From contig AP031351.1 in assembly GCA_037833965.1 (NCBI GenBank), positions 19,356,501-19,420,500 on the forward strand: 64,000 bases of DNA. The letters run 5' to 3'. A program made the position numbers and the translations under genes. This stretch comes from Marchantia polymorpha subsp. ruderalis (lineage: Eukaryota; Streptophyta; Marchantiopsida; Marchantiales; Marchantiaceae). Below, one piece after another: positions 1-64,000 of the stretch. Every line of letters begins with the position of its first letter. Position 1 is the first letter of the stretch. The notes beneath the pieces are model-generated. The model saw nothing but the letters and a program-made list of their open reading frames with translations, was not told the DNA's origin and did not search any database.

Positions 1-32
1 AGAGGGCCAATCGGGAGTTAGCGGCGGCAGAA

Positions 33-1556
33 GTGTCAGATAGCAGCGTAGAAAAGACAGTTGCCCCGATTGTGAGTACACCTGAAGTCGCAATGGACGA
101 GTCAACACAGCCTGTAGTGATGGAAGGATCTGCGGGGGGTATTGATCAAAGTTCAAGCAGAAGCACTAGCGGAACCTTTGAAGGAGGGAATAGAGATAGT
201 CCGTCCGAATTCTCTGTCTTCGGAGCGAACACAGACTGCGGGAAGTGAAGGAACATCATACCCAAAGACGAGCGAGGAATTTATAAAGGAGTTAACATTA
301 AGTGACGAAATACTGGGACAGATTGTTGCACAGGTTGGAGGGACGATGGTAGATGCCACAGATAGTGCATTGCCATCATCTCGTACAGGAGAGGTGAAAC
401 CTGCAGAAGAGACGAAGACTTTGCAAGAGGAACCGAAGGAGTTAGTCGTTTCTTTCCCCGACTTCTTGCAGGACAGTGTGGTCCCATTACTGAAGTATCT
501 CGATGGGAAGAGAGGGAAGTATGCAAGTAGGATTTTATGTAGAGATGATAAGAAATAGAACGCAGCTCAAGAGAGCACTAGCAGTAAAGAGGGAGTGGGA
601 TTCCGCGACTGAATTGGCACGGGAGCGAGCGGCAAACTTGGCAACCGAGTGCGCAGCAGTGAAGGTGACATTGCAGGAGCGAGAAGCCCAGCTCCGAAAG
701 AAGGAAATTGAGTGTGAAGTACTGCAATTGAACATGGAGAAGGAATCCGGACGATGTGCAGAGTTGGAGGAGACTTGTGGTGGATTTCGCAAGTCCAACG
801 AGAACAGGCAGAAGATGACAGTGGATTTGCTCACGAGGTTGGAGAAATCCAGAGAAGCATATGATGAGGCAGTTAAGCGATCGGAGCAACTGATCACCAC
901 TACGGAGAAGCAAGAGAAGAAGCATATCGAGGAACTTGCTACATTGGAGGCCCGAAGAGCCAAAGAAGTTCGCATCGCCGAAGAACTTCGGGGCAAAATT
1001 GCAGAGGCAAAGACGGCGGAAGAAGATATTCGTCGCAAGGTTTTAGATATTGAGGGTAAGTGCGAGGCGGAATTCCAACGTGCGGAGGAGCTATCAGCAA
1101 GTCTGACGGAGGGGTTCCGGAAGCATGTGGAGGAATTGGCGAATTGGGCCAAGAAATTGACGGATTGTGAATCGGCCAGAACTTTAGAGGTCGAATATAA
1201 GTTGAAGGTTGAATCGGAATGTCGATAGTTGCGGGAGCAGTTAGGTAAGGCAGACATGAGATCGCAGGAGTCGCAAAGTAGAATGAAAAAGGTAGAGGAA
1301 GCCTATCGACAGCTACTGGACGAGACAACCGACGGGTTGAAGTTGCGTTTGGAGAAGTGTCTGAACGAGTTCGCGATGTGGGGATTGCAAACGGTGAAGT
1401 GGCTGAAGTTAGATTCGCTCGAGCGGCGGTTGATGAGCGCCAAGACCAGCGAATCCGCCGGACACAAACAGATTATAGAGTTAGTTAACACATTTTCAGA
1501 AGAATTGAATGAGGCGCGCCATAATGTAGAAGTAGAGATTGTAAACGTGTTGCGTA
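33..1556 (+). pseudogene. Coiled-coil repeat-family protein, broken copy 1
   Basis: A long hydrophilic alpha-helical protein is readable in three frames. An acidic N-terminal part (about 33-240) shifts frame to a segment containing SFPDFLQDSVVPLLKYLD (about 240-540). It shifts again to a Glu/Lys/Arg-rich coiled coil (503-1,556) with recurrent ELR, EKREK-like and LEARR heptads. The coiled-coil frame has one stop (1,226-1,228), where the second copy at 35-40 kb reads Arg. The segment ends abruptly after EIVNVLR, where the LTR-like repeat at 1,557 begins; copy 2 continues about 40 residues further. The function is unknown. Copies at 35-40 kb and 36.9-38.1 kb show it belongs to a dispersed repeat family, probably an element-encoded structural protein. 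The resemblance to Marchantia repeat proteins is from memory and was not tested. Confidence 0.7.
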
Positions 1557-1819
1557 TGTCATGTAGTTTTTGGTGTTTTGCTAAAAATAATGTCGAGCTT
1601 AGGGTTTGGGTCGTGAGGGGTATACAATTGGAGACGGCTCGAAGAACGTCAGTTCTTCGAGTCAAGCCTAGCGCGTTGGGAGTAGTGCCCAAGAGCATCG
1701 ACTTGCAATCTCAGAGTGTGGAGTGGGTTTGGCTTGACTATGTTTATGACAGTGACGGTTTTTGCCAGTAGGGTAAACAACCGACGGGAATTCCAGTGGG
1801 GAATCTCCCGTGTATTTTA
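1557..1819 (+). repeat. 5' terminal repeat of retrotransposon copy A
   Basis: Begins TGTCATGTAG and is roughly 80% similar by eye to the repeats at 17,249 and 28,491. It interrupts the coiled-coil gene. It keeps the TATACAA box (1,621-1,627), the hairpin CTCGAAGAAC-GTCA-GTTCTTCGAG and the predicted RNA start at 1,651. It starts at exactly the same base as the copy-B repeat, so TGTCATG is the natural left end of the family. Confidence 0.8.
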
Positions 1820-1830
1820 CTCGAAGAACT
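1820..1830 (+). promoter_or_regulatory. Predicted self-complementary primer-binding site, copy A
   Basis: CTCGAAGAACT lies directly after the terminal repeat. It is the exact reverse complement of 1,651-1,661, the predicted first 11 nt of the transcript. The same pair is intact in copy B although the surrounding repeat has diverged strongly. This is the arrangement used for self-priming by the Tf1 group of Ty3/gypsy elements. Confidence 0.7.
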
Positions 1831-4800
1831 GACGGTGGTGGTCCTGTAGTGCGGGATCACGAGAAAATTTGTTCATTTGTTTCGTTTCTGTGTGTTCCGT
1901 CGCCTGTGCGAGTTGGTGTGTGTGTATGTTCGAGGCGTGAGTTCCTTCCTCTGGATCTGACAGGACATAAATTGTGTGACAGAGAGGGGGTTAGGTTATA
2001 CCATTAGTGTGAAGGTTCGAGGAGTTAAAACCTAAACAGTAAGAGTGAATGCATCGAGGAAGGAGTTCTTAGATCGTAGAATTTAGGAATTTCTGGTTGT
2101 ACTCGTTTCGTTTCTTTGAACCTTCGTCATCGGCTGGTTCTTTTTCCGGAGCAATTGGTTTTGATACACGTAGTTCAAGGAAAGGTTTATGGAAATTTTC
2201 AGGACCTGAAATTCTCTGTTGATCGATCGGGTACAGTTCTTTGGCGACGGATACGATCGTGCAGGTGGCGGCAGTAGCAACTGATACCGTTCTCTTCGTT
2301 GAGTGGGAATTTTGGCGCAAATCTTGACGTTGTGCTGCAGGTGGAGGAGCCTTTTTGCTACGATGGCCGAGTAGTGAGTGGAGCTGGAGACGGAGAAAGA
2401 GTAGAAAGTGATGTCAGAGCGAAAGCAGTTTAAGAGGATTGACGAGCGAAGTCCGTGGTGTGGTCGAGACTTGTCTACAATACCTAGCACTAGGGCGGGC
2501 TGTAAGACCGGGTGTTGCACATATGTACTAAGTGTCAGAAGTGGTCAAGTGATTAAGGATGATTAGCCAAGGGATAGCTAAGTCTAGCTAGTTATGACTA
2601 AACTAGTTAGTTATAACTAAGTTTATTTAGTCATAACTAAGTTTAGCTACAATGTCTTTAGTTGGCGGAATGATTAGCGGAGTTCTAGAAGAATGGAGTG
2701 AGCACTTCTATTTTGTCTTTTACGAGAGGTGAGCACATCTATTTTGTCTTATACAAAGGTTCTAGATTCCAAGTGATTAGATATTTGACTAAAAGCTTGG
2801 ATTTGATTGGTTAGACTAAAATGTATGAAAGATGATTGGCTAGACTAAACCTAATGTTGACTTAGTGGCTAAGAAGCTTGTAGAAGTTTAAAAGTTTCCA
2901 ATGGCATGTTGCCATCTCAATCTTGGATTCCGAAAACTTCTAGAAGGTTTAGCTAGGCCAATGGCATGTTGCCACATAAAGAGGGTTAATCAAACTTACC
3001 TAGGTAAAAGTAAGTTAGGAGACATTACCACATGTTACTATGGTAACTTCTCAAGTAGTATAAATAGAGGGGTAGAGTAGTACCTCTCAAGCAAGTTTGG
3101 AGAGTTCATATGTAGAGACTTGTTTCATATATGAAAGAGTGACGAATTTTCAGTACCTTGGAGTGTCGATGAGTGTATGAGTTGGAGTGATACCTTGAGA
3201 GATTGTGTGAGAGGGTTTTTAGGTTATGAGTATGATGCGGAATCCTAGTCTTCTAGAATCATGATGAGCTACCAAAAAGCCATCTGAGGTAAACTTGAGT
3301 GAGAGTCAGCCCGGAGGTTGCAGGGCACGCAAAGGAAATCGAGTCTTCTCCCCTGAGTTGCTGCTACTGTCGAGACGCGGCATATCTTCGAATATGGTCG
3401 ATATATCCCTTGTGGTCGATCAGAAAGTCTGCGCGCTCTCTGTCTTAGGTCGTGCACGGGCTAGGAGTGATACTGACTGATTGTCGTTCTCTTCGTTGAG
3501 GTAAGCAATGGCGGATGATTCGCCGATAGGGAAGAAGACCGGGAAGGGGAAATGGTGCTATAGTAGTCAACGGATTTACAATGCAGTTTGACGAGGAGAA
3601 CAAGGGAAATGGTAGAATTCCAAGAGTAGGGATTCTGGTTAAATTTCGCCTTCATCCATCCGCAAGACAGATTTTATCGTGAAGCAAACTGTCCAGGGAA
3701 AGCGGTGTAGCAGAATTTGGTTTCAAAGGGACCTTGAAACAACTACTACATCAGAAATTACATTTAAAATATGAGCTTGTCATTGAGAATTCACGATAAG
3801 CAAAATAGAGAGAGACTGGAAGGTCGGTCTCGTCGGTGAATAGAGGACAAGAGTATTATAACAGGAATATCTTCCGTTGCAGACATGTGGACCTCCCGTA
3901 TATGTGAAGGCTCATGGCTTCCGATTTCCGTACTTTTCACCTACACTTTATTATGCTCTTCACTCAAACTGTGAGAAGCAAGGAGTAGATGTGAGTTCGG
4001 GCCACATGCGACAGTAGTCCTTCACTAAGAGGAAGCCATTATCCTGAGTATTCCTTGATAGTGTTATCGCCCGGTGTTTGAGATGCATCTGTGCTGGAGA
4101 AAACCCTCAGATCAGAGTCAAACCGTCATCTCCCTTGAGGTATACAAAACTATACGTCACAGATTTTTTGACAAAAATGTGGCCATCAGGCTCCCTTGAA
4201 TCTGAATCATGCACGGCATGATCGTACATGGATTCTTTATCAGTTCAACAACCTTTCCATCTTGAAGTTTCTCCTCATGCTCTTCTGCCAAAACAGTTTT
4301 CACAGTTGAAGATTGAATTGATGCGTCTCGTTCAGAGATGATGACGGTGAACCCTGCAGTGTAGTCACTCGAGGAAGCACCTTCAGCTCTGACCACTTCC
4401 AACACTTCAGACGTCTGGCCATTGACTTTTGAGTGCCGTTCGGCTTGAAGCGGAAGAGCTACAGATTGTAAAACTTTCAGATCGTGACTCTACATGGAGA
4501 GAGTTGTCGAATTCTTCAAGGATAATCGAAGGTAGTTCTTTAGAAAATTAAAGTTTTTGTATTAACATATGTTTCCCGGCTTTCCTGTCAACTCCTAGTG
4601 GAGGTTGTGTGGGGCTGGGATATCAAAATGGACAAAGTGAACTGTACAAAGATCCAAAACTTGTGTGTAGCGTTCTCTTCACTTGTTCCTCTCGTTTTGT
4701 AGGTGTGATGCTAGCTCAATGTCTTGCTTAAAGTATTGTGATTGTATGTAGCACCTATGACAGCTTACCATGCTTGAATGGTTCAAGTAAAATACTACAC

Positions 4801-5626
4801 GTGAGGAGTGTAGTAGAAGTATAGTCACAGTACCTCTTTCACAACCCATCATGTTATTGATATAGTACAAATGTTCTAGATTGTAAACTCATGAAAATTA
4901 AAGACAGCCCCAAGCTAGTGATATTGATTTCTTAAATTTGGGATTATTTGGGGGAGCTTCTATAGTTTCAGTAAGTTCAGTTGTATTCCTTGTCACAGGA
5001 AGAATAGTAGAAGTAATTTCAGTGCAGATGCTTCTTAAAATTTCTCCAAAGTGTAGAATTGGAGAAGTCATTGCTTAGTCTTCGGGTGGAGGTTGACGGG
5101 AAGCTATGATGTTGCTGTAAAACTATTAAATTTGTTTAATAGTTTTAGTGTTGAATTGGGCTGTAGCACAGAGTAGTATTCTTAAGCGAAAACATCTTTA
5201 CTTGGTGGATGTGAAAAGAAAAAAGAAAAAGAAAAAAAAGAAAAAGAAAAAGAAAAAAGTAGAAAAAAAAATATTCTGAAAAGATTGAAAACTTGCACTC
5301 AATCTTACCTATATGAGTTTTTCGGTTGTGAAGACATGTACTCATATTGTTCTTAGTGTATATGTTTGTTGAGGTAGTGGAAGTATATGTTTTAGCTGTA
5401 TCTCTTTTCTTATGGTGAACGATTAGAGTAAGTAACGGTTTTTAGATTTCTTGCCCTAGTGGAAGGAGAGGTGTGATTTGTTGTATGAGACAGCTTGGTG
5501 GAGATATCTTCTTTACGACGGGATGAAGGAGATAACGTTGGACGCGTGAAAGAAGCAGACACGGAGCATGACGAGTGGATGAACTTCCGCGCTACATGTG
5601 CATTTGCAGACGGAAGGTGGTAGGGG
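1831..5626 (+). other. Mosaic leader of retrotransposon copy A
   Basis: No convincing coding sequence is present. 1,831-2,510 begins like a retrotransposon leader. From about 2,513 to 3,270 a different sequence with its own TATA box (3,059) looks like a nested LTR or promoter segment. The short motif CGTTCTCTTCGTTGAG occurs on both sides of it (near 2,288 and 3,484), which suggests an insertion. 5,119-5,146 is an AT-rich palindrome resembling one upstream of copy B, and 5,215-5,270 is a GAAAAAG purine tract. A minus-strand ORF at 4,157-4,405 (82 codons) has no recognised domain. Confidence 0.5.
3059..3066 (+). promoter_or_regulatory. TATA box of a nested LTR-like segment
   Basis: TATAAATA followed by AGGGG and a GAG-rich stretch about 30 bp downstream, within non-coding sequence of changed composition (2,513-3,270). 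It reads like a plant polymerase II promoter inside a decayed LTR. The matching second LTR was not found in the window. Confidence 0.4.
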
Positions 5627-8600
5627 CGATGAAGATCGAATCGGGATCGCGAAGCGATGCGATGTCCCGTGTGTGTTGTCTTGTTTTGTGTTGTGTTTCC
5701 TTTAGACTGGAGAGTCGTTGCTAGCTGTTTGCTTGTGTTTGGATCCTCTCCAGTCTTGCTTCTTGGTGCGCGCCCGTGTAGGGGTGACGTTGATTTCCGG
5801 AGTAGTTTTACTCCTGTGTGCTGTCGATAGGGGGCTGGACTTGATCACCGGCCGGCCTATCCATGTTTCTCTCACGGTGAGATTGGAGTGATGACCAGTA
5901 GACTGTGAGAGTTTTCTTGCTGTGATGACAGGTTAGGTTGCCCATACCCATTAGCTAGTAGGGCTAGAGTAGCTCAGTGCGGCACGACGTCAGGGGCGGA
6001 TTGGGTTATTGGGTGGAGATCTGGCAGTGGTGCCAGTTGAGGTTTCGTCATCACGGAGCAGTATAGTGGTCTTGTCGAGGACCGCAGTGGATTTACGCGA
6101 AGTGGGTTGAGGTATCGGCTACCTTCACCTATCTCGCCAGTAGTTACAGAGGAGGACCAGAGTGATGCAGACAAAGAGTCTTCGGGGGTGATATCGTCTG
6201 GTGTTCCAACCCCATTGATTTGGGACATGGACGGGATGTACGGAGCCGTGAAGGGCCCTCGACGTTACTCTGGTGCAGTGGGCACCATCGAGCTCGATGA
6301 TTTTATTCAAGAGTTCAACACGTGGTGTGATATGCAGTTTCTGCGTAACCCCACGTTGTTTACATCCTTCTTTGCGTGGAAGAGGTTATTCCAGCACTTG
6401 GAGGGGCCTCCCATGAATGATTATCATGAGTTTGGGAGAGATTATGCTGCGGAGATTGATGCATGGAGACGTTATTGGTCTCCGAACTACTTATCCATTA
6501 CCCAGGGTGGTGTGGGTACCATTGGAGATGCGAGTATCGGCATCAGCGGAGGTGCGAGTAGTAGCATCAGCGAGGGTACCAGTGGAGCAGTTGGCGCAAC
6601 TGGTACTAGTACCAGTAGCGGTACAGTTAACATTGTTGGTGGCAGCACGAGGGGAGAAGCTAGTGGCGTACCTTCATTTAGCCCCATTCCTGAGTTCTTC
6701 CAGAGGTTGAGGAAGAACTATTAGGGGGTGAAGACGGAGAAGTTGAGGAGTCTCCAGGAGTTTGAGCGGAAGACTGGTGAGAGTCTTCGTGAGGCATACA
6801 GTCGTATGCAACGGCTGATATCAGTTACTCACGGTGTGACTGAGGCACAGGCTGTCCAATACTGGTATCGGATTCTGGACAGAGAGTTGCGGAGGAGAGT
6901 GTGTGATGCTACTCTCATGAGCGACTCATCACCCACATTAGCCCATGTGTTTGCTCTTTCTGAGAAGATTGAGCTTAACATGGTGGAGGAGAGGGTGGTG
7001 ACGTCTATATTTGCGAGGGACACAACCACTACTTTGCGTATCCCACATAGCACAGCACAGTCTCATCCCATGGGTGGTGATAGTGGAAGTCATGAAGGTC
7101 ATATACGACATCCTTAAGGTCACAGATAGCCTAGTGTGCGGCCACCACTGCCTTCATTTTCGGGCCAGCCACATGGACCGTCATGTTGGACATGCGGAGG
7201 TAGTCATATGAGGAAGGATTGTCCCCAGGAGAGAGAAGGACAAACTCCACAGGCTAGGCCACAGCCGGCACAGTTGACCTGTGATCACTGTCATCGACCG
7301 GGTCACCCTCAAGAGCGTTGTTTTGACCTTCATCCTGAGTTGAGATCTGGAAGGTAGAGGTCGTGGAGGTGATGCTCCACGAGGCCGAGGTGGTCGAGGC
7401 GGTAGAGGTACCGGTGCCATTGAGCGTACCGCAGCGAGTGCTACTTCCGCTACAGAGAGCGCTATGGCTGCTCGGATTGAGCAGTTGGAGCAGAGGCTTG
7501 CTGCTATGGCTGGTTTGGGGGCGAGCACTTCCACATGTTACGAGGGAGAGGATTTCTCCTATTTGGCTAGTGCAGCACAGGTTGAAGCATCAGTTGCAGT
7601 GACAAGAGGTGGTGCTCGCGCTTCAGAGCCACGTAATGCGATTGTGGAGTTGGACCCTTAGAGGGGTGAGGGTGGACGTTAGTCTAGACTTCCCCAGTCC
7701 TTTTTATTGTCAAAGGTGGCTAGCAGTTCATCTATGAGACCTACACCGCCTAGTGACACTTGAGTGAGAACTGAGGTTCTTACATCATCTGTTGTGGACG
7801 CAGACGTGCCATCTAGTGCAGTGATGCGGATGGCCACTTCTGTCTTGCAATCTCCATTGTTTTCAGCCACAGAGTTGATGGACTCGGGTATTGATTTGGC
7901 TCGAGTATTTCAGGTAGCAGCCACGTTGTGTGAGCGTGGGAGAGTCACTGCTACGAGTGCCGAGATACGTGAGGATACGGTTGAGGACCCATCCTCAACG
8001 TCTACATTGTTCGAGGAGACAACTTGGCAGGCGGCTACGGCGAGGATGGAGTCCTTACCAGCTCATTCAACCATTGATCGTGAAAATATTGTTCCTGGTG
8101 TATGTATGGTGGACAACCGAAATGGTCTATTTCGGTTAGTGAGTTCTACTGGACATGTGTATGTTCCAGCCAGAGTTTTGGTGGATTCCGGTGCACAGCC
8201 CTTGATGTTGGGCAAGGCTGCATGCATTAGTTTGGGTATTAGGATTTCAGAGTTGGAACCTTGCCCATTCCAGATCCAGACATCCCTTGGTGGCGCCAGC
8301 GATAGGTCGTACTTTATGACCAAGGAGAGCATAGCGGTGCAGTTGAGGCATGATCATGCTCATAATAGCTCCTAGTTTGGAGTTCGTGCGGTGGTTACAT
8401 CAGCAGAGTCATATGATGTGCTTGTTGGTGGAGCTGTATTATATCCGATGGGTTTTCGGATGGACTATTGGACGGAGACTGCTGCCTATCGTCTTGGTTG
8501 GCAGTCTGGCGATGGACGTCTCTGTGAGCTGCTAGTGAGATTTATTTCTTGAGATTGACCTCTTGGATCTTCATCTGCGGTCTTAGCATCCGTTGCGGGT

Positions 8601-10167
8601 TTCAGCGGAGTGCTTACCTGGCCTGATGACTTGTTAGAGGGGAACATGTCCGCCGACGATACCTCAGTCTACGAGGATATGGAGGAGGTTGTGAGTTTCA
8701 CAGCGGCGGTGACTTCACCCTTAGATGTTCCACTGTGGAGTTCTTGTCAAGCACTCCAGTTGGAGGCTGATAGGTTGGTGAAGCAGGCTTGGAGTGAAGC
8801 CTCTTTACCAGCAAAGCCAGAGAGGGCTTCAACTGATCGGCTAGTTGGTGGTTCTTGCGCATTGTTTCCATTGGTTACCACACCTATTGCATGGGAGTAT
8901 TCCTTAGGGGGCGTTTGTTTGCTGGATCTTTTTGGTGGGATCAGCACAGGTTTGGCTGCGGTGTTCAGTAAGGTATTCTCGTACGGAGATACTTGTATGT
9001 GGAGAAGGACGAGACTGCACGTCGAGTCTCTTCACGACACGTTGCATAGTTGATGCGGCGTTTTTCTTCGTTATTGCTGCGATCAGCTGTCCGAGGATTC
9101 CAGAAGACGTTGCCTTAAGACATTTTGTTGTTGGGGACGCCAGACCTTGACCGCGTTGGCCATATTGATATGGTGATTGCGGGCTCGCCATGTAAGGGAC
9201 ACACACGCACTGGACATGGGACAGGGTTGCATGATCCCAGATCTCGGATGTTTGGGAGATGATGCGAGTGTTACGTCATCTCTTAGTGCAACATACATGT
9301 TCTCCAGCATACATTCTGGAGAACGTACCATTGTTGGGTGACACTCGGACCCAGTTGATGGCGAGTGTCCATCAGGTCCGAGCATGGATTGGATCAGCAG
9401 TAATGTTGGATGCTGCGAGGGTTGGATCACGGGCTCATCGTGCACGTTTATGGTGGACCAACTTTTGCCACTTGAGATATTGAGTCATGCATATAATTCT
9501 TTGCAGCGTGATCCTACACTCACCGTTGACAGTATCTTGGATGTTTTCCGACACTCTCAGGTGGTGAGAGTTGCTGATAGATCGCCTATGGCGTTGGTGA
9601 ACCGCGTAGGTCAGGCTCTGATGGCTTTACCTACGTTGGTTAGTTATCCAGCATCACATGCATATCGTGATGGTGGACCTGGACTACTGTGGGATAGTAC
9701 AGTACATCAGTTGGTGGAGCCCAACGCTGATGAGAGAGAGCGTGCGATGGGATTTATGACTGTTGCGATCGCAACTGCTTTAGTTTTAGAGGCTTCGCGT
9801 CGTCATGTTTTGGGTCAAGCTATGGACCTGAACTGCTTGACGTGAATTGTGAGCTTGGATTTGGCAGAGCAACGCCGTTTGCGCGTTGATTTAGTGGTTA
9901 GTACACCACTTGTAGCTCATTGCCTATCGGGACGGTAGTGGCAATGGCTGGGGGCGACAGGCAAGATATTCGTCATCCTTGGAGTTCATGGGACGTGATG
10001 AGAGGACTTGCTAGAGTTGCCGCCCATGCAGTTGGAGAGGATTCTCATGTGACGTGGCTACGAAGGAGGGTATGGAGAACCCTTCTTTGCAGGATGTAAC
10101 ACAACAACCATTGACAGTGTCACCTCCCTCTAGTGTGTCTATGGAGGAGGAATGGGAGCCATTGTCG
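5627..10167 (+). pseudogene. Gag-protease-DNA methyltransferase polyprotein, decayed copy A
   Basis: Closely matches copy B (20,568-25,130) by eye. Order: structured leader (5,627-6,100), Gag (6,107-7,117), zinc knuckle CWTCGGSHMRKDCP (about 7,184), second knuckle (about 7,280), RGG-like stretch broken by a +1 insertion near 7,350, protease with the catalytic motif VDSGA (about 8,187), then a DNMT3-like methyltransferase. Motif I is LLDLFGGISTG (about 8,917), followed by a frameshift near 8,965. Motif IV reads GSPCKG (about 9,183), motif VI ILENV (about 9,315), motif VIII HRARLWW (about 9,435) and motif X is near 9,800. Many codons that are CAG, CGA or CGG in copy B are TAG or TGA here. Homology stops near 10,163 where another repeat abuts, so RT, integrase and PHD are missing. 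Dead copy. Confidence 0.9.
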
Positions 10168-10168
10168 G

Positions 10169-10459
10169 GATGTATGCAATGCTGGGAAGTTTTCCCCCTG
10201 AAATATAAGTCTGGAATTGCAAGCGATTCCTACAAGTGTTGATTAGAAAAGTTTCAGGCTGTGGTTGTGGTTACGCACTTCTTAGCGGGTCTTTGGCTCT
10301 AGCTGGATAGTGTCTTCTGGGAGTGGCATTGGCCTGAGAAGTGAAACTCTTTAATAGAATGCTATTCTGTGACAAATCGTGACTTTTGTGGTTGTTTTTC
10401 TCCTCGTGGGATCGGATCTGTACCATTATGCTCCATTTTGATATTTGTCTGTCATTACA
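10169..10459 (-). repeat. TGTAATGACAG repeat, truncated copy R1
   Basis: Reverse complement closely matches 34,899-35,180. On the minus strand it starts TGTAATGACAGACAAATA and runs to the point where copy A of the methyltransferase retrotransposon is cut off. The TG start and repeated insertion fit an LTR of an unidentified element. Confidence 0.7.
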
Positions 10460-10460
10460 G

Positions 10461-10745
10461 GTACCTCAGACTTTAGAGTTCGGACTTTGGCAAGGTACTT
10501 CAGACCTCAAACCTCGTGAGGCACTCTTCAGACCTTAGACCTCGTGAGGTACCTCGGACCTCAAACGTCGGAAGGAACCTTAGACCTCATACCTCGAAAG
10601 GTATCTCGGACTTCGGACTTTGGAAGGGCCTTCGTCGGAAGGTACCTCGGACTTTAGACTTCGGAAGGAACCTGAGAACTCAGACCTCAGACTTTGGACT
10701 GCGGTGAGGTACTTCAGACGTCGGTGAGGGCCTTCGGCCGTGAGG
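10461..10745 (+). repeat. Degenerate GGTACCTCGGACCTC minisatellite
   Basis: Repeated variants of GGTACCTCGGACCTCAAACC and GACTTCGGA at irregular spacing of roughly 20-28 bp. A related set (CCGAAGTCCGAAG) lies in the opposite arm near 14,100-14,190, so it is probably the outer part of the inverted-arm repeat. Reading frames through it are an effect of the repetition. Confidence 0.55.
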
Positions 10746-11602
10746 TATTTTGGCCTTGGAGCAGGAATCTTGCGGGGGCCATATCTCCGCGTTGGAGTGT
10801 CAAAAGGAGCTAAAATTTGATGAGGTTGTTGGTCTCAGCCGACCGCACATGCTTGCAAATTTTCAGCCTCAGATGTTGAACCTAGAGCTGATAGAGAGAA
10901 TGACGTCTCAGTGTAGTAGGTTTAGGGTTTTGATTTAGGTTTAGAATTTTGATTTAGGGTTAGGTTTCGATTTAGGGTTAAGGTTAGGTTTAGGTTGTAA
11001 ATTAGGGGGAAGGCAGCCGCCGAGTCCTCAGGTGTAGGGCCTGTTTGCTGCTGGCATCAGAGCAAGTGACAGTTTTTGGTAGGATAAAGTAGTCCAAGGC
11101 GTTGACCTTGGGGGTCTTTTCTCAATTTAGTTTCTCAGTTCGGACTTCTGTATTCTCTGCGCGTTTTGTGAGTTGAGTGTGTTGTTCACCGCGTAAGAGT
11201 GACTTCGATTTGACGAAGGTACCGCATCCAAAGTATGAGCCCCAATTCAAATGTTTTGAAATAACGTCTGTCTAGTGACAGGATTTAAGCAAATTTCTAA
11301 TTGGCCGCTAGCCCTTAGTGTACTTCTTGGGAAATTTCTCCCCTGAATCTTAAGTTGAGGTCTTGATCGACCTTTGAGTTTTGCATTTACTTGTTTCAGG
11401 TGTGTTAGTGTGTATTACGGTGCATTGTGTGTCCTCCGAGTCGAACACATGCTGTATTTCTAGGAGTGACAGTAGCCTGAGAATTCAAACTCCTCAATAG
11501 ATTATTAAGAACATGACAATTGATACTCTTTGCGTTGTTTCTATCCTCGTGGAATCGAATCTTTACCATTATGCTCCATTTTGTTATTTATCTGTCATTA
11601 CA
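10746..11602 (-). repeat. Left arm of a ~1-kb inverted repeat (R2)
   Basis: On the minus strand it starts TGTAATGACAGATAAATA (right edge 11,602) and parallels the right arm at 13,253 in order: ATGGAGCATAATGG, CTCCCCTGAATC-type text, telomere-like TTTAGGG units (10,918-11,006), then the segment ending TTGGAGCAGGAATCTTGCGG. The arms enclose a 1.65-kb retroelement relic. The outer edge probably continues into the minisatellite at 10,461. Confidence 0.65.
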
Positions 11603-11616
11603 TTGATCCTTAGGTG

Positions 11617-13200
11617 CTATCCATTCTGAATGACATCTATCATTGTAGTCATCACTTGGATTTTTGCGGCTGTAACTCTATGATCCAAGTAATCTACTTC
11701 TGATTTTCCAGATTCACATTTTGAAGCTTTGGCATACAATTGATTGTTTGTCAAAACTTGAAGCAATTCTTGTAAATGACGTCTATGATCATTCAAAGTT
11801 TTGCTATACACTAATATATCATCTAGAAAAACAATGACAAATTTATCTAGATAAGTGCGAAAGATATCGTTTAACAATTCCATGAATGTAGCTGGTACAT
11901 CAATGAGAACAAAAGGCATCACTAGATACTCAAAGTGGTCATACATAGTATAAAAAGCTGTATTCAAAACATCTTTATTTGCAATTTGAATGTGATTATA
12001 GCCGCTTTTCAAATCTAGCTTGATGAAGTACTTCGCTCCTTGAAGTTGATCAAATAAATCATGTATACGAGGTAATGGATATTTGTTTTTCACCATTTGC
12101 TGATTCAATCCCCAGTAATCGATGCATAGTTTCATAGATCTATCATTTTTTACAAAAAAACACTTGAGCTCCATGAGATGAAACACTTGGTTGAATGAAT
12201 CCATTGTTCAACATTTCCTCCGGTTGAGTTTTGCATTCTTCCAATTCGTTTGGAGCCAAACGATAAGGAGCTTTGCAAGTTGCTGTTTTTCCAGGTATCA
12301 CCTCAATCTTGTGATCTACTTGCCTCTTTGATGATAATCCTGCAGGTAGATAATTTGGGAAAAAATTTTCTATAATCCATGTAAATATCGTTCAAGGACT
12401 CCAAGATGTAAAGTTTGTATGTGAACTTAAAATCTCTCATGTGAATGGATTGCAATCCATCCATCATTGTGGATGGATTGCTTAACATCACTTCCTTTCA
12501 AATTCAATCCTTCAAACCTTGTTTGAACACGTCCATTGTTTCTGCTCCACTCATATCCATGATAGATACTTGAAGAGCACAAAATTTTTCAATGTACTCA
12601 TGAATAGCTCATTTCTTTTTCAAATCCCATAACTTCATTTTTGCAGTTTGAATAAAGTTCACCACTTGAAAATTTTGCAGAAGTATTTCATGCATTCCAC
12701 TCCATAAATGATAGCACCTCGTTCTGAAAACATTCTCTCCCATGTTGTGTACCATGTGAGAGACTTATCCGCTAGGTAAGATTTCATGAACATTCCTGCA
12801 ATATAATCAAAAACATGAAAATGAGATAAATGAATATTCATACTCATTATCCATCACTTTAACACTTTCATCGCTCTACTCCCTTTGTAACCTTTCATCT
12901 TATAGAATTTTCCCATTCAAAGCAAAAAATTTGCTTGATCTTCAAACATTTGAAGAAATCTTCTATTTGACTCTGCTACATCAATAGAAGTTGGTTCTAG
13001 CTGAACTTGAGTTTCAACTTCCATCTCTCAAACTCATTCTCTCTCCATTTTCTCACTTTCCAATTCAAAGATTTTCTCTTCCATGACTTGCTGCTTGGTA
13101 TGCACATCCACTATTGCTTTTCTCAACTCTTTCATCTCTTCCATGATTGTGTTGAGAACCTCATATATATCGATTGATGCCCCCATGCTTTCTCACATAC
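11617..13200 (-). pseudogene. Ty3/gypsy gag-RT relic
   Basis: Minus-strand reading. A Gag-like part (about 13,180-12,480) starts MGASIDIYEVLNTIMEEMKE and includes a WYTTWERMF-type patch, broken by several stops. A reverse transcriptase fragment of 195 codons (12,204-11,617) keeps YPLPRIHDLFDQLQGAKYF, LDLKSGYNHI and the catalytic FLDDILVYSKT. Protease, RNase H and integrase are absent. This is a different lineage from the methyltransferase element, whose RT has YIDDILVF and different surrounding sequence. It lies exactly between the inner ends of the inverted arms and cannot function. Confidence 0.85.
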
Positions 13201-13252
13201 ACTCTAATACAAAGTGAGAATAATCACTATTTGATCTCTCAAAAAAGGATTT

Positions 13253-14220
13253 TGTAATGATAGATAAATACCAAAATGGAGCATAATGGTAAAGATACGA
13301 TCCCATGAGGACAAAAACAACACAAAGAGTACCAAGTGTCACGTATTTAAAAGTCTATTGAGAAGTTTGAATTCTCAGGCTACAGTCACTCTAAGAAATA
13401 CTGCAGGTGTTCGACTCAAAGGTCACTCAGAGGACACGCAATGCAGCATAACACACACACTTCTAAAATTATCAATTGCAGCAACACAAAGGTCAATTGC
13501 GACCTTGTTTTAGTATTCACGGGTGGAAAATTCCCAAAGAGTACACTCAAAGATTCTGCACACAGCTGTCAATTGCAAAATTGCTTAAATCCTGACACTA
13601 GCCAATCGCTATTCATAACATTTGAATTAAGACTACTAATTTGGATGCGGTATCTTTGACAAACCGAAGTACCTCTCACGCGGTGACCAACACACTCAAC
13701 TCACAAACGCTTGGAGAATACAGAGGTCAAAACTGAAAAACTAATTCGAGAAAAGACCCCAAAGGCCAATGCCTTGAACTACTTTAATCCTAACTACCAC
13801 AAAACTGTCACTCACTCTGATGCAAGCTCCAAACAGGTCCTACACCTACGGAGTCGGCGGCTGCCTTCCTCTCTAACTTCCGATCTAAACCTAACCCTAA
13901 CTCTAAATCTAAACCTAACCCTAAACCTACTACACTAAGCCGCCAGCTTTTTTATCAGCTCTAGGTCCGAGGTCCGAGCCTGAAATTTTGCAAGCATGTG
14001 CGGCCGGCTGAAACCAACAATCCCATCAAATTTCAGCTCCAGCCGACACTCCAACGCGAAGATATGGCTTCCGCAAGATCCTTGCTCCAAGGCCGAAGAC
14101 CGAAGACGGAAGTCCGAAGTTACTTCAAACGTAGGCCCTTCCGAAGTCCGAAGTTCGAATACCTTTCCGCCGAAGTCCGAAAATCTTTTCGGCCGAAGGC
14201 CCTTCTACGTCTTTGACTAT
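13253..14220 (+). repeat. Right arm of a ~1-kb inverted repeat (R3)
   Basis: Starts TGTAATGATAGATAAATA and is an inverted counterpart of R2. It closely resembles the direct copy R4 at 34,172 over several hundred bases. It carries degenerate CCCTAAA-type units at 13,886-13,931 and a CCGAAGTCCGAAG-rich tail. Short ORFs inside are not conserved between copies. Confidence 0.7.
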
Positions 14221-14250
14221 CCATACCAGCCACTTCCGACACTCATAACT

Positions 14251-17137
14251 TAGTGATTCCTTATCCGTTTCAAGAGTTCTTGGGCTTGTTAGAACAAGCG
14301 TGCCGAGTTCTATATATCAAAACCCTAACTAAGCCAAGTCGTTACTAATTGAACACGTTATGAGCTATTTACTCTATTAGATCATAACTCATCTAATTCA
14401 ACTTTATTGTCTACAAGTAAAAACAGTAACGTGAAAGAGAGGAAGCTTAATGGAACCCACTACTCCTAGCTTGTCATCTACTACCAAATCCACTATTTAC
14501 TCTAATTTGAATTGTTCTTATTCTAAAAGTTTGAAATCACTAGTCTTCTATTTCTCAATTTTCTCGTTTTGAGAAAAAAAGAAAAACTACATTACCACAG
14601 ATTTATAAAAGATATAGGTGATTCTATCACCGCTCTATAATACTCTTCCCCATAATTTCTCACAAAAAAATCTCTCCATAATCTCTTGTGTCGATATACT
14701 GTTGATAAGAAGGTGTTCTAACTGATAGGTTTGTAGAGCTGCTGCACATGATGATTAGCTGGTGATGACACATGCCTCAGATGACAGTTAGATTTCTGGT
14801 TGTTGCATAAAATCAGACATAATAAGACTTCGGTACCATGGTCATGTTATGCGATGAACTAACTCACTCGCTCCAAGATGGAACTTTAGTCACCACTCCG
14901 CTCAGCTCTATAAATACGGTGTGGCCATAGACAAATCATTCATTTTGCGTCGATGCTGGAGTGAAGTATTTGGCCATGATCCCATGCACTCTGGGACGAT
15001 ATGTGTGGAGCTCGAAAGAGTTCATGCATCCATCCACTAGTTGTGATCTTTGACTCCAAGGCGAAATAACTTTTTCTACGGTGCATCTATTAATTGCATG
15101 TATCAAGCCCTCAGACCATTCATTTCATGGATCGGTCTTTGGTCGGCATATGGGCTTGGACGGAATGTGATTTACTTAAGGTCGGTTTCTTGAGGACTTC
15201 ATTTCTGGTTGAATTTCGAGGGCTCGCCAACTTTGTGTGTGGCACTTCGTTCACGACATGAACATTTTTAGAAAGATAAACATCTTGTCTTCATTTTGGA
15301 CGAATGTGAGCAACTTTGAAGAAGTTCATTCTTCTTACGATCTTGTTGCTGGAGAGAGAGAGAGAGAGGAAATTTATCATTTTTTGACACATCTTCGGAC
15401 TTGAATTTGCTGAAGGCTTCGGAGAAGCACAATTGTTTGCTAGGCTCCGCTTTTGTCCAGCCCAGGAAGTTGGGCCGCTGTAGCTGCACTTGAGTCATGG
15501 ATTCAACTGTTATATCAACATAGCCTTTGATATAACAAATGCTTGCATGAAACAAGAGCTGCTTCGAGCTCTCTCATTTTCTTGTTTGGACGGAAGGAAG
15601 TCTAACGCTGGCATCTTGTCTCGAGTCAGTCAGTAGCTAGCGGACGAGTTTCCGCTGATCATTTCTTCATGATCAGAAGAAGGCCAGACCATTGCATTGC
15701 TTGAATCAACTGCAAAAGTGTTGTTGCTTGTCTCTCAAAATGCATGACTAAGGTTTCCTTATCATTCTGGACTTCAGACTCTTCATGTCCGGTCTATTTC
15801 AGAATTTTATTCAGCTCCTGACTTCTCTTTATACAAATGTCCAAGAAAAGGTGTTTCACTTGTTGTACAAATACTAGCTTTAGTTGTACAAATAAAGACT
15901 TTAGTTCTTGCAGCTCGCTTATTCATGAACCTTCAATCTGCGGCTGTTGCGGATTACCTTCTTTATTGGCAAGAGAGCTTCTGAGTAGCGACTTCTCTTC
16001 CTACGCACTAAAGAAGACAATCTGCTATTGTTGTAAATTTTTCTTTGACTATACAAATATTGGGATGTACCAAGAAACCAATATGGTTAGAGAAACATTT
16101 AATGAAAATGATCGTATAGTCTCTCGCGAATACTGCGATAAATATTGTATCATTGCTGGCGAGCATTTGGACGACTGTTGAAATCAATTACTGATGAGGG
16201 CGTCGGAGAATGGTGTTTCTTTTCTCTCAATATATCCATCGGTTGACGCAGAGGATTCTAAATATTTCAGCAAAAGTGGATCGTACGTCGTGGCCCATGT
16301 GAATAAAATTCATATGATTATTTGCATATTCATATCCAAATCATTTCCAAAATCATGAGTATAATTATGTCATGAATTTGGATATATCTATCTTCGTTCA
16401 TCTGTTTATATTCGCATATTTCCAGAGTAGTAGATAGTGTGTGAGGTTTGCGAGTTTTTTTTTTGATTTTGCACACGTCCAGATGATGTAGCACATTTGA
16501 GATCCATTTTACCATTACCATCTATAATACTCTTCCTCATAATTTCTCACAAAAAAATCTCTCCATAATCTCTTCTGTTGATATACTATTTTAATCTCTA
16601 CATAAGTGTTAAATCAAATTGAGACATGTGATTTGCGATTCAAATCTATGAAACATTCAATATAGAATGTATATGGTACAATCTCAAATCTCTCTATAAC
16701 TTACTATGGGAAGAATCAGTGGCACTCTCGACTCCATCACTCTGGTCATAAAATCTACATCCAAACAAGCCACAAGGTACATCCAAAAATGATGTTTCTT
16801 CATGCAACGAAGGTGAATATCGAACAAGTTAGGAATCAGCCAGTGCGGTACTGGATTCTTGTCAAGCCTGTCTAGATCTTCAAAATCACTATTTCCTCCT
16901 TTCCCACTCTCTCTACATGCAAATCAATGATATCTTCCATCCTCTATACACTCTCTAAACTGCACTCCATCATCAGTCACTTACTATTTCATGAGGGGTA
17001 ATCCATACTCAAGGAAAGAGCAAGATTTCTCTAATACCATTGTAACACTAGGGTTTGGAGAGAAGTCCACTCGAAGAGGGAAACATAAACTTTTGAAGAT
17101 CAGAGATGTCGACAAAAGCTCTACTCTCTCTTATATA
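14251..17137. other. AT-rich repeat-derived DNA with a 70-bp direct repeat
   Basis: No recognisable gene apart from the weak ORF at 15,837. A direct repeat of about 70 bp (ATAATACTCTTCC to ATCTCTTCTGTTGATATAC) occurs at 14,635-14,708 and 16,522-16,595. A GA microsatellite lies at 15,352-15,369. 17,100-17,137 is the left flank of the hAT insertion. Confidence 0.6.
15837..16181 (+). CDS. Cys-rich hypothetical ORF
   Basis: 114 codons from an ATG in acceptable context (AAATGTC). Twelve or more cysteines occur, several as CxxC, CC or CGCC pairs in the first half, with a YCCKFF patch near residue 70. No family is recognised. It lies between the two 70-bp direct repeats in AT-rich, repeat-derived DNA, so it may be part of an inserted element or a chance ORF. 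Confidence 0.2.
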   Translation: MSKKRCFTCCTNTSFSCTNKDFSSCSSLIHEPSICGCCGLPSLLARELLSSDFSSYALKKTICYCCKFFFDYTNIGMYQETNMVRETFNENDRIVSREYCDKYCIIAGEHLDDC

Positions 17138-17163
17138 GCTGTCACCAGGGTTGGGCATAACCG
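17138..17163 (+). repeat. hAT left terminal inverted repeat and target duplication
   Basis: GCTGTCAC (target copy) followed by CAGGGTTGGG. The right-end reverse complement begins CAGGGTTGGG and continues with the same TAACCG after a two-base difference. Confidence 0.93.
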
Positions 17164-17248
17164 ATTAGCCTCTTAATCGTTTAACTGTTTAACCGCAGTT
17201 ATAAATCCCTAACCGAACCTGTGACCAGATTAATTGTTTTGTTTAAAG

Positions 17249-17540
17249 TGTCATGTAGTTGCGAGTCGGCTCACGAAGTTCAGACACTTACTATATTTAG
17301 CCGTAAAGTTAGGGTTCCGGTCACGAGGGGTATACAGTCGGGGACGGCTCGAAGAACGTCAGTTCTTCGAGTCGAGCCTGGAAGCGTTGGGAGCGTAGAG
17401 TGACTTTCCCCTTTGCGTCGACCTGGATTCTCCGAGTGTGGAGTGGGTTGGGCTTGACTCATGTTTGTGACGGTGACGGTTTGTTGCCAGTAGGGTAATT
17501 GACCGACGGGAATTCCAGTGGGGAATTCCCGTACATTTCA
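17249..17540 (+). repeat. 5' terminal repeat of retrotransposon B
   Basis: 292 bp, TGTCATG to ATTTCA. It matches 28,491-28,781 with three transitions over 291 bp. It holds the TATACAG box at 17,331, a perfect 10-bp-stem hairpin (17,349-17,372) and ends directly at the predicted primer-binding site. It lacks the 119-bp unit that flanks the right-hand repeat on both sides. Confidence 0.93.
17331..17371 (+). promoter_or_regulatory. LTR promoter: TATA-like box and predicted RNA start
   Basis: TATACAG at 17,331-17,337 lies 30 bp upstream of A17,361, the first base of AGTTCTTCGAG. The same 30-bp spacing occurs in copy A (TATACAA 1,621, AGTTC 1,651). Starting there would make the first 11 nt of the RNA exactly complementary to 17,541-17,551. 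The start site is inferred from spacing and complementarity; there is no transcript evidence. Confidence 0.65.
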
Positions 17541-17551
17541 CTCGAAGAACT
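17541..17551 (+). promoter_or_regulatory. Predicted self-priming primer-binding site
   Basis: CTCGAAGAACT immediately follows the 5' repeat and is the reverse complement of 17,361-17,371. No tRNA-type site beginning TGG is present at this position. The known precedent is fission-yeast Tf1 and relatives, where the first 11 nt of the mRNA fold back to prime minus-strand synthesis. Confidence 0.72.
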
Positions 17552-19922
17552 CGCTGTAAAACAGCAAAAAGAATCGTTGCTGGTGGTGTTGCAGAATTTA
17601 GCCTCTTGTCCTGGGATTAGTGATTTCAATTTTTCTTGTGGACTCCGGTAGTCTCGACTGGAGATTTGAAGTAGGTTGATCGACTGAGAGCGTTGATCTT
17701 GGGTGACGGTCTGGGGCCGTCAGTGACAGGAATACTGAGAATATTGTTGGATTTCGGTCGATAATCTTCGACGGGAAGAGGGAAAATTCAGTTTGAAGCT
17801 TCATTTCAGTACGTTCGTTCGGTTCGCGGAGTAAACGAAGTAATCTGTCACAGCAGTATTGGGGTGGCGGTAGTAGTGTTGTACGTAGTATCGCGGAAGC
17901 GAGCAAGCATATCGAGGAAAGGCGAATCAAGAAAGAAGCGATAGGCGAGGAGCGGTACAAGGCTACCCGAACAGGAGGACAGAGAAACAAACCCATTGTG
18001 CAAGAAGGGAGTTTCGTCCTTCTTTCTGCCTGTCGTACTAATTCCCTCTTCGGGAAGGGAAGAGGTCGCTGCACGGCTGGCTGGCTTCCCTTCATGTTCG
18101 GTTGTGCCCTGTAATTTGAATTGAATGCATCTGAAATTGAATTTGTTTTTAATTCGAATTAAATTCAAACTCACAGTATTTGAATTCGCAGAATTCAAAT
18201 TCAATTCGAATTCCCAAACTTTGAGTTCACAAAGTTCAAAATCAATTCAAAATTACAGAATTCGAAATCACAGAATTCGAATTCTGTGATCTGTGAATTC
18301 GAAAGGAGAGATTACAGGGAGTGAGAGAGAGGTTCTCTCTTCTTTGTGATCTACCCCCGCAGGCAAGCGGGGCGTGCGTGGTGAATCGGAAGCACGGGTT
18401 GCTCGATACTTTCGAGGTAGAAAGTATAAAATCAATCACAAGGGAGGCTTCTTTCCACGTTCTGAAACGCAAATGAGAAAGATTTTCGCCGCTCGCAGGG
18501 TACAGTCCTTTGGCTTTCTTTGAACTTTCATCATATCTGGTCGATGAGAGTGGAGAGCTGAAAGTGAAGGTTTGATTTAGTATCGACGGAATTTTGTGTG
18601 TGGAATCGGCTACTGTAAGTGCTGAGTAATATCCAAGTTTCCGCGGCTGCTTTGAATTGTGCTTTTTGATGCACTTGAGACTCCTGGATGCGATGGGCTC
18701 GAGATTTCGGGAGAGGAGAATTCTGTAGAGTTCAGCAAACAGCAAGACAATTAGAGTTCTGAGTTGAATTTACAAGAAGTGGGAGAGTGGAAGCAAAGCA
18801 GCCCGAGTAGTCTGTCTCTGTTCTCGCGTAGTCCTTCCATTCAGCGAAGTCATTTTTCATGGCCTCGATTTTAAATTATTCTTTCCCGTCTTGAAAAAAA
18901 AAAATATTCTTGTACTTCGAATCGTCGGGATTGCGTGGGGCTTGGTTTGATAAGGCGGATGATATTTTCTCGGGAAATTGGGACCGGAGGTGGCTGTTTC
19001 GGTTCTCGCAGCGCGGGGTTGCGCAGGTGTTGGTTGCAGGTCTCGTCAGCGAGATGAGCTGAGAGTCACGGAGAGATTTTCTGAAGAGCATAAATTGGGC
19101 GACGGTCTTCAGCGTTGGGAAGAGTGGATGGGTGCTCGGACGCTGGCAGCGGGTGAAGAATTTCGAACGAGGAGAACTGAAGTTGGAGGTCCACCTGCGG
19201 GAACAGCAAATTAGTGACTAAAGACTCAGAGGAGGTACTGTTAGAGGATAATTCGAAGAAGGGAAAAGAGCAGAATCTTTTGTTACCTTTGTTTCAGTAT
19301 CTGCTATTGGTACCATAGGCACCAACATTGGATACCTCCGAGCGAGTGAACACCAAGAAAGAGGGATCAGATCACCGGCACCGAATACAGAGATTATCAA
19401 ATGGGGTAAATGGAGGTAACTTACCCTGGTTAGCTTGAAGTTGGTTGCCATAACTCTCTCTCTTTCCTAAAACATTTCATGGTAAAAGAATGTTTAGTGA
19501 CATTGCTTTCGAATATCTACTTGGATGTTCAGCCACCTATATCCACACGAACTTAATTACATAGTGTGCTATACTTGAGCCAAAGAGGATTATGTGTGAC
19601 TTAGTTGGCATAATACCATACTGAAATAGTCCAATAGCTGTAGCCTCTGTTTTTGGAGATCTGCTAGGTGAAGTTGGCCTATGCAGGTCTTTTGATTACA
19701 ATCAGATTTGTGATAAAATACAGCAGTGCTAAGTTTGCTGTAGAAAATTTCAAATTCACTAGTTCAAGTGAATTTGTTTATGCCAAGTTCTTTAAAGCTA
19801 TTAAAACCTTTTAATAGTTTTATAGTTAAACAGTTTTCAGTTTTCCCTTCAGATTTAGTTTACAGATTCTCTGTAAAAACAAATATCCTTGTCCACAGTG
19901 AAGTGTTAACTATAAAGGGAAA
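17552..19922 (+). other. 5' leader of retrotransposon B, first part
   Basis: Non-coding by inspection. 18,120-18,300 is dense in AATTCGAATT-type sequence, including a perfect 24-bp palindrome at 18,267-18,290. Minus-strand ORFs here (17,598-18,095 and 18,242-18,745) are low-complexity shadows without recognisable domains. An AT-rich near-palindrome at 19,794-19,821 resembles one upstream of copy A (5,119-5,146). Confidence 0.55.
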
Positions 19923-20282
19923 ATGCCGCTTGGAGAAAAAGCGGATGACAGTGATATACAAGAAATCCAGACAGTGGAAGTCGTCAGTAGCGAGGAACGT
20001 GATCAGGAGCAAGAGGTGACGGTGCAGCCTCAAGTAGAAGAGAATCCGGTAAACACTGTTGTGGCAAAAGAAAAAGATTCCGGGTTAGATTGGGACGAGG
20101 CACTAGCCGTAGAGAAACTTCTAGAGGAATCCGGCCTAGAGTATAGGGTATGTGAGGATGAGTTACTAGACCTTCCACAGGATATTGCTGACCATTTGAG
20201 AGATGTTCAGTATGTTCAAGATTGTCTTTCAGAAGAAATTCTTGTACTAGAGAAATTTCTTGATAGTCTCCCAAAGGATTGA
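19923..20282 (+). CDS. Small acidic leader ORF of the retrotransposon
   Basis: 119 codons from an ATG in good plant context (GAAAATGCCG), uninterrupted. The product is strongly acidic. A low-complexity N-terminal half rich in Glu, Gln, Val and Asp is followed by a C-terminal half predicted as amphipathic helices (DWDEALAVEKLLEE, then LLDLPQDIADHLRDVQ and SEEILVLEKFLDSLPKD). No family is recognised. It lies inside the leader in a different frame from the polyprotein, with about 700 nt between them. It could be an accessory protein, a captured host exon, or chance. No counterpart was found in copy A. Confidence 0.4.
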   Translation: MPLGEKADDSDIQEIQTVEVVSSEERDQEQEVTVQPQVEENPVNTVVAKEKDSGLDWDEALAVEKLLEESGLEYRVCEDELLDLPQDIADHLRDVQYVQDCLSEEILVLEKFLDSLPKD

Positions 20283-20459
20283 TAGCAAATACTTGTAGCG
20301 TTTAGATAGGAGTTCCTGAAGGGATCGGGAGTTTGCACCCGGTTTCACTACCTGTGACGTGATGTTTTGAAAGCATTGTAAATATATATATGACGTAGTC
20401 AATATATTGAGCTTTCAGTGTGTAGTGTGTTTGTTGAGGGGCAGTGTGACCACTGTGTG

Positions 20460-20504
20460 AAGGAGAAAAAGAAAAAAAAAAAAAAGAAAAAAAAAAAGTT
20501 TTCA
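20460..20504 (+). repeat. Purine (A/G) tract upstream of the polyprotein leader
   Basis: GAAAAAG/polyA low-complexity tract. A similar one (5,215-5,270) precedes copy A, although intervening sequences are not clearly alignable. Confidence 0.6.
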
Positions 20505-20649
20505 AACAATTTTTGTTTGCAATTTGGTGGAAGAGGGCATCATAGGCACTGGAGGCCCACGTAAATGGAGGGCGATGGAGATCAAATCGGGATCGCGAAG
20601 CGATGCGATGTCCCGTGTGTGTTGTCTTGTTTTGTGCTGTGTTTCCTTT

Positions 20650-20857
20650 AGACTGGAGAGTCGTTGCTAGCTGGTTGCTTGTGTTTGGATCCTCTCCAGT
20701 CTTGCTTCCTGGTGCGCGCCCGTGTAGGGGTGACGCTGATTTCAGGAGTAGTTTTACTCCTGTGTGCTGGCGATAGGGGGCTGGACTTGATCACCGGCCG
20801 GTCTATCTATGTTTCTCTCACGGTGAGACTGGAGTGATGACCAGTAGACCGTGAGAG
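20650..20857 (+). promoter_or_regulatory. Three conserved RNA hairpins in the polyprotein leader
   Basis: Hairpin 1: AGACTGGAGAG (20,650-20,660) pairs with CTCTCCAGTCT (20,692-20,702). Hairpin 2: CAGGAGTA (20,743-20,750) pairs with TACTCCTG (20,755-20,762). Hairpin 3: CTCTCACGGT (20,815-20,824) pairs with ACCGTGAGAG (20,848-20,857). All three can form in copy A (5,704-5,920), with a G-U pair replacing one pair in hairpin 3. The position between promoter and Gag suggests a packaging or dimerisation signal or translation control; this is inference. Confidence 0.5.
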
Positions 20858-21052
20858 TCTTCTTGCTGTGATGACAGGTTAGGTTGCCCATACACCTTAG
20901 CTAGTAGGGCTAGAGTAGCTCAGTGCAGCACGGCATCAGAGGCGGATTGGGTTATTGGGTGGAGATCTGGCAGTGGTGCCAGTTGAAGTCTCGCCATCAC
21001 GGAGCAGTCTAGTGGTCCTGTTGAGGACCGCGGGGGATTTACGCGGAGTGGG

Positions 21053-23116
21053 TTGAGGTATCGGCTACCTTCACCTATTTCGCCAGTTGTTGCGGAGCAG
21101 GACCAGAGTGTTGCAGACAGAGAGTCTTTGGTAGTGATATCGTCTAGTGTCCCCACCCCATTGATTTGGGACATGGACGGGATGTACGGGGCCGCGAAGG
21201 GCCCTCGACGTTACTCTGGTGCAGTGGGCACCATCGAGCTTGATGATTTTATTCAGGAGTTCGACACGTGGTGTGATATGTAGTTTCTGCGTAACCCCAC
21301 GTTGTTTACACCCTTCTTTGCATGGAAGGGATTATTCCAGCATTTGGAGGGGCCTCCCATGGACGATTATCATGAGTTTGGGAGAGAGTATGCTGTAGAG
21401 ATTGATGCATGGAGACGGCATTGGTCTCCGAACTACTCATCCATTACCCAGGGTGGTGTGGGTACCAGTGGAGCTGCGAGTATCGGCATCAGTGGAGGTG
21501 CGAGTAATAGCATCAGCGAGGGTACCAGTGGAGCAGTTGGCGCAACTGGTACTAGTACCAGCAGCGGTACTGTTAGCATTGCCGGTGGCAGCACGAGGGG
21601 AGATGCTGGTGGCGTACCTTCGTTTAGCCCCATTCCTGAGTTCTTCCAAAGATTGAGGTAGAATTTTCAAGGGGTGAAAACGGAGAAGTTGAGGAGCCTC
21701 CAGGAGTTTGAGCGGAAGACTGGTGAGAGTCTTCGTGAGGCATACACTCGTATGCGACGGCTCATCTCAGTTACTCACGGTGTGACTGAGGCACAGGCTG
21801 TCCAGTACTGGTATCGGATCCTTGACAGAGAGTTGCGGAGGAGAGTGCGTGATGCTACTCTCATGAGCGACTCATCACCCACATTAGCCCATGTGTTTGC
21901 TCTTTCTGAGAAGATTGAGCTTAACATGGTGGAGGAGAGGGTGGTGACGTCTACATTTGCGAGGGACACGACCACTACCTCGCGTATCCCACATAGCCCA
22001 GCACAGTCTCGCCCCATAAGTGGGAGTCGTGGAGGTCATACACGACATCCTTCATGTCATAGAGAGCCTAGTGCGCGGCCATCACTGCCTTCATTTTCGG
22101 GTCAGCCACAGGGACCGTCATGTTGGACATGCGGAGGTAGCCATATGAGGAAGGATTGTCCCCAGGAGCGAGAGGGACAAACTCCACAGGCTAGGCCACA
22201 GCCGGCACAGGTGACCTGTGATCATTGTCATCGACCGGGTCACCCTCGAGAGCGTTGCTTTGACCTTCATCCTGAGTTGAGATCTGGAGGTAGAGGTCGT
22301 GGAGGTGATGCTCCGCGAGGCCGAGGTGGTCGAGGTGGTCGAGGTGGCAGAGGTGGTAGAGGTGGTAGAGGTACCGGGGCCATTGAGCGTACCGCAGCGA
22401 GTGCTACTTCTGCCACAGAGAGCGCTATGGCTGCTTGGATAGAGCAGTTGGAGCAGAGGCTTGCTGCTATGGCCGGTCTGGGGGCGAGCACTTCCACATC
22501 TTACGAGGGAGAGGATTTCTCCTATTTGGCCAGTGCAGCACAGGTTGAGACATCAGTTGCAGTGACCAGAGGTGGTGCTCCCACTTCAGAGCCACGTGGT
22601 GCGACTGTGGAGTTGGACCCTCAGAGGGGTGAGGGTGGACGTCAGTCTAGACTTCCCCAGTCCTTTTTGTTGTCAGAGGTGGGTAGCAGTTCATCTATGA
22701 GACCTGCACCGCCTACTGACACTAGAGTGAGAACTGAGGTTCTTACATCATCTGTTGTGGGCGCAGACGTGCCATCTAGTGCAGTGATGCGGATGGCCAC
22801 TTCAGTCTTGCGATCTCCATTGTTCTCAGCCACGGAGTTGATAGACTCTGGTATTGATTTGGCTCGAGTATTTCGGGTAGCAGCCACGTCGTGTGAGCGT
22901 GGGAGAGTCGCTGCTACTAGTGCCGAGATAAGTGAGGATACAGTTGAGGACCCATCCTCAACGTCTACATTGTTCGAGGAGACGACTTGGCAGGCCGCAG
23001 CGGCGAGGATGGAGTCCTTACCAGCTCGCCCAGCCATTGATCGCGAAAGTATTGTCCCTGGTGTATGTATGGTGGACAACCGAAGTGGTCTATTTTGGTT
23101 AGTGAGTTCTACTTGA
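21053..23116 (+). pseudogene. Gag region of retrotransposon B polyprotein
   Basis: First part of the single frame running 21,053-28,201. The frame is open from 20,987, has no early ATG and first meets ATG near 21,172, so the true start is uncertain. A capsid-like region (FIQEFDTWCDM, then SLQEFERKTGESLREAYTRM and RELRRRVRDATL) resembles plant retrotransposon Gag. Two CCHC zinc knuckles follow (about 22,121 CWTCGGSHMRKDCP and about 22,217 CDHCHRPGHPRERC), then an RGG-rich stretch (22,290-22,380) suited to RNA binding. In-frame stops: TAG 21,281 (CAG in copy A), TAG 21,659 (AAG in copy A) and TGA 23,114 (GGA in copy A). Gag would package the element RNA in cytoplasmic particles. Confidence 0.9.
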
Positions 23117-23119
23117 CAG

Positions 23120-25072
23120 GTGTATGTCCCAGCCAGAGTTTTGTTGAATTCTGGTGCAAAGCCCTTGATGTTGGGCAAGGCTGCATGCATTAGTTTGGGC
23201 ATTTGGAGGTCCGAGTTGGAACCTTGCCCATTCCAGATCCAGACATCCCTTGGTGGTGCCAGCAATAGGTCTTACTTTATGTCCAGGGAGAGCATAGCGG
23301 TGCAGTTGAGGCATGATCACCCTCATGATAGCTCGCAATTTGGAGTTCGTGCTGTGGTTACTTCAGCAGAGTCATATGATGTGCTTGTTGGTGGAGTGGT
23401 GTTATACCCGATGGGCTTCCGGATGGACTATTGGACGGAGACTGCCGCATATCGTCTTGGTTGGCAGTCCGGAGATGGACGTTTGAGCGAGCTGCCAGTG
23501 AGATTTATTTCTCGGGATCGACCTCTTGGATCTTCGTCAGCGGTCTTGGCATCTGTAGCAGGTTTTAGCGGAGTGCTTACCTGGCCCGATGACTTGTTGG
23601 AGGGGAACATGTCTGCCGACGATACCTCAGTCTACGAGGATGTGGAGGAGGTTGTGAGTTTCACAGCGGCGGTGACTTCACCCTTAGATGTTCCACTTTG
23701 GAGTTCGTGCCAGGCACTACAGTTGGAAGCTGATAGGTTGGTAAAAAAGGCTTGGAGTGAAGCCTCTTTACCAGCAGAGCCAGAGAGGGCTTCAGCTGAT
23801 CGGCTAGTTGGTGGTTCTAGCGCATTGTCTCCATTGGTTACTACACCTATTGCATGGGAGTATTCCTCAGAGAGGGTTTGTTTGCTGGATCTTTTTGGTG
23901 GGATCAGCACCGGTTTGGCTGCGGTGTTGCAGTCAGGTATTCCCGTACGGAGATACTTGTATGTGGAGAAGGACGAGACTGCACGTCGAGTCTCTTCACG
24001 ACATGTTGCACAGTTGATGCGGCGTTTTCCTTCGATGTTGCCGCGATCAGCTGTCCGAGGATTCCAGAAGGCGTTGCCTTCAGACATTTCGTTGCTGGGG
24101 GCGCCAGACCTTGACCGCGTTGGCCATATTGATATGGTGATTGCGGGCTGGCCATGTCAGGGACACACACGCGCTGGACATGGGACAGGGTTGCATGATC
24201 CCAGATCTCGGATGTTTTGGGAGATGATGCGAGTGTTACGTCATCTCCAAGTGCAGCAGACATGTTCTCCAGCATACATTCTGGAGAACGTACCATTGTT
24301 GGGTGACACTCGGGCCCAGTTGATGGCGAGTGTCCATCAAGTCCGAGCATGGATTGGATCAGCAGTACTGTTGGATGCTGCGAGGGTTGGATCACGAGCG
24401 CATCGTGCACGTTTGTGGTGGACCAACCTTTTGCCACGTGAGATATTGCGTCATGCCTATGATTCGGTGAAGCGTGATACTACACTCACCGTTGACAGTA
24501 TCTTGGATGTTTCCCGGCACTCTCAAGTAGTGAGAGTTGCTGACAGGTCACCTATGGCATTGGTGAACCGCATAGGTCAGCCTCGGATGGCTTTACCTAC
24601 ATTTGTCAGTTATCCGGCATCACATGCATATCGTGATGGGGGACCTGGACTACTATGGGACAGTACCCTACATCAGTTGGTGGAGCCCAACGCTGATGAG
24701 AGAGAGCGTGCGATGGGGTTTCTTACTGGTGTGACCGCGGCTTCTTCAGTTTCAGAGGCGTCGCGTCGTCAGGTTTTGGGTCAGGCTATGGACCTGAACT
24801 GCTTGACGTGGATTGTGAGCTTGGGTTTGGCCGAGCAACGCCGTTTGCGCGCAGATTTGGTGGTTGTAACACCACTTATTAGCTCATTGCCTACCGGGAC
24901 GGTAGTAGCAATGGCTGGGGGCGACAGGCGAGATATTCGTTATCCTTGGAGTTTATGGGACGTGACGAAAGGACTTGCCAGAGTTGCAGCCCATGCAGTT
25001 GGAGAGGATTCTCACGTGGAGGTGGCTACGAAGGAGGGTACAGAGAACCCTTCTTTGCAGTGTGTAGCGTAG
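23120..25072 (+). CDS. Protease and DNMT3-like cytosine-C5 DNA methyltransferase region
   Basis: A 650-codon open segment of the polyprotein frame. The protease flap region starts at once, but the catalytic motif reads LNSGA (Asn at 23,147), whereas copy A has VDSGA, so cleavage activity is probably lost. The methyltransferase occupies about residues 252-565. Motif I is LLDLFGGISTG (255-265), motif IV DMVIAGWPCQGHT with catalytic Cys346 (codon 24,155), then GTGLHDPRSRMFWE, motif VI YILENV (387-391), motif VIII HRARLWWTN (428-436), motif IX NADERERAMGF (524-534) and motif X RRQVLGQAMDLN (549-560). The motif IV extension, HRAR-WW and ERER.GF/RRQ.LG pattern resemble DNMT3 enzymes more than MET1 or CMT. 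All catalytic motifs are intact. Expected reaction: S-adenosylmethionine-dependent 5-methylation of cytosine in DNA. Confidence 0.92.
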   Translation: MYVPARVLLNSGAKPLMLGKAACISLGIWRSELEPCPFQIQTSLGGASNRSYFMSRESIAVQLRHDHPHDSSQFGVRAVVTSAESYDVLVGGVVLYPMGFRMDYWTETAAYRLGWQSGDGRLSELPVRFISRDRPLGSSSAVLASVAGFSGVLTWPDDLLEGNMSADDTSVYEDVEEVVSFTAAVTSPLDVPLWSSCQALQLEADRLVKKAWSEASLPAEPERASADRLVGGSSALSPLVTTPIAWEYSSERVCLLDLFGGISTGLAAVLQSGIPVRRYLYVEKDETARRVSSRHVAQLMRRFPSMLPRSAVRGFQKALPSDISLLGAPDLDRVGHIDMVIAGWPCQGHTRAGHGTGLHDPRSRMFWEMMRVLRHLQVQQTCSPAYILENVPLLGDTRAQLMASVHQVRAWIGSAVLLDAARVGSRAHRARLWWTNLLPREILRHAYDSVKRDTTLTVDSILDVSRHSQVVRVADRSPMALVNRIGQPRMALPTFVSYPASHAYRDGGPGLLWDSTLHQLVEPNADERERAMGFLTGVTAASSVSEASRRQVLGQAMDLNCLTWIVSLGLAEQRRLRADLVVVTPLISSLPTGTVVAMAGGDRRDIRYPWSLWDVTKGLARVAAHAVGEDSHVEVATKEGTENPSLQCVA

Positions 25073-25078
25073 CAACCA

Positions 25079-28000
25079 TTGACAGTGTCGCCTCCCTCTA
25101 GTGTGCCTATGGAGGAGGAATGGGAGCCATTGATTGGTTCCCAGATCACAGGAGGAGAGAGGCGACGATTGACACAATTCCTACGAGACTATAGGAGTTG
25201 TTTTGCTTTCAGTATGAAGGAGTTGGGTGCGTTGATTGGACCCGGTATACGGATAGAATTGGCTAGTGATACGCCAATCTTCCGTCGTCCTTATCGATAC
25301 AGTGAGATGGAGAGAGATTTGATTCGGAGTAGGACGTTGGACCTACTGGAGGCTGGACTAGTGGAGTTATCGCATGGTGAGTATGCGTCAGCCACTGTCA
25401 TGCCGGTGAAGAAGGATGTACATGGCAACTACACGGATAGGCGCATGTGTGGAGACTACCGTCCTATCAATCGGCAGACGAAGTCCGATAAGTATGCCAT
25501 GCCTACACCTGAGGAGATCTTCGATGTGGTGGGACATGCGAGGATTTTTAGTACTTTGGATCTTCGGGCAGGATACCATCAGTTGCCAATTCGGGAGGAG
25601 GACAAAACCAAGACAGCGTTTTGGGGCGTCAACTCCCACGGCAAGGATTGTTTGTATCAGTGGCGATTCTTACCCTTTGGGTTGAAGAATGCACCTGCCG
25701 AGTTTTAGAGGGTTATGGACAGAGACCTGGCGGGGCTGGATTTTGTGAGATGTTACATTGATGATATCTTGGTGTTTAGTGACACTATGGAGCAACACCA
25801 GATACACTTGCAGATTGTGTTTGAGCGATTGAGGGCTCATGGTTTGAGGTTACATCCTGGGAAGTGTAAGTTCTTCCAGGAGAAGGTTGAGTACTTGGGT
25901 CATGTGATATACCCAGGTGGTTTAGGAGTTCAGCAAGCAAAGGTGGAGGCTATTGCACGCATCCCTCGTCCCACGGATGTGAGTAGAGTTTGTGCATTTA
26001 TGGGTTTAGCGAACTACTACCGGAGGTATGTGAAGGGGTTCAGTGCTATAGCCAAGCCTTTGAATCAGTTGCTGAAGTCAGATCAGGAGTGGCAATGGGG
26101 AGATGAGCAGGAGAGAGCTTTTGTTGAGCTCAAGGCCAGGTTGGTGGCCGCTCCCATCTTGAGGAGACCTATCAGAGGTCGTCCATACCAATTGCACACT
26201 GATTGGAGTATGTTGGGACTTGGAGCGGTGTTGACGCAGCGTGATGATGAGGGCAAGGAGTTTGTGGTTGCGTACGCTAGTCGTTCGAACAATGCAGCGG
26301 AGTCGCGGTATAGTTCGTACGAGGGAGAGTGCTTGGCAGCGGTGTGGGCTGTGGCGCACTTCAGGTGTTACTTGTTTGGTACGCAGTTCACCCTTGTTAC
26401 TGATCATCAACCGCTCAAGTGGTTGATGGAGTCCGACAAGCTTACAGGGAAGCTTGCACGGTGGGCTCTCATCTTACAGGAGTACGACTTTCAGGTGGTG
26501 CATAGACCTGGAGTTGTGAACCTAGATGCCGATGGTTTGAGTCGAAACCCATGCACTAGCCAGGAGGATGACACTGGAGCTAGATGGCATGGTGAGGTTG
26601 ACGAGGAGATGGTGCCTGGTTGGCATGCATCTGCCTTCATGTGTTGGTTACGTGGGAACTCCAGCAGAGAGGATCATCTGACATCTTACTCTAGTCAGAG
26701 AGTAGATGGTCGATCTCCAGATCCTGAGGTTGAGGATGGTGGTGTGGATCAGCGTGATGTACACGATGATGCATTGGTGTTGGAGTTCCTACAGACCAGC
26801 ATGGTGCCAGGCACAGTGGGTGCCAAGGAGCGAGATCGTGTTCTCCAACGGGCCAAGAGGTACCGATTGGACGGATCACATGTTCTCCGAGTATGGGAGG
26901 ACGGTAGGGTACGAGTAGTACCACATCCAGCCCAGAGAGCACGCATTGTGAGGCATGCTCATGAGGAGTTGGGACATTTTGGAGTGAAGCGTACATACAG
27001 CTTACTCCTTGGTCAGTATTGGTGGCGTGGTATGCATACTCAGGTACAGCGGTTGGTATCACGTTGCATGGTTTGTGATCGAGTGAGGGCATCATTCAAT
27101 GCCCCGACACCAGTGTTACATCCATTACCCATCATGGGGTTGGGTTACCGTTGGAGTTTGGACTTTGCTGGACCACTACCTTTGACTGTACGACATCATC
27201 GGTATGTGTTGGTGATGGTGGAGCATTTCTCCAAGTGGATTGAGTTGGTGGCATTACCTGACAAGGCAAGTGAGGGAGTAGCGTATGCTTTTCTTGACAG
27301 AGTGCTTAGTCACTATGGTGCACCAGCTGAGGTGTTGACCGATCAGGGAACGGAGTTTCAGGGTGAGTTTCAGGTCTTGTGCGACAAGGCACTGATTGAT
27401 CATCGGACCACGTCGCGAGATCATCCAGAGGCGGATGGTTTAGCTGAACGTGTTGTACAGACGGTGAAGAAGGCGTTGCGCAAGTATGGCCTACAGAAAG
27501 GTCATCTTGGAGACTGGGATATCAAGTTACCGTGGTTGGCCATGGGATATCGGTTCAGTCGGCAGGCATCCTTGGCTTCCTTCTCACCATATTTTCTATT
27601 GTACGGCCGAGATCCAGACTTGCCAACATCGATTCGTCGTGAGTCTAGCGAGGTGGTGAACCTTGATGACCCGAATATGTGGGTGAGAGTATGTTCTCAA
27701 CGTGCGGAACTCTTTCGGAGAGTTATGCCTGCAGCGTTTGAGAATCTTGCGATTGCTCAACATAGAGATACGTTGCGGTATGCAACCATTCGAGGAGGAG
27801 GTTATCGACCATCAATTCGTAGATTCCATGTGGGAGACTACGTCTATCTACAGCAGACTGCACCGACGACATTGGATGTGACGGCGGGACGCACCATCTT
27901 GCGGGTGCGGGAGGTGTTACCTTCTGGAGTTCTCCTGTTGGAGGGTCGTGACGGCATTGTTTGGAAGGATCATGTGCGCAATTGTGCGCCATGCCACCTC

Positions 28001-28201
28001 CCAAACGTAGATGGCACTATGGACCCAAGCTTAGCGATAGTACGTGCTAGCTTGAGGTGCATGCTGTGTGGGTCGGCTGGTCAGGCGGCCCGTATGTTGG
28101 TGTGTGATAGGTGCTCTAGGGGATGGCACATGTCGTGTCTAACTCCGCCTATCGATGTTATTCCGGCTGGACGATGGGTTTGTCCTCGATGTACTTCATA
28201 G
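25079..28201 (+). pseudogene. Reverse transcriptase-RNase H-integrase-PHD region
   Basis: Continues the same frame after TAG 25,070. One further TAG lies at 25,706, at the Gln usually seen in the NAPAEFQ-type RT motif. RT runs about 25,330-25,960 with LDLRAGYHQLPI, WRFLPFGLKNAPA and CYIDDILVF (about 25,754). RNase H runs about 26,170-26,440 (LHTDWS, YEGECLAAVWA, TDHQPLKWL). Integrase: zinc domain HEELGH...CMVC (26,960-27,080), core with Asp in WSLDFAG, Asp in LTDQGTEF and Glu in GLAERVVQT (27,150-27,470), then a GPY/F-like module (VGDYVYLQ, about 27,830). Order RT-RH-IN assigns it to Ty3/gypsy. A PHD finger closes the protein where chromoviruses carry a chromodomain. From 25,715 the frame is open for 828 codons. 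Confidence 0.94.
28052..28201 (+). other. PHD finger at the integrase C-terminus
   Basis: C4-H-C3 zinc-binding order is complete: CMLC, VCDRC, GWHMSC, WVCPRC, ending three residues before the stop. The spacing and conserved Trp two residues before the final Cys pair fit canonical PHD fingers, many of which bind the histone H3 tail. It follows the integrase tail, so it would be tethered to the integration machinery. Confidence 0.88.
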
Positions 28202-28360
28202 GGGTAGATGACTTGATCTTCACATGTTATGAATTGCAGATAGGCGACTAATGATGGGGCGACATAGCACCCGGCCTACTGGTTCGCGCACCCACGAAGG
28301 TGTATAGCATGTAGTTGTAGATGGGGCTACCTGGGAGTCAGAGGGACCTGACCGCCAGCT

Positions 28361-28371
28361 AGGGGGGCGAG
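28361..28371 (+). promoter_or_regulatory. Candidate polypurine tract
   Basis: AGGGGGGCGAG directly precedes TTGTGACATTTG, the start of the 119-bp unit. In an ordinary LTR element the 3' LTR would begin here, which conflicts with the left end beginning at TGTCATG. See the split-repeat finding. Confidence 0.5.
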
Positions 28372-28488
28372 TTGTGACATTTGAGTGTGTACTCTCTCGT
28401 GCCTTATATGTGTGTATGTGTGTGCGTATGTGTATGTGAGTAGCATGTCAGCGATGTAGAGTGTATGGCGATATGTATTCGCACGACA
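28370..28488 (+). repeat. 119-bp direct repeat, left copy
   Basis: AGTTGTGACATTTG to CGCACGACA. Identical to 28,783-28,901 except one C/T. It is separated from the following 291-bp repeat by GC, forming the palindrome GACAGCTGTC across the joint. Confidence 0.92.
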
Positions 28489-28490
28489 GC

Positions 28491-28781
28491 TGTCATGTAG
28501 TTACGAGTCGGCTCACGAAGTTCAGACACTTACTATATTTAGCCGTAAAGTTAGGGTTCCGGTCACGAGGGGTATACAGTCGGGGACGGCTCGAAGAACG
28601 TCAGTTCTTCGAGTCGAGCCTGGAAGCGTTGGGAGCGTAGAGTGACTTTCTCCTTTGTGTCGACCTGGATTCTCCGAGTGTGGAGTGGGTTGGGCTTGAC
28701 TCATGTTTGTGACGGTGACGGTTTGTTGCCAGTAGGGTAATTGACCGACGGGAATTCCAGTGGGGAATTCCCGTACATTTC
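28491..28781 (+). repeat. 3' copy of the 291-bp terminal repeat
   Basis: Matches 17,249-17,539 with three differences (G/A, C/T, C/T), one at a CpG. It is bracketed by the two 119-bp repeats. With the second 119-bp unit it forms a 411-bp block, TGTC to GACA. Confidence 0.93.
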
Positions 28782-28782
28782 T

Positions 28783-28901
28783 AGTTGTGACATTTGAGTG
28801 TGTACTCTCTCGCGCCTTATATGTGTGTATGTGTGTGCGTATGTGTATGTGAGTAGCATGTCAGCGATGTAGAGTGTATGGCGATATGTATTCGCACGAC
28901 A
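28783..28901 (+). repeat. 119-bp direct repeat, right copy and element end
   Basis: Second copy of 28,370-28,488. It ends CGCACGACA followed by AAAG, which also precedes the left end of the element, so this is probably the true right terminus. Confidence 0.85.
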
Positions 28902-29193
28902 AAAGGTCCAAAAGGTCATCGAACGGTTGTAAACGAAAGCGTGTCTTGGACAAACAAATGGATTTGGCGCGAGCCTCGGAATAGGATTGACCGTCAGATG
29001 GTGCTCCAAACCTTATCTGACGGTCAGTTGATGAATCCGAATCCAAAACACAAGTCTGACCATCTTCAAGTTGACTCGATGATCCTTGCGGCTTGCCATA
29101 CCGTCTCGTTCACTGTTCTCTCATAGTTCAGCCGCCGTTTTTTCACAAGTTACAACACAGCTGTCTAGCGTAGATGGATATTAGCCTAGCACA

Positions 29194-32100
29194 ATGGTGG
29201 GAGCTCAAAATGAGTCTCTAGCACCTGCCAATGCCAATGCTAATCAAGAAATTTGGGAGCATTTTACAAAAACACTCCACAAAGTCAACATTCCGCATTA
29301 CGGAGCGATTTGCAATGGGTGCGCTGCAAAGGGTTTGAAAGGTGATAAGAGTGCCCACCATTGCTTAGGCAACAGAGTGAACATGGTTTGTAATCTTTCA
29401 AGCTGTTGCAATGTGCCAAGTGACATTCGCCGCGAATACCAGTCTCACAAATCAGATCTAAATGCCAAGCAAAGTGGATTCAAGCGTGAGATCTCTGATG
29501 GGTATTCTGGTGATGACAGCCAGGATTCAGAATTGTTATCAGGAGGGGCGAGCACATAGAGCAGGCTTTTCACAGTGCCCATTGCTGATGCGCCGCTCGC
29601 TGCAACACAGCGGAGAGAGTTTGAGAGGCTTGTTCTTGAATTCACAGTCCAGTGTTCAAAGGGTTTTGAATGGGTGGAAAAGCCCTCAGCAAAAGCCTTG
29701 TTTGCATTCCTGCGCAACAAAGCAAAGCTGCCAGCTTGGAAGACTTTGGCTGGATCAATCTTGGAGAGAGAAGTGCTCACTACAGAGAAGTAGAAGAAGT
29801 AGCTCAAGAACAGCGTAGGTGAGTTTTTTTATTTGCGGGACTCTAAGAGGCATGCAACAATGACATTTTGAACATCTATCTTTGTTAGACTTACTAGGTA
29901 CATTGTTGGCATGCAAGCCAAGTTGTTCACACAACCATATAACGCACTGCGTCCTGAAACGTGTGAGTTTCTAAGCAAGAGTCTATTTTATTGCTTGCAG
30001 CCGTTACCCTCATTCTGGACTCCAAGACGAATGTCAAGCGTGAGCAGCTCCTGGGCTTCACGGTGGCAACAGCTAATCGCAATATTTGTACATTTGCTTG
30101 CATTTTGAATTAATAATTTCAGCTGTCTCGTAACCAAAAGGCCATTCAGCAATTGATTGCCTCTTTTGAGCTCAACTTTTTCTCATGATGATATTTAGTT
30201 ATTAAGTAAGTTGATCTAAGTAATTTAACTTTTCTTGCTGGTTTTTGCTTTGTACGCTGTTGATGTGACGAGGGATAGAGAAATTGGCGACCTTCTTGCT
30301 ACAAAAATCATGAAGGCCAAGACAAAGTTGTAGGAGAAGTTGGGTGCAAAGGTGATTGGCTACGTGTCCAACGCTGCAGCTGCATGTCAAAGAGCTTGCA
30401 GGATCACAGCAGTTGAAATGCCAGGGCTGATTGTTATGGATTGCGTAGTCCGCCAGATCCATCTGATGGTGGGTGATTATCTCAAGTCCAATAACCGCTA
30501 CCCGGAAGTCATAAAGCAGACGCTTCAGGTGCTTGTCTGATTCATCAATCACACTGTGCCGAGTGCTCGGCTTCAAGAGAAGCTTGTAGTGATGGAGGGC
30601 AAGACAATGGCGCTGATTCTTCCGGCCATCACGCGGTCGGAGTCCTACGTGGAGAGCATTTCAAGACTGCTGCAGGTCAGACATTAATAAAGCAAGTGGC
30701 AATTCGATGGTTGGAGTCATTGAGCTTGCCAACCAGCTAGCTCTTGAAAGTTGCGACATGAGTCACAGATGCTGTATTTCATTTCTAGATTGCATGTGGC
30801 AAGTTGTTTTAAAGCAATTACTCAATCTGTATAGGTCCAGTGGGCGATGAAGTTGCTGGTGCTCGAGCAGAAGGCCGAGCTGGTAGCTTCGATGGGAAAT
30901 GCTTCAGCGGCATCAAAGAGGAAGGCTGAGGCTGTACTTGACATTATCGAAGAATCCTCCTTCTGAAAGATGCTCCATCCGGTATGTTTTCTCCATATAT
31001 TTTTACTATCGCTTCAAATTATGATATTTTGGCACTAAAAGGTCTCCATTCTTTGCAATTCACTCACAAATTCATTATATTCAAGATTTCAATAACCCAT
31101 CTGACTCTTCAAATCTTGCATTGTAGGTTTGCATGCATCTGATGCCTTTGAAGCTTGCGGGCAGATTGCTCGAGCAGGACGCTACTAGGTTGGACACTGT
31201 CGTGCGAACGCTGGCACGGCTAAGCAAAAACTTCCAAAACATCCCTGAGGTTGATGCATCACACGCACTCGAAAGCACCTTCGAGGTAAGAAGCATACAG
31301 CCTATTGCTTAGGTATGAGCTGATTATGTCCATTGTCCACTGTCAATAGCCATGGGCTGGTGTACTTGTGCATTGTCGGGCAATAGTTTATGAATCGTGT
31401 CTTGTGAGAGTAAAATTAATTCACAATTGTGGACTCTGAAAATCTTGAAGTCATTTGGCCTTTGCGTATATTGCAGAAGAGATGGCTGAAGATGCCACAA
31501 CCGATCATGGTGCTCGCATACGTGTTTGCTGCAACCTATCACATGCAACCTCTATGCTGCAACTCTATCACATCAACCGCATGGAGCCGATTGCCCAGCC
31601 GCACAACGTGTGTCAGTTGGCAGGCGACTTGTACACGGAGTACTTTGGCGGGACCTTTGAGGACAAGAATGTTGTGATTTGACAGGTAAGGAGATGCATA
31701 TAAGATTATTGTTTTGGAAGTGAATACGAGCATGCGGATCTTATAGCTTACCCAGCTTAGCTGGGCACTTGCTGATTGCCGTTTGCTCTGATCTCTTTTG
31801 CTTTAGAGTCGACTTGTTGTCTGATCGCTGAGCGCAATTCATGACTGTGAATCTCTCTGATTGCCTTTGAAGTTTGGGAAGTATAAAACCCACAAAGGCG
31901 ACTTCAATCTGGTCAATGCCTACGCATGCGAAGAAGACCCGACGGGCTTTTGGGAAATGATGCAGGTCGCGAAGCCTCAACTGGCTGCCGTTGCACTTTG
32001 GCTTTTTGGGATGTCAGTGCATGCGGACTCAGTTGAAAGGCTGTGATCCGCATTTGGATTAATCTAGACCAAGAGTCGCAACCGCATCGACTCGTCCAAA

Positions 32101-32548
32101 GCGATAAAAATTGCGCAGATACAAGCAGCAATGCGCAGCAGGGTTGCAATCTAGGAAGCGACAGCGCATGCAAAGCCACGGGGTACGAACGCACCTCAAC
32201 GTCAATTCCAGCGCCAGTTTCTTCCCGCCGCCTCGGAAGCGACAGCGAGCCAGCAGATCGGAGCATCCAGGTTGATCGACGAAACCAAATGGACTCCGTC
32301 CAAATTTGCTAGCGCTCAGCTGGACGAGATCATTGCTGATCTTCCGGATTTGATGGTGGCAGATGATCAGTGGGCAAATCTTCTTGAAAACTGGTTCAAC
32401 AAGATTTAGGAGGAGGAATACGATGCAGAAGATCCGTTGGAATACGGGATAGGTCAAGCACCCCATCGAACGATAATAAAGCAGTGTTCGGTTCAAAACC
32501 TCTTTGCGCCGACTCTAGAGCAGCTCAACGAGAATGACATAGAGTAGG
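29194..32548 (+). pseudogene. hAT transposase relic
   Basis: An N-terminal BED-like zinc finger (WEHFTKTL, CNGC, SAHHC; 29,260-29,370) is followed by the hAT core (ATQRREFERLVLEF, LRNKAKLPAWKTL; 29,600-29,760), middle segments (30,330-30,660, 30,840-30,970, 31,125-31,290, 31,450-31,680) and the C-terminal dimerisation region (GFWEMMQVAKPQLAAVALWLFG, 31,945-32,110). Most breaks are TAG or TGA where the frame suggests Gln or Arg, for example 29,557, 29,791, around 30,330 and in the ERL-SAFG-TKS stretch near 32,045-32,075. Some gaps between blocks may be introns. It would have excised and reinserted the element, but this copy is dead. Confidence 0.88.
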
Positions 32549-33033
32549 ATACAAACGCTGATTTGAGCCGAGAGACGAGTCGAATGATCTGCAAATATTG
32601 GAATCATATAAAAGCAGTCATGCTTTGGTTACAATCCAACATTTGCTTGTAGCAAAACTTTGATTCATATGTTTTGAGGTTCTATGGCGATATGATGAAG
32701 AATGCCATTTAAGTTTCTACTTCCTAGAAAGCTTTCTTTCCGACATCCCAATTATCACATGGTATGATGCAGTGCTGTGATATAACATGCTATAGGTATA
32801 TCTTCATGAGTTATACTAGAGTCCAGACTATACTAAAGTCTTGCGGACTCCGCGCCGCCGGCAATCGATGGCCCCTATGGTCTCAGAGCCTGAGTCGGGT
32901 CTCAACCGTTCGATGACAATAATTTGTTTTTGGATTTTTTTGGATTTTTTGATATTTTTTATTAGGTTCAACCTTAAGAACAGATTATTGGGCTAACCAA
33001 AAAGTTAAATAATCTAACCGGCGAATCAAAACC

Positions 33034-33059
33034 GGTTAAGACCCAACCCTGGCTGTCAC
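33034..33059 (-). repeat. hAT right terminal inverted repeat and target duplication
   Basis: Inverted CAGGGTTGGG end at 33,042-33,051, then GCTGTCAC at 33,052-33,059, identical to the left target copy. Confidence 0.93.
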
Positions 33060-34171
33060 TAACAAGTACAAGGAGATAAGATCTTATCTTCACTATCCAT
33101 CCCACTCCTTGTGGATGAATGACGTGACAGATAACCCTAACAAGCACACGGATTGCTGACGTGACGCTCCCAGCTAACACACTAACTAACACTCAATCCT
33201 TACCTAACAAGCACACGGATCACTTACATGACACTGTCAACTAACACATCTACTCTCTACTTACCAAGCATGCGGATCGCTGACGTGACAACTATGATTA
33301 GTGGATGCTAAAATATCTATATTCACATTTAGAGTAACCTGTACTTTAGTTCTAACTAAGTAAAGATGGTTAGAATACATCACAAAAACTAATGATTCAA
33401 TTTGACTTCTCATTTGAATGGAATCAACTTTGAGGTTCAAAATTAATTTCTAAATTTTAATATCTTTCAAACACTATAGGCTTAAAATGATACACACAAG
33501 ATTGTATGATGTGCTTTTTTATTTCAAAATTATAAATTTCATCAGAATTTGGAAAAAATCATCGCTCCACTCCAACTCTTTTGTAATATACAAATAAAAG
33601 TCCACAAGATTTGTGAAGGACAACTATTTTGTTTATCAATCACTAGACTGTAAGTCTGTTCATTCTGTTCTTTCACGACTGTAAGTATTTGCGAAACAAG
33701 TTTTGGATTGTTACATTCATATGACTGAATCAAATCAAAAGAAAAAAAATCCTTGATATTGGCGCTTCAATATATCTAAGAAAGTTAAAGCTATAGTGAT
33801 GATAAAAGTAACATGTGATACAACTTGGATTTCAATTTCACTTTAATGGGTTCAATTCCATTATTTCATTCCAATTTCAATAGCTAAAACAAAATTGTGA
33901 TTCACATATTACAGTCTTACATAGTTGCGAATAGGTAGGTGAAAACATCCAAAAATATGTCCAAGTGCAATCACACTTATAAATTTTCTTCCAAATTGTT
34001 TGAAATATGTGATAGCAATTTTTTGAAAAAAACTCATGCTTCTAGAAATTAATTCTCATCATCAGATCATTTATACGATCAAAATCAAATTCATTGTCAA
34101 CTTCAAATAATTTTGAACTAGTGATACCATTTGAAAGAATCATGATAGTTTGTCTTTATAAACACCGCCCT
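33060..34171. other. AT-rich DNA without a recognisable gene
   Basis: The sequence around 33,110-33,300 contains three variants of AACAAGCACACGGAT-xCTxACxTGAC about 65-90 bp apart. The remainder is AT-rich with short chance ORFs, such as 33,542-33,733 on the minus strand. Nothing assignable. Confidence 0.5.
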
Positions 34172-34898
34172 TGTAATGACAGAAAAATACCAAAATGGAG
34201 CATAATGATAAAGATCCGATCCCAGGAGGACAGAAACAACACAAAGAGTACCAAGTGTCACGTATTTAACAGTCTATTGAGGAGTTTGAATTCTCAGGCT
34301 ACTGTCGCTTCCAGAAGTACTGCAGGTGTTCAACTCAAAGGACACAGAATACATCACTCCTCAAATTCTCAAATGCAGCATCACAGAGGTCGATCGCGAC
34401 CTTCTCTTAGTATTCAAGGGAGGAGGGGGGGTAAATTCCCAAAGAGTACACTAAGGATTTGCAAGTAACAACCAATTACGAACTTGCTTAAATCCTGGTC
34501 TAGCCAATTGCTACTCAGAACATTCGAATTTGACTACTACCTCGAATGCGGTATCTTTGACAAACCGAAGCATCTCTTGCGCGGTGAAAAAATCCTCAAT
34601 ACATAGACGCGCGGAGAATGCAAACTTCAAAACTAAGAAAGCTAAATTCGAGAAAAGCCCCTCCAAGGCCAATGCCTTGGTCCCTTTTATTCCTAACTAA
34701 CTCTAAGCTATCACTCGCTCTGATGCGAGCTCCTAACAAGCATAACAACCGCGGAGTCGGCGGTTGCCTTGCCATCTAACTTCCGATCTAAACCTAACAT
34801 ATGCAAAACGGCCGCCTGTTCCAACTCTAAGTTTGATACCGCCTCGCGGGAACTTGTAAAAAACGCATCCAACTTCTTGGCTAACCGGCATTGCCCAT
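34172..34898 (+). repeat. TGTAATGACAG repeat, direct copy R4
   Basis: 727 bp starting TGTAATGACAGAAAAATA. It matches R3 (13,253) through the ATGGAGCATAATG, CACGTATTTAA, CTGCAGGTGTTC and GCCAATGCCTTG landmarks. It ends where the next copy starts, so R4 may be one full-length unit. Confidence 0.7.
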
Positions 34899-35430
34899 TG
34901 TAATGACAGACAAATACCAAAATGGAGCATAATGGTACAGATCCGTTACCACGAGGACAGAAACAACCACAAAAGTCACGATTTGTCATAGATTAGCATT
35001 CTATTAAAGAGTTTCACTTCTTAGGCCAATGCCACTCCCAGAAGACACTACCCATCTAGAGTCGAAGACCCGAAGAGTAGTGCATAACCTCACTCACAAC
35101 CTGAAACTTTTCCAAACAACGCCTGTAGGAATCGCTTGCAACTCCACACTTATATTTCAGGGAAAAAAATTTCCCAACATCGCATACATCTCAACTCACT
35201 ACCCGAATACTCAGACTCAAATTTGCTTAAATCCCAAGGAGCCTCAACTGCTAAAGACACTCGAGCCGAATACTCACAACTCCTGATGCCGTAACTTCGA
35301 CAAACAGGAGCGCATCGTGCCTCAGGCCTGGATCACACACAAGTGCAAAGAGACAGTGGATACAGATTCACAATCAAGACAAGCCAATTGACAAAAAAGC
35401 CCCCCAAGGAAAGAGCTTTGGGCCTCTTTA
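34899..35430 (+). repeat. TGTAATGACAG repeat, direct copy R5
   Basis: Begins TGTAATGACAGACAAATA directly after R4. It is a diverged subtype that matches the reverse complement of R1. It ends near the coiled-coil relic at 35,432. A head-to-tail pair of LTR-like units without internal sequence. Confidence 0.65.
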
Positions 35431-35431
35431 T

Positions 35432-36538
35432 TCACAATGACAACTCTGGGATATCAACTGCCTGAGGCGAATCGGTCTCAGGGGCTGTGTTGTCAAATGT
35501 AACGGTTACAGCATCGTCTGAACTACTGTCTACTCCTAATCTACGCAACACGTTTACAATCTCTACTTCTACATTCTGGCGCGCCTCATTCAATTCCTCT
35601 GAAAATGAATTAACTAACTCTACAATCTGTTTGTGTCCTGCGGATTTTCTGGTCTTCGCGCTCATCAGCCTTCGCTCGAGTAGATATAGCTTCAACCACT
35701 TCACCGAATCCAATCCCCACATCGCGAACCCGTTCAGGCACTTCTCTAACCGCAATTTCAACACGTCGGTTGAATCCTCCCGCAGCTGATGGTAGGCCTC
35801 TTCTTCCTTTTCCATTCTCCTTTGAGACTCTTCCGATCTCATCTCCGCCTTCCCTAACTGCTCTCGTAACCGTCGACAGTCGGATTCAACCTTTTATTTA
35901 CATTCGACCTCTGAAGACTTGGCTGACTCGCAATCTGCCAATTTCTTGGCCCAATCCGCTAACTTCTCTTCATGCTTTTGGTTTCCCGCCGACTGACTTG
36001 CTGATAGCTCTCCGCACGTCGGCATTCCATCTCATACTTCGCTTCAATCTCCAAAATTTTGCTACGAAGATCTTTCTCCGCCATCTTCGCCTCTGCCATT
36101 TTGCCCCGAAGTTCTTCGGTGATACGAGCTTCTTCGGCTCTTCGGGCTTCCAATGTAGCAAGTTCCTTAACATGTTTCTTCTCTCGCTTCTCCGCAGTAA
36201 TGATCAGCCGCTCCGATCTTTTGGTTGCCGCCTCGTATGCTTCCCTGGATTTCTTCAATCTCTCCATCAAATTTATTGTTACCTTATGGGCATTCTCATT
36301 AGAGATACGAAGTCCTCCACATGTCTCCTCCAACTCTGCACAGCGCTCGGATTCCTTTTCTAGATTCAGCTGCAGTACTTTGCACTTAGTTTCCTTCTCC
36401 CAAAGCTGGGCTTCTCGCTCCCGTACCAATGCAGTTGCGGAATCTCACTCACTCTTTACTGCAACTGCTCTCTTCCGTTTCGTCCTATTCCTAATCATTG
36501 GTACATAGAATCTTGGCTCCTCCGTTACAGCATACTTT
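35432..36538 (-). pseudogene. Coiled-coil repeat-family protein, copy 2, C-terminal part
   Basis: On the minus strand, from KYAVTEEPRFYVPMIRNRT (near 36,530) through the Glu/Lys/Arg coiled coil (36,429-35,959) to RLEKCLNGFAMWGL and a terminal region ending DIPELSL (35,432). It closely parallels copy 1 (503-1,556) and supplies the C-terminus missing there. A TGA replaces the Trp codon seen in copy 1 (EWDSAT), and there is at least one frameshift near 35,960. The N-terminal part lies at 38,583-40,170, separated by an inserted LTR element. Confidence 0.75.
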
Positions 36539-38582
36539 TGTGGCAACCCATTTTTTGTTTTTTTGCGGAATTTAAACATTTTTGGAAAACAGTACCGCAG
36601 CAGCAACTGTAAATAGTAATCGGTACACTAAAATAGACTAAAAATGGATGATCGCGGATCACGAAGAATCCTGGAGAATCATTGAGTTGGGCGCAATGTC
36701 GGGGACAGCCACCTTGGCCCGAACGGACGGTTGCTACTGAGGGGGAGTGCCATAAGCGCCTTCGGCAAAAGCTTTCTTGTTAAGGGGTCTTCGGCGAAGC
36801 GCCTTCTCCGCACTCTCCGCGGAGTGATTGAGTCCGCGTGCAAGAAGCTTGGGTACTGAGAGTGGAGAGTTCGCGGACTTCTGACATGCGCGGCCGAGTT
36901 CAAGAACGCGATGTCAAAGGCTACGCAGCTGCGGATGATTCCGTTGAAGTTACCGCAGATTGGGTTGTGCGCATCCCAGCGCGAGCTGACTGCGGTGAAA
37001 CTCGATTTCCTCCTGTGGGGATGGAATTGGGTGTGTCCGGATATGATACGGGAGTGGCTGCGGGACAAGGATCAACCTACGCGCGGATTTTGACCGCACC
37101 CGGAGCGATGAGAAGTCAGTGACTGGGAGCAGGTTTTACGAAGATGCGCAGGAGAAGAAGGCCATCTTCTTTTCGAGTTCGAGAGTGTCAATGTCTCGAA
37201 GGAGGAACAAGCTTCCTTCGGGGCGCTGTTCAAGCATAGCAAGTCCAGCAAGAACGGGTACAAGACCCGTGACTACAAGGATCGCCTACGGAGGAATGTC
37301 GCGGTAGCACTCATTCAACTCTTGCAGCCGCACTGAACCACCTACATAACTTCTTGGCAAGTGGGGTTTGTGGAGCTGGCGTTGTCCGGAGCTCCGATTC
37401 ATTGGGCTCGCATTCTGTGGAAGGCGACGAGACAACACGCATTCGAGCAGAAGGGAGGATGGATCAATCACCTCTCCCCCTTCTTGATCAAATTCTATCG
37501 GTCGATGTGATGTTTGACCGTGTCGGAGCGGGTACAATTTCCATTGCTGTCACGCAGCAATCCGGGCCGATATGTGAAGGATGTCAAGTCGATAAATCAG
37601 CTCAACCGAGGGCGGAGGAAGAACCGCTCGCAGCACGAGTACCGCAAAAGCGAAAGTGGGAAGGAGAGGCGGAGCAGAGCCAGCAACGCGATGCTGCTGC
37701 TGCCAATCGAAAGCGGCCGATGCAGAAGCTCTGCAATCTTTCCAAGCAGAAGGCTCACAGGCTCATCCTGTTGGCAAGCATCGCAGAAACGAGAAGAGCT
37801 GTAGAGAGGAGAAACTCGCCATCCTCGGGGGAGGATGCAAGTGCACGAACTTCGGAGAGGCCAGCGGACCTCCATGCACCGAAGGCACGGACGCCTTCGG
37901 CGGAAGAAAGAAGGCCTTCGGGTCAAGGAAGACAACATGCGGCACCGACGAATGTGCCGACGACGGATAGGTGCTTCGCTCCCGAGCAAGCACCAGTGGA
38001 TGACTCAACTTCGGCTCAAGAGCCTTCGGCGCAGCAGAGGAGTGAGGAGGAGCCTTCGGCTCAACGGACTTTGGATCAAGCGCCTTTGGCGATAGACGCC
38101 TTCGGCGCAAGCCCAATGTGAGAGATCGGCGACTGACGAAGGACGGAAGGAGGAGACACGTGTGCCTTCGGCACTGTCGCGTTCGGCACAAGTGCCTTCG
38201 GCGGTAGCAGATCAGGCAAGAGAAGCGGACTTGTCGGGAGCCGGGTCTCCCACCGCGTTAGACATTTTGGCAGGGAGTGGAGCGGTGTGGTAACCCACTT
38301 TTTGTTTTTGTGCGGAATTTAAAACATTTTTGGAAAACAGTACCGTAGCAGCAACTGTAAATAGTAATCGGTACATTTAAATAGAGTGAAAATGGATAAT
38401 CGCGGGTCTCGTAGAATCTCGTAGAATCGAGGAGTTGGGCGCAATGTCCGGGACAGGCGCTTCGGCCCGAACGACTGATTCTGAAGGGAATCTCCTTCGG
38501 CGCAAGGCGGAGAATACGCCTTCGGCGCTAACTGTTGGTTCTTCTCTCTGCCTCCGACAGTTTTGTCTCAATCTCACATAAC
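36539..38582 (+). mobile_element. Small LTR element inserted in coiled-coil copy 2
   Basis: Two direct repeats begin TGTGG(C/T)AACCCA at 36,539 and 38,286 and stay similar for about 180 bp (AACAGTACCG, CAGCAACTGTAAATAGTAATCGG, GTTGGGCGCAATGTC). TACTTT occurs immediately before the left copy (36,533-36,538) and at 38,583-38,588, a possible 6-bp target duplication. The interior carries the ORF remnants at 36,905-38,121 on the opposite strand to the interrupted gene. No RT or integrase is present, so it is non-autonomous. Confidence 0.65.
36905..38121 (+). pseudogene. Repeat-family N-terminal protein in the small LTR element
   Basis: Frame-shifted remnants in order: QLRMIPLKLP, IREWLRDKDQPTRGF, an acidic LLFEFESVNVSKEEQASFGALF segment, YKTRDYKDRLRRNVAVALIQLLQPH, TSWQVGFVELALSG, WARILWKATRQHAFEQKG, then KRKWEGEAEQSQQRDA and a tail rich in EPSAQ/APSAE repeats (255-codon ORF 37,354-38,121). 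The RNVA.AL.Q.L.P..TTY.TSWQVGF stretch recurs on the minus strand near 39,323-39,511, tying it to the coiled-coil family. Function unknown. Confidence 0.6.
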
Positions 38583-40170
38583 TACTTTTCGGCTTCTTCA
38601 CAACTTTCTCCAGGGCTGTTTGGTCTTCCTAAGTGTCCGATGACACAGCCAACACTTCAGCCGGCCTCTCCAAAGAAACCTTCATCCTAATATCCGCTTA
38701 AGGAACCTGATCTTGTCCCATAGGTACTTCCTCCGTCAGGTTAGCTTTACCTTTCTCCTTCCTCGTAGCTCGGCTTGACACTACTGGCATAGGGCTCACT
38801 GCAAAAGTCTGAAGGTTCTTCTCCACCGATGCTTCCTTCTCTCTCACCACAGTCTCTACATTCAACTCTGCTCCCGCTTCTGGAATGGGACGCCCTCGCT
38901 ACGCAGCAGCCCTACTCTCCACCACAGTCTCTACATTCAACTCTGCTCCCGCTTCTGGAGTGGGACGCCTTTGCGACGCAGCAGCCCTACTCTCCGTGCT
39001 GCTGTCCACTTCCAGTATCAATCGTCTTGCTTTCATCTTTGTCATAGCCTGAGAATTGGGCAATGTTAACTTGATGGGAGTTGTCTGGCGTACACGTTCT
39101 TCAGACACAACGACCTCCTTAGTCCTCCTTCTCTTTCGTGATCGTTCTTCCTGTCTACCCCTGGGTTTTTATGACCTCTGCGGATGCGAGCTAATCTGCT
39201 CGTCCTCTAGATCCATATTGACCTCATTGGAACTCACAACCTCTTTTCCTTCCTGCACATGAGTTCGCATCGAGAATTTTCTCCTCTCTTCAGCGGTTAA
39301 CAACTCCATACCCCCATAGAAATTAATCCAGAATGGATACAAGTAACTGGCTGATACACCTGGAAGTAGCCCGATGTGTTGCCGAGTAGCAGTCTAGAAG
39401 ATGCACGCCCAATGAATACGATCTCCTCGCAGTGCTCGTTCCACGAAATCCAACCTGCCAAGTCATCATATAAGTGATCTGAGCAGGTCGAAGGATCTGC
39501 ATTAACGCCATCGCTACATTTCTTTTGAACCGATCGTGATATCAAATGGTCTGATATCCATTCTTGCTAGTGCGCGGGTGCTTAAACAAGGCTGCGTAGG
39601 ACTTCTCTTCCGCCCGTGTTACCTTGACACTCTAACTATCAAAGGTAAGGTCGCCATCGTCTTCTGCGCAACGTCCCAAGACTTTCTTTCAATTCCAAAT
39701 TTGCCAAGTCTCGGAATTTTCTTGATAGCCCAATGGCTTCGACAAGTCATCGTTATCCCACTCTTGCACTATCGCTGCGCTCGCTCAATTTTAGCCTCAG
39801 AGCAAGAAGTCCATCTTCACGAGGATCAAGTTACAACGATAAGTTCTCAATCCTGTCTTGAAAACGTTTAGAGCAGTCAATCGAAACGAACGCCCCATAG
39901 CTGCTTCTTCTCGTTCAAGCTTCCTCATCACAATTTCTTGTCAATTGCAATAATGTGTTCGTGGAATGTGGGCACCAAACTCTCGTGCCCTCGGATGTAC
40001 CTCGCCGTCGCAACGGTTTTTCCAACTCGTGCGAATTGAAGGTGCCGCCATTCAAACTTCTTTCCCGTGCGGTTCTATCTTTTACTTTCTTGGGAATCCT
40101 TCGTCGCTTGGGTTTTAGGGAAAACTCCAAGATCATCATCACCGATACCTTCCTAGGTATTTGAAAAAGT
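38583..40170 (-). pseudogene. Coiled-coil repeat-family protein, copy 2, N-terminal part
   Basis: Minus-strand remnants: KPKRRRIPKKVKDRTARE (40,142-39,915), NVAMALMQILRP..TYMMTWQVGF (39,511-39,323), KMKARRLILEVDSSTESRAA with a 25-residue tandem duplication, then AVSPMPVVSSRATRKEKGK and VKKPKSSYVRLRQN (38,601). Many stops and frameshifts are present. Together with 35,432-36,538 it makes one ancient gene split by the LTR element. Confidence 0.6.
38842..38993 (-). repeat. 75-bp tandem duplication
   Basis: ACCACAGTCTCTACATTCAA and the following 55 bp occur twice, 75 bp apart (38,851 and 38,926), duplicating 25 codons (SRAAASQRRPTPEAGAELNV). Confidence 0.85.
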
Positions 40171-43100
40171 TAGGTCTTTGTACATCCTCCCGCTATTTGA
40201 GTCTTCTAGATCCGTTCCTTCGGATTAGGACCTCATTGTACTCCGCAGGCCGATCTTTTCTACTACCGATTCTTCGGACTTCCTATTCCTACTTAGCATT
40301 TCTAGTAAAAAGGCTTATTCTCTTCTAATCTAAGTACTACTACCTCAAAAGTTAAAACTTGCATGGATTTTCCGTCCTAACTACTTCATTTCTGAAAAAA
40401 CAAAAATACTGCACTACCACAACCCCCTCACTCTTCTCAAATGCAAGACTATTGAGAAGTTTTGAAAGAACAAATCCGAATGTTGAAAAGTTATGTTTTG
40501 AGTATGTGCTTGAGTTTATCATGCTAAAAATGGATTGGATGCTATGTAAATCTTTCCAAGAGTAAACACCGGCTACTCCATACTACAATGATGTTTTGTG
40601 TCGATCAATGAACATCTTGAATCACAACAAGTTATTGGTCTTCTATTGACGGGATGCGATAATCAACTTTGTATACTGCATGCACAAGTTTTATTTCTTG
40701 TCATCCGAGATTGCTATCAAATTGTGAGATAGATTTATTAAAATATCTTTGAGTTTAGATTCTTATGCATGACTAAGTCCTTCATCTAGACACCATGGAT
40801 ACAGTTGATAAGCAAGACCATATGCGTCAATGTACATGAATTGAGTCGTTGTGATGCCAATCAAAACAAATCTTGTAATTATTTAGATGAATTCAACGTG
40901 CCAGTGGCACATGGTGCAAATTTTTTTGAAAATTGATGAAAATTGGAAAAAACCTCGGACAAAGTTACAATATCTTATTGATCTTTAACAATAAGCTAGT
41001 CCATAAGCTCAAAAATATCCAAACAAATGTGATATCAACAATGATATTTTTTATTCAACCGCGTTCAATATTTTGTGCTGCACTAGTAGCACCATCAACA
41101 AAATCACGTTTGAAAATGATATAAAAAAATAGTTTTTTTGATTTAAAAATTGAGTTGAAGTAGTGTTGGATTGAATCCCATGTGGTTGACTCAAAGCTTA
41201 ACCAATGAAGTCAACTTCTTTTGGTTTTGATGGTTCTCAATTTCACTTTTATTGCATGATGATTATCAAAAAATTTGAGAATGTTTTTACACTTCCTTTA
41301 GCAAAGAGTAAAAAATCTCAAATGATTAGCCAGAATGTTAAATTACAATGCTATCTACTACTTTCTGTGTCTTTGTTGCACAAAAAATGTACTTTATCAT
41401 AAGATGTAGAGCATGCAAATTACATCATTGAAAAAATGTGTTTGTTTATTTAGTCTTTAGCAAGATCCAAAGCTACATATTTACGGAGATATTATCAGTG
41501 ACGGCGCTAGCAAAGACCGTGTTTGGATGTTTTCTGATAACACAATTAATGTCTAGAGCAATCCATCCTTATTTGTCAATGCATACAAACTCCAAGAACA
41601 AACTTGCTGAAAATGCTATCATGTAATTTACGACATGTTCACTGTGAATATAAGACAACCTTTAAGTCATGAGACAAATAGGTGATAACAAAGGAGACGA
41701 CTTGGTAGTTTAGATCTTCTTAATCTCATTATAACATAAATCCAACAAATCATTGGGCAACATTTTAATTTTTTTAAGCAAGTTTGTATCTTCCATGCGT
41801 GAAACGATGTTCCGGTTCAATAACAATGATAAGCAAAAGCTTTTTGAAACTTTTTCTCGGTGGAACCGTTGATCATTTATAACAAAAATGATCTCATAGA
41901 TGATTGGCTGTTCATTTTTTGTCTTGTTGCCTTTGATTAAAGAAATGAAGCTCCATTTTTCTTCAAACTTGTATATCATTCAAGTAGATCATTTATGTTC
42001 ATGTCATTCACTGATTTTTTGAATGGAGTACAACTGTAGAGATCAACCATCACATTTTTGTATTTTTGTGGTAATTCACTAGCAGTTGGCAATGCTTGCA
42101 TACTGCATATTGCTAACTTTTTGATGATCGGCCGTTTTTTAAGCTTGAATGATTCTCAAACATTATTAGTTTTTTGTACGCACTTCTTGACGGCAAGTTG
42201 ATTCCAATCATTTAGTAGATTGTAAACGTCTATAATTTTCAAAGTTTTCATTTCAATAATCTCTATAGTCATAGCCACACTTATTTGCTATTGCCAAAAA
42301 ACTCAATCAATCTAGTAGTTTAAAATTTGATTTCAAATTTCAAATTTCAAACCCAATTTCATACCAATTAATAAACCTTATTGAACCTAATTGCAAAAAA
42401 CTTGATGGTGCCAGCATTGGATGAAAGCCATCAAAATGATGCAAAAAATGTTGTAGTTCTTATTTTCTCCTAAATATAAGAGTACACATTGTTCACATCA
42501 ATACTTATGATGATGTTTTTGAATAAATATCAGATGTGAAATCAAAATCATTTTAATTTTGCTGATCAGATATACATCGCTTTGATATATTGAAAATTCA
42601 AGAGTAAATCCTTGATCGAATGTCATGAATTCAATTCATCTGAGTAATCAATCAAATTCCAAATAATGTTGAAATTTCTTGACGTTTCCATCATTGATCA
42701 TGATGATTTGATAAAGTTTGAATAAGATGCAATTCTCTTATATGAATATCACAAAGTAACAAAGTTGTATCATCATATGGAGTTTATTGCATCACATTAA
42801 ATAAAATTTTTGAATGACTTTTCCAAATTCTTTGTTAGGAAATTATAGCAATTTAAATTCTATTTAGAATCAAAAAATAACAATTCCAAGTCAAAATTAC
42901 AAAGTCATACGTCGCAGCCATTAGTATCGGAAATTTTAGTGGTAGTCACAACGCGCAATAAGAAAACAGTTTTGGCGTGACAAAACTATTTTTAATCCCA
43001 ACAATGTGAAAAAAATTGTTAGGATGATGATGGTCTTTATTGTCAAGAAGCTCTTAAAGCCCAAAAAGGACAGTTTAAGGTCAGAGTCCCTAGTGACAAC

Positions 43101-46100
43101 TGTGATGCGCAACAAAAGATGGATGTTGATAAAAAATGAATTTGTTGTGACAAAAGATTTCAAACATAACGGTGAAAAACAACATCAGCAAAGAATGCTT
43201 TTTCTTTTAAAAGAAATCCTTACGGCAAGATAATAGTTGTTGTTAAAAAATCCTAACAATCAAACCAACCATCACTTTTAAGAATACTATCAGCCATCTA
43301 GCATGAAATTTCTTGGACTTTTGCTTAAAACTAAAACCTCAACTTGATTATTTAAGATCATGAGGCCCATTGCAAATTTTTTTCAATTTGACACATTTTT
43401 TGAGTAATGTTCACATCTATAAACTTTTATAGCTAACCTTAGAAGTAACTGAAGTCTTGAAAGCGACATATGAGTGAAAGAAATACATATTTTCTTCAAC
43501 ATCACAAGTACAACTCCAACTATTTGGCAAAACAAGATGGTGTCACAAAGTCTGACAGATCACAATATGAAGATGATTACTATTTGCTATGAGAGAGACA
43601 AAGAGAAGAGCAACCTAACTTTAAGAATTTAGATTAAATGATAAGGTTCAAACCTTTTACCTACAATCACAAGAATTCAAAAAAAATTCAAGAGTAGGTT
43701 GCAAGCATAGTTAAACAATATTTACAAACTTTAGTTTTGAAACAATTAGATGAGTATGATAATTATACTATGATATTCATTGCAAAAAATTGTCAAATAA
43801 TTTGTATATTTTCTTCAAGTTGATGAGCTTCAAGATGAAGGCTTATGACACAAAGATTCAAATCATATTTGATCATCTTGTGTTTGAGTTTTAGAATCTT
43901 GGAGCGGAGATAATCAATGACAAATAAAAATTCTACATCGTTTGAGATCAATAATTGCTTCATATTAATCTTTTTCATGTGTATTGATTCAGTGTGATCA
44001 ACATAAAGTTGTAAATGATTTGTTAACTGATGATTTACAACATAAGATGATGTAACATCTTCATCGTACTTTTATTCCAATAAAGGACTAAATGTGATTC
44101 AATTTTGGTAATATTTAAGAAATGACAAGTATGACAAGCGTGTTGAATTCAAGAATTTATAGATTCTTAGAAAAAAGATTGATCTTGAATCACATTCAAT
44201 GTCATATTGGAAGAAGGAACTAGATGAAATGACAATATCATTATCTCCTATAAGTGATTGTTTGTCTATCACACATGATGTGATAGTGATTGATAGAAGT
44301 CAAACAATAAACCAAATAAATGAAAAGATTTTTTTTTCATCTGTTATCTACTCATCAATATTCTGAAGATCAATTACAAGATCACAAAACACATGTGATC
44401 TTGAATCTTTGTTCCAAAACTTTTCATTTGAAACTTATCAGCAAGATTATCATACAACATGTTTGACATTTTTTTGCAATGATATTGTTACACTTGAATT
44501 TCAAATAGTAAAAGAAATGTCATACTCAAGATTGCTTAGTCTAGTTGGACACCTAAATGATCTAAATTAGCTTAATTTAGACATTTGTTTAGTCTTAGTT
44601 TAGGAGATGTGTAAATGTGAGCTTTATTTGGCATTTGGAGTGCATATCACTGGTCAAATTGTTCAATGAACATTAACTAATTCGATTGCAGCACACCCTT
44701 CAAACCAAAATTGCACAAACTTTTGCAAAAGTTTTCCTTTTGTTATCTTAAAACAAAAATTGTTCTTTTGTCATCGCAAAACGGTAAGATCTGACTCCAC
44801 AGTGCTGAAATACTCCAAAGTCCAAGAAATAAGGTGGCTAAGATACCACAAAAATCCATCAGATTTGAAAATCTACATCCAATTAAAACTCCAACCTTCC
44901 TTGAAGACTAATCCAGTAGAGAACACATAGATACTTTGCTTGAGGATAGTTCAGATCGTTAAGCACTGAGCAAGAGCTTATGCTTGTCGGAGATAATAGC
45001 TTGTGCTACCACACAAGTTTGTGAAAATGTGGTACTACAGAGCTGAAAAAGAAGATGATTTGAAAAGCACGTTGTTGTTGCAGAATCATAAATAGAAGCG
45101 ATGTTGTTCTAGAGTTTGCTTTGTTGATTTGGATCAAATTTGTCATCAATAGAGTCAGTCCATAAATCCATGCCATTGATTAAATCTTGGATATGATATA
45201 TTGAAACGCCATAGTCATCGTTGATAACAGTGACTTGATGCGTTAAAGTTTGCAATTGCGTCAAGAGTAAGCGTTCAATAACAAAGTCAAGTAGGTCATC
45301 CAAGATAGCTTACTTTTGATCCAATAGCATCGTCAACCCCCTTGAATTGAGCAAAAAGTAATTGCTAAATTTGAGATGAAGTGATGCATAGCAAGGAGAC
45401 CCATCCACCATAAGCAAGGTGGAGCCGAAGTTGATTTCTTAGTTCCGATATGCGCAAGTATCAAGATACACATATGTATATTATGAGATGATTTTTTAGA
45501 TATAATAATCTATTACTTTTACAACATATCATCTACGTTGATTTAATTTTACAAATTTCATTTTTTATAATCAAATAAAATTAGTTATTTGATCATAATA
45601 AGGCATAAGTTTTTTCTGTTTCATTGGAAATTTTTATCAATCATGATCAAACTGATTGTAATTTTTTACTATTCAAAAATAAAATTATAATTTATATAAT
45701 AGACTTTATACATGAATAAATATTTTATCTAAAAAATAGTATAGATTAAATTGAGAACTAAGCTTAAAATTTAGTTCTCAAAATTTTCGTTTTTTACTGA
45801 ACATTTCCATTATTAATATAGTTATTAGAATATAAATTGAGATTATATAACTCAATATAAGATATCTTTAAATTCTAACATTAGAATTAAGCCTATAAAT
45901 TTTTTTAAGAAATTCATTTTGAATACAAATTGATTCCAAATAAAAAAAATTTAATTATTTTTTTCAATTTACAATACATTTTCAATGTTAAGATTTTTGG
46001 TTAATTATTAAGTCTTATAGTTTATCATGTGGTTAATTTTTTATGTGGTCATTTTAATCAACTACATATTTGTGCAATAAATTCTACGCATAATGCATAT

Positions 46101-46399
46101 CCACTATGTGTAAGTTTTCCTGACTTTTGTTTTTCAGTAACTGACATGTTTATATTATTTAATACTAAGATTATAAATAAAGTTGAAATACATTTTCTAC
46201 AATTTTAACAAGATCTGTATACTTTGATTTTATTATCATTTTCATGCAGAATATTGTAGATTATCCGATCAAAATTATTGAACTCCAGTGACAAAGTACA
46301 TGGTAAGTAAAAAACAACACTTTTTCTTCTGGAAGATGTTATTTACCTTTTGAAAATGAGTCTCAAAGATATATGGGTTTGTCCGACAAGCAACATCTT
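40171..46399. other. AT-rich decayed DNA without assignable genes
   Basis: Visibly lower GC than the flanks, with frequent A/T runs and only short ORFs on both strands (for example minus 41,710-41,979, 89 codons, and minus 45,109-45,303, 64 codons). I could not connect these to a family. It is probably old transposon sequence eroded by mutation. Confidence 0.5.
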
Positions 46400-47020
46400 A
46401 TATCGGTTTACGAGAGATTTGCTTGATGGGATCCATCAAATTTCAATTTACCCATTGGGACCTCACAAAACGATACACATCATCGTCAAATCGTCTCCTT
46501 AAGAACACACCGTTGTTTCAAGGATGAATTTGTCCACAACAATTCATGTGCTCAGAAATCTTCATTGTGGTGGTCTTGTGCTGTAGATCTACTAGAGCAG
46601 AAACTTGATGATTTTACGAAAGAACTTACAATTACTGGAGGTTGAAGGTGTAGTGCCAGTGGCATTGAACCCTCTCTCACTGTTTCCAAATCCAAAAGGT
46701 ATTTCTTCGATTCAATGTGCTTGTGCATATTGATTTTTGAACGCGAGTGCAAATCTTAATGTCTAGAAACTTCGATAAATTCGAAATTGGATTGAGAAAT
46801 CTTGCAATTGAGAGTAATCCAATTTTGTTAAACTCTAGTGGCAAGCCGTCGAAACCATCGCAGTAACACGAATTAAAACATATTCGCACCAGAACATTTA
46901 TTAGAACTAACCCAAGGTGTGTCTTCGGTGAGATCTCATCAGATAAATTGAAACTTGATGGGTCCCATCAAAAAATTTACATTTTGTTGGGGTCCCATCA
47001 AGCAAATCTCTCAACCATAT
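46400..47020. mobile_element. MITE-like inverted-repeat element
   Basis: The left end ATATCGGTTTACGAGAGATT, continuing TGCTTGATGGGATCCATCAA, is mirrored by the right end (47,020 leftwards ATATGGTTGAGAGATTTGCT, continuing TGATGGGACC). A further TTTCAATTTA is inverted at 46,441 and 46,942. The right arm carries an extra ~30-bp duplication of the GATGGGACC unit. About 620 bp with no transposase. The target duplication was not resolved. Confidence 0.6.
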
Positions 47021-48260
47021 CTGATGTAAATCAAGAAACAAGACACTTAATTATTTCGGTGTTTACTTCATTTGAGGGAGTGAATCTGTGGTCGAATCTT
47101 GGGCTTTGTGTAAACGGTCATCTCATCGGCATCATCTGAGAAAGTAATCCAGATGCTGCGACGAATAGTAAAAGTCTTTTGGCCTCGAGAAAGATCTAGT
47201 TTAAGTAAGCTAGCATACTTTACCATGAGTTACTGATTTATCCGCAACATGGAACTTTGTGTAGGTAATGTTGGACTTGACAATACTAATGTTTGAACTA
47301 AGGCGTGTTCTCAAAGTGCAGAATTAATTTTGTGAAAAAATCCAACAGGCACTTGAGAAACTAGCTTGGTCATGACTTCCTCGTTCCTAGCTAATAGATC
47401 ACCGACGCGGATGAAGTCCTGACCTACCAAAAATACCATGTCCTGTCTCACCACTCAGTCTTAAGGCAACTGAGTGATGATTTAGGATAGAGAAAGTACC
47501 AAACTGCGGACGAAGTACGAAAATCGTCAGGGCGACATTTCTGATAACAAAAAGACACTTTTTTAAGAGTCGGATCGATACTGCCACTTACCTTTCTGAT
47601 CCACAAGTGATCCCAGCGTATAGCATCCGGCGCCTTCTTTCGCTACGAACACAGCCAACTTAAGAAGCACTGACACGCAGTTCGGTAAACAAAGACATCC
47701 ACCACATGACTTTCTCATCATGTTCCCGCAGACATATAACAGACGTCATCTACACTCCTGCTACTGTCCATGAGAAACAACTCTGCTACAAAGATGACAA
47801 ACTCTCTTCATACAGCGTTCACAGCTATCTGTAGAGTGCAATCTTTCGATACAAATCGCAAGTGACGACATTCATAGCGCCAGAAGGTTTTGGCGGAACC
47901 TCAGTAGTCATCATAAATCCCAGCTTCATGTGTTTTGACATCCGTTAGTCATACTCTCACGATCAGTCCTGCTCATAGGCTTCGGACTTTTCCCGGAAAT
48001 TGTGTCAGAGCCGTCTTTCTCTCTATCAGTACGACTGAGGTTTTCGTTTATTCTGCAAGGTACTTGCACTTTGATCAGACACAACTCCCTTCAACCGTTC
48101 CCAAATGGGAAGTAAATTTCTACTTGAGCCCCAGCGAGAAAGACATCAAATAGAGGCTACTGCCAGTTAACAACGAGTAGCTTCTTGGACATCGTGAATC
48201 ATATGTGAGCCCAGAGATCTCGAGGGGGCAAAATGGTCACGAAGATCTATGTACATGACC
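47021..48260. other. Intergenic DNA downstream of presenilin
   Basis: Should include the 3' UTR of the minus-strand presenilin gene in its right-hand part. No other coding signal, RNA gene or repeat was recognised. Confidence 0.5.
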
Positions 48261-49763
48261 CTAAAAGTATACATAATGCGTAGATAGGTTTACCATAAAT
48301 GGATCCACGATGAACCTTGTCAGGAGGTAAAAAATTACGCCAAGTGTGATAGAGATAGGAAGAGCTGGAAGAGCACGCCTCCACACTGTCAGGAGAATGA
48401 GCGTGGACCCAAGCCCAGCAACAATGGCCAGATAGCAAGCATAAACTGTCATCATATCATACATGGCTGCCCTGCCAACCAGGACGCTGTAAAATATGAA
48501 GTCTCCCAGTCCTAACTTGATGGCACCAGACAAAACGCCACTTTCTCCATTTCCAACAACATCTTCTAGGAGTGCCTCAATGTTTACAGCTTCACTCCTT
48601 GCAGCAGAGGGAAAGCTGCTCTCTACACCATCCATAATGACAGTTGAATGTGGTGGAATCAATGCCTGAGCCTGTGAGCTTACCAGTGGCACTGTGTCCT
48701 CTTCATCAGAAGAAGAGCTTCTCCTCGTCGTCCACCTCTCTACAACAGCAGGTCCATTCTCTTGGTGATCGTTCGTATTGTTTAAAAGCAACCCACCAAC
48801 ACCTTGTTGTTGCTGGCCTGACTGCTCTGGAACCTGTGATTCAATCCGGAGTGCCGAGATTCCAATGGGCCTAACATTATCGTTGTTCCGGGCTGGCTCA
48901 GGCATGTCGATGGCTGCTGGCTGGCCTGTAACGAGATTCGCAACATTTCCAGAGACAGGAGTTGTGGTGACTCGTCGTCTCCACCTCGGCGGAGGCCGAG
49001 TAGCTACTGCAGCAGGGCCTGAGGCACTGGAGTTACGTGAAACTGCGGAGGGCGAAGTCGGCAGCGAAGCTATGTAACGTGTTGTAGGTCGTGCCTCGTA
49101 AATAAGAGCAGGTATATCTTCGTCTCGTGCAATTGCAAGCTCTACCAGCATATTCAAAGGTCCCCCAGGAAGCAAAACAGCAACAACGTCGTAAAGTGCC
49201 ATGGCCATGAGTAGCACCCAAGTGGTCCATTCTGGGAGCATAGTGAACCAGTATGCAACCAGCACCCCTATCATCACAAGGTATCCTTGTGTAACAAAAA
49301 TTGGCATTTTGGAAAAAAAAACGGCCAAAACTCCCACCGTTGCAAAATTATACAGCAACACGGCAAAAGTCACAGCATCGATCGGTATCGAAAAACTTTG
49401 AATCAAAAGTACCGCCACTCCTCCTCCCATATATGCCAAAACCATGAAGGCTGAAAAACCCATGTATGCCCTCAAGCACTTCGTGCAACGGAAGTAAAAC
49501 AGCAGAACCAGTAAAAAGGTTACAATCGCCACGATAATGACAAAAACCAGGGCATTCAGCACTGCACCTCCAAGTTTCTCAGAGAAAGAATCGGTTGGCT
49601 GTTCGTCGTAGACCAACATGGCAATACTGTTAACTGGAGCATCCGAGCCATGGGGTGCCAGACTTTGCACCAGAAGTACCACCAGCAGCATACAAATGGA
49701 GACAGGGGTAACAATGCCCACGATTTCTGAACCCAAACTCTCCAATATATTCCCCTCCGTCAT
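48261..49763 (-). CDS. PS: Presenilin, catalytic subunit of gamma-secretase
   Basis: Single-exon gene of 500 codons. ATG at 49,763 (MTEGNILESLG) is chosen; the frame runs 17 codons further up but without an ATG. Presenilins are intramembrane aspartyl proteases that work with nicastrin, APH-1 and PEN-2. Nine hydrophobic segments are visible, six before and three after a long loop. The catalytic motifs are ALYDVVA (Asp192) in segment six and LGLGDF (Asp421) in segment seven, and the PAL motif is at 466-468. The loop between them, about residues 235-405, is hydrophilic and low complexity (Ser, Arg, Gln, acidic) and should hold the autocatalytic cleavage site. The length is somewhat greater than typical plant presenilins because of this loop. 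All key residues are intact. The next gene, DHS, lies upstream in the same orientation. Confidence 0.96.
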   Translation of the reverse strand: MTEGNILESLGSEIVGIVTPVSICMLLVVLLVQSLAPHGSDAPVNSIAMLVYDEQPTDSFSEKLGGAVLNALVFVIIVAIVTFLLVLLFYFRCTKCLRAYMGFSAFMVLAYMGGGVAVLLIQSFSIPIDAVTFAVLLYNFATVGVLAVFFSKMPIFVTQGYLVMIGVLVAYWFTMLPEWTTWVLLMAMALYDVVAVLLPGGPLNMLVELAIARDEDIPALIYEARPTTRYIASLPTSPSAVSRNSSASGPAAVATRPPPRWRRRVTTTPVSGNVANLVTGQPAAIDMPEPARNNDNVRPIGISALRIESQVPEQSGQQQQGVGGLLLNNTNDHQENGPAVVERWTTRRSSSSDEEDTVPLVSSQAQALIPPHSTVIMDGVESSFPSAARSEAVNIEALLEDVVGNGESGVLSGAIKLGLGDFIFYSVLVGRAAMYDMMTVYACYLAIVAGLGSTLILLTVWRRALPALPISITLGVIFYLLTRFIVDPFMVNLSTHYVYF

Positions 49764-52573
49764 CCCTGCCCACTTGTGACACGGGCCCTGGGGCTTGTAA
49801 CCTCGACCGATCACGGGATGTCACCGACGCCAGGTGAGTCAGTGAGACGAGCTATTTGGTGCTCATTCACGGTCATACACCAATTCACGACAAAGCCTTC
49901 AGCACCATGGCAAGAGATCACCTCCGACAACTTCCATGGCAGTTCGTCAATTCTCATGGCACGGCAACGAGCCCTGAACGCACTTCAATTCGCTTACAAA
50001 GCTATTAGGTCTTGCTCCAAAAGACTACAACCGACTCCCATGCCTATCCAGGACGCACAGGGCAAGAATCCAAGGGGGCCTTCGAGTTCCCGACGGCACC
50101 CTGAGTTCATGCCGTGCAGATGCTCGATTGCCCACCATGCTGAGCCACCCCATTGCTCCTCATCCTCGTGCGCATCTTCAAAGTGCAATCTGCAACCTCA
50201 AGTTGCGTCTATCGATCTGTCTCAACGCTTCTGCAGACCCTTCGGATTCGAGTTGTTTGAACTCAAATTGTCGACTCGAGACGTGACGCTTATTCGATGA
50301 CCGAGTTCATGCCGAGAATCTTCCGCATCTGTCAGACACTGCGTAGCAGCGGACGTCATCCGACGAGAAATACCACCAACTTCGTCGTCCTCTCGTCATG
50401 TCGATCCTACTGCGTAATGCCCCTCCCCTTCGTACCATCTTGAACCTGAGCTCCTCTGTCACTGCTCGACCGCGACTGTAGTTGGTGCAGGAACCGCATA
50501 GAGTTCACGATCCGTTCACGTGGTAATTCAGTCCAAGCGTCTGCATCCCCTTCTGCAGATCCCCGCAATTGTAATCTGACCTGCGAAGAAAATACGTTCA
50601 GTATTGCAAAATTCACTGTTCCCCAAGCTTGTCATTTCGGCTGAAATGTACCCAAGCTTTCATAAAATATCAAATGACATCTCTTTTCTTGCGCGCGGGG
50701 CAATAGAAATTGAGGAGCTCTCCGCTAAATTTGGATCTCACACTATTCTTAAATCGCCTGTCCTCGATATTTAAAAAAGGGTTTTCACGTGGCTTTGGGA
50801 TAATCTAGAGTTTGGACGTTGATTGGCATGCATAACTAACTTATGGCGTCCAATTCTAGTGAAACTTGCAAACACATTGTGTACTGCATCATAAATAATA
50901 ATCAGAAATAATCAGAGTTCATAATCAGATAATCAGAAATAACCCCAACCATGAGTCTTCAATGTAGCCTATTCAAATGTATTCAAGTCATCTAGTGAAG
51001 TAAATAGGTTAGGTTTAGAGAATTGTCACGACTTTGAGATCAATTCGTGACAATTCTCTAATGTTTTGGACTGCCAAAAAAGATATAAGTGGCAGATTAT
51101 CTCACGAGACTACGGGAAATCGATTATCTCTTGGAATTATCTGCTGCACATTCAATTGAAATAAGAGTGTAGTGAAACTCGCAAATATAGTCTTTGATAT
51201 TCGTCCATTGTAGACTATAAATATTTATATTACATGCACTTATCTGTATGAGCCTACGGTACTTGGTCCCCTTTCTCTCATTTTCATGTGATGAATGATG
51301 GTTAGGACACTTTCGTTTTTCCTTCTCGAAAATTCGGCCTAATTAGTACGAATCTTGGAAACAATTCCTTTTAGTATCTACATTCAAAATTGGCTCAAAA
51401 ACTTCTCATTTCTCATCCACGGTTCCAACAAATCAGAGCTGTAGAAAGCTAGTTGACTTCACTCGAGTGAGAACGTCTCGAAAGCTGGAACAGACAGTTT
51501 GATTCACGCTCTGGCGAACCCAAGAGTAGTACAATATCGAGTTGAGTCCAGTAATGCCTGCACGTTTTTAGTAACAACCCTCTGAGTGGTCGATATGGCT
51601 CGAATGGTGAATCGAGCTCCTCTTACCATGACGAAGACTATTATTCATAGTGGCTGGTTTTCTACTTTTAGAGAACGTGACATGATTTGGACACATTGGT
51701 GATATTGTCATTCTGTCCTGGCCTAAAACATGCCTCGGTGCCAGATTCTTGTTGATGTCTACCGAATTTCATCTGAGCACAGCTGCGTAAGCCCAAAAAA
51801 ACATCTAGTATCCGTGTACATTGAATTAATTTAGCTCCACTTTAAAAGAGTTTTGAGATGAATCGGACCTTGCAACTAGTTTAGGAGTCCGAAAGTGCGC
51901 TTTGCCCGATGTGACCAAAATATTATCCATTGGGTCATATATGTTGGAATGATAGAAATGTAATAGTTTAGCCAGAGCCGCTTCTTTACAAATCTCTCCC
52001 AATACATTTCCGATGATTTCTAGGAGTCAGCTTGAGAAGCTGATAAAGTGACAATCAAATCCGCTCTCGTCCAATCGAGAGAGAAGATAACTGTTATCTT
52101 CTGAACTCTTGTTACACTCTAATCTGACGCTGGGGGTCAAGGAGTCACTGATTTTTTCAGGTCGTTCTCTATCAGCATAAAGAGACGAGGCATCTACATC
52201 AGAGCCTTACTAAATCTTGTTCCTCAACAGATTTTCATACATGCTTGGCTAAAGTAGCACGCTAAGCTGATGCAGAAGACACTGATGAAATCAGTGCTAA
52301 TACGATCAGTAAGGCCACCCGCAAAAGAAACATTAATAGACCTGAATTTAGAAGGGCAACACTGACAGCACAGATTCGTTCAAAGACTGATATTATAATT
52401 CACAGCCAATGCTCTGAGATCGATCTATTTTGCATAGATAGCACTATTTCGATGTCCGATCTCTGCCGGATATGCTGGAGTCAGAGTTTAAAATACACCT
52501 AAGAGGGATTTGAGACTTGGGGATTATCGCGACCTTCTCCCCTGCCCTCAGCCCTCACGTGAGGCAGCCATTG
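49764..52573. other. Intergenic DNA between DHS and presenilin
   Basis: The left part should hold the presenilin promoter and 5' UTR, the right end the DHS 3' UTR. A plus-strand ORF at 49,776-50,300 begins without ATG and overlaps the presenilin 5' region; it is Ser/Pro/His-rich with no domain. A near-palindrome, TTAGAGAATTGTCACGA ... GTGACAATTCTCTAA, is at 51,015-51,062. No other gene seen. Confidence 0.5.
51015..51062. repeat. Inverted repeat with 15-bp arms
   Basis: TTAGAGAATTGTCAC (from about 51,015) pairs with GTGACAATTCTCTAA (to about 51,062), with an ~18-bp loop. Could form a cruciform or mark a small element. Function unknown. Confidence 0.6.
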
Positions 52574-54897
<2,324 letters not shown>

Positions 54898-57800
54898 CGC
54901 TCCTGCCTTTCGTCACATGTCACGAAGGGATTCGGAGTGACTACGAGGTCAAATCTGCACTCTCTGCGCCTCGGCCGCCTCTAGAGTCTCGAAGTCTGCT
55001 GCAATTCCGAAATTGCACCAAGGAGCCACCGAATTCCGCTTCTTCCGCAGCAGACGAATGTTGCAACCTGCGGCGCAAGCCTCACCCGGCACCGTCCTAT
55101 TATGGCCTGCATCGTCTCGATCACGAGCCTTTGCCTAGGTCAGTCTTTGATCTTCCTCCCCGAAGGAACATCTGATTTATCGTAGGACATTGTGTTGATC
55201 GCCGCAACTTCGTCCACATTTACAAAGCTTCTCTCGATTTCATCCTTGTCAGTCTTTTAAGGCTGATTCTATTTTTGCTGTTTTTAAGGGTGTTAACCTA
55301 ACCTCTCGTGGAGGAGAGTGCTAATATTGAAAAGAGAAACGATTGTCCGACGATTTGGTTCTAGACGTAAATAGTCCTTTAGTTTTTTCATTTTTTAAAT
55401 TTCTGCCAATGATTATTCTCCTCCACAAATCTCAGAGTTCCCATCGTTTGCAATGAAATGAAAGAATAGCTTGCTCTATGTGAAAAAGATGAAATTAGTT
55501 ATAATGAGTTTACAACATGAGAGGAGATGAAGATAATGGATGTGAGAAGCCGTTCAATGATCCAATCTCATAATAATATGAAAATAAACCATTATGAATT
55601 TAGATTAAATGACTGGATAAGCAAACCGTGTGAGTACAAGAACTGAGATGAGAAATGAACAGAGCAAATAGAAGGAAGCCTAAGCATGTTCTCTAGAGAA
55701 TATCGTGACGTTGATATTGTGGTGTCTGAAAGAAGAGTATTCACACATTTTATAGAGAAGAGTAACGATGTCTTTCATTCCACCAAAATTAAGATTCCAT
55801 CTTTTCATTTCGGCTCAGAAATTTTTTCATGACTGACTTCACGTGATGAAAGTGACGAGTCCATTCCAAGTGCATTTGCTATTGATAAGGTTACTCCATC
55901 AGAGACTCAAGCAAAATAAGAGTTAGAAAAGATGCTTATGAAAACCATGTAGATAACACAAGGTTTTGATTAAAAACTGAGAAAGATTGCTTCAAACGGC
56001 TTCTGCCCAACGTTTTGTGTCTTCATAGGAAGATTGCCGAAGTGATATAAGATGGAATTCTTTTGTTTGATGGACCCTATGAACGATGTCATCTCTAAAG
56101 AGGATTGCGTGAAAGAGACTAAGAAGAATCGGCAATGTACATCATGTTAAATTCTTCAGGTCATAAGCGTGTGTAGTTTCGAGATGCTGGAAACATGGAT
56201 TCTAGAAAGTTAAAAATTCTGGTGTAACCGATGGCTATGTTGCATTAATCACAACACAATCAACTCCAATTTAGCCATGGTGAGCTATGCTGAGTTCGTA
56301 TGAATTTAATGTTTTCTACATCCCATGCTTGTCGAATTTAGTTCTTCTGAAATTTGAAGATGTAAAGAGGGCATTGTGAGGCTTCCAAAGGACTCGAACC
56401 GCATTCGGCAAATGGACGAGAAAGAGAAAGAGGAAGAGAGAGATGGCGTGTGCGAAGGAATGACGATGTGCCTTCCGATTAGGAGCACAGAGGAGTACAG
56501 TATGCAGATAGAAAATGTGATGGTTTTCAAGCTTCTGCAGCAGTGAGATGACAGAAAAGGCTTTGCGTTTGTAGACGGGCGGTTCGCGATGACGATGACG
56601 CACAAACAAACAGTGTAAGGATGCTGAGGGCCTCGCTTTCCAGGGCTAGGTCGGCGGGTGGGTTAGGAAACTCGTGCTGCATTGCGTGGGATGGATGGGG
56701 ATCGGAGGAATCAATCTGCTTGCTTTGTGGGGAATCGATCTGATCCGTGGCTTAGGATTCGAGGTGGCCGACCTTTTTTGAACGTCACCGGGACGGCTCC
56801 CAAGGAAGTAATCTCTTCGCAATTGCGCCCGAATTTAGCTGTGGTCTCACGGGGAAGACAAAGATGGCGACAGTCGCATGCATCAGCAGAATTTCCGATC
56901 CAGGCACCTTTCCGTGCAGAGTTCCGATTCGATATTACAAACTTTTCCGACTCTGTTGCTAGCTAACTAACATTCGAGATGGCACTCGCTCCGGAAGATT
57001 CTGCCGAAATTACTCGATGCTTGCAGAAGCCAATCCAGCTCCTCTATGGTGGACATTTTCGGTCCAAAAGGTGGCATGTAGTGCTACGCCCTCAGCCTGC
57101 TGTAGCTCGTACTCGCCAGCCAGATCCCGCCGTTAGGTACCGGGTTCAGACCGATGGCCCAACGGATTCTCTCCCTTTTCTAACGAGAAATCAAACACAC
57201 ATATCAAATCTGGATAAATTGTTCCTCGCGAGTCGTGCATGATGTGGTGACACCGTTGACCCTCATAATACATTACAAACGGCCGTCACCGTGACATTAG
57301 TTTCCATCGATTCCATTCTTTCATGCTCTCCAAACAAATATATTACAAGGCTCAGATGCGCAGATCGCCAGTTTGGTGCCTCCTCTTGGACAGCAAGCCT
57401 GGGCCAGAGAGATGCTGGTACCCGAAACTGCAGAACGCACGTGCCCGTGTGACTGCGAGTCAGAAACACAGTTCACTGAGCGAATCGTCGAGGATCGAGA
57501 TAATCTTTTCCAAGCTGCACAAACATCTGACGTCAAGGCCCAACGGTTCTAGACCACAACAATGGAGCCCGCCATCCTCGTCCAAACTGGTAGCAGAGTT
57601 GACAAAACCCTCTGCTCTGCTGTCCACTCCGATCACTCACTCACTCACTCAACCAGTGACCGTCACGATTGTCAGCAGACGTCAATTGCGCCGATCTTTG
57701 AACAAGGAAACGAATCAAACGGGAAAAGCTTGCAGGGAAACAGTCCCAATTCTGCATCCACTTCCCGCCCCGGTTTGGCGAGATGGAGGGACAGTGAGGC

Positions 57801-58675
57801 ATCTCGCTAGAGGGATGTCGCTCGAGAGGTAGTGAGTTTCATGCTGATGTCACGGAGAAGTGGATCGGCATGATCAGCCTCTGGGTCCTTCGTCATGGTT
57901 GGCCCTTGCGACGACGTCCGTGAGGTCAAATCATTGTGAGGATAGGAAAGAAGAAGAGGCTGCGGGCAGTCTGTAAGCTTTTCCCCTCCTGCTCTCCTCG
58001 CTTTTCCAGATCCTTCAGCCGTTTGTGTCGTGACTTCCGGCCTTCTGTTCCTCTGCCGAAAAGCTGAAACTGATCCCTCTCCTTCCTTTGCATCGATGAA
58101 CGTCGACCTCATCACACTGCTGAACCATAGCAGCGCGGACCAAGACCAAGTTGGAGGAAGATGGCATTCTCGACGACAGTGGCTTCATTCATATCCATTG
58201 ACAAATGGATATGAATGAATGCTATCACTGTGATTTGGAAGCACCTCCAAGGAAAGACAGAATTCCTTAAAACTTGGCTTGTCATTGCCTGACGAAAGCA
58301 CTCTGCAAAAGGAGCAACAACGAGCCTGGTCCATGGTGCGGCCGGTGCGACTGTGATTACAGTTGGTGAAACGAACGTGTAATCATCATCATCATCATCT
58401 CACTTGTGTTCCGGTTAAGAGAACGTTTCCTGCTCGGAGCAGGCGGACAAGAAATGCAGATACTAAACTCTAGCGCCGTGTTTCCACCCGTGCACCCGAT
58501 GACGACCAACCAATCAGAGAAGCTCGGTCTCGTGAGTCTCGTGCGTCTAATGTTGAGTGCACTAGTCTAAGCATATCATTAGGTTGTATGAATGAACGAA
58601 TGACAGTTTGCAGTTGTAGCTTTGCTTTACAGCTGAAGGTAAAGAGTTTTCCTTGGCGCTCTGCTCTGTCAGGTG
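54898..58675. other. Intergenic DNA, possible unidentified transcripts
   Basis: Includes the DHS promoter and 5' UTR next to 54,898. Short GC-richer ORFs occur at 56,682-56,966 and 56,979-57,242 (+) and 57,807-58,112 (-), none with a recognised domain or repeat. An (ATC)n microsatellite lies at 58,382-58,401 and an ACTC run near 57,630-57,650. 55,300-56,280 is AT-rich with nothing recognised. Confidence 0.45.
58184..58219. repeat. Perfect 16-bp hairpin
   Basis: TTCATTCATATCCATT, loop GACA, then the exact complement. The arms are too short for a plant microRNA precursor by themselves. Could be a terminator-like or cruciform structure. Confidence 0.8.
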
Positions 58676-59071
58676 ATGAGTGTCGGAATCCTGGCACTCG
58701 CTCTCGGAGCTTTCGTGCTCCTTTGGAGATTGTCTGAGTGCTGGAAGAGTTATTACATCTCACGACTCGCTCAACTGGTTTCTAAATTCAAAGCCTCGGA
58801 TCAAATCAAGGTACTGAACAAGTCAGACAGTCAGTCGCTGTGGTCACCTCTGCTGCTGCACTTGACCTTGCTTGAAGTAGCAATAGACGAAAAATCTATG
58901 AAGCATGAGAAATCTTGCACGATGGCCACGAATGTCGTCCACGACGACCGCAACGTTCACAAGGAGACGAAAGAATCAGTTCCCAACAACAAGCAACATG
59001 AATCTCAATGGACTCTGCCCTCACGAATAAATGCTTCGGATTCTAGATATGATCGCGTTCATTTAGTCTAA
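58676..59071 (+). CDS. Hypothetical small membrane-anchored protein
   Basis: 131 codons from ATG 58,676. The N-terminal segment MSVGILALALGAFVLLWRLS looks like a signal anchor with the remainder hydrophilic and Lys/Ser/Asn-rich (KSDSQSLWSP, HEKSCTMATNVV, TKESVPNNKQHE). No family is recognised and no close neighbour on the same strand explains it. Codon use is unremarkable. It could be a real short gene or an exon; it could also be chance. Confidence 0.3.
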   Translation: MSVGILALALGAFVLLWRLSECWKSYYISRLAQLVSKFKASDQIKVLNKSDSQSLWSPLLLHLTLLEVAIDEKSMKHEKSCTMATNVVHDDRNVHKETKESVPNNKQHESQWTLPSRINASDSRYDRVHLV

Positions 59072-60011
59072 TCGATCACGCTTGAATTCTCAGCACGAAC
59101 AGATCTAGTCTTACTTCGTGCCTCCCAGGAAAAACTGATAATCCGAGGACAGAGGAGACAGTTGCTGAATCCCGTTCATCAGTCACAGTCATATGGATCA
59201 GCGAGTTCAAGTTCATTCCTGATGGAGAGAGGTAGCTTGCATGGCAACCTGACGAACCCTCGGGGCCACAGCCATATGAGTGTGTATTTCTTATGAGCTA
59301 GGATGCACTACCTTTCATAATCCTAGAGATCTACTTCCTCGCGGCATTCGCTCTCTGGAGCTGGAGGACGTGTTTATGTTCCGCGAGCAGATCCAGCAAG
59401 CGTTCCCTCGTCCGTGAAGGTGTCTGTATGAGTATTTTCCCACTCTGCTTCGAGGAATGCCTCAAGGGCCGAGCTTCTCGGTATCTTCGCTGTCAAAGGA
59501 TCTCTGAAAGAAATCTCGATCAGTAGCAGCATCAGCAGGACGCAGGTGGAGCAGTGGCTGAAGATCACGAGTCTGAAACTGGGTTCCTACTAAATTGGCA
59601 TTTCTGTCTTGAGGGTCTCAGACTAGTAGAATGCTTCAAATTCCGATCCTCGGCCGGTCTCAAATCCACATACTCGATCGAGAATTCATGGCTGGCTAGA
59701 AGCATTAGTTCCTACGTTGAACATGCAGATAGCTGTTCGATGCTTGTGCGCTGAACATATCTTCCAAATGTGGATTTTCCATCCGACAACGCATTTTCCA
59801 GCCGCTAGTGTGGTGCCAGTGTGGTGGTGGTGTTGTCCTTCCTGTTGATTTATACTGAAACGTCTCGCTGACGAACATATGGCGCATTGCAGCACAAGGA
59901 TTCAACCGTCGGTCCGAATCAGATGCTAGCAGGCCGGCTGCTGCATTGACAATGATACTGGAAAAAGTCTGAACTCCTTGCTGTACCTGGGACTCGCAGG
60001 CACAGGTGAAA
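59072..60011. other. Region upstream of the Gln/Ser-rich ORF
   Basis: Short ORFs only. The sequence CACAG/GTGAAA directly before the ATG at 60,012 could be a splice site, so 5' exons may lie here. Nothing else recognised. Confidence 0.4.
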
Positions 60012-61241
60012 ATGGCTCACCAAGCAGCTCAAATCGGAGGAGGAGGAGGAGGAGGAGAAGGAGAGATGAGCTGCCAAGTCCAGTCCACAGCTGAGCAGCC
60101 GACGATCGAGCAGCAAGAGGTCAGTCCTCGGATCCCTGCGAGCTTCGTTCCGAAGGCCCCGAGAGCCCGAAGCTCGACATATGCAGGGACCAGTTCGCAG
60201 TCAGAACAGGCGAGAGCAGGAGCAGGAGGAGGAAGACTGCGGAGCTCGACGTATGCAGGTGCCACGCACCAGTCCTGTCCATGGCCAGGCCAGGACGACG
60301 AGGGAAACGAGAATCGTCGCCACGGTCTTCAGAGCGTGAGGGAGACGGAGATTCGTAGTATTCAGGAGCAAGGGCAGGAGCAGCAGCAGCAGCGACATCA
60401 AGGCTGCAGAATGGGAAGCTCGACCTCCTCAGGCGCTTCTCACTCGCAGCAGCAGCAGCAGCAGACGATGCAATTGCAAGCGAGGGAACGCAGTCGGACG
60501 TATGCCGGAGCTCCAAGTCCTTATGTCCTCCAGCAGCTGCAGCAAGAATGTTCGAGACCGCGAAGCTCGACTTATACAGTGGGAGAACGACCCCGAGCCC
60601 ATGAGCTGGAGGTGGAACAGGAGGAGAGTCGTAGACCGCCGTTGTCCAGCTCGAGAACCGTTGCCGGACAGCTTCCTTCTCAGCAGCAGCGCCGCCTGCG
60701 CTGGAAATCTTCCCAGGTACCAGGTCCTGATGCTAGGCTCAATAATTTCTACGCCGAAGGAGGACGACGAGGAGAAGACGAGGATGTTGAAGAGCAACTG
60801 CCTCGCATTCTTCCCCTGCAAGCGCCATCAATAGGTGAGAATCACCTCTCCATCGAGCAGCAGCGAAACCTCGTAATCAAACCTCCGAGCCCGACCGCTG
60901 TCAGAAGTGGAATGCACTCTCACCGGACAAAGCCTCGGAGTTTTCTGGATCCCAGCCTGCAGCAGTTTAGTCGAGGTCCATCGAGCTCGGCCGCCGCAAC
61001 TTATCGTGACAGGAATGCTGAAGATGCAGCTGCTTTGATTTCCGAGCTGACCGTGCAAAAAACTGAGTCTGATGTCTATGACTATGATATCGAAGGCGAA
61101 ATCAGGCCGCAGCTTTCACACGGTATATTGCTCGACTTCATGACGCAGCCACCTTCGAATTCTCGCGCAGGCGGTAGAAGAGCACAAATCCTTTTGGGAC
61201 CGTCCTCATCGTCAGGACACACAAAGAGGTCCTCGTTTTGA
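60012..61241 (+). CDS. Disordered Gln/Ser-rich protein with repeated RSSTYAG motif
   Basis: 409 codons from an ATG in strong plant context (GAAAATGGCT). The product looks intrinsically disordered: a Gly run near residues 9-15, poly-Gln tracts (123-127, 146-151), and many Ser, Arg and Glu. A short motif recurs: RSSTYAG at 53-59 and 77-83, SRTYAG at 161-166, RSSTYTVG at 184-191, and looser GSSTSSG at 135-141 and SSSRTVAG at 212-219. The C-terminal third (DVYDYDIEGEI, LLDFMTQPPSNSR) is less repetitive. No known domain is recognised. A 1.2-kb open frame in DNA of ordinary composition supports a real gene, perhaps lineage-specific. CAG microsatellites (60,379-60,470) could have expanded the Gln tracts. 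Confidence 0.6.
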   Translation: MAHQAAQIGGGGGGGEGEMSCQVQSTAEQPTIEQQEVSPRIPASFVPKAPRARSSTYAGTSSQSEQARAGAGGGRLRSSTYAGATHQSCPWPGQDDEGNENRRHGLQSVRETEIRSIQEQGQEQQQQRHQGCRMGSSTSSGASHSQQQQQQTMQLQARERSRTYAGAPSPYVLQQLQQECSRPRSSTYTVGERPRAHELEVEQEESRRPPLSSSRTVAGQLPSQQQRRLRWKSSQVPGPDARLNNFYAEGGRRGEDEDVEEQLPRILPLQAPSIGENHLSIEQQRNLVIKPPSPTAVRSGMHSHRTKPRSFLDPSLQQFSRGPSSSAAATYRDRNAEDAAALISELTVQKTESDVYDYDIEGEIRPQLSHGILLDFMTQPPSNSRAGGRRAQILLGPSSSSGHTKRSSF

Positions 61242-61966
61242 AGAGAGTTCTAGTCACTTCGTTCACTCTTGACTTAATGTCATACATCACGACTTTACAG
61301 TCGAATTGATCAAATCACCCACCCACTCACTCACTCACGGAAATCTAACCGGACATCGTCACACAGCATGGCTGCAAACCGACGAAGGCCCTTGAACAAA
61401 ACCTCTCATTGGTGGACTTTGATTCTGAGTCACGAGTTTCGATCCTATCTCCGTGGCAAGTTCATCTATCAGTCTTTCAGTCGAAGAACCATCCGGTCGA
61501 TCGGGTGTTCAAACTTGCACGTCTCTTATCAGATTCTGATGAGTCGTTCTGATATCGAACAAGTTGAGTATAGATCTCCCCTCGCGATTGTTTCTCTACA
61601 CTTCAAACAATAGGCATTCAGAGAGTTTAGTAGGTCGGCGAGCAGCTGTACTCAAGGAGACAAACTGAATGCTGAACTCCAAGAAATCGTAACTTATTAG
61701 TACCTTCGGTGGGATCATGGAACTTGAGGTTTGAGTCCAGTGTCAAATCTCGATGGTCTCTAGCTTCCGCAAATGGCATCCGAGAGCAGCAGGCAGGTAG
61801 GCAGGCATTCCGTCCCTGCCCACCTCCCTCGCTCCCGCGTTTGGTTGGATGAATGGACAAGAGTCGCTTGTCAGCCTCGTTGCCCTCGTGTGCAATGATA
61901 CCCAGATGTGCACCCGACAGTTAATCAGGGAACCGGGCACTCCGTCGAAGGAAAGGAATGCGCAGA
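61242..61966. other. Intergenic DNA
   Basis: Probably the 3' UTR of the ORF ending at 61,241. A short run of CACTCACTCACTCAC is near 61,320. A plus-strand ORF at 61,368-61,613 has no recognisable feature. Confidence 0.4.
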
Positions 61967-62176
61967 TCAGGGAGTGTGATGAGAGGTGATGTTCCACGAC
62001 CGGGACGAGCCGAGAGCGGCGTGACGAGGGTGGCTGATGAGCAGTAGAGAGAGTTCGTTCACGCAGAATGTAATAATGGCAATCAGAGCACTGATCAAAA
62101 CGAGAAGTAGCGCAAATTTCCAGTAAGCTTTGTTCTGAGAACACCAATGCCCGACTTTCTGCACCTTGGTCGTCAT
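61967..62176 (-). CDS. Hypothetical small single-pass membrane protein
   Basis: 69 codons from ATG 62,176 (MTTKVQKVGHWCSQ). The central hydrophobic stretch FALLLVLISALIAIITF, followed by NELSLLLI, would span the membrane; the basic N-terminus predicts a cytosolic N-end. The frame is open up to ATG 62,443, which would add an 89-residue Arg/Lys-rich leader, so the start is uncertain. No family recognised. Small size makes chance plausible. Confidence 0.3.
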   Translation of the reverse strand: MTTKVQKVGHWCSQNKAYWKFALLLVLISALIAIITFCVNELSLLLISHPRHAALGSSRSWNITSHHTP

Positions 62177-62443
62177 CGTGCTCGGCTTCTGTTCACCCCT
62201 TCTTGGACATCGAGCTACAGACTGGTTGCCCCGACCTCGCCGCCCGACATCTCCCACAAATTCTGTCAACTGCACGAATGGATCGATATCTGCTGCCTGT
62301 CTGCTGTGAAAGCTGGCTGGCGCCGCCTCTGATCTGCACGTTGCCTTCGGCCGTTTGGGCCGCACCCTCCATAATTTGAGTTTCGAAAGCTTAATTTGTC
62401 GTTGGATTTTCTTCCGTTGGTTCCTTCGCCCACAGAGTGTCAT

Positions 62444-63566
62444 TCCTTCGAAGAATTTCCCTCTTTGTTCGCCGTCTCCGGACAGGAGCTGGTCCGTGGA
62501 CCCATCGTGTTATCAGAACCTTTTCTAACTCGGATACATCGAGGACAATTTCACATTAGCATCAAGCAGTTGCGAAGTCCACTTCATTGCGGAGCTTGTC
62601 ATTAGATCTGGTTTCCTCCGCATGGTATTTGTGACTAAGAATCGTCAACACGAGCTGGTCTTAAAACTATTGAACGATCCCAGTGATGCACTATGTGATG
62701 AACACTTTCATGTCAAGGCCTATGTAACACCATAATTCAGATACACCACTTAGATATTGTGTATGTGTGTGTATAGACAATTCAGACCAACAATAATACA
62801 ACGCAAAGGAGCAAAGGAGGTAACCATGATCCGGGTGTAATATAATCTGCTCATTGGGTTCATAATTCCACCGTAGTAGTACCTCAAGCTGGAGACTAGC
62901 ATATTACCTACGTCTAAGAGTCGAACAGTCCAGTTTACCTGAATGTGGCAAAGGGAGGCACATCATGAAGCAGCTTTACACCTTTGTTAGCTGAAGAGCA
63001 TGTTTTACTGAGTTGCAGTCGGTTCTTCATCACTCGAGGGTGCTAGCAATCTGGTTGATTGCAATCAACGACTTCTCTCACAGGTACTACCTACATTAGA
63101 ACAATCCCACTTTGACTCTGAATATCTTCTCCTTTGCTCAGGTGCGTGTGTGGGCGTTTGGTCAAGAAGTACGATGCGCTCTCAACTTGACTTGTCACAA
63201 GATAGCCAGCCAAAAGCGAATTGGAAAATGCAAGGGGAGAGATGGAAGGCTCTTTAACATCAGGATCATTTGCTATGTTTGTAGAGGGTGGGTTTCGGGT
63301 CAAACCCACACACATATACGAGACGCAACATGAGAGTTTATACCGCATATGTAATAGGGGTCAACGAACCTTGTGCACCCAATTTCATCACTGCTTTTCG
63401 AGATTCAGATCGAAGTTCAGCCGAGAAGCCTTCTATGTATGCGGTTGGAGCCCTAAGCCCTCCGGAAGCCCTACGAGGACTTTTTTAGATATTCTAAAGG
63501 TTCAAATTTCTGGACAACAAATATGTGAATGATGGTAGAAAATGCTCAAATTGCACTGTGTGAAGA
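62444..63566. other. Intergenic DNA
   Basis: No gene recognised. A TG/TATG-rich stretch is at 62,755-62,775. ORFs near 63,091-63,532 on both strands are mutually overlapping and lack domains. Confidence 0.4.
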
Positions 63567-64000
63567 TGTGGTGGTACAGTTTTTGTTTTTTTTTTGGAAA
63601 TAAAGCGTTTTTGGAATAGTAAGTACCGTGGAAGTGACTGTAGATAAGAAGGGGTACAGAAGAAGAAGCAAATAAGAGACGACAGTGGGAAGAGAGGAAG
63701 TGTCTCCTCCGAAGGCAGTCAAGGTGCCTTGGGCGGGGGCGGTTCAGGCTTTAGGGCTCTGAGCAGAGCGCCTTCGGCGGGAGCTGCCTTCGGCGGAAGG
63801 GTTACGGCTGAAAGAGATGCCTTCGCCACTAGCGCCTTCTGCAGTACGCGGAAGAAGGTCTACTCCGGCGGAGATCGGCGTGATTATGTCAAATATACAA
63901 GTGTGGGAATCCGATCGACGGCAAAGCGTGAAGTCGCGCGTGGGAAGCAAGCCGTTACACCTCATCGCCGGATGAGCATTCAAGCTGCCCGTTGCCAAGT
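63567..64000 (+). mobile_element. Third copy of the small LTR element, truncated by the window
   Basis: Begins TGTGGTGGTACA, then TTTTTGG..GTACCG..GTGACTGTAGATAAG, the same order as the LTRs at 36,539 and 38,286 but more diverged. CCTTCGGCG motifs follow (63,770-63,830). At 63,935-64,000 the plus strand reads GSKPLHLIAG-stop-AFKLPVAK, resembling MSKATQLRMIPLKLPQ near 36,911, so the same ORF probably starts here and continues beyond the window. Confidence 0.6.

Follow-up and report, generated by a model that had tools for sequence, protein, structure and literature searches.

The window, a stretch of 64,000 nucleotides of Marchantia polymorpha DNA, contains a whole gypsy-type retrotransposon that carries a predicted DNA methyltransferase (DNMT) within its polyprotein, and a second, older copy of the same family. 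Further repeats occur at 10169-14253 and 34167-36421 in both orientations (74-89% alike). A gypsy-like reverse transcriptase (RT) fragment, recognized by eye, adjoins the older copy (11617-12391, minus strand), and a presenilin gene (PF01080, 7e-124) occupies a single ORF of 517 aa at 48261-49814 on the minus strand. The features of the two copies are as follows.

1599-10164, plus strand: second, older, damaged copy (A-like repeat 1599-1830, Gag-PR-DNMT 5624-10164)
17245-17248, plus strand: left target-site duplication AAAG, 4 bp (direct reading)
17249-28901, plus strand: complete element, A1 through B2, with the ends TGTCATG...CACGACA (repeat map and flanks)
17249-17539, plus strand: repeat A1, 291 bp, 98.97% identical to A2
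17361-17372, plus strand: AGTTCTTCGAGT within A, presumed RNA 5′ end and self-primer (12 nt, reverse-complementary to the site that follows A1)
17540-17551, plus strand: ACTCGAAGAACT, presumed primer-binding site, abutting A1 (complementary to the presumed self-primer)
20987-23113, plus strand: Gag region, in frame with the rest of the polyprotein and containing zinc knuckle(s) (frame map; knuckle by eye)
23117-25069, plus strand: ORF part with aspartic protease (PR), linker, and DNMT (Pfam, translation, alignment to relatives)
23837-24841, plus strand: predicted DNMT3-type C5-cytosine methyltransferase domain, 335 aa
24146-24168, plus strand: catalytic motif IV, Gly-Trp-Pro-Cys-Gln-Gly-His (exact coding pattern recurs genome-wide)
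25070-25078, plus strand: conserved, predicted leaky stop UAG CAA CCA, fitting UAG-CARYYA (UAG CAA in 64/64 genome copies checked)
25073-26485, plus strand: RT and RNase H (PF00078, PF17917)
26927-27427, plus strand: integrase zinc domain and DDE core (PF17921, 7.8e-16; PF00665, 6.9e-14)
28058-28192, plus strand: PHD finger at the integrase C-terminus (PF00628, 6.6e-11)
28358-28369, plus strand: GCTAGGGGGGCG, presumed polypurine tract, abutting B1 (present in 50 3′ stretches)
28370-28488, plus strand: repeat B1, 119 bp (repeat map)
28485-28494, plus strand: B1-GC-A2 junction, palindrome GACAGCTGTC (junction counts)
28491-28781, plus strand: repeat A2, 291 bp (repeat map)
28783-28901, plus strand: repeat B2, 119 bp, at the right-hand terminus of the element, 99.2% identical to B1
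28902-28905, plus strand: right target-site duplication AAAG, 4 bp (flank reading)

The initial annotation had placed a C5 methyltransferase between protease and RT, and both parts of that claim are borne out. The ORF at 23120-25072 is present (651 codons counted from 23117), and its sole Pfam match is PF00145 (6.3e-10, 39.4 bits, cut-off 22). Motifs I (LDLFGGISTGL), IV (GWPCQG, with the catalytic Cys codon at 24155-24157), VI (ENV), VIII (AHRAR), and X (GQAMDL) follow one another in canonical order. The protease upstream is recognized through an alignment of 574 aa with P0087 (42% identical), which has a PF13650 match at 763-849, and downstream PF00078, PF17917, PF17921, and PF00665 occur in sequence, the gypsy-type order RT-RNase H-integrase.

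Among 53 PDB matches, DNMT3 reaches 2e-10, DNMT2-type chains are far lower (E 1e-3), and no DNMT1 or CMT chain is present. The domain has the DNMT3 fold, and the window enzyme joins DNMT3 in a tree that includes two DNMT3 references, both partial, and no DNMT2. In motif order, fold, and tree position it thus resembles plant and animal DNMT3, whereas the ORF has no Pfam match to PWWP or ADD and identity to DNMT3A/B is ~21-25% across the structural alignment. No plant DNMT3 protein is found among the 120 protein matches listed. The host has a spliced DNMT3-like gene of its own at G000:C6:12459429-12460019 (L146), and its exons are 33% identical to the window DNMT. Overall, DNMT3 is the closest class by sequence and structure, the motif order is canonical, and de novo DNA methylation would be the putative activity. 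DRM enzymes have a rearranged order, with motifs VI-X ahead of I-V, and a DRM identity is rejected on the order found here. Bacterial contamination is rejected on the polyprotein context and on the presence of element copies on all 9 contigs of the assembly. Relatives of the DNMT at 19 loci on viral contigs (24-43% identity) look phage-type by identity, and five of the 19 served solely as tree outgroup. The accessible text of PMC5784723 lists five Marchantia methyltransferases, all of them MET, CMT, or DRM (one MET, two CMT, and two DRM) despite the DNMT3-like host gene, and mentions none in retroelements.

The annotation had also described one polyprotein frame. A single register does extend from 20987 to 28198, but it is interrupted by in-frame stops at 21281, 21659, 23114, 25070, and 25706, of which the stop at 25070 is family-wide and the other four damage the window copy. 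Those in the Gag region (21281 and 21659) are private to this copy or found in few copies, and that in the RT region (25706) is private to it. Furthermore, its protease active site reads NSGA, against DSGA or DTGA in relatives. Because of this substitution and the four stops that are not family-wide, the window copy is very likely dead. Pfam gives no zinc-knuckle match in the Gag region, the knuckle there being an eye reading, and no chromodomain match at the integrase C-terminus, where the PHD finger takes its place. No tyrosine recombinase was matched among 11 element ORF pieces scanned, a set that includes only some short leader ORFs. Among the ORF pieces scanned from the leader (17552-20986, ~3.4 kb), none matches a Pfam family credibly, and just past the presumed primer site the leader diverges strongly among the window, L082, and L084.

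The stop at 25070 could be checked in 64 of 68 genome copies, the match ending short in the other four, and CAA follows UAG in every one (30/30 and 34/34, the window copy included). The longer context UAG-CARYYA, a tobamovirus readthrough signal (PMC4132726), is fitted by 62 of the 64, and the remaining two read CAA CAA. Six copies that are ~88% identical by protein keep UAG CAA with altered flanking codons, and the 18-mer TAGCAACCATTGACAGTG has 124 exact genome occurrences against 0 for the reversed control. A random stop is rejected on this conservation, and an MLV-type 3′ structure as the sole cause of readthrough is rejected on a fold z of only -1.9. Genome-wide stop-codon reassignment is rejected, since the remaining stops are copy-specific and 10 of the 13 in PR-DNMT replace a majority CAG, CAA, or TGG.

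Forty-three relatives have an ORF that extends to the end of the DNMT and includes 150 aa or more ahead of it. In 32 there is no RT match in that ORF (three of these stop ~26 aa or less past the domain and are little informative), six plant gene models have RT downstream but may have lost a stop to a predicted intron, and five have a second architecture described below. Five distinct environmental ORFs end after a tail of one and the same length, 94 aa, past the DNMT. Outside the 43, P0044 and P0099 read from DNMT into RT within one ORF, as does P0058 of Closterium when read by eye, and the older copy in the window has sense codons at the UAG position. Because these four lack the UAG, the predicted leaky stop is a feature of the window family and its near relatives and is not universal. 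Since the DNMT lies on the Gag-PR side of this stop, it forms the C-terminus of Gag-PR-DNMT, a protein that should be made in excess of RT-integrase.

The second diverged copy reported in the annotation was recovered at 5624-10164. It is 91.6% identical to 20570-25132 over 4573 columns, with frameshifts, its A repeat is 83% identical, and no match to the remaining pol was found past 10164. Across the genome, the exact coding pattern for GWPCQGHT occurs at 184 places (0 for the reversed-pattern control), and at least 123 scored places match PF00145 and at least 148 a DNMT3A piece, with a few host genes among them. As the annotation had proposed, members of this land-plant Ty3/gypsy family share a DNMT3-like enzyme, and the observation that it named as refuting, intact members devoid of the enzyme, does not apply to most copies. 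When 130 scored RT copies were paired with a list of 179 DNMT places, at least 101 had a DNMT match within 3.5 kb upstream and at least 7 more within 12 kb. The other 22 had none among the matches listed, and at least two of these carry the catalytic motif at the expected place, which brings the total to at least 110 of 130 with a DNMT upstream and leaves 20 of 130 without one among the matches listed.

Pooled pN/pS is 0.30 for the DNMT (378 pairs, 28 copies), 0.26 for protease and linker, 0.28 for RT (27 copies), and 0.29 for Gag (8 copies). These values and the wear counts leave out L018 and L025, which have indels, and pN/pS also excludes copies below 88% collinear identity, so that 8 of 28 were kept for Gag and 27 of 28 for RT. 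The DNMT is under purifying selection, with a pN/pS much like that of RT. The PR-DNMT part is free of stops in 16 of 28 copies, and the catalytic Pro-Cys-Gln is retained in most aligned liverwort, Sphagnum, and environmental relatives. At the same position Closterium P0058 has Ser-Cys-Gln and P0062 Glu-Cys-Gln, and these two enzymes may be worn or represent a variant. C>T singletons per site in PR-DNMT amount to 0.136 in CG, 0.123 in CHG, and 0.080 in CHH, and in RT to 0.147, 0.137, and 0.068, respectively. The CG and CHG excess fits the decay that copies should undergo if they become methylated once inserted, and is silent on which enzyme methylates them; host enzymes would suffice.

Among named proteins, those of Marchantia polymorpha itself come closest (95% across the full query), and partial proteins of M. 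paleacea and Riccia are 75% and 73% identical, respectively. Relatives were found in Calypogeia fissa, Riccia sorocarpa, four Sphagnum species, two Closterium strains, and many environmental contigs, those of Sphagnum sitting on contigs of 15-25 Mb. The Sphagnum proteins P0014, P0056, P0092, P0103, and P0146, several of them partial or gapped models, are 52-83% identical to the Marchantia element enzyme, which makes them about as close to the window enzyme as the partial M. paleacea or Riccia proteins. One of them, P0092, clusters with Calypogeia in the tree with weak support (94/71), and mosses and liverworts may have exchanged such elements horizontally. A second architecture, RT-RNase H-DNMT-integrase-PHD, is present in P0093 and P0094, and P0096 is alike without a PHD match. 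The DNMTs of these three and of five proteins in which the DNMT adjoins integrase or follows RNase H form one clade (99/98). Because of this clade, and because P0093 is about half identical to the window element in pol (50% in RT-RNase H, 49% in integrase-PHD), the DNMT has either moved within one pol lineage or been captured twice from near relatives. The two positions, together with a distribution that takes in mosses, liverworts, and an alga, suggest that the association is old and mobile.

The repeats of the element are split and direct, in the layout A1-coding-B1-A2-B2. The whole B-A-B is matched at 40 of 42 listed places, in a list ranked by that match (best of 782 candidates, 40 scored). 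Among 20 copies chosen by their DNMT match instead, 13 have a clean layout, three are aberrant (L061, L067, and L074), and L063, L069, L076, and L080 show no B2 within the stretch fetched. Six of 12 5′ stretches, which were placed by guess, are without A1. The outer ends are TGT...ACA, and 4-bp duplications flank all four copies with both ends visible (AAAG in the window, AAGA at L081/L061, AGTG at L084/L065, and AAAG at L091/L075).

Within the element, ACTCGAAGAACT is the exact 12-nt reverse complement of AGTTCTTCGAGT, and none of 419 leader control stretches reaches 11 nt. The site is identical after A1 in L082, L084, and L091, and both sequences are unchanged in the older copy despite its diverged A. 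The arrangement resembles the self-priming of Tf1. At the other end, the G-rich tract GCTAGGGGGGCG abuts B1 in 50/50 3′ stretches (L031-L080, which include 12 places taken twice) with single substitutions at most. Because the primer site abuts A1 and the G-rich tract abuts B1, the copied unit is B-A; as reverse transcription usually proceeds, the reverse-transcribed repeat is B-GC-A and the integrated A...BAB its circular permutation. The B/A junction is ACA-GC-TGT in 49 of the 50 stretches and ACA-AC-TGT in one. The A/B junction, presumed to be end-joined, is exact at 27 of 33 distinct places (39 of 45 stretches), one to a few bases off at four, and grossly odd at two. In L067, 172 bp of internal sequence ending in DNMT/RT-border sequence lie between A2 and B2, and the 3′ end of L074 reads B-A(1-146)-B-A(1-271)-B with A truncated. 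A constant B/A and a variable A/B junction support a circular intermediate weakly, because most A/B junctions are exact and only two are grossly odd.

The same exactness suits an alternative that dispenses with the circle and that we regard as somewhat unlikely. The true LTR would be A-B (A2-B2, which alone has TGT...ACA ends), the 5′ LTR would have lost its B, B1 would be a duplicated end, and all copies would derive from one altered master. However, such an element would not have B-A as its copied unit, the unit indicated by the primer site and the G-rich tract. Also, B1 and B2 appear to be renewed together, because they differ on average by 0.25 within 28 copies as opposed to 1.44 between copies. 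A1 and A2 differ by 1, 2, and 4 within three copies and by 3-8 between copies, a weaker contrast than for B and one that leaves aside pairs with the truncated A2 of L082 (32-37).

At the level of sequence, the family therefore reads Gag-CCHC-PR-DNMT, UAG-CAA-CCA, and RT-RNase H-integrase-PHD in the same frame between TG..CA ends. The PHD finger, the A-B-A-B repeats, and the predicted leaky stop were absent from the initial annotation. On balance, we lean toward the view that it is a multi-copy Ty3/gypsy family with a captured DNMT3 that would act in the particle. The DNMT would be produced at the Gag level and packed into every particle, where it would methylate new cDNA de novo ahead of insertion. 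The cDNA would be self-primed as in Tf1 and then circularized, and integrase would open the circle at the B-GC-A palindrome, which would account for the A-B-A-B order. The PHD finger would guide integrase to nucleosomes with unmodified H3K4, where DNA methylation is normal. The insertion would thus arrive pre-marked, the host would maintain the methylation, and the element would be tolerated with little harm to the host. The PDB relatives of the PHD finger include CHD4, KMT2D, PHF12, DPF, PHF21A, KDM5B, and ATXR5, several of which read unmodified H3K4, and by this resemblance the window finger is a putative H3K4me0 reader. A more specific version is tentative, and we hold it to be unlikely in all its parts together: a DIRS/LTR-hybrid lineage of Ty3/gypsy with self-primed circular cDNA, opening by the DDE integrase at ACA-GC-TGT, Gag-level DNMT3 pre-methylation, and a PHD finger choosing silent chromatin. 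If true, a hybrid-replicating element would insert already dressed as host heterochromatin.

The annotation had suggested methylation of new cDNA or of the insertion site, both of which are hypothetical functions. Action on cDNA in the particle is preferred because of the Gag-side position of the DNMT, its kinship to DNMT3, the purifying selection, and the activity in yeast of a dinoflagellate retroelement Dnmt3. Against it stand the 20 RT copies without a listed DNMT, the members and relatives that lack the leaky stop, and a gypsy DNMT of Klebsormidium that showed no activity in yeast. Other retroelements also do without a DNMT. A rather improbable alternative is self-restraint, in which the DNMT methylates its own integrated copies, or speeds the host's doing so, and thereby keeps both copy number and the cost to the host low with no need for methylation in the particle. 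The CG and CHG wear is what methylated DNA would show, and self-restraint is one option offered by de Mendoza et al. (PMC5890265). However, host MET, CMT, and DRM could manage unaided, and Gag-level expression through a leaky stop suits a particle protein more than a rare nuclear regulator. Very improbable is a DNMT2-like action on genomic RNA or tRNA in aid of packaging or priming, which the adjoining Gag and the self-priming RNA structure would suit; the PDB matches favor DNMT3 over DNMT2-type chains by 2e-10 to 1e-3, and the tree, itself without DNMT2, unites the enzyme with DNMT3. That the DNMT is a functionless passenger, as a dead window copy and the RT copies without a listed DNMT might suggest, is already largely contradicted by its RT-like pN/pS, the retained Pro-Cys-Gln, and its retention at two polyprotein positions, and is scarcely credible.

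The family has parallels in several known systems. Tf1/sushi-type LTR retrotransposons likewise have the complement of an internal stretch right after the 5′ repeat, suited to self-priming, and the window element differs in its split repeats, its DNMT, and a PHD finger in place of the chromodomain. That chromodomain is also what chromoviruses carry at the integrase C-terminus. Split direct repeats are shared with DIRS/PAT elements, which have a tyrosine recombinase and no target duplication, whereas the window family combines a DDE integrase with 4-bp duplications. The UAG-CARYYA context is shared with tobamovirus readthrough (PMC4132726), and here the UAG is placed between Gag-PR-DNMT and RT-integrase.

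Retrotransposons that carry DNMT3 have been noted in streptophytes and dinoflagellates, with LTR Copia and DIRS elements named (PMC12344493). SymbioDIRS-Dnmt3 of Symbiodinium, whose enzyme methylates CG in yeast, shares with the window element the A-coding-B-A-B repeats and a Dnmt3 in pol, but has a tyrosine recombinase and a DIRS-type RT in contrast to a DDE integrase (PMC5890265). The suggestion that the arrangement is new in itself does not hold, as the gypsy-type KnitGypsy-Dnmt3 of Klebsormidium nitens already combines a polyprotein Dnmt3 that is intronless and non-rearranged with a DIRS-like repeat arrangement and purifying selection (de Mendoza et al., 2018; PMC5890265). No protein named Klebsormidium is among the protein matches listed for the window. 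Its DNMT showed no activity in yeast, a result judged inconclusive by its authors (PMC5890265). By description, the two families are alike in gypsy pol, non-rearranged Dnmt3, A-coding-B-A-B layout, and purifying selection. The window family differs in its liverwort, and thus land-plant, host; a leaky UAG after the DNMT, target duplications, and a self-primer are not mentioned for KnitGypsy-Dnmt3 in the accessible text, and the main text contains no instance of "PHD" (PMC5890265). In the accessible part of the open-access literature, no report was found of such an element in Marchantia or liverworts, of split repeats with a DDE integrase, or of a PHD finger in LTR elements. So far as that search reaches, the land-plant hosts, the high copy number in a liverwort, the conserved leaky UAG, and the PHD finger are new, as are the target duplications, the self-primer and junction analysis, and the second DNMT position.

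DNMTs are the type of enzyme that normally silences transposons. Why a transposon would carry one has been a question since 2018, with cases, in the accessible literature, from dinoflagellates and a charophyte. It can now be tested because the family is abundant, as the 184 exact catalytic motifs indicate, in Marchantia, a tractable model with methylomes and mutants, and the leaky stop, the PHD finger, and the repeat and insertion logic provide concrete mechanistic handles.
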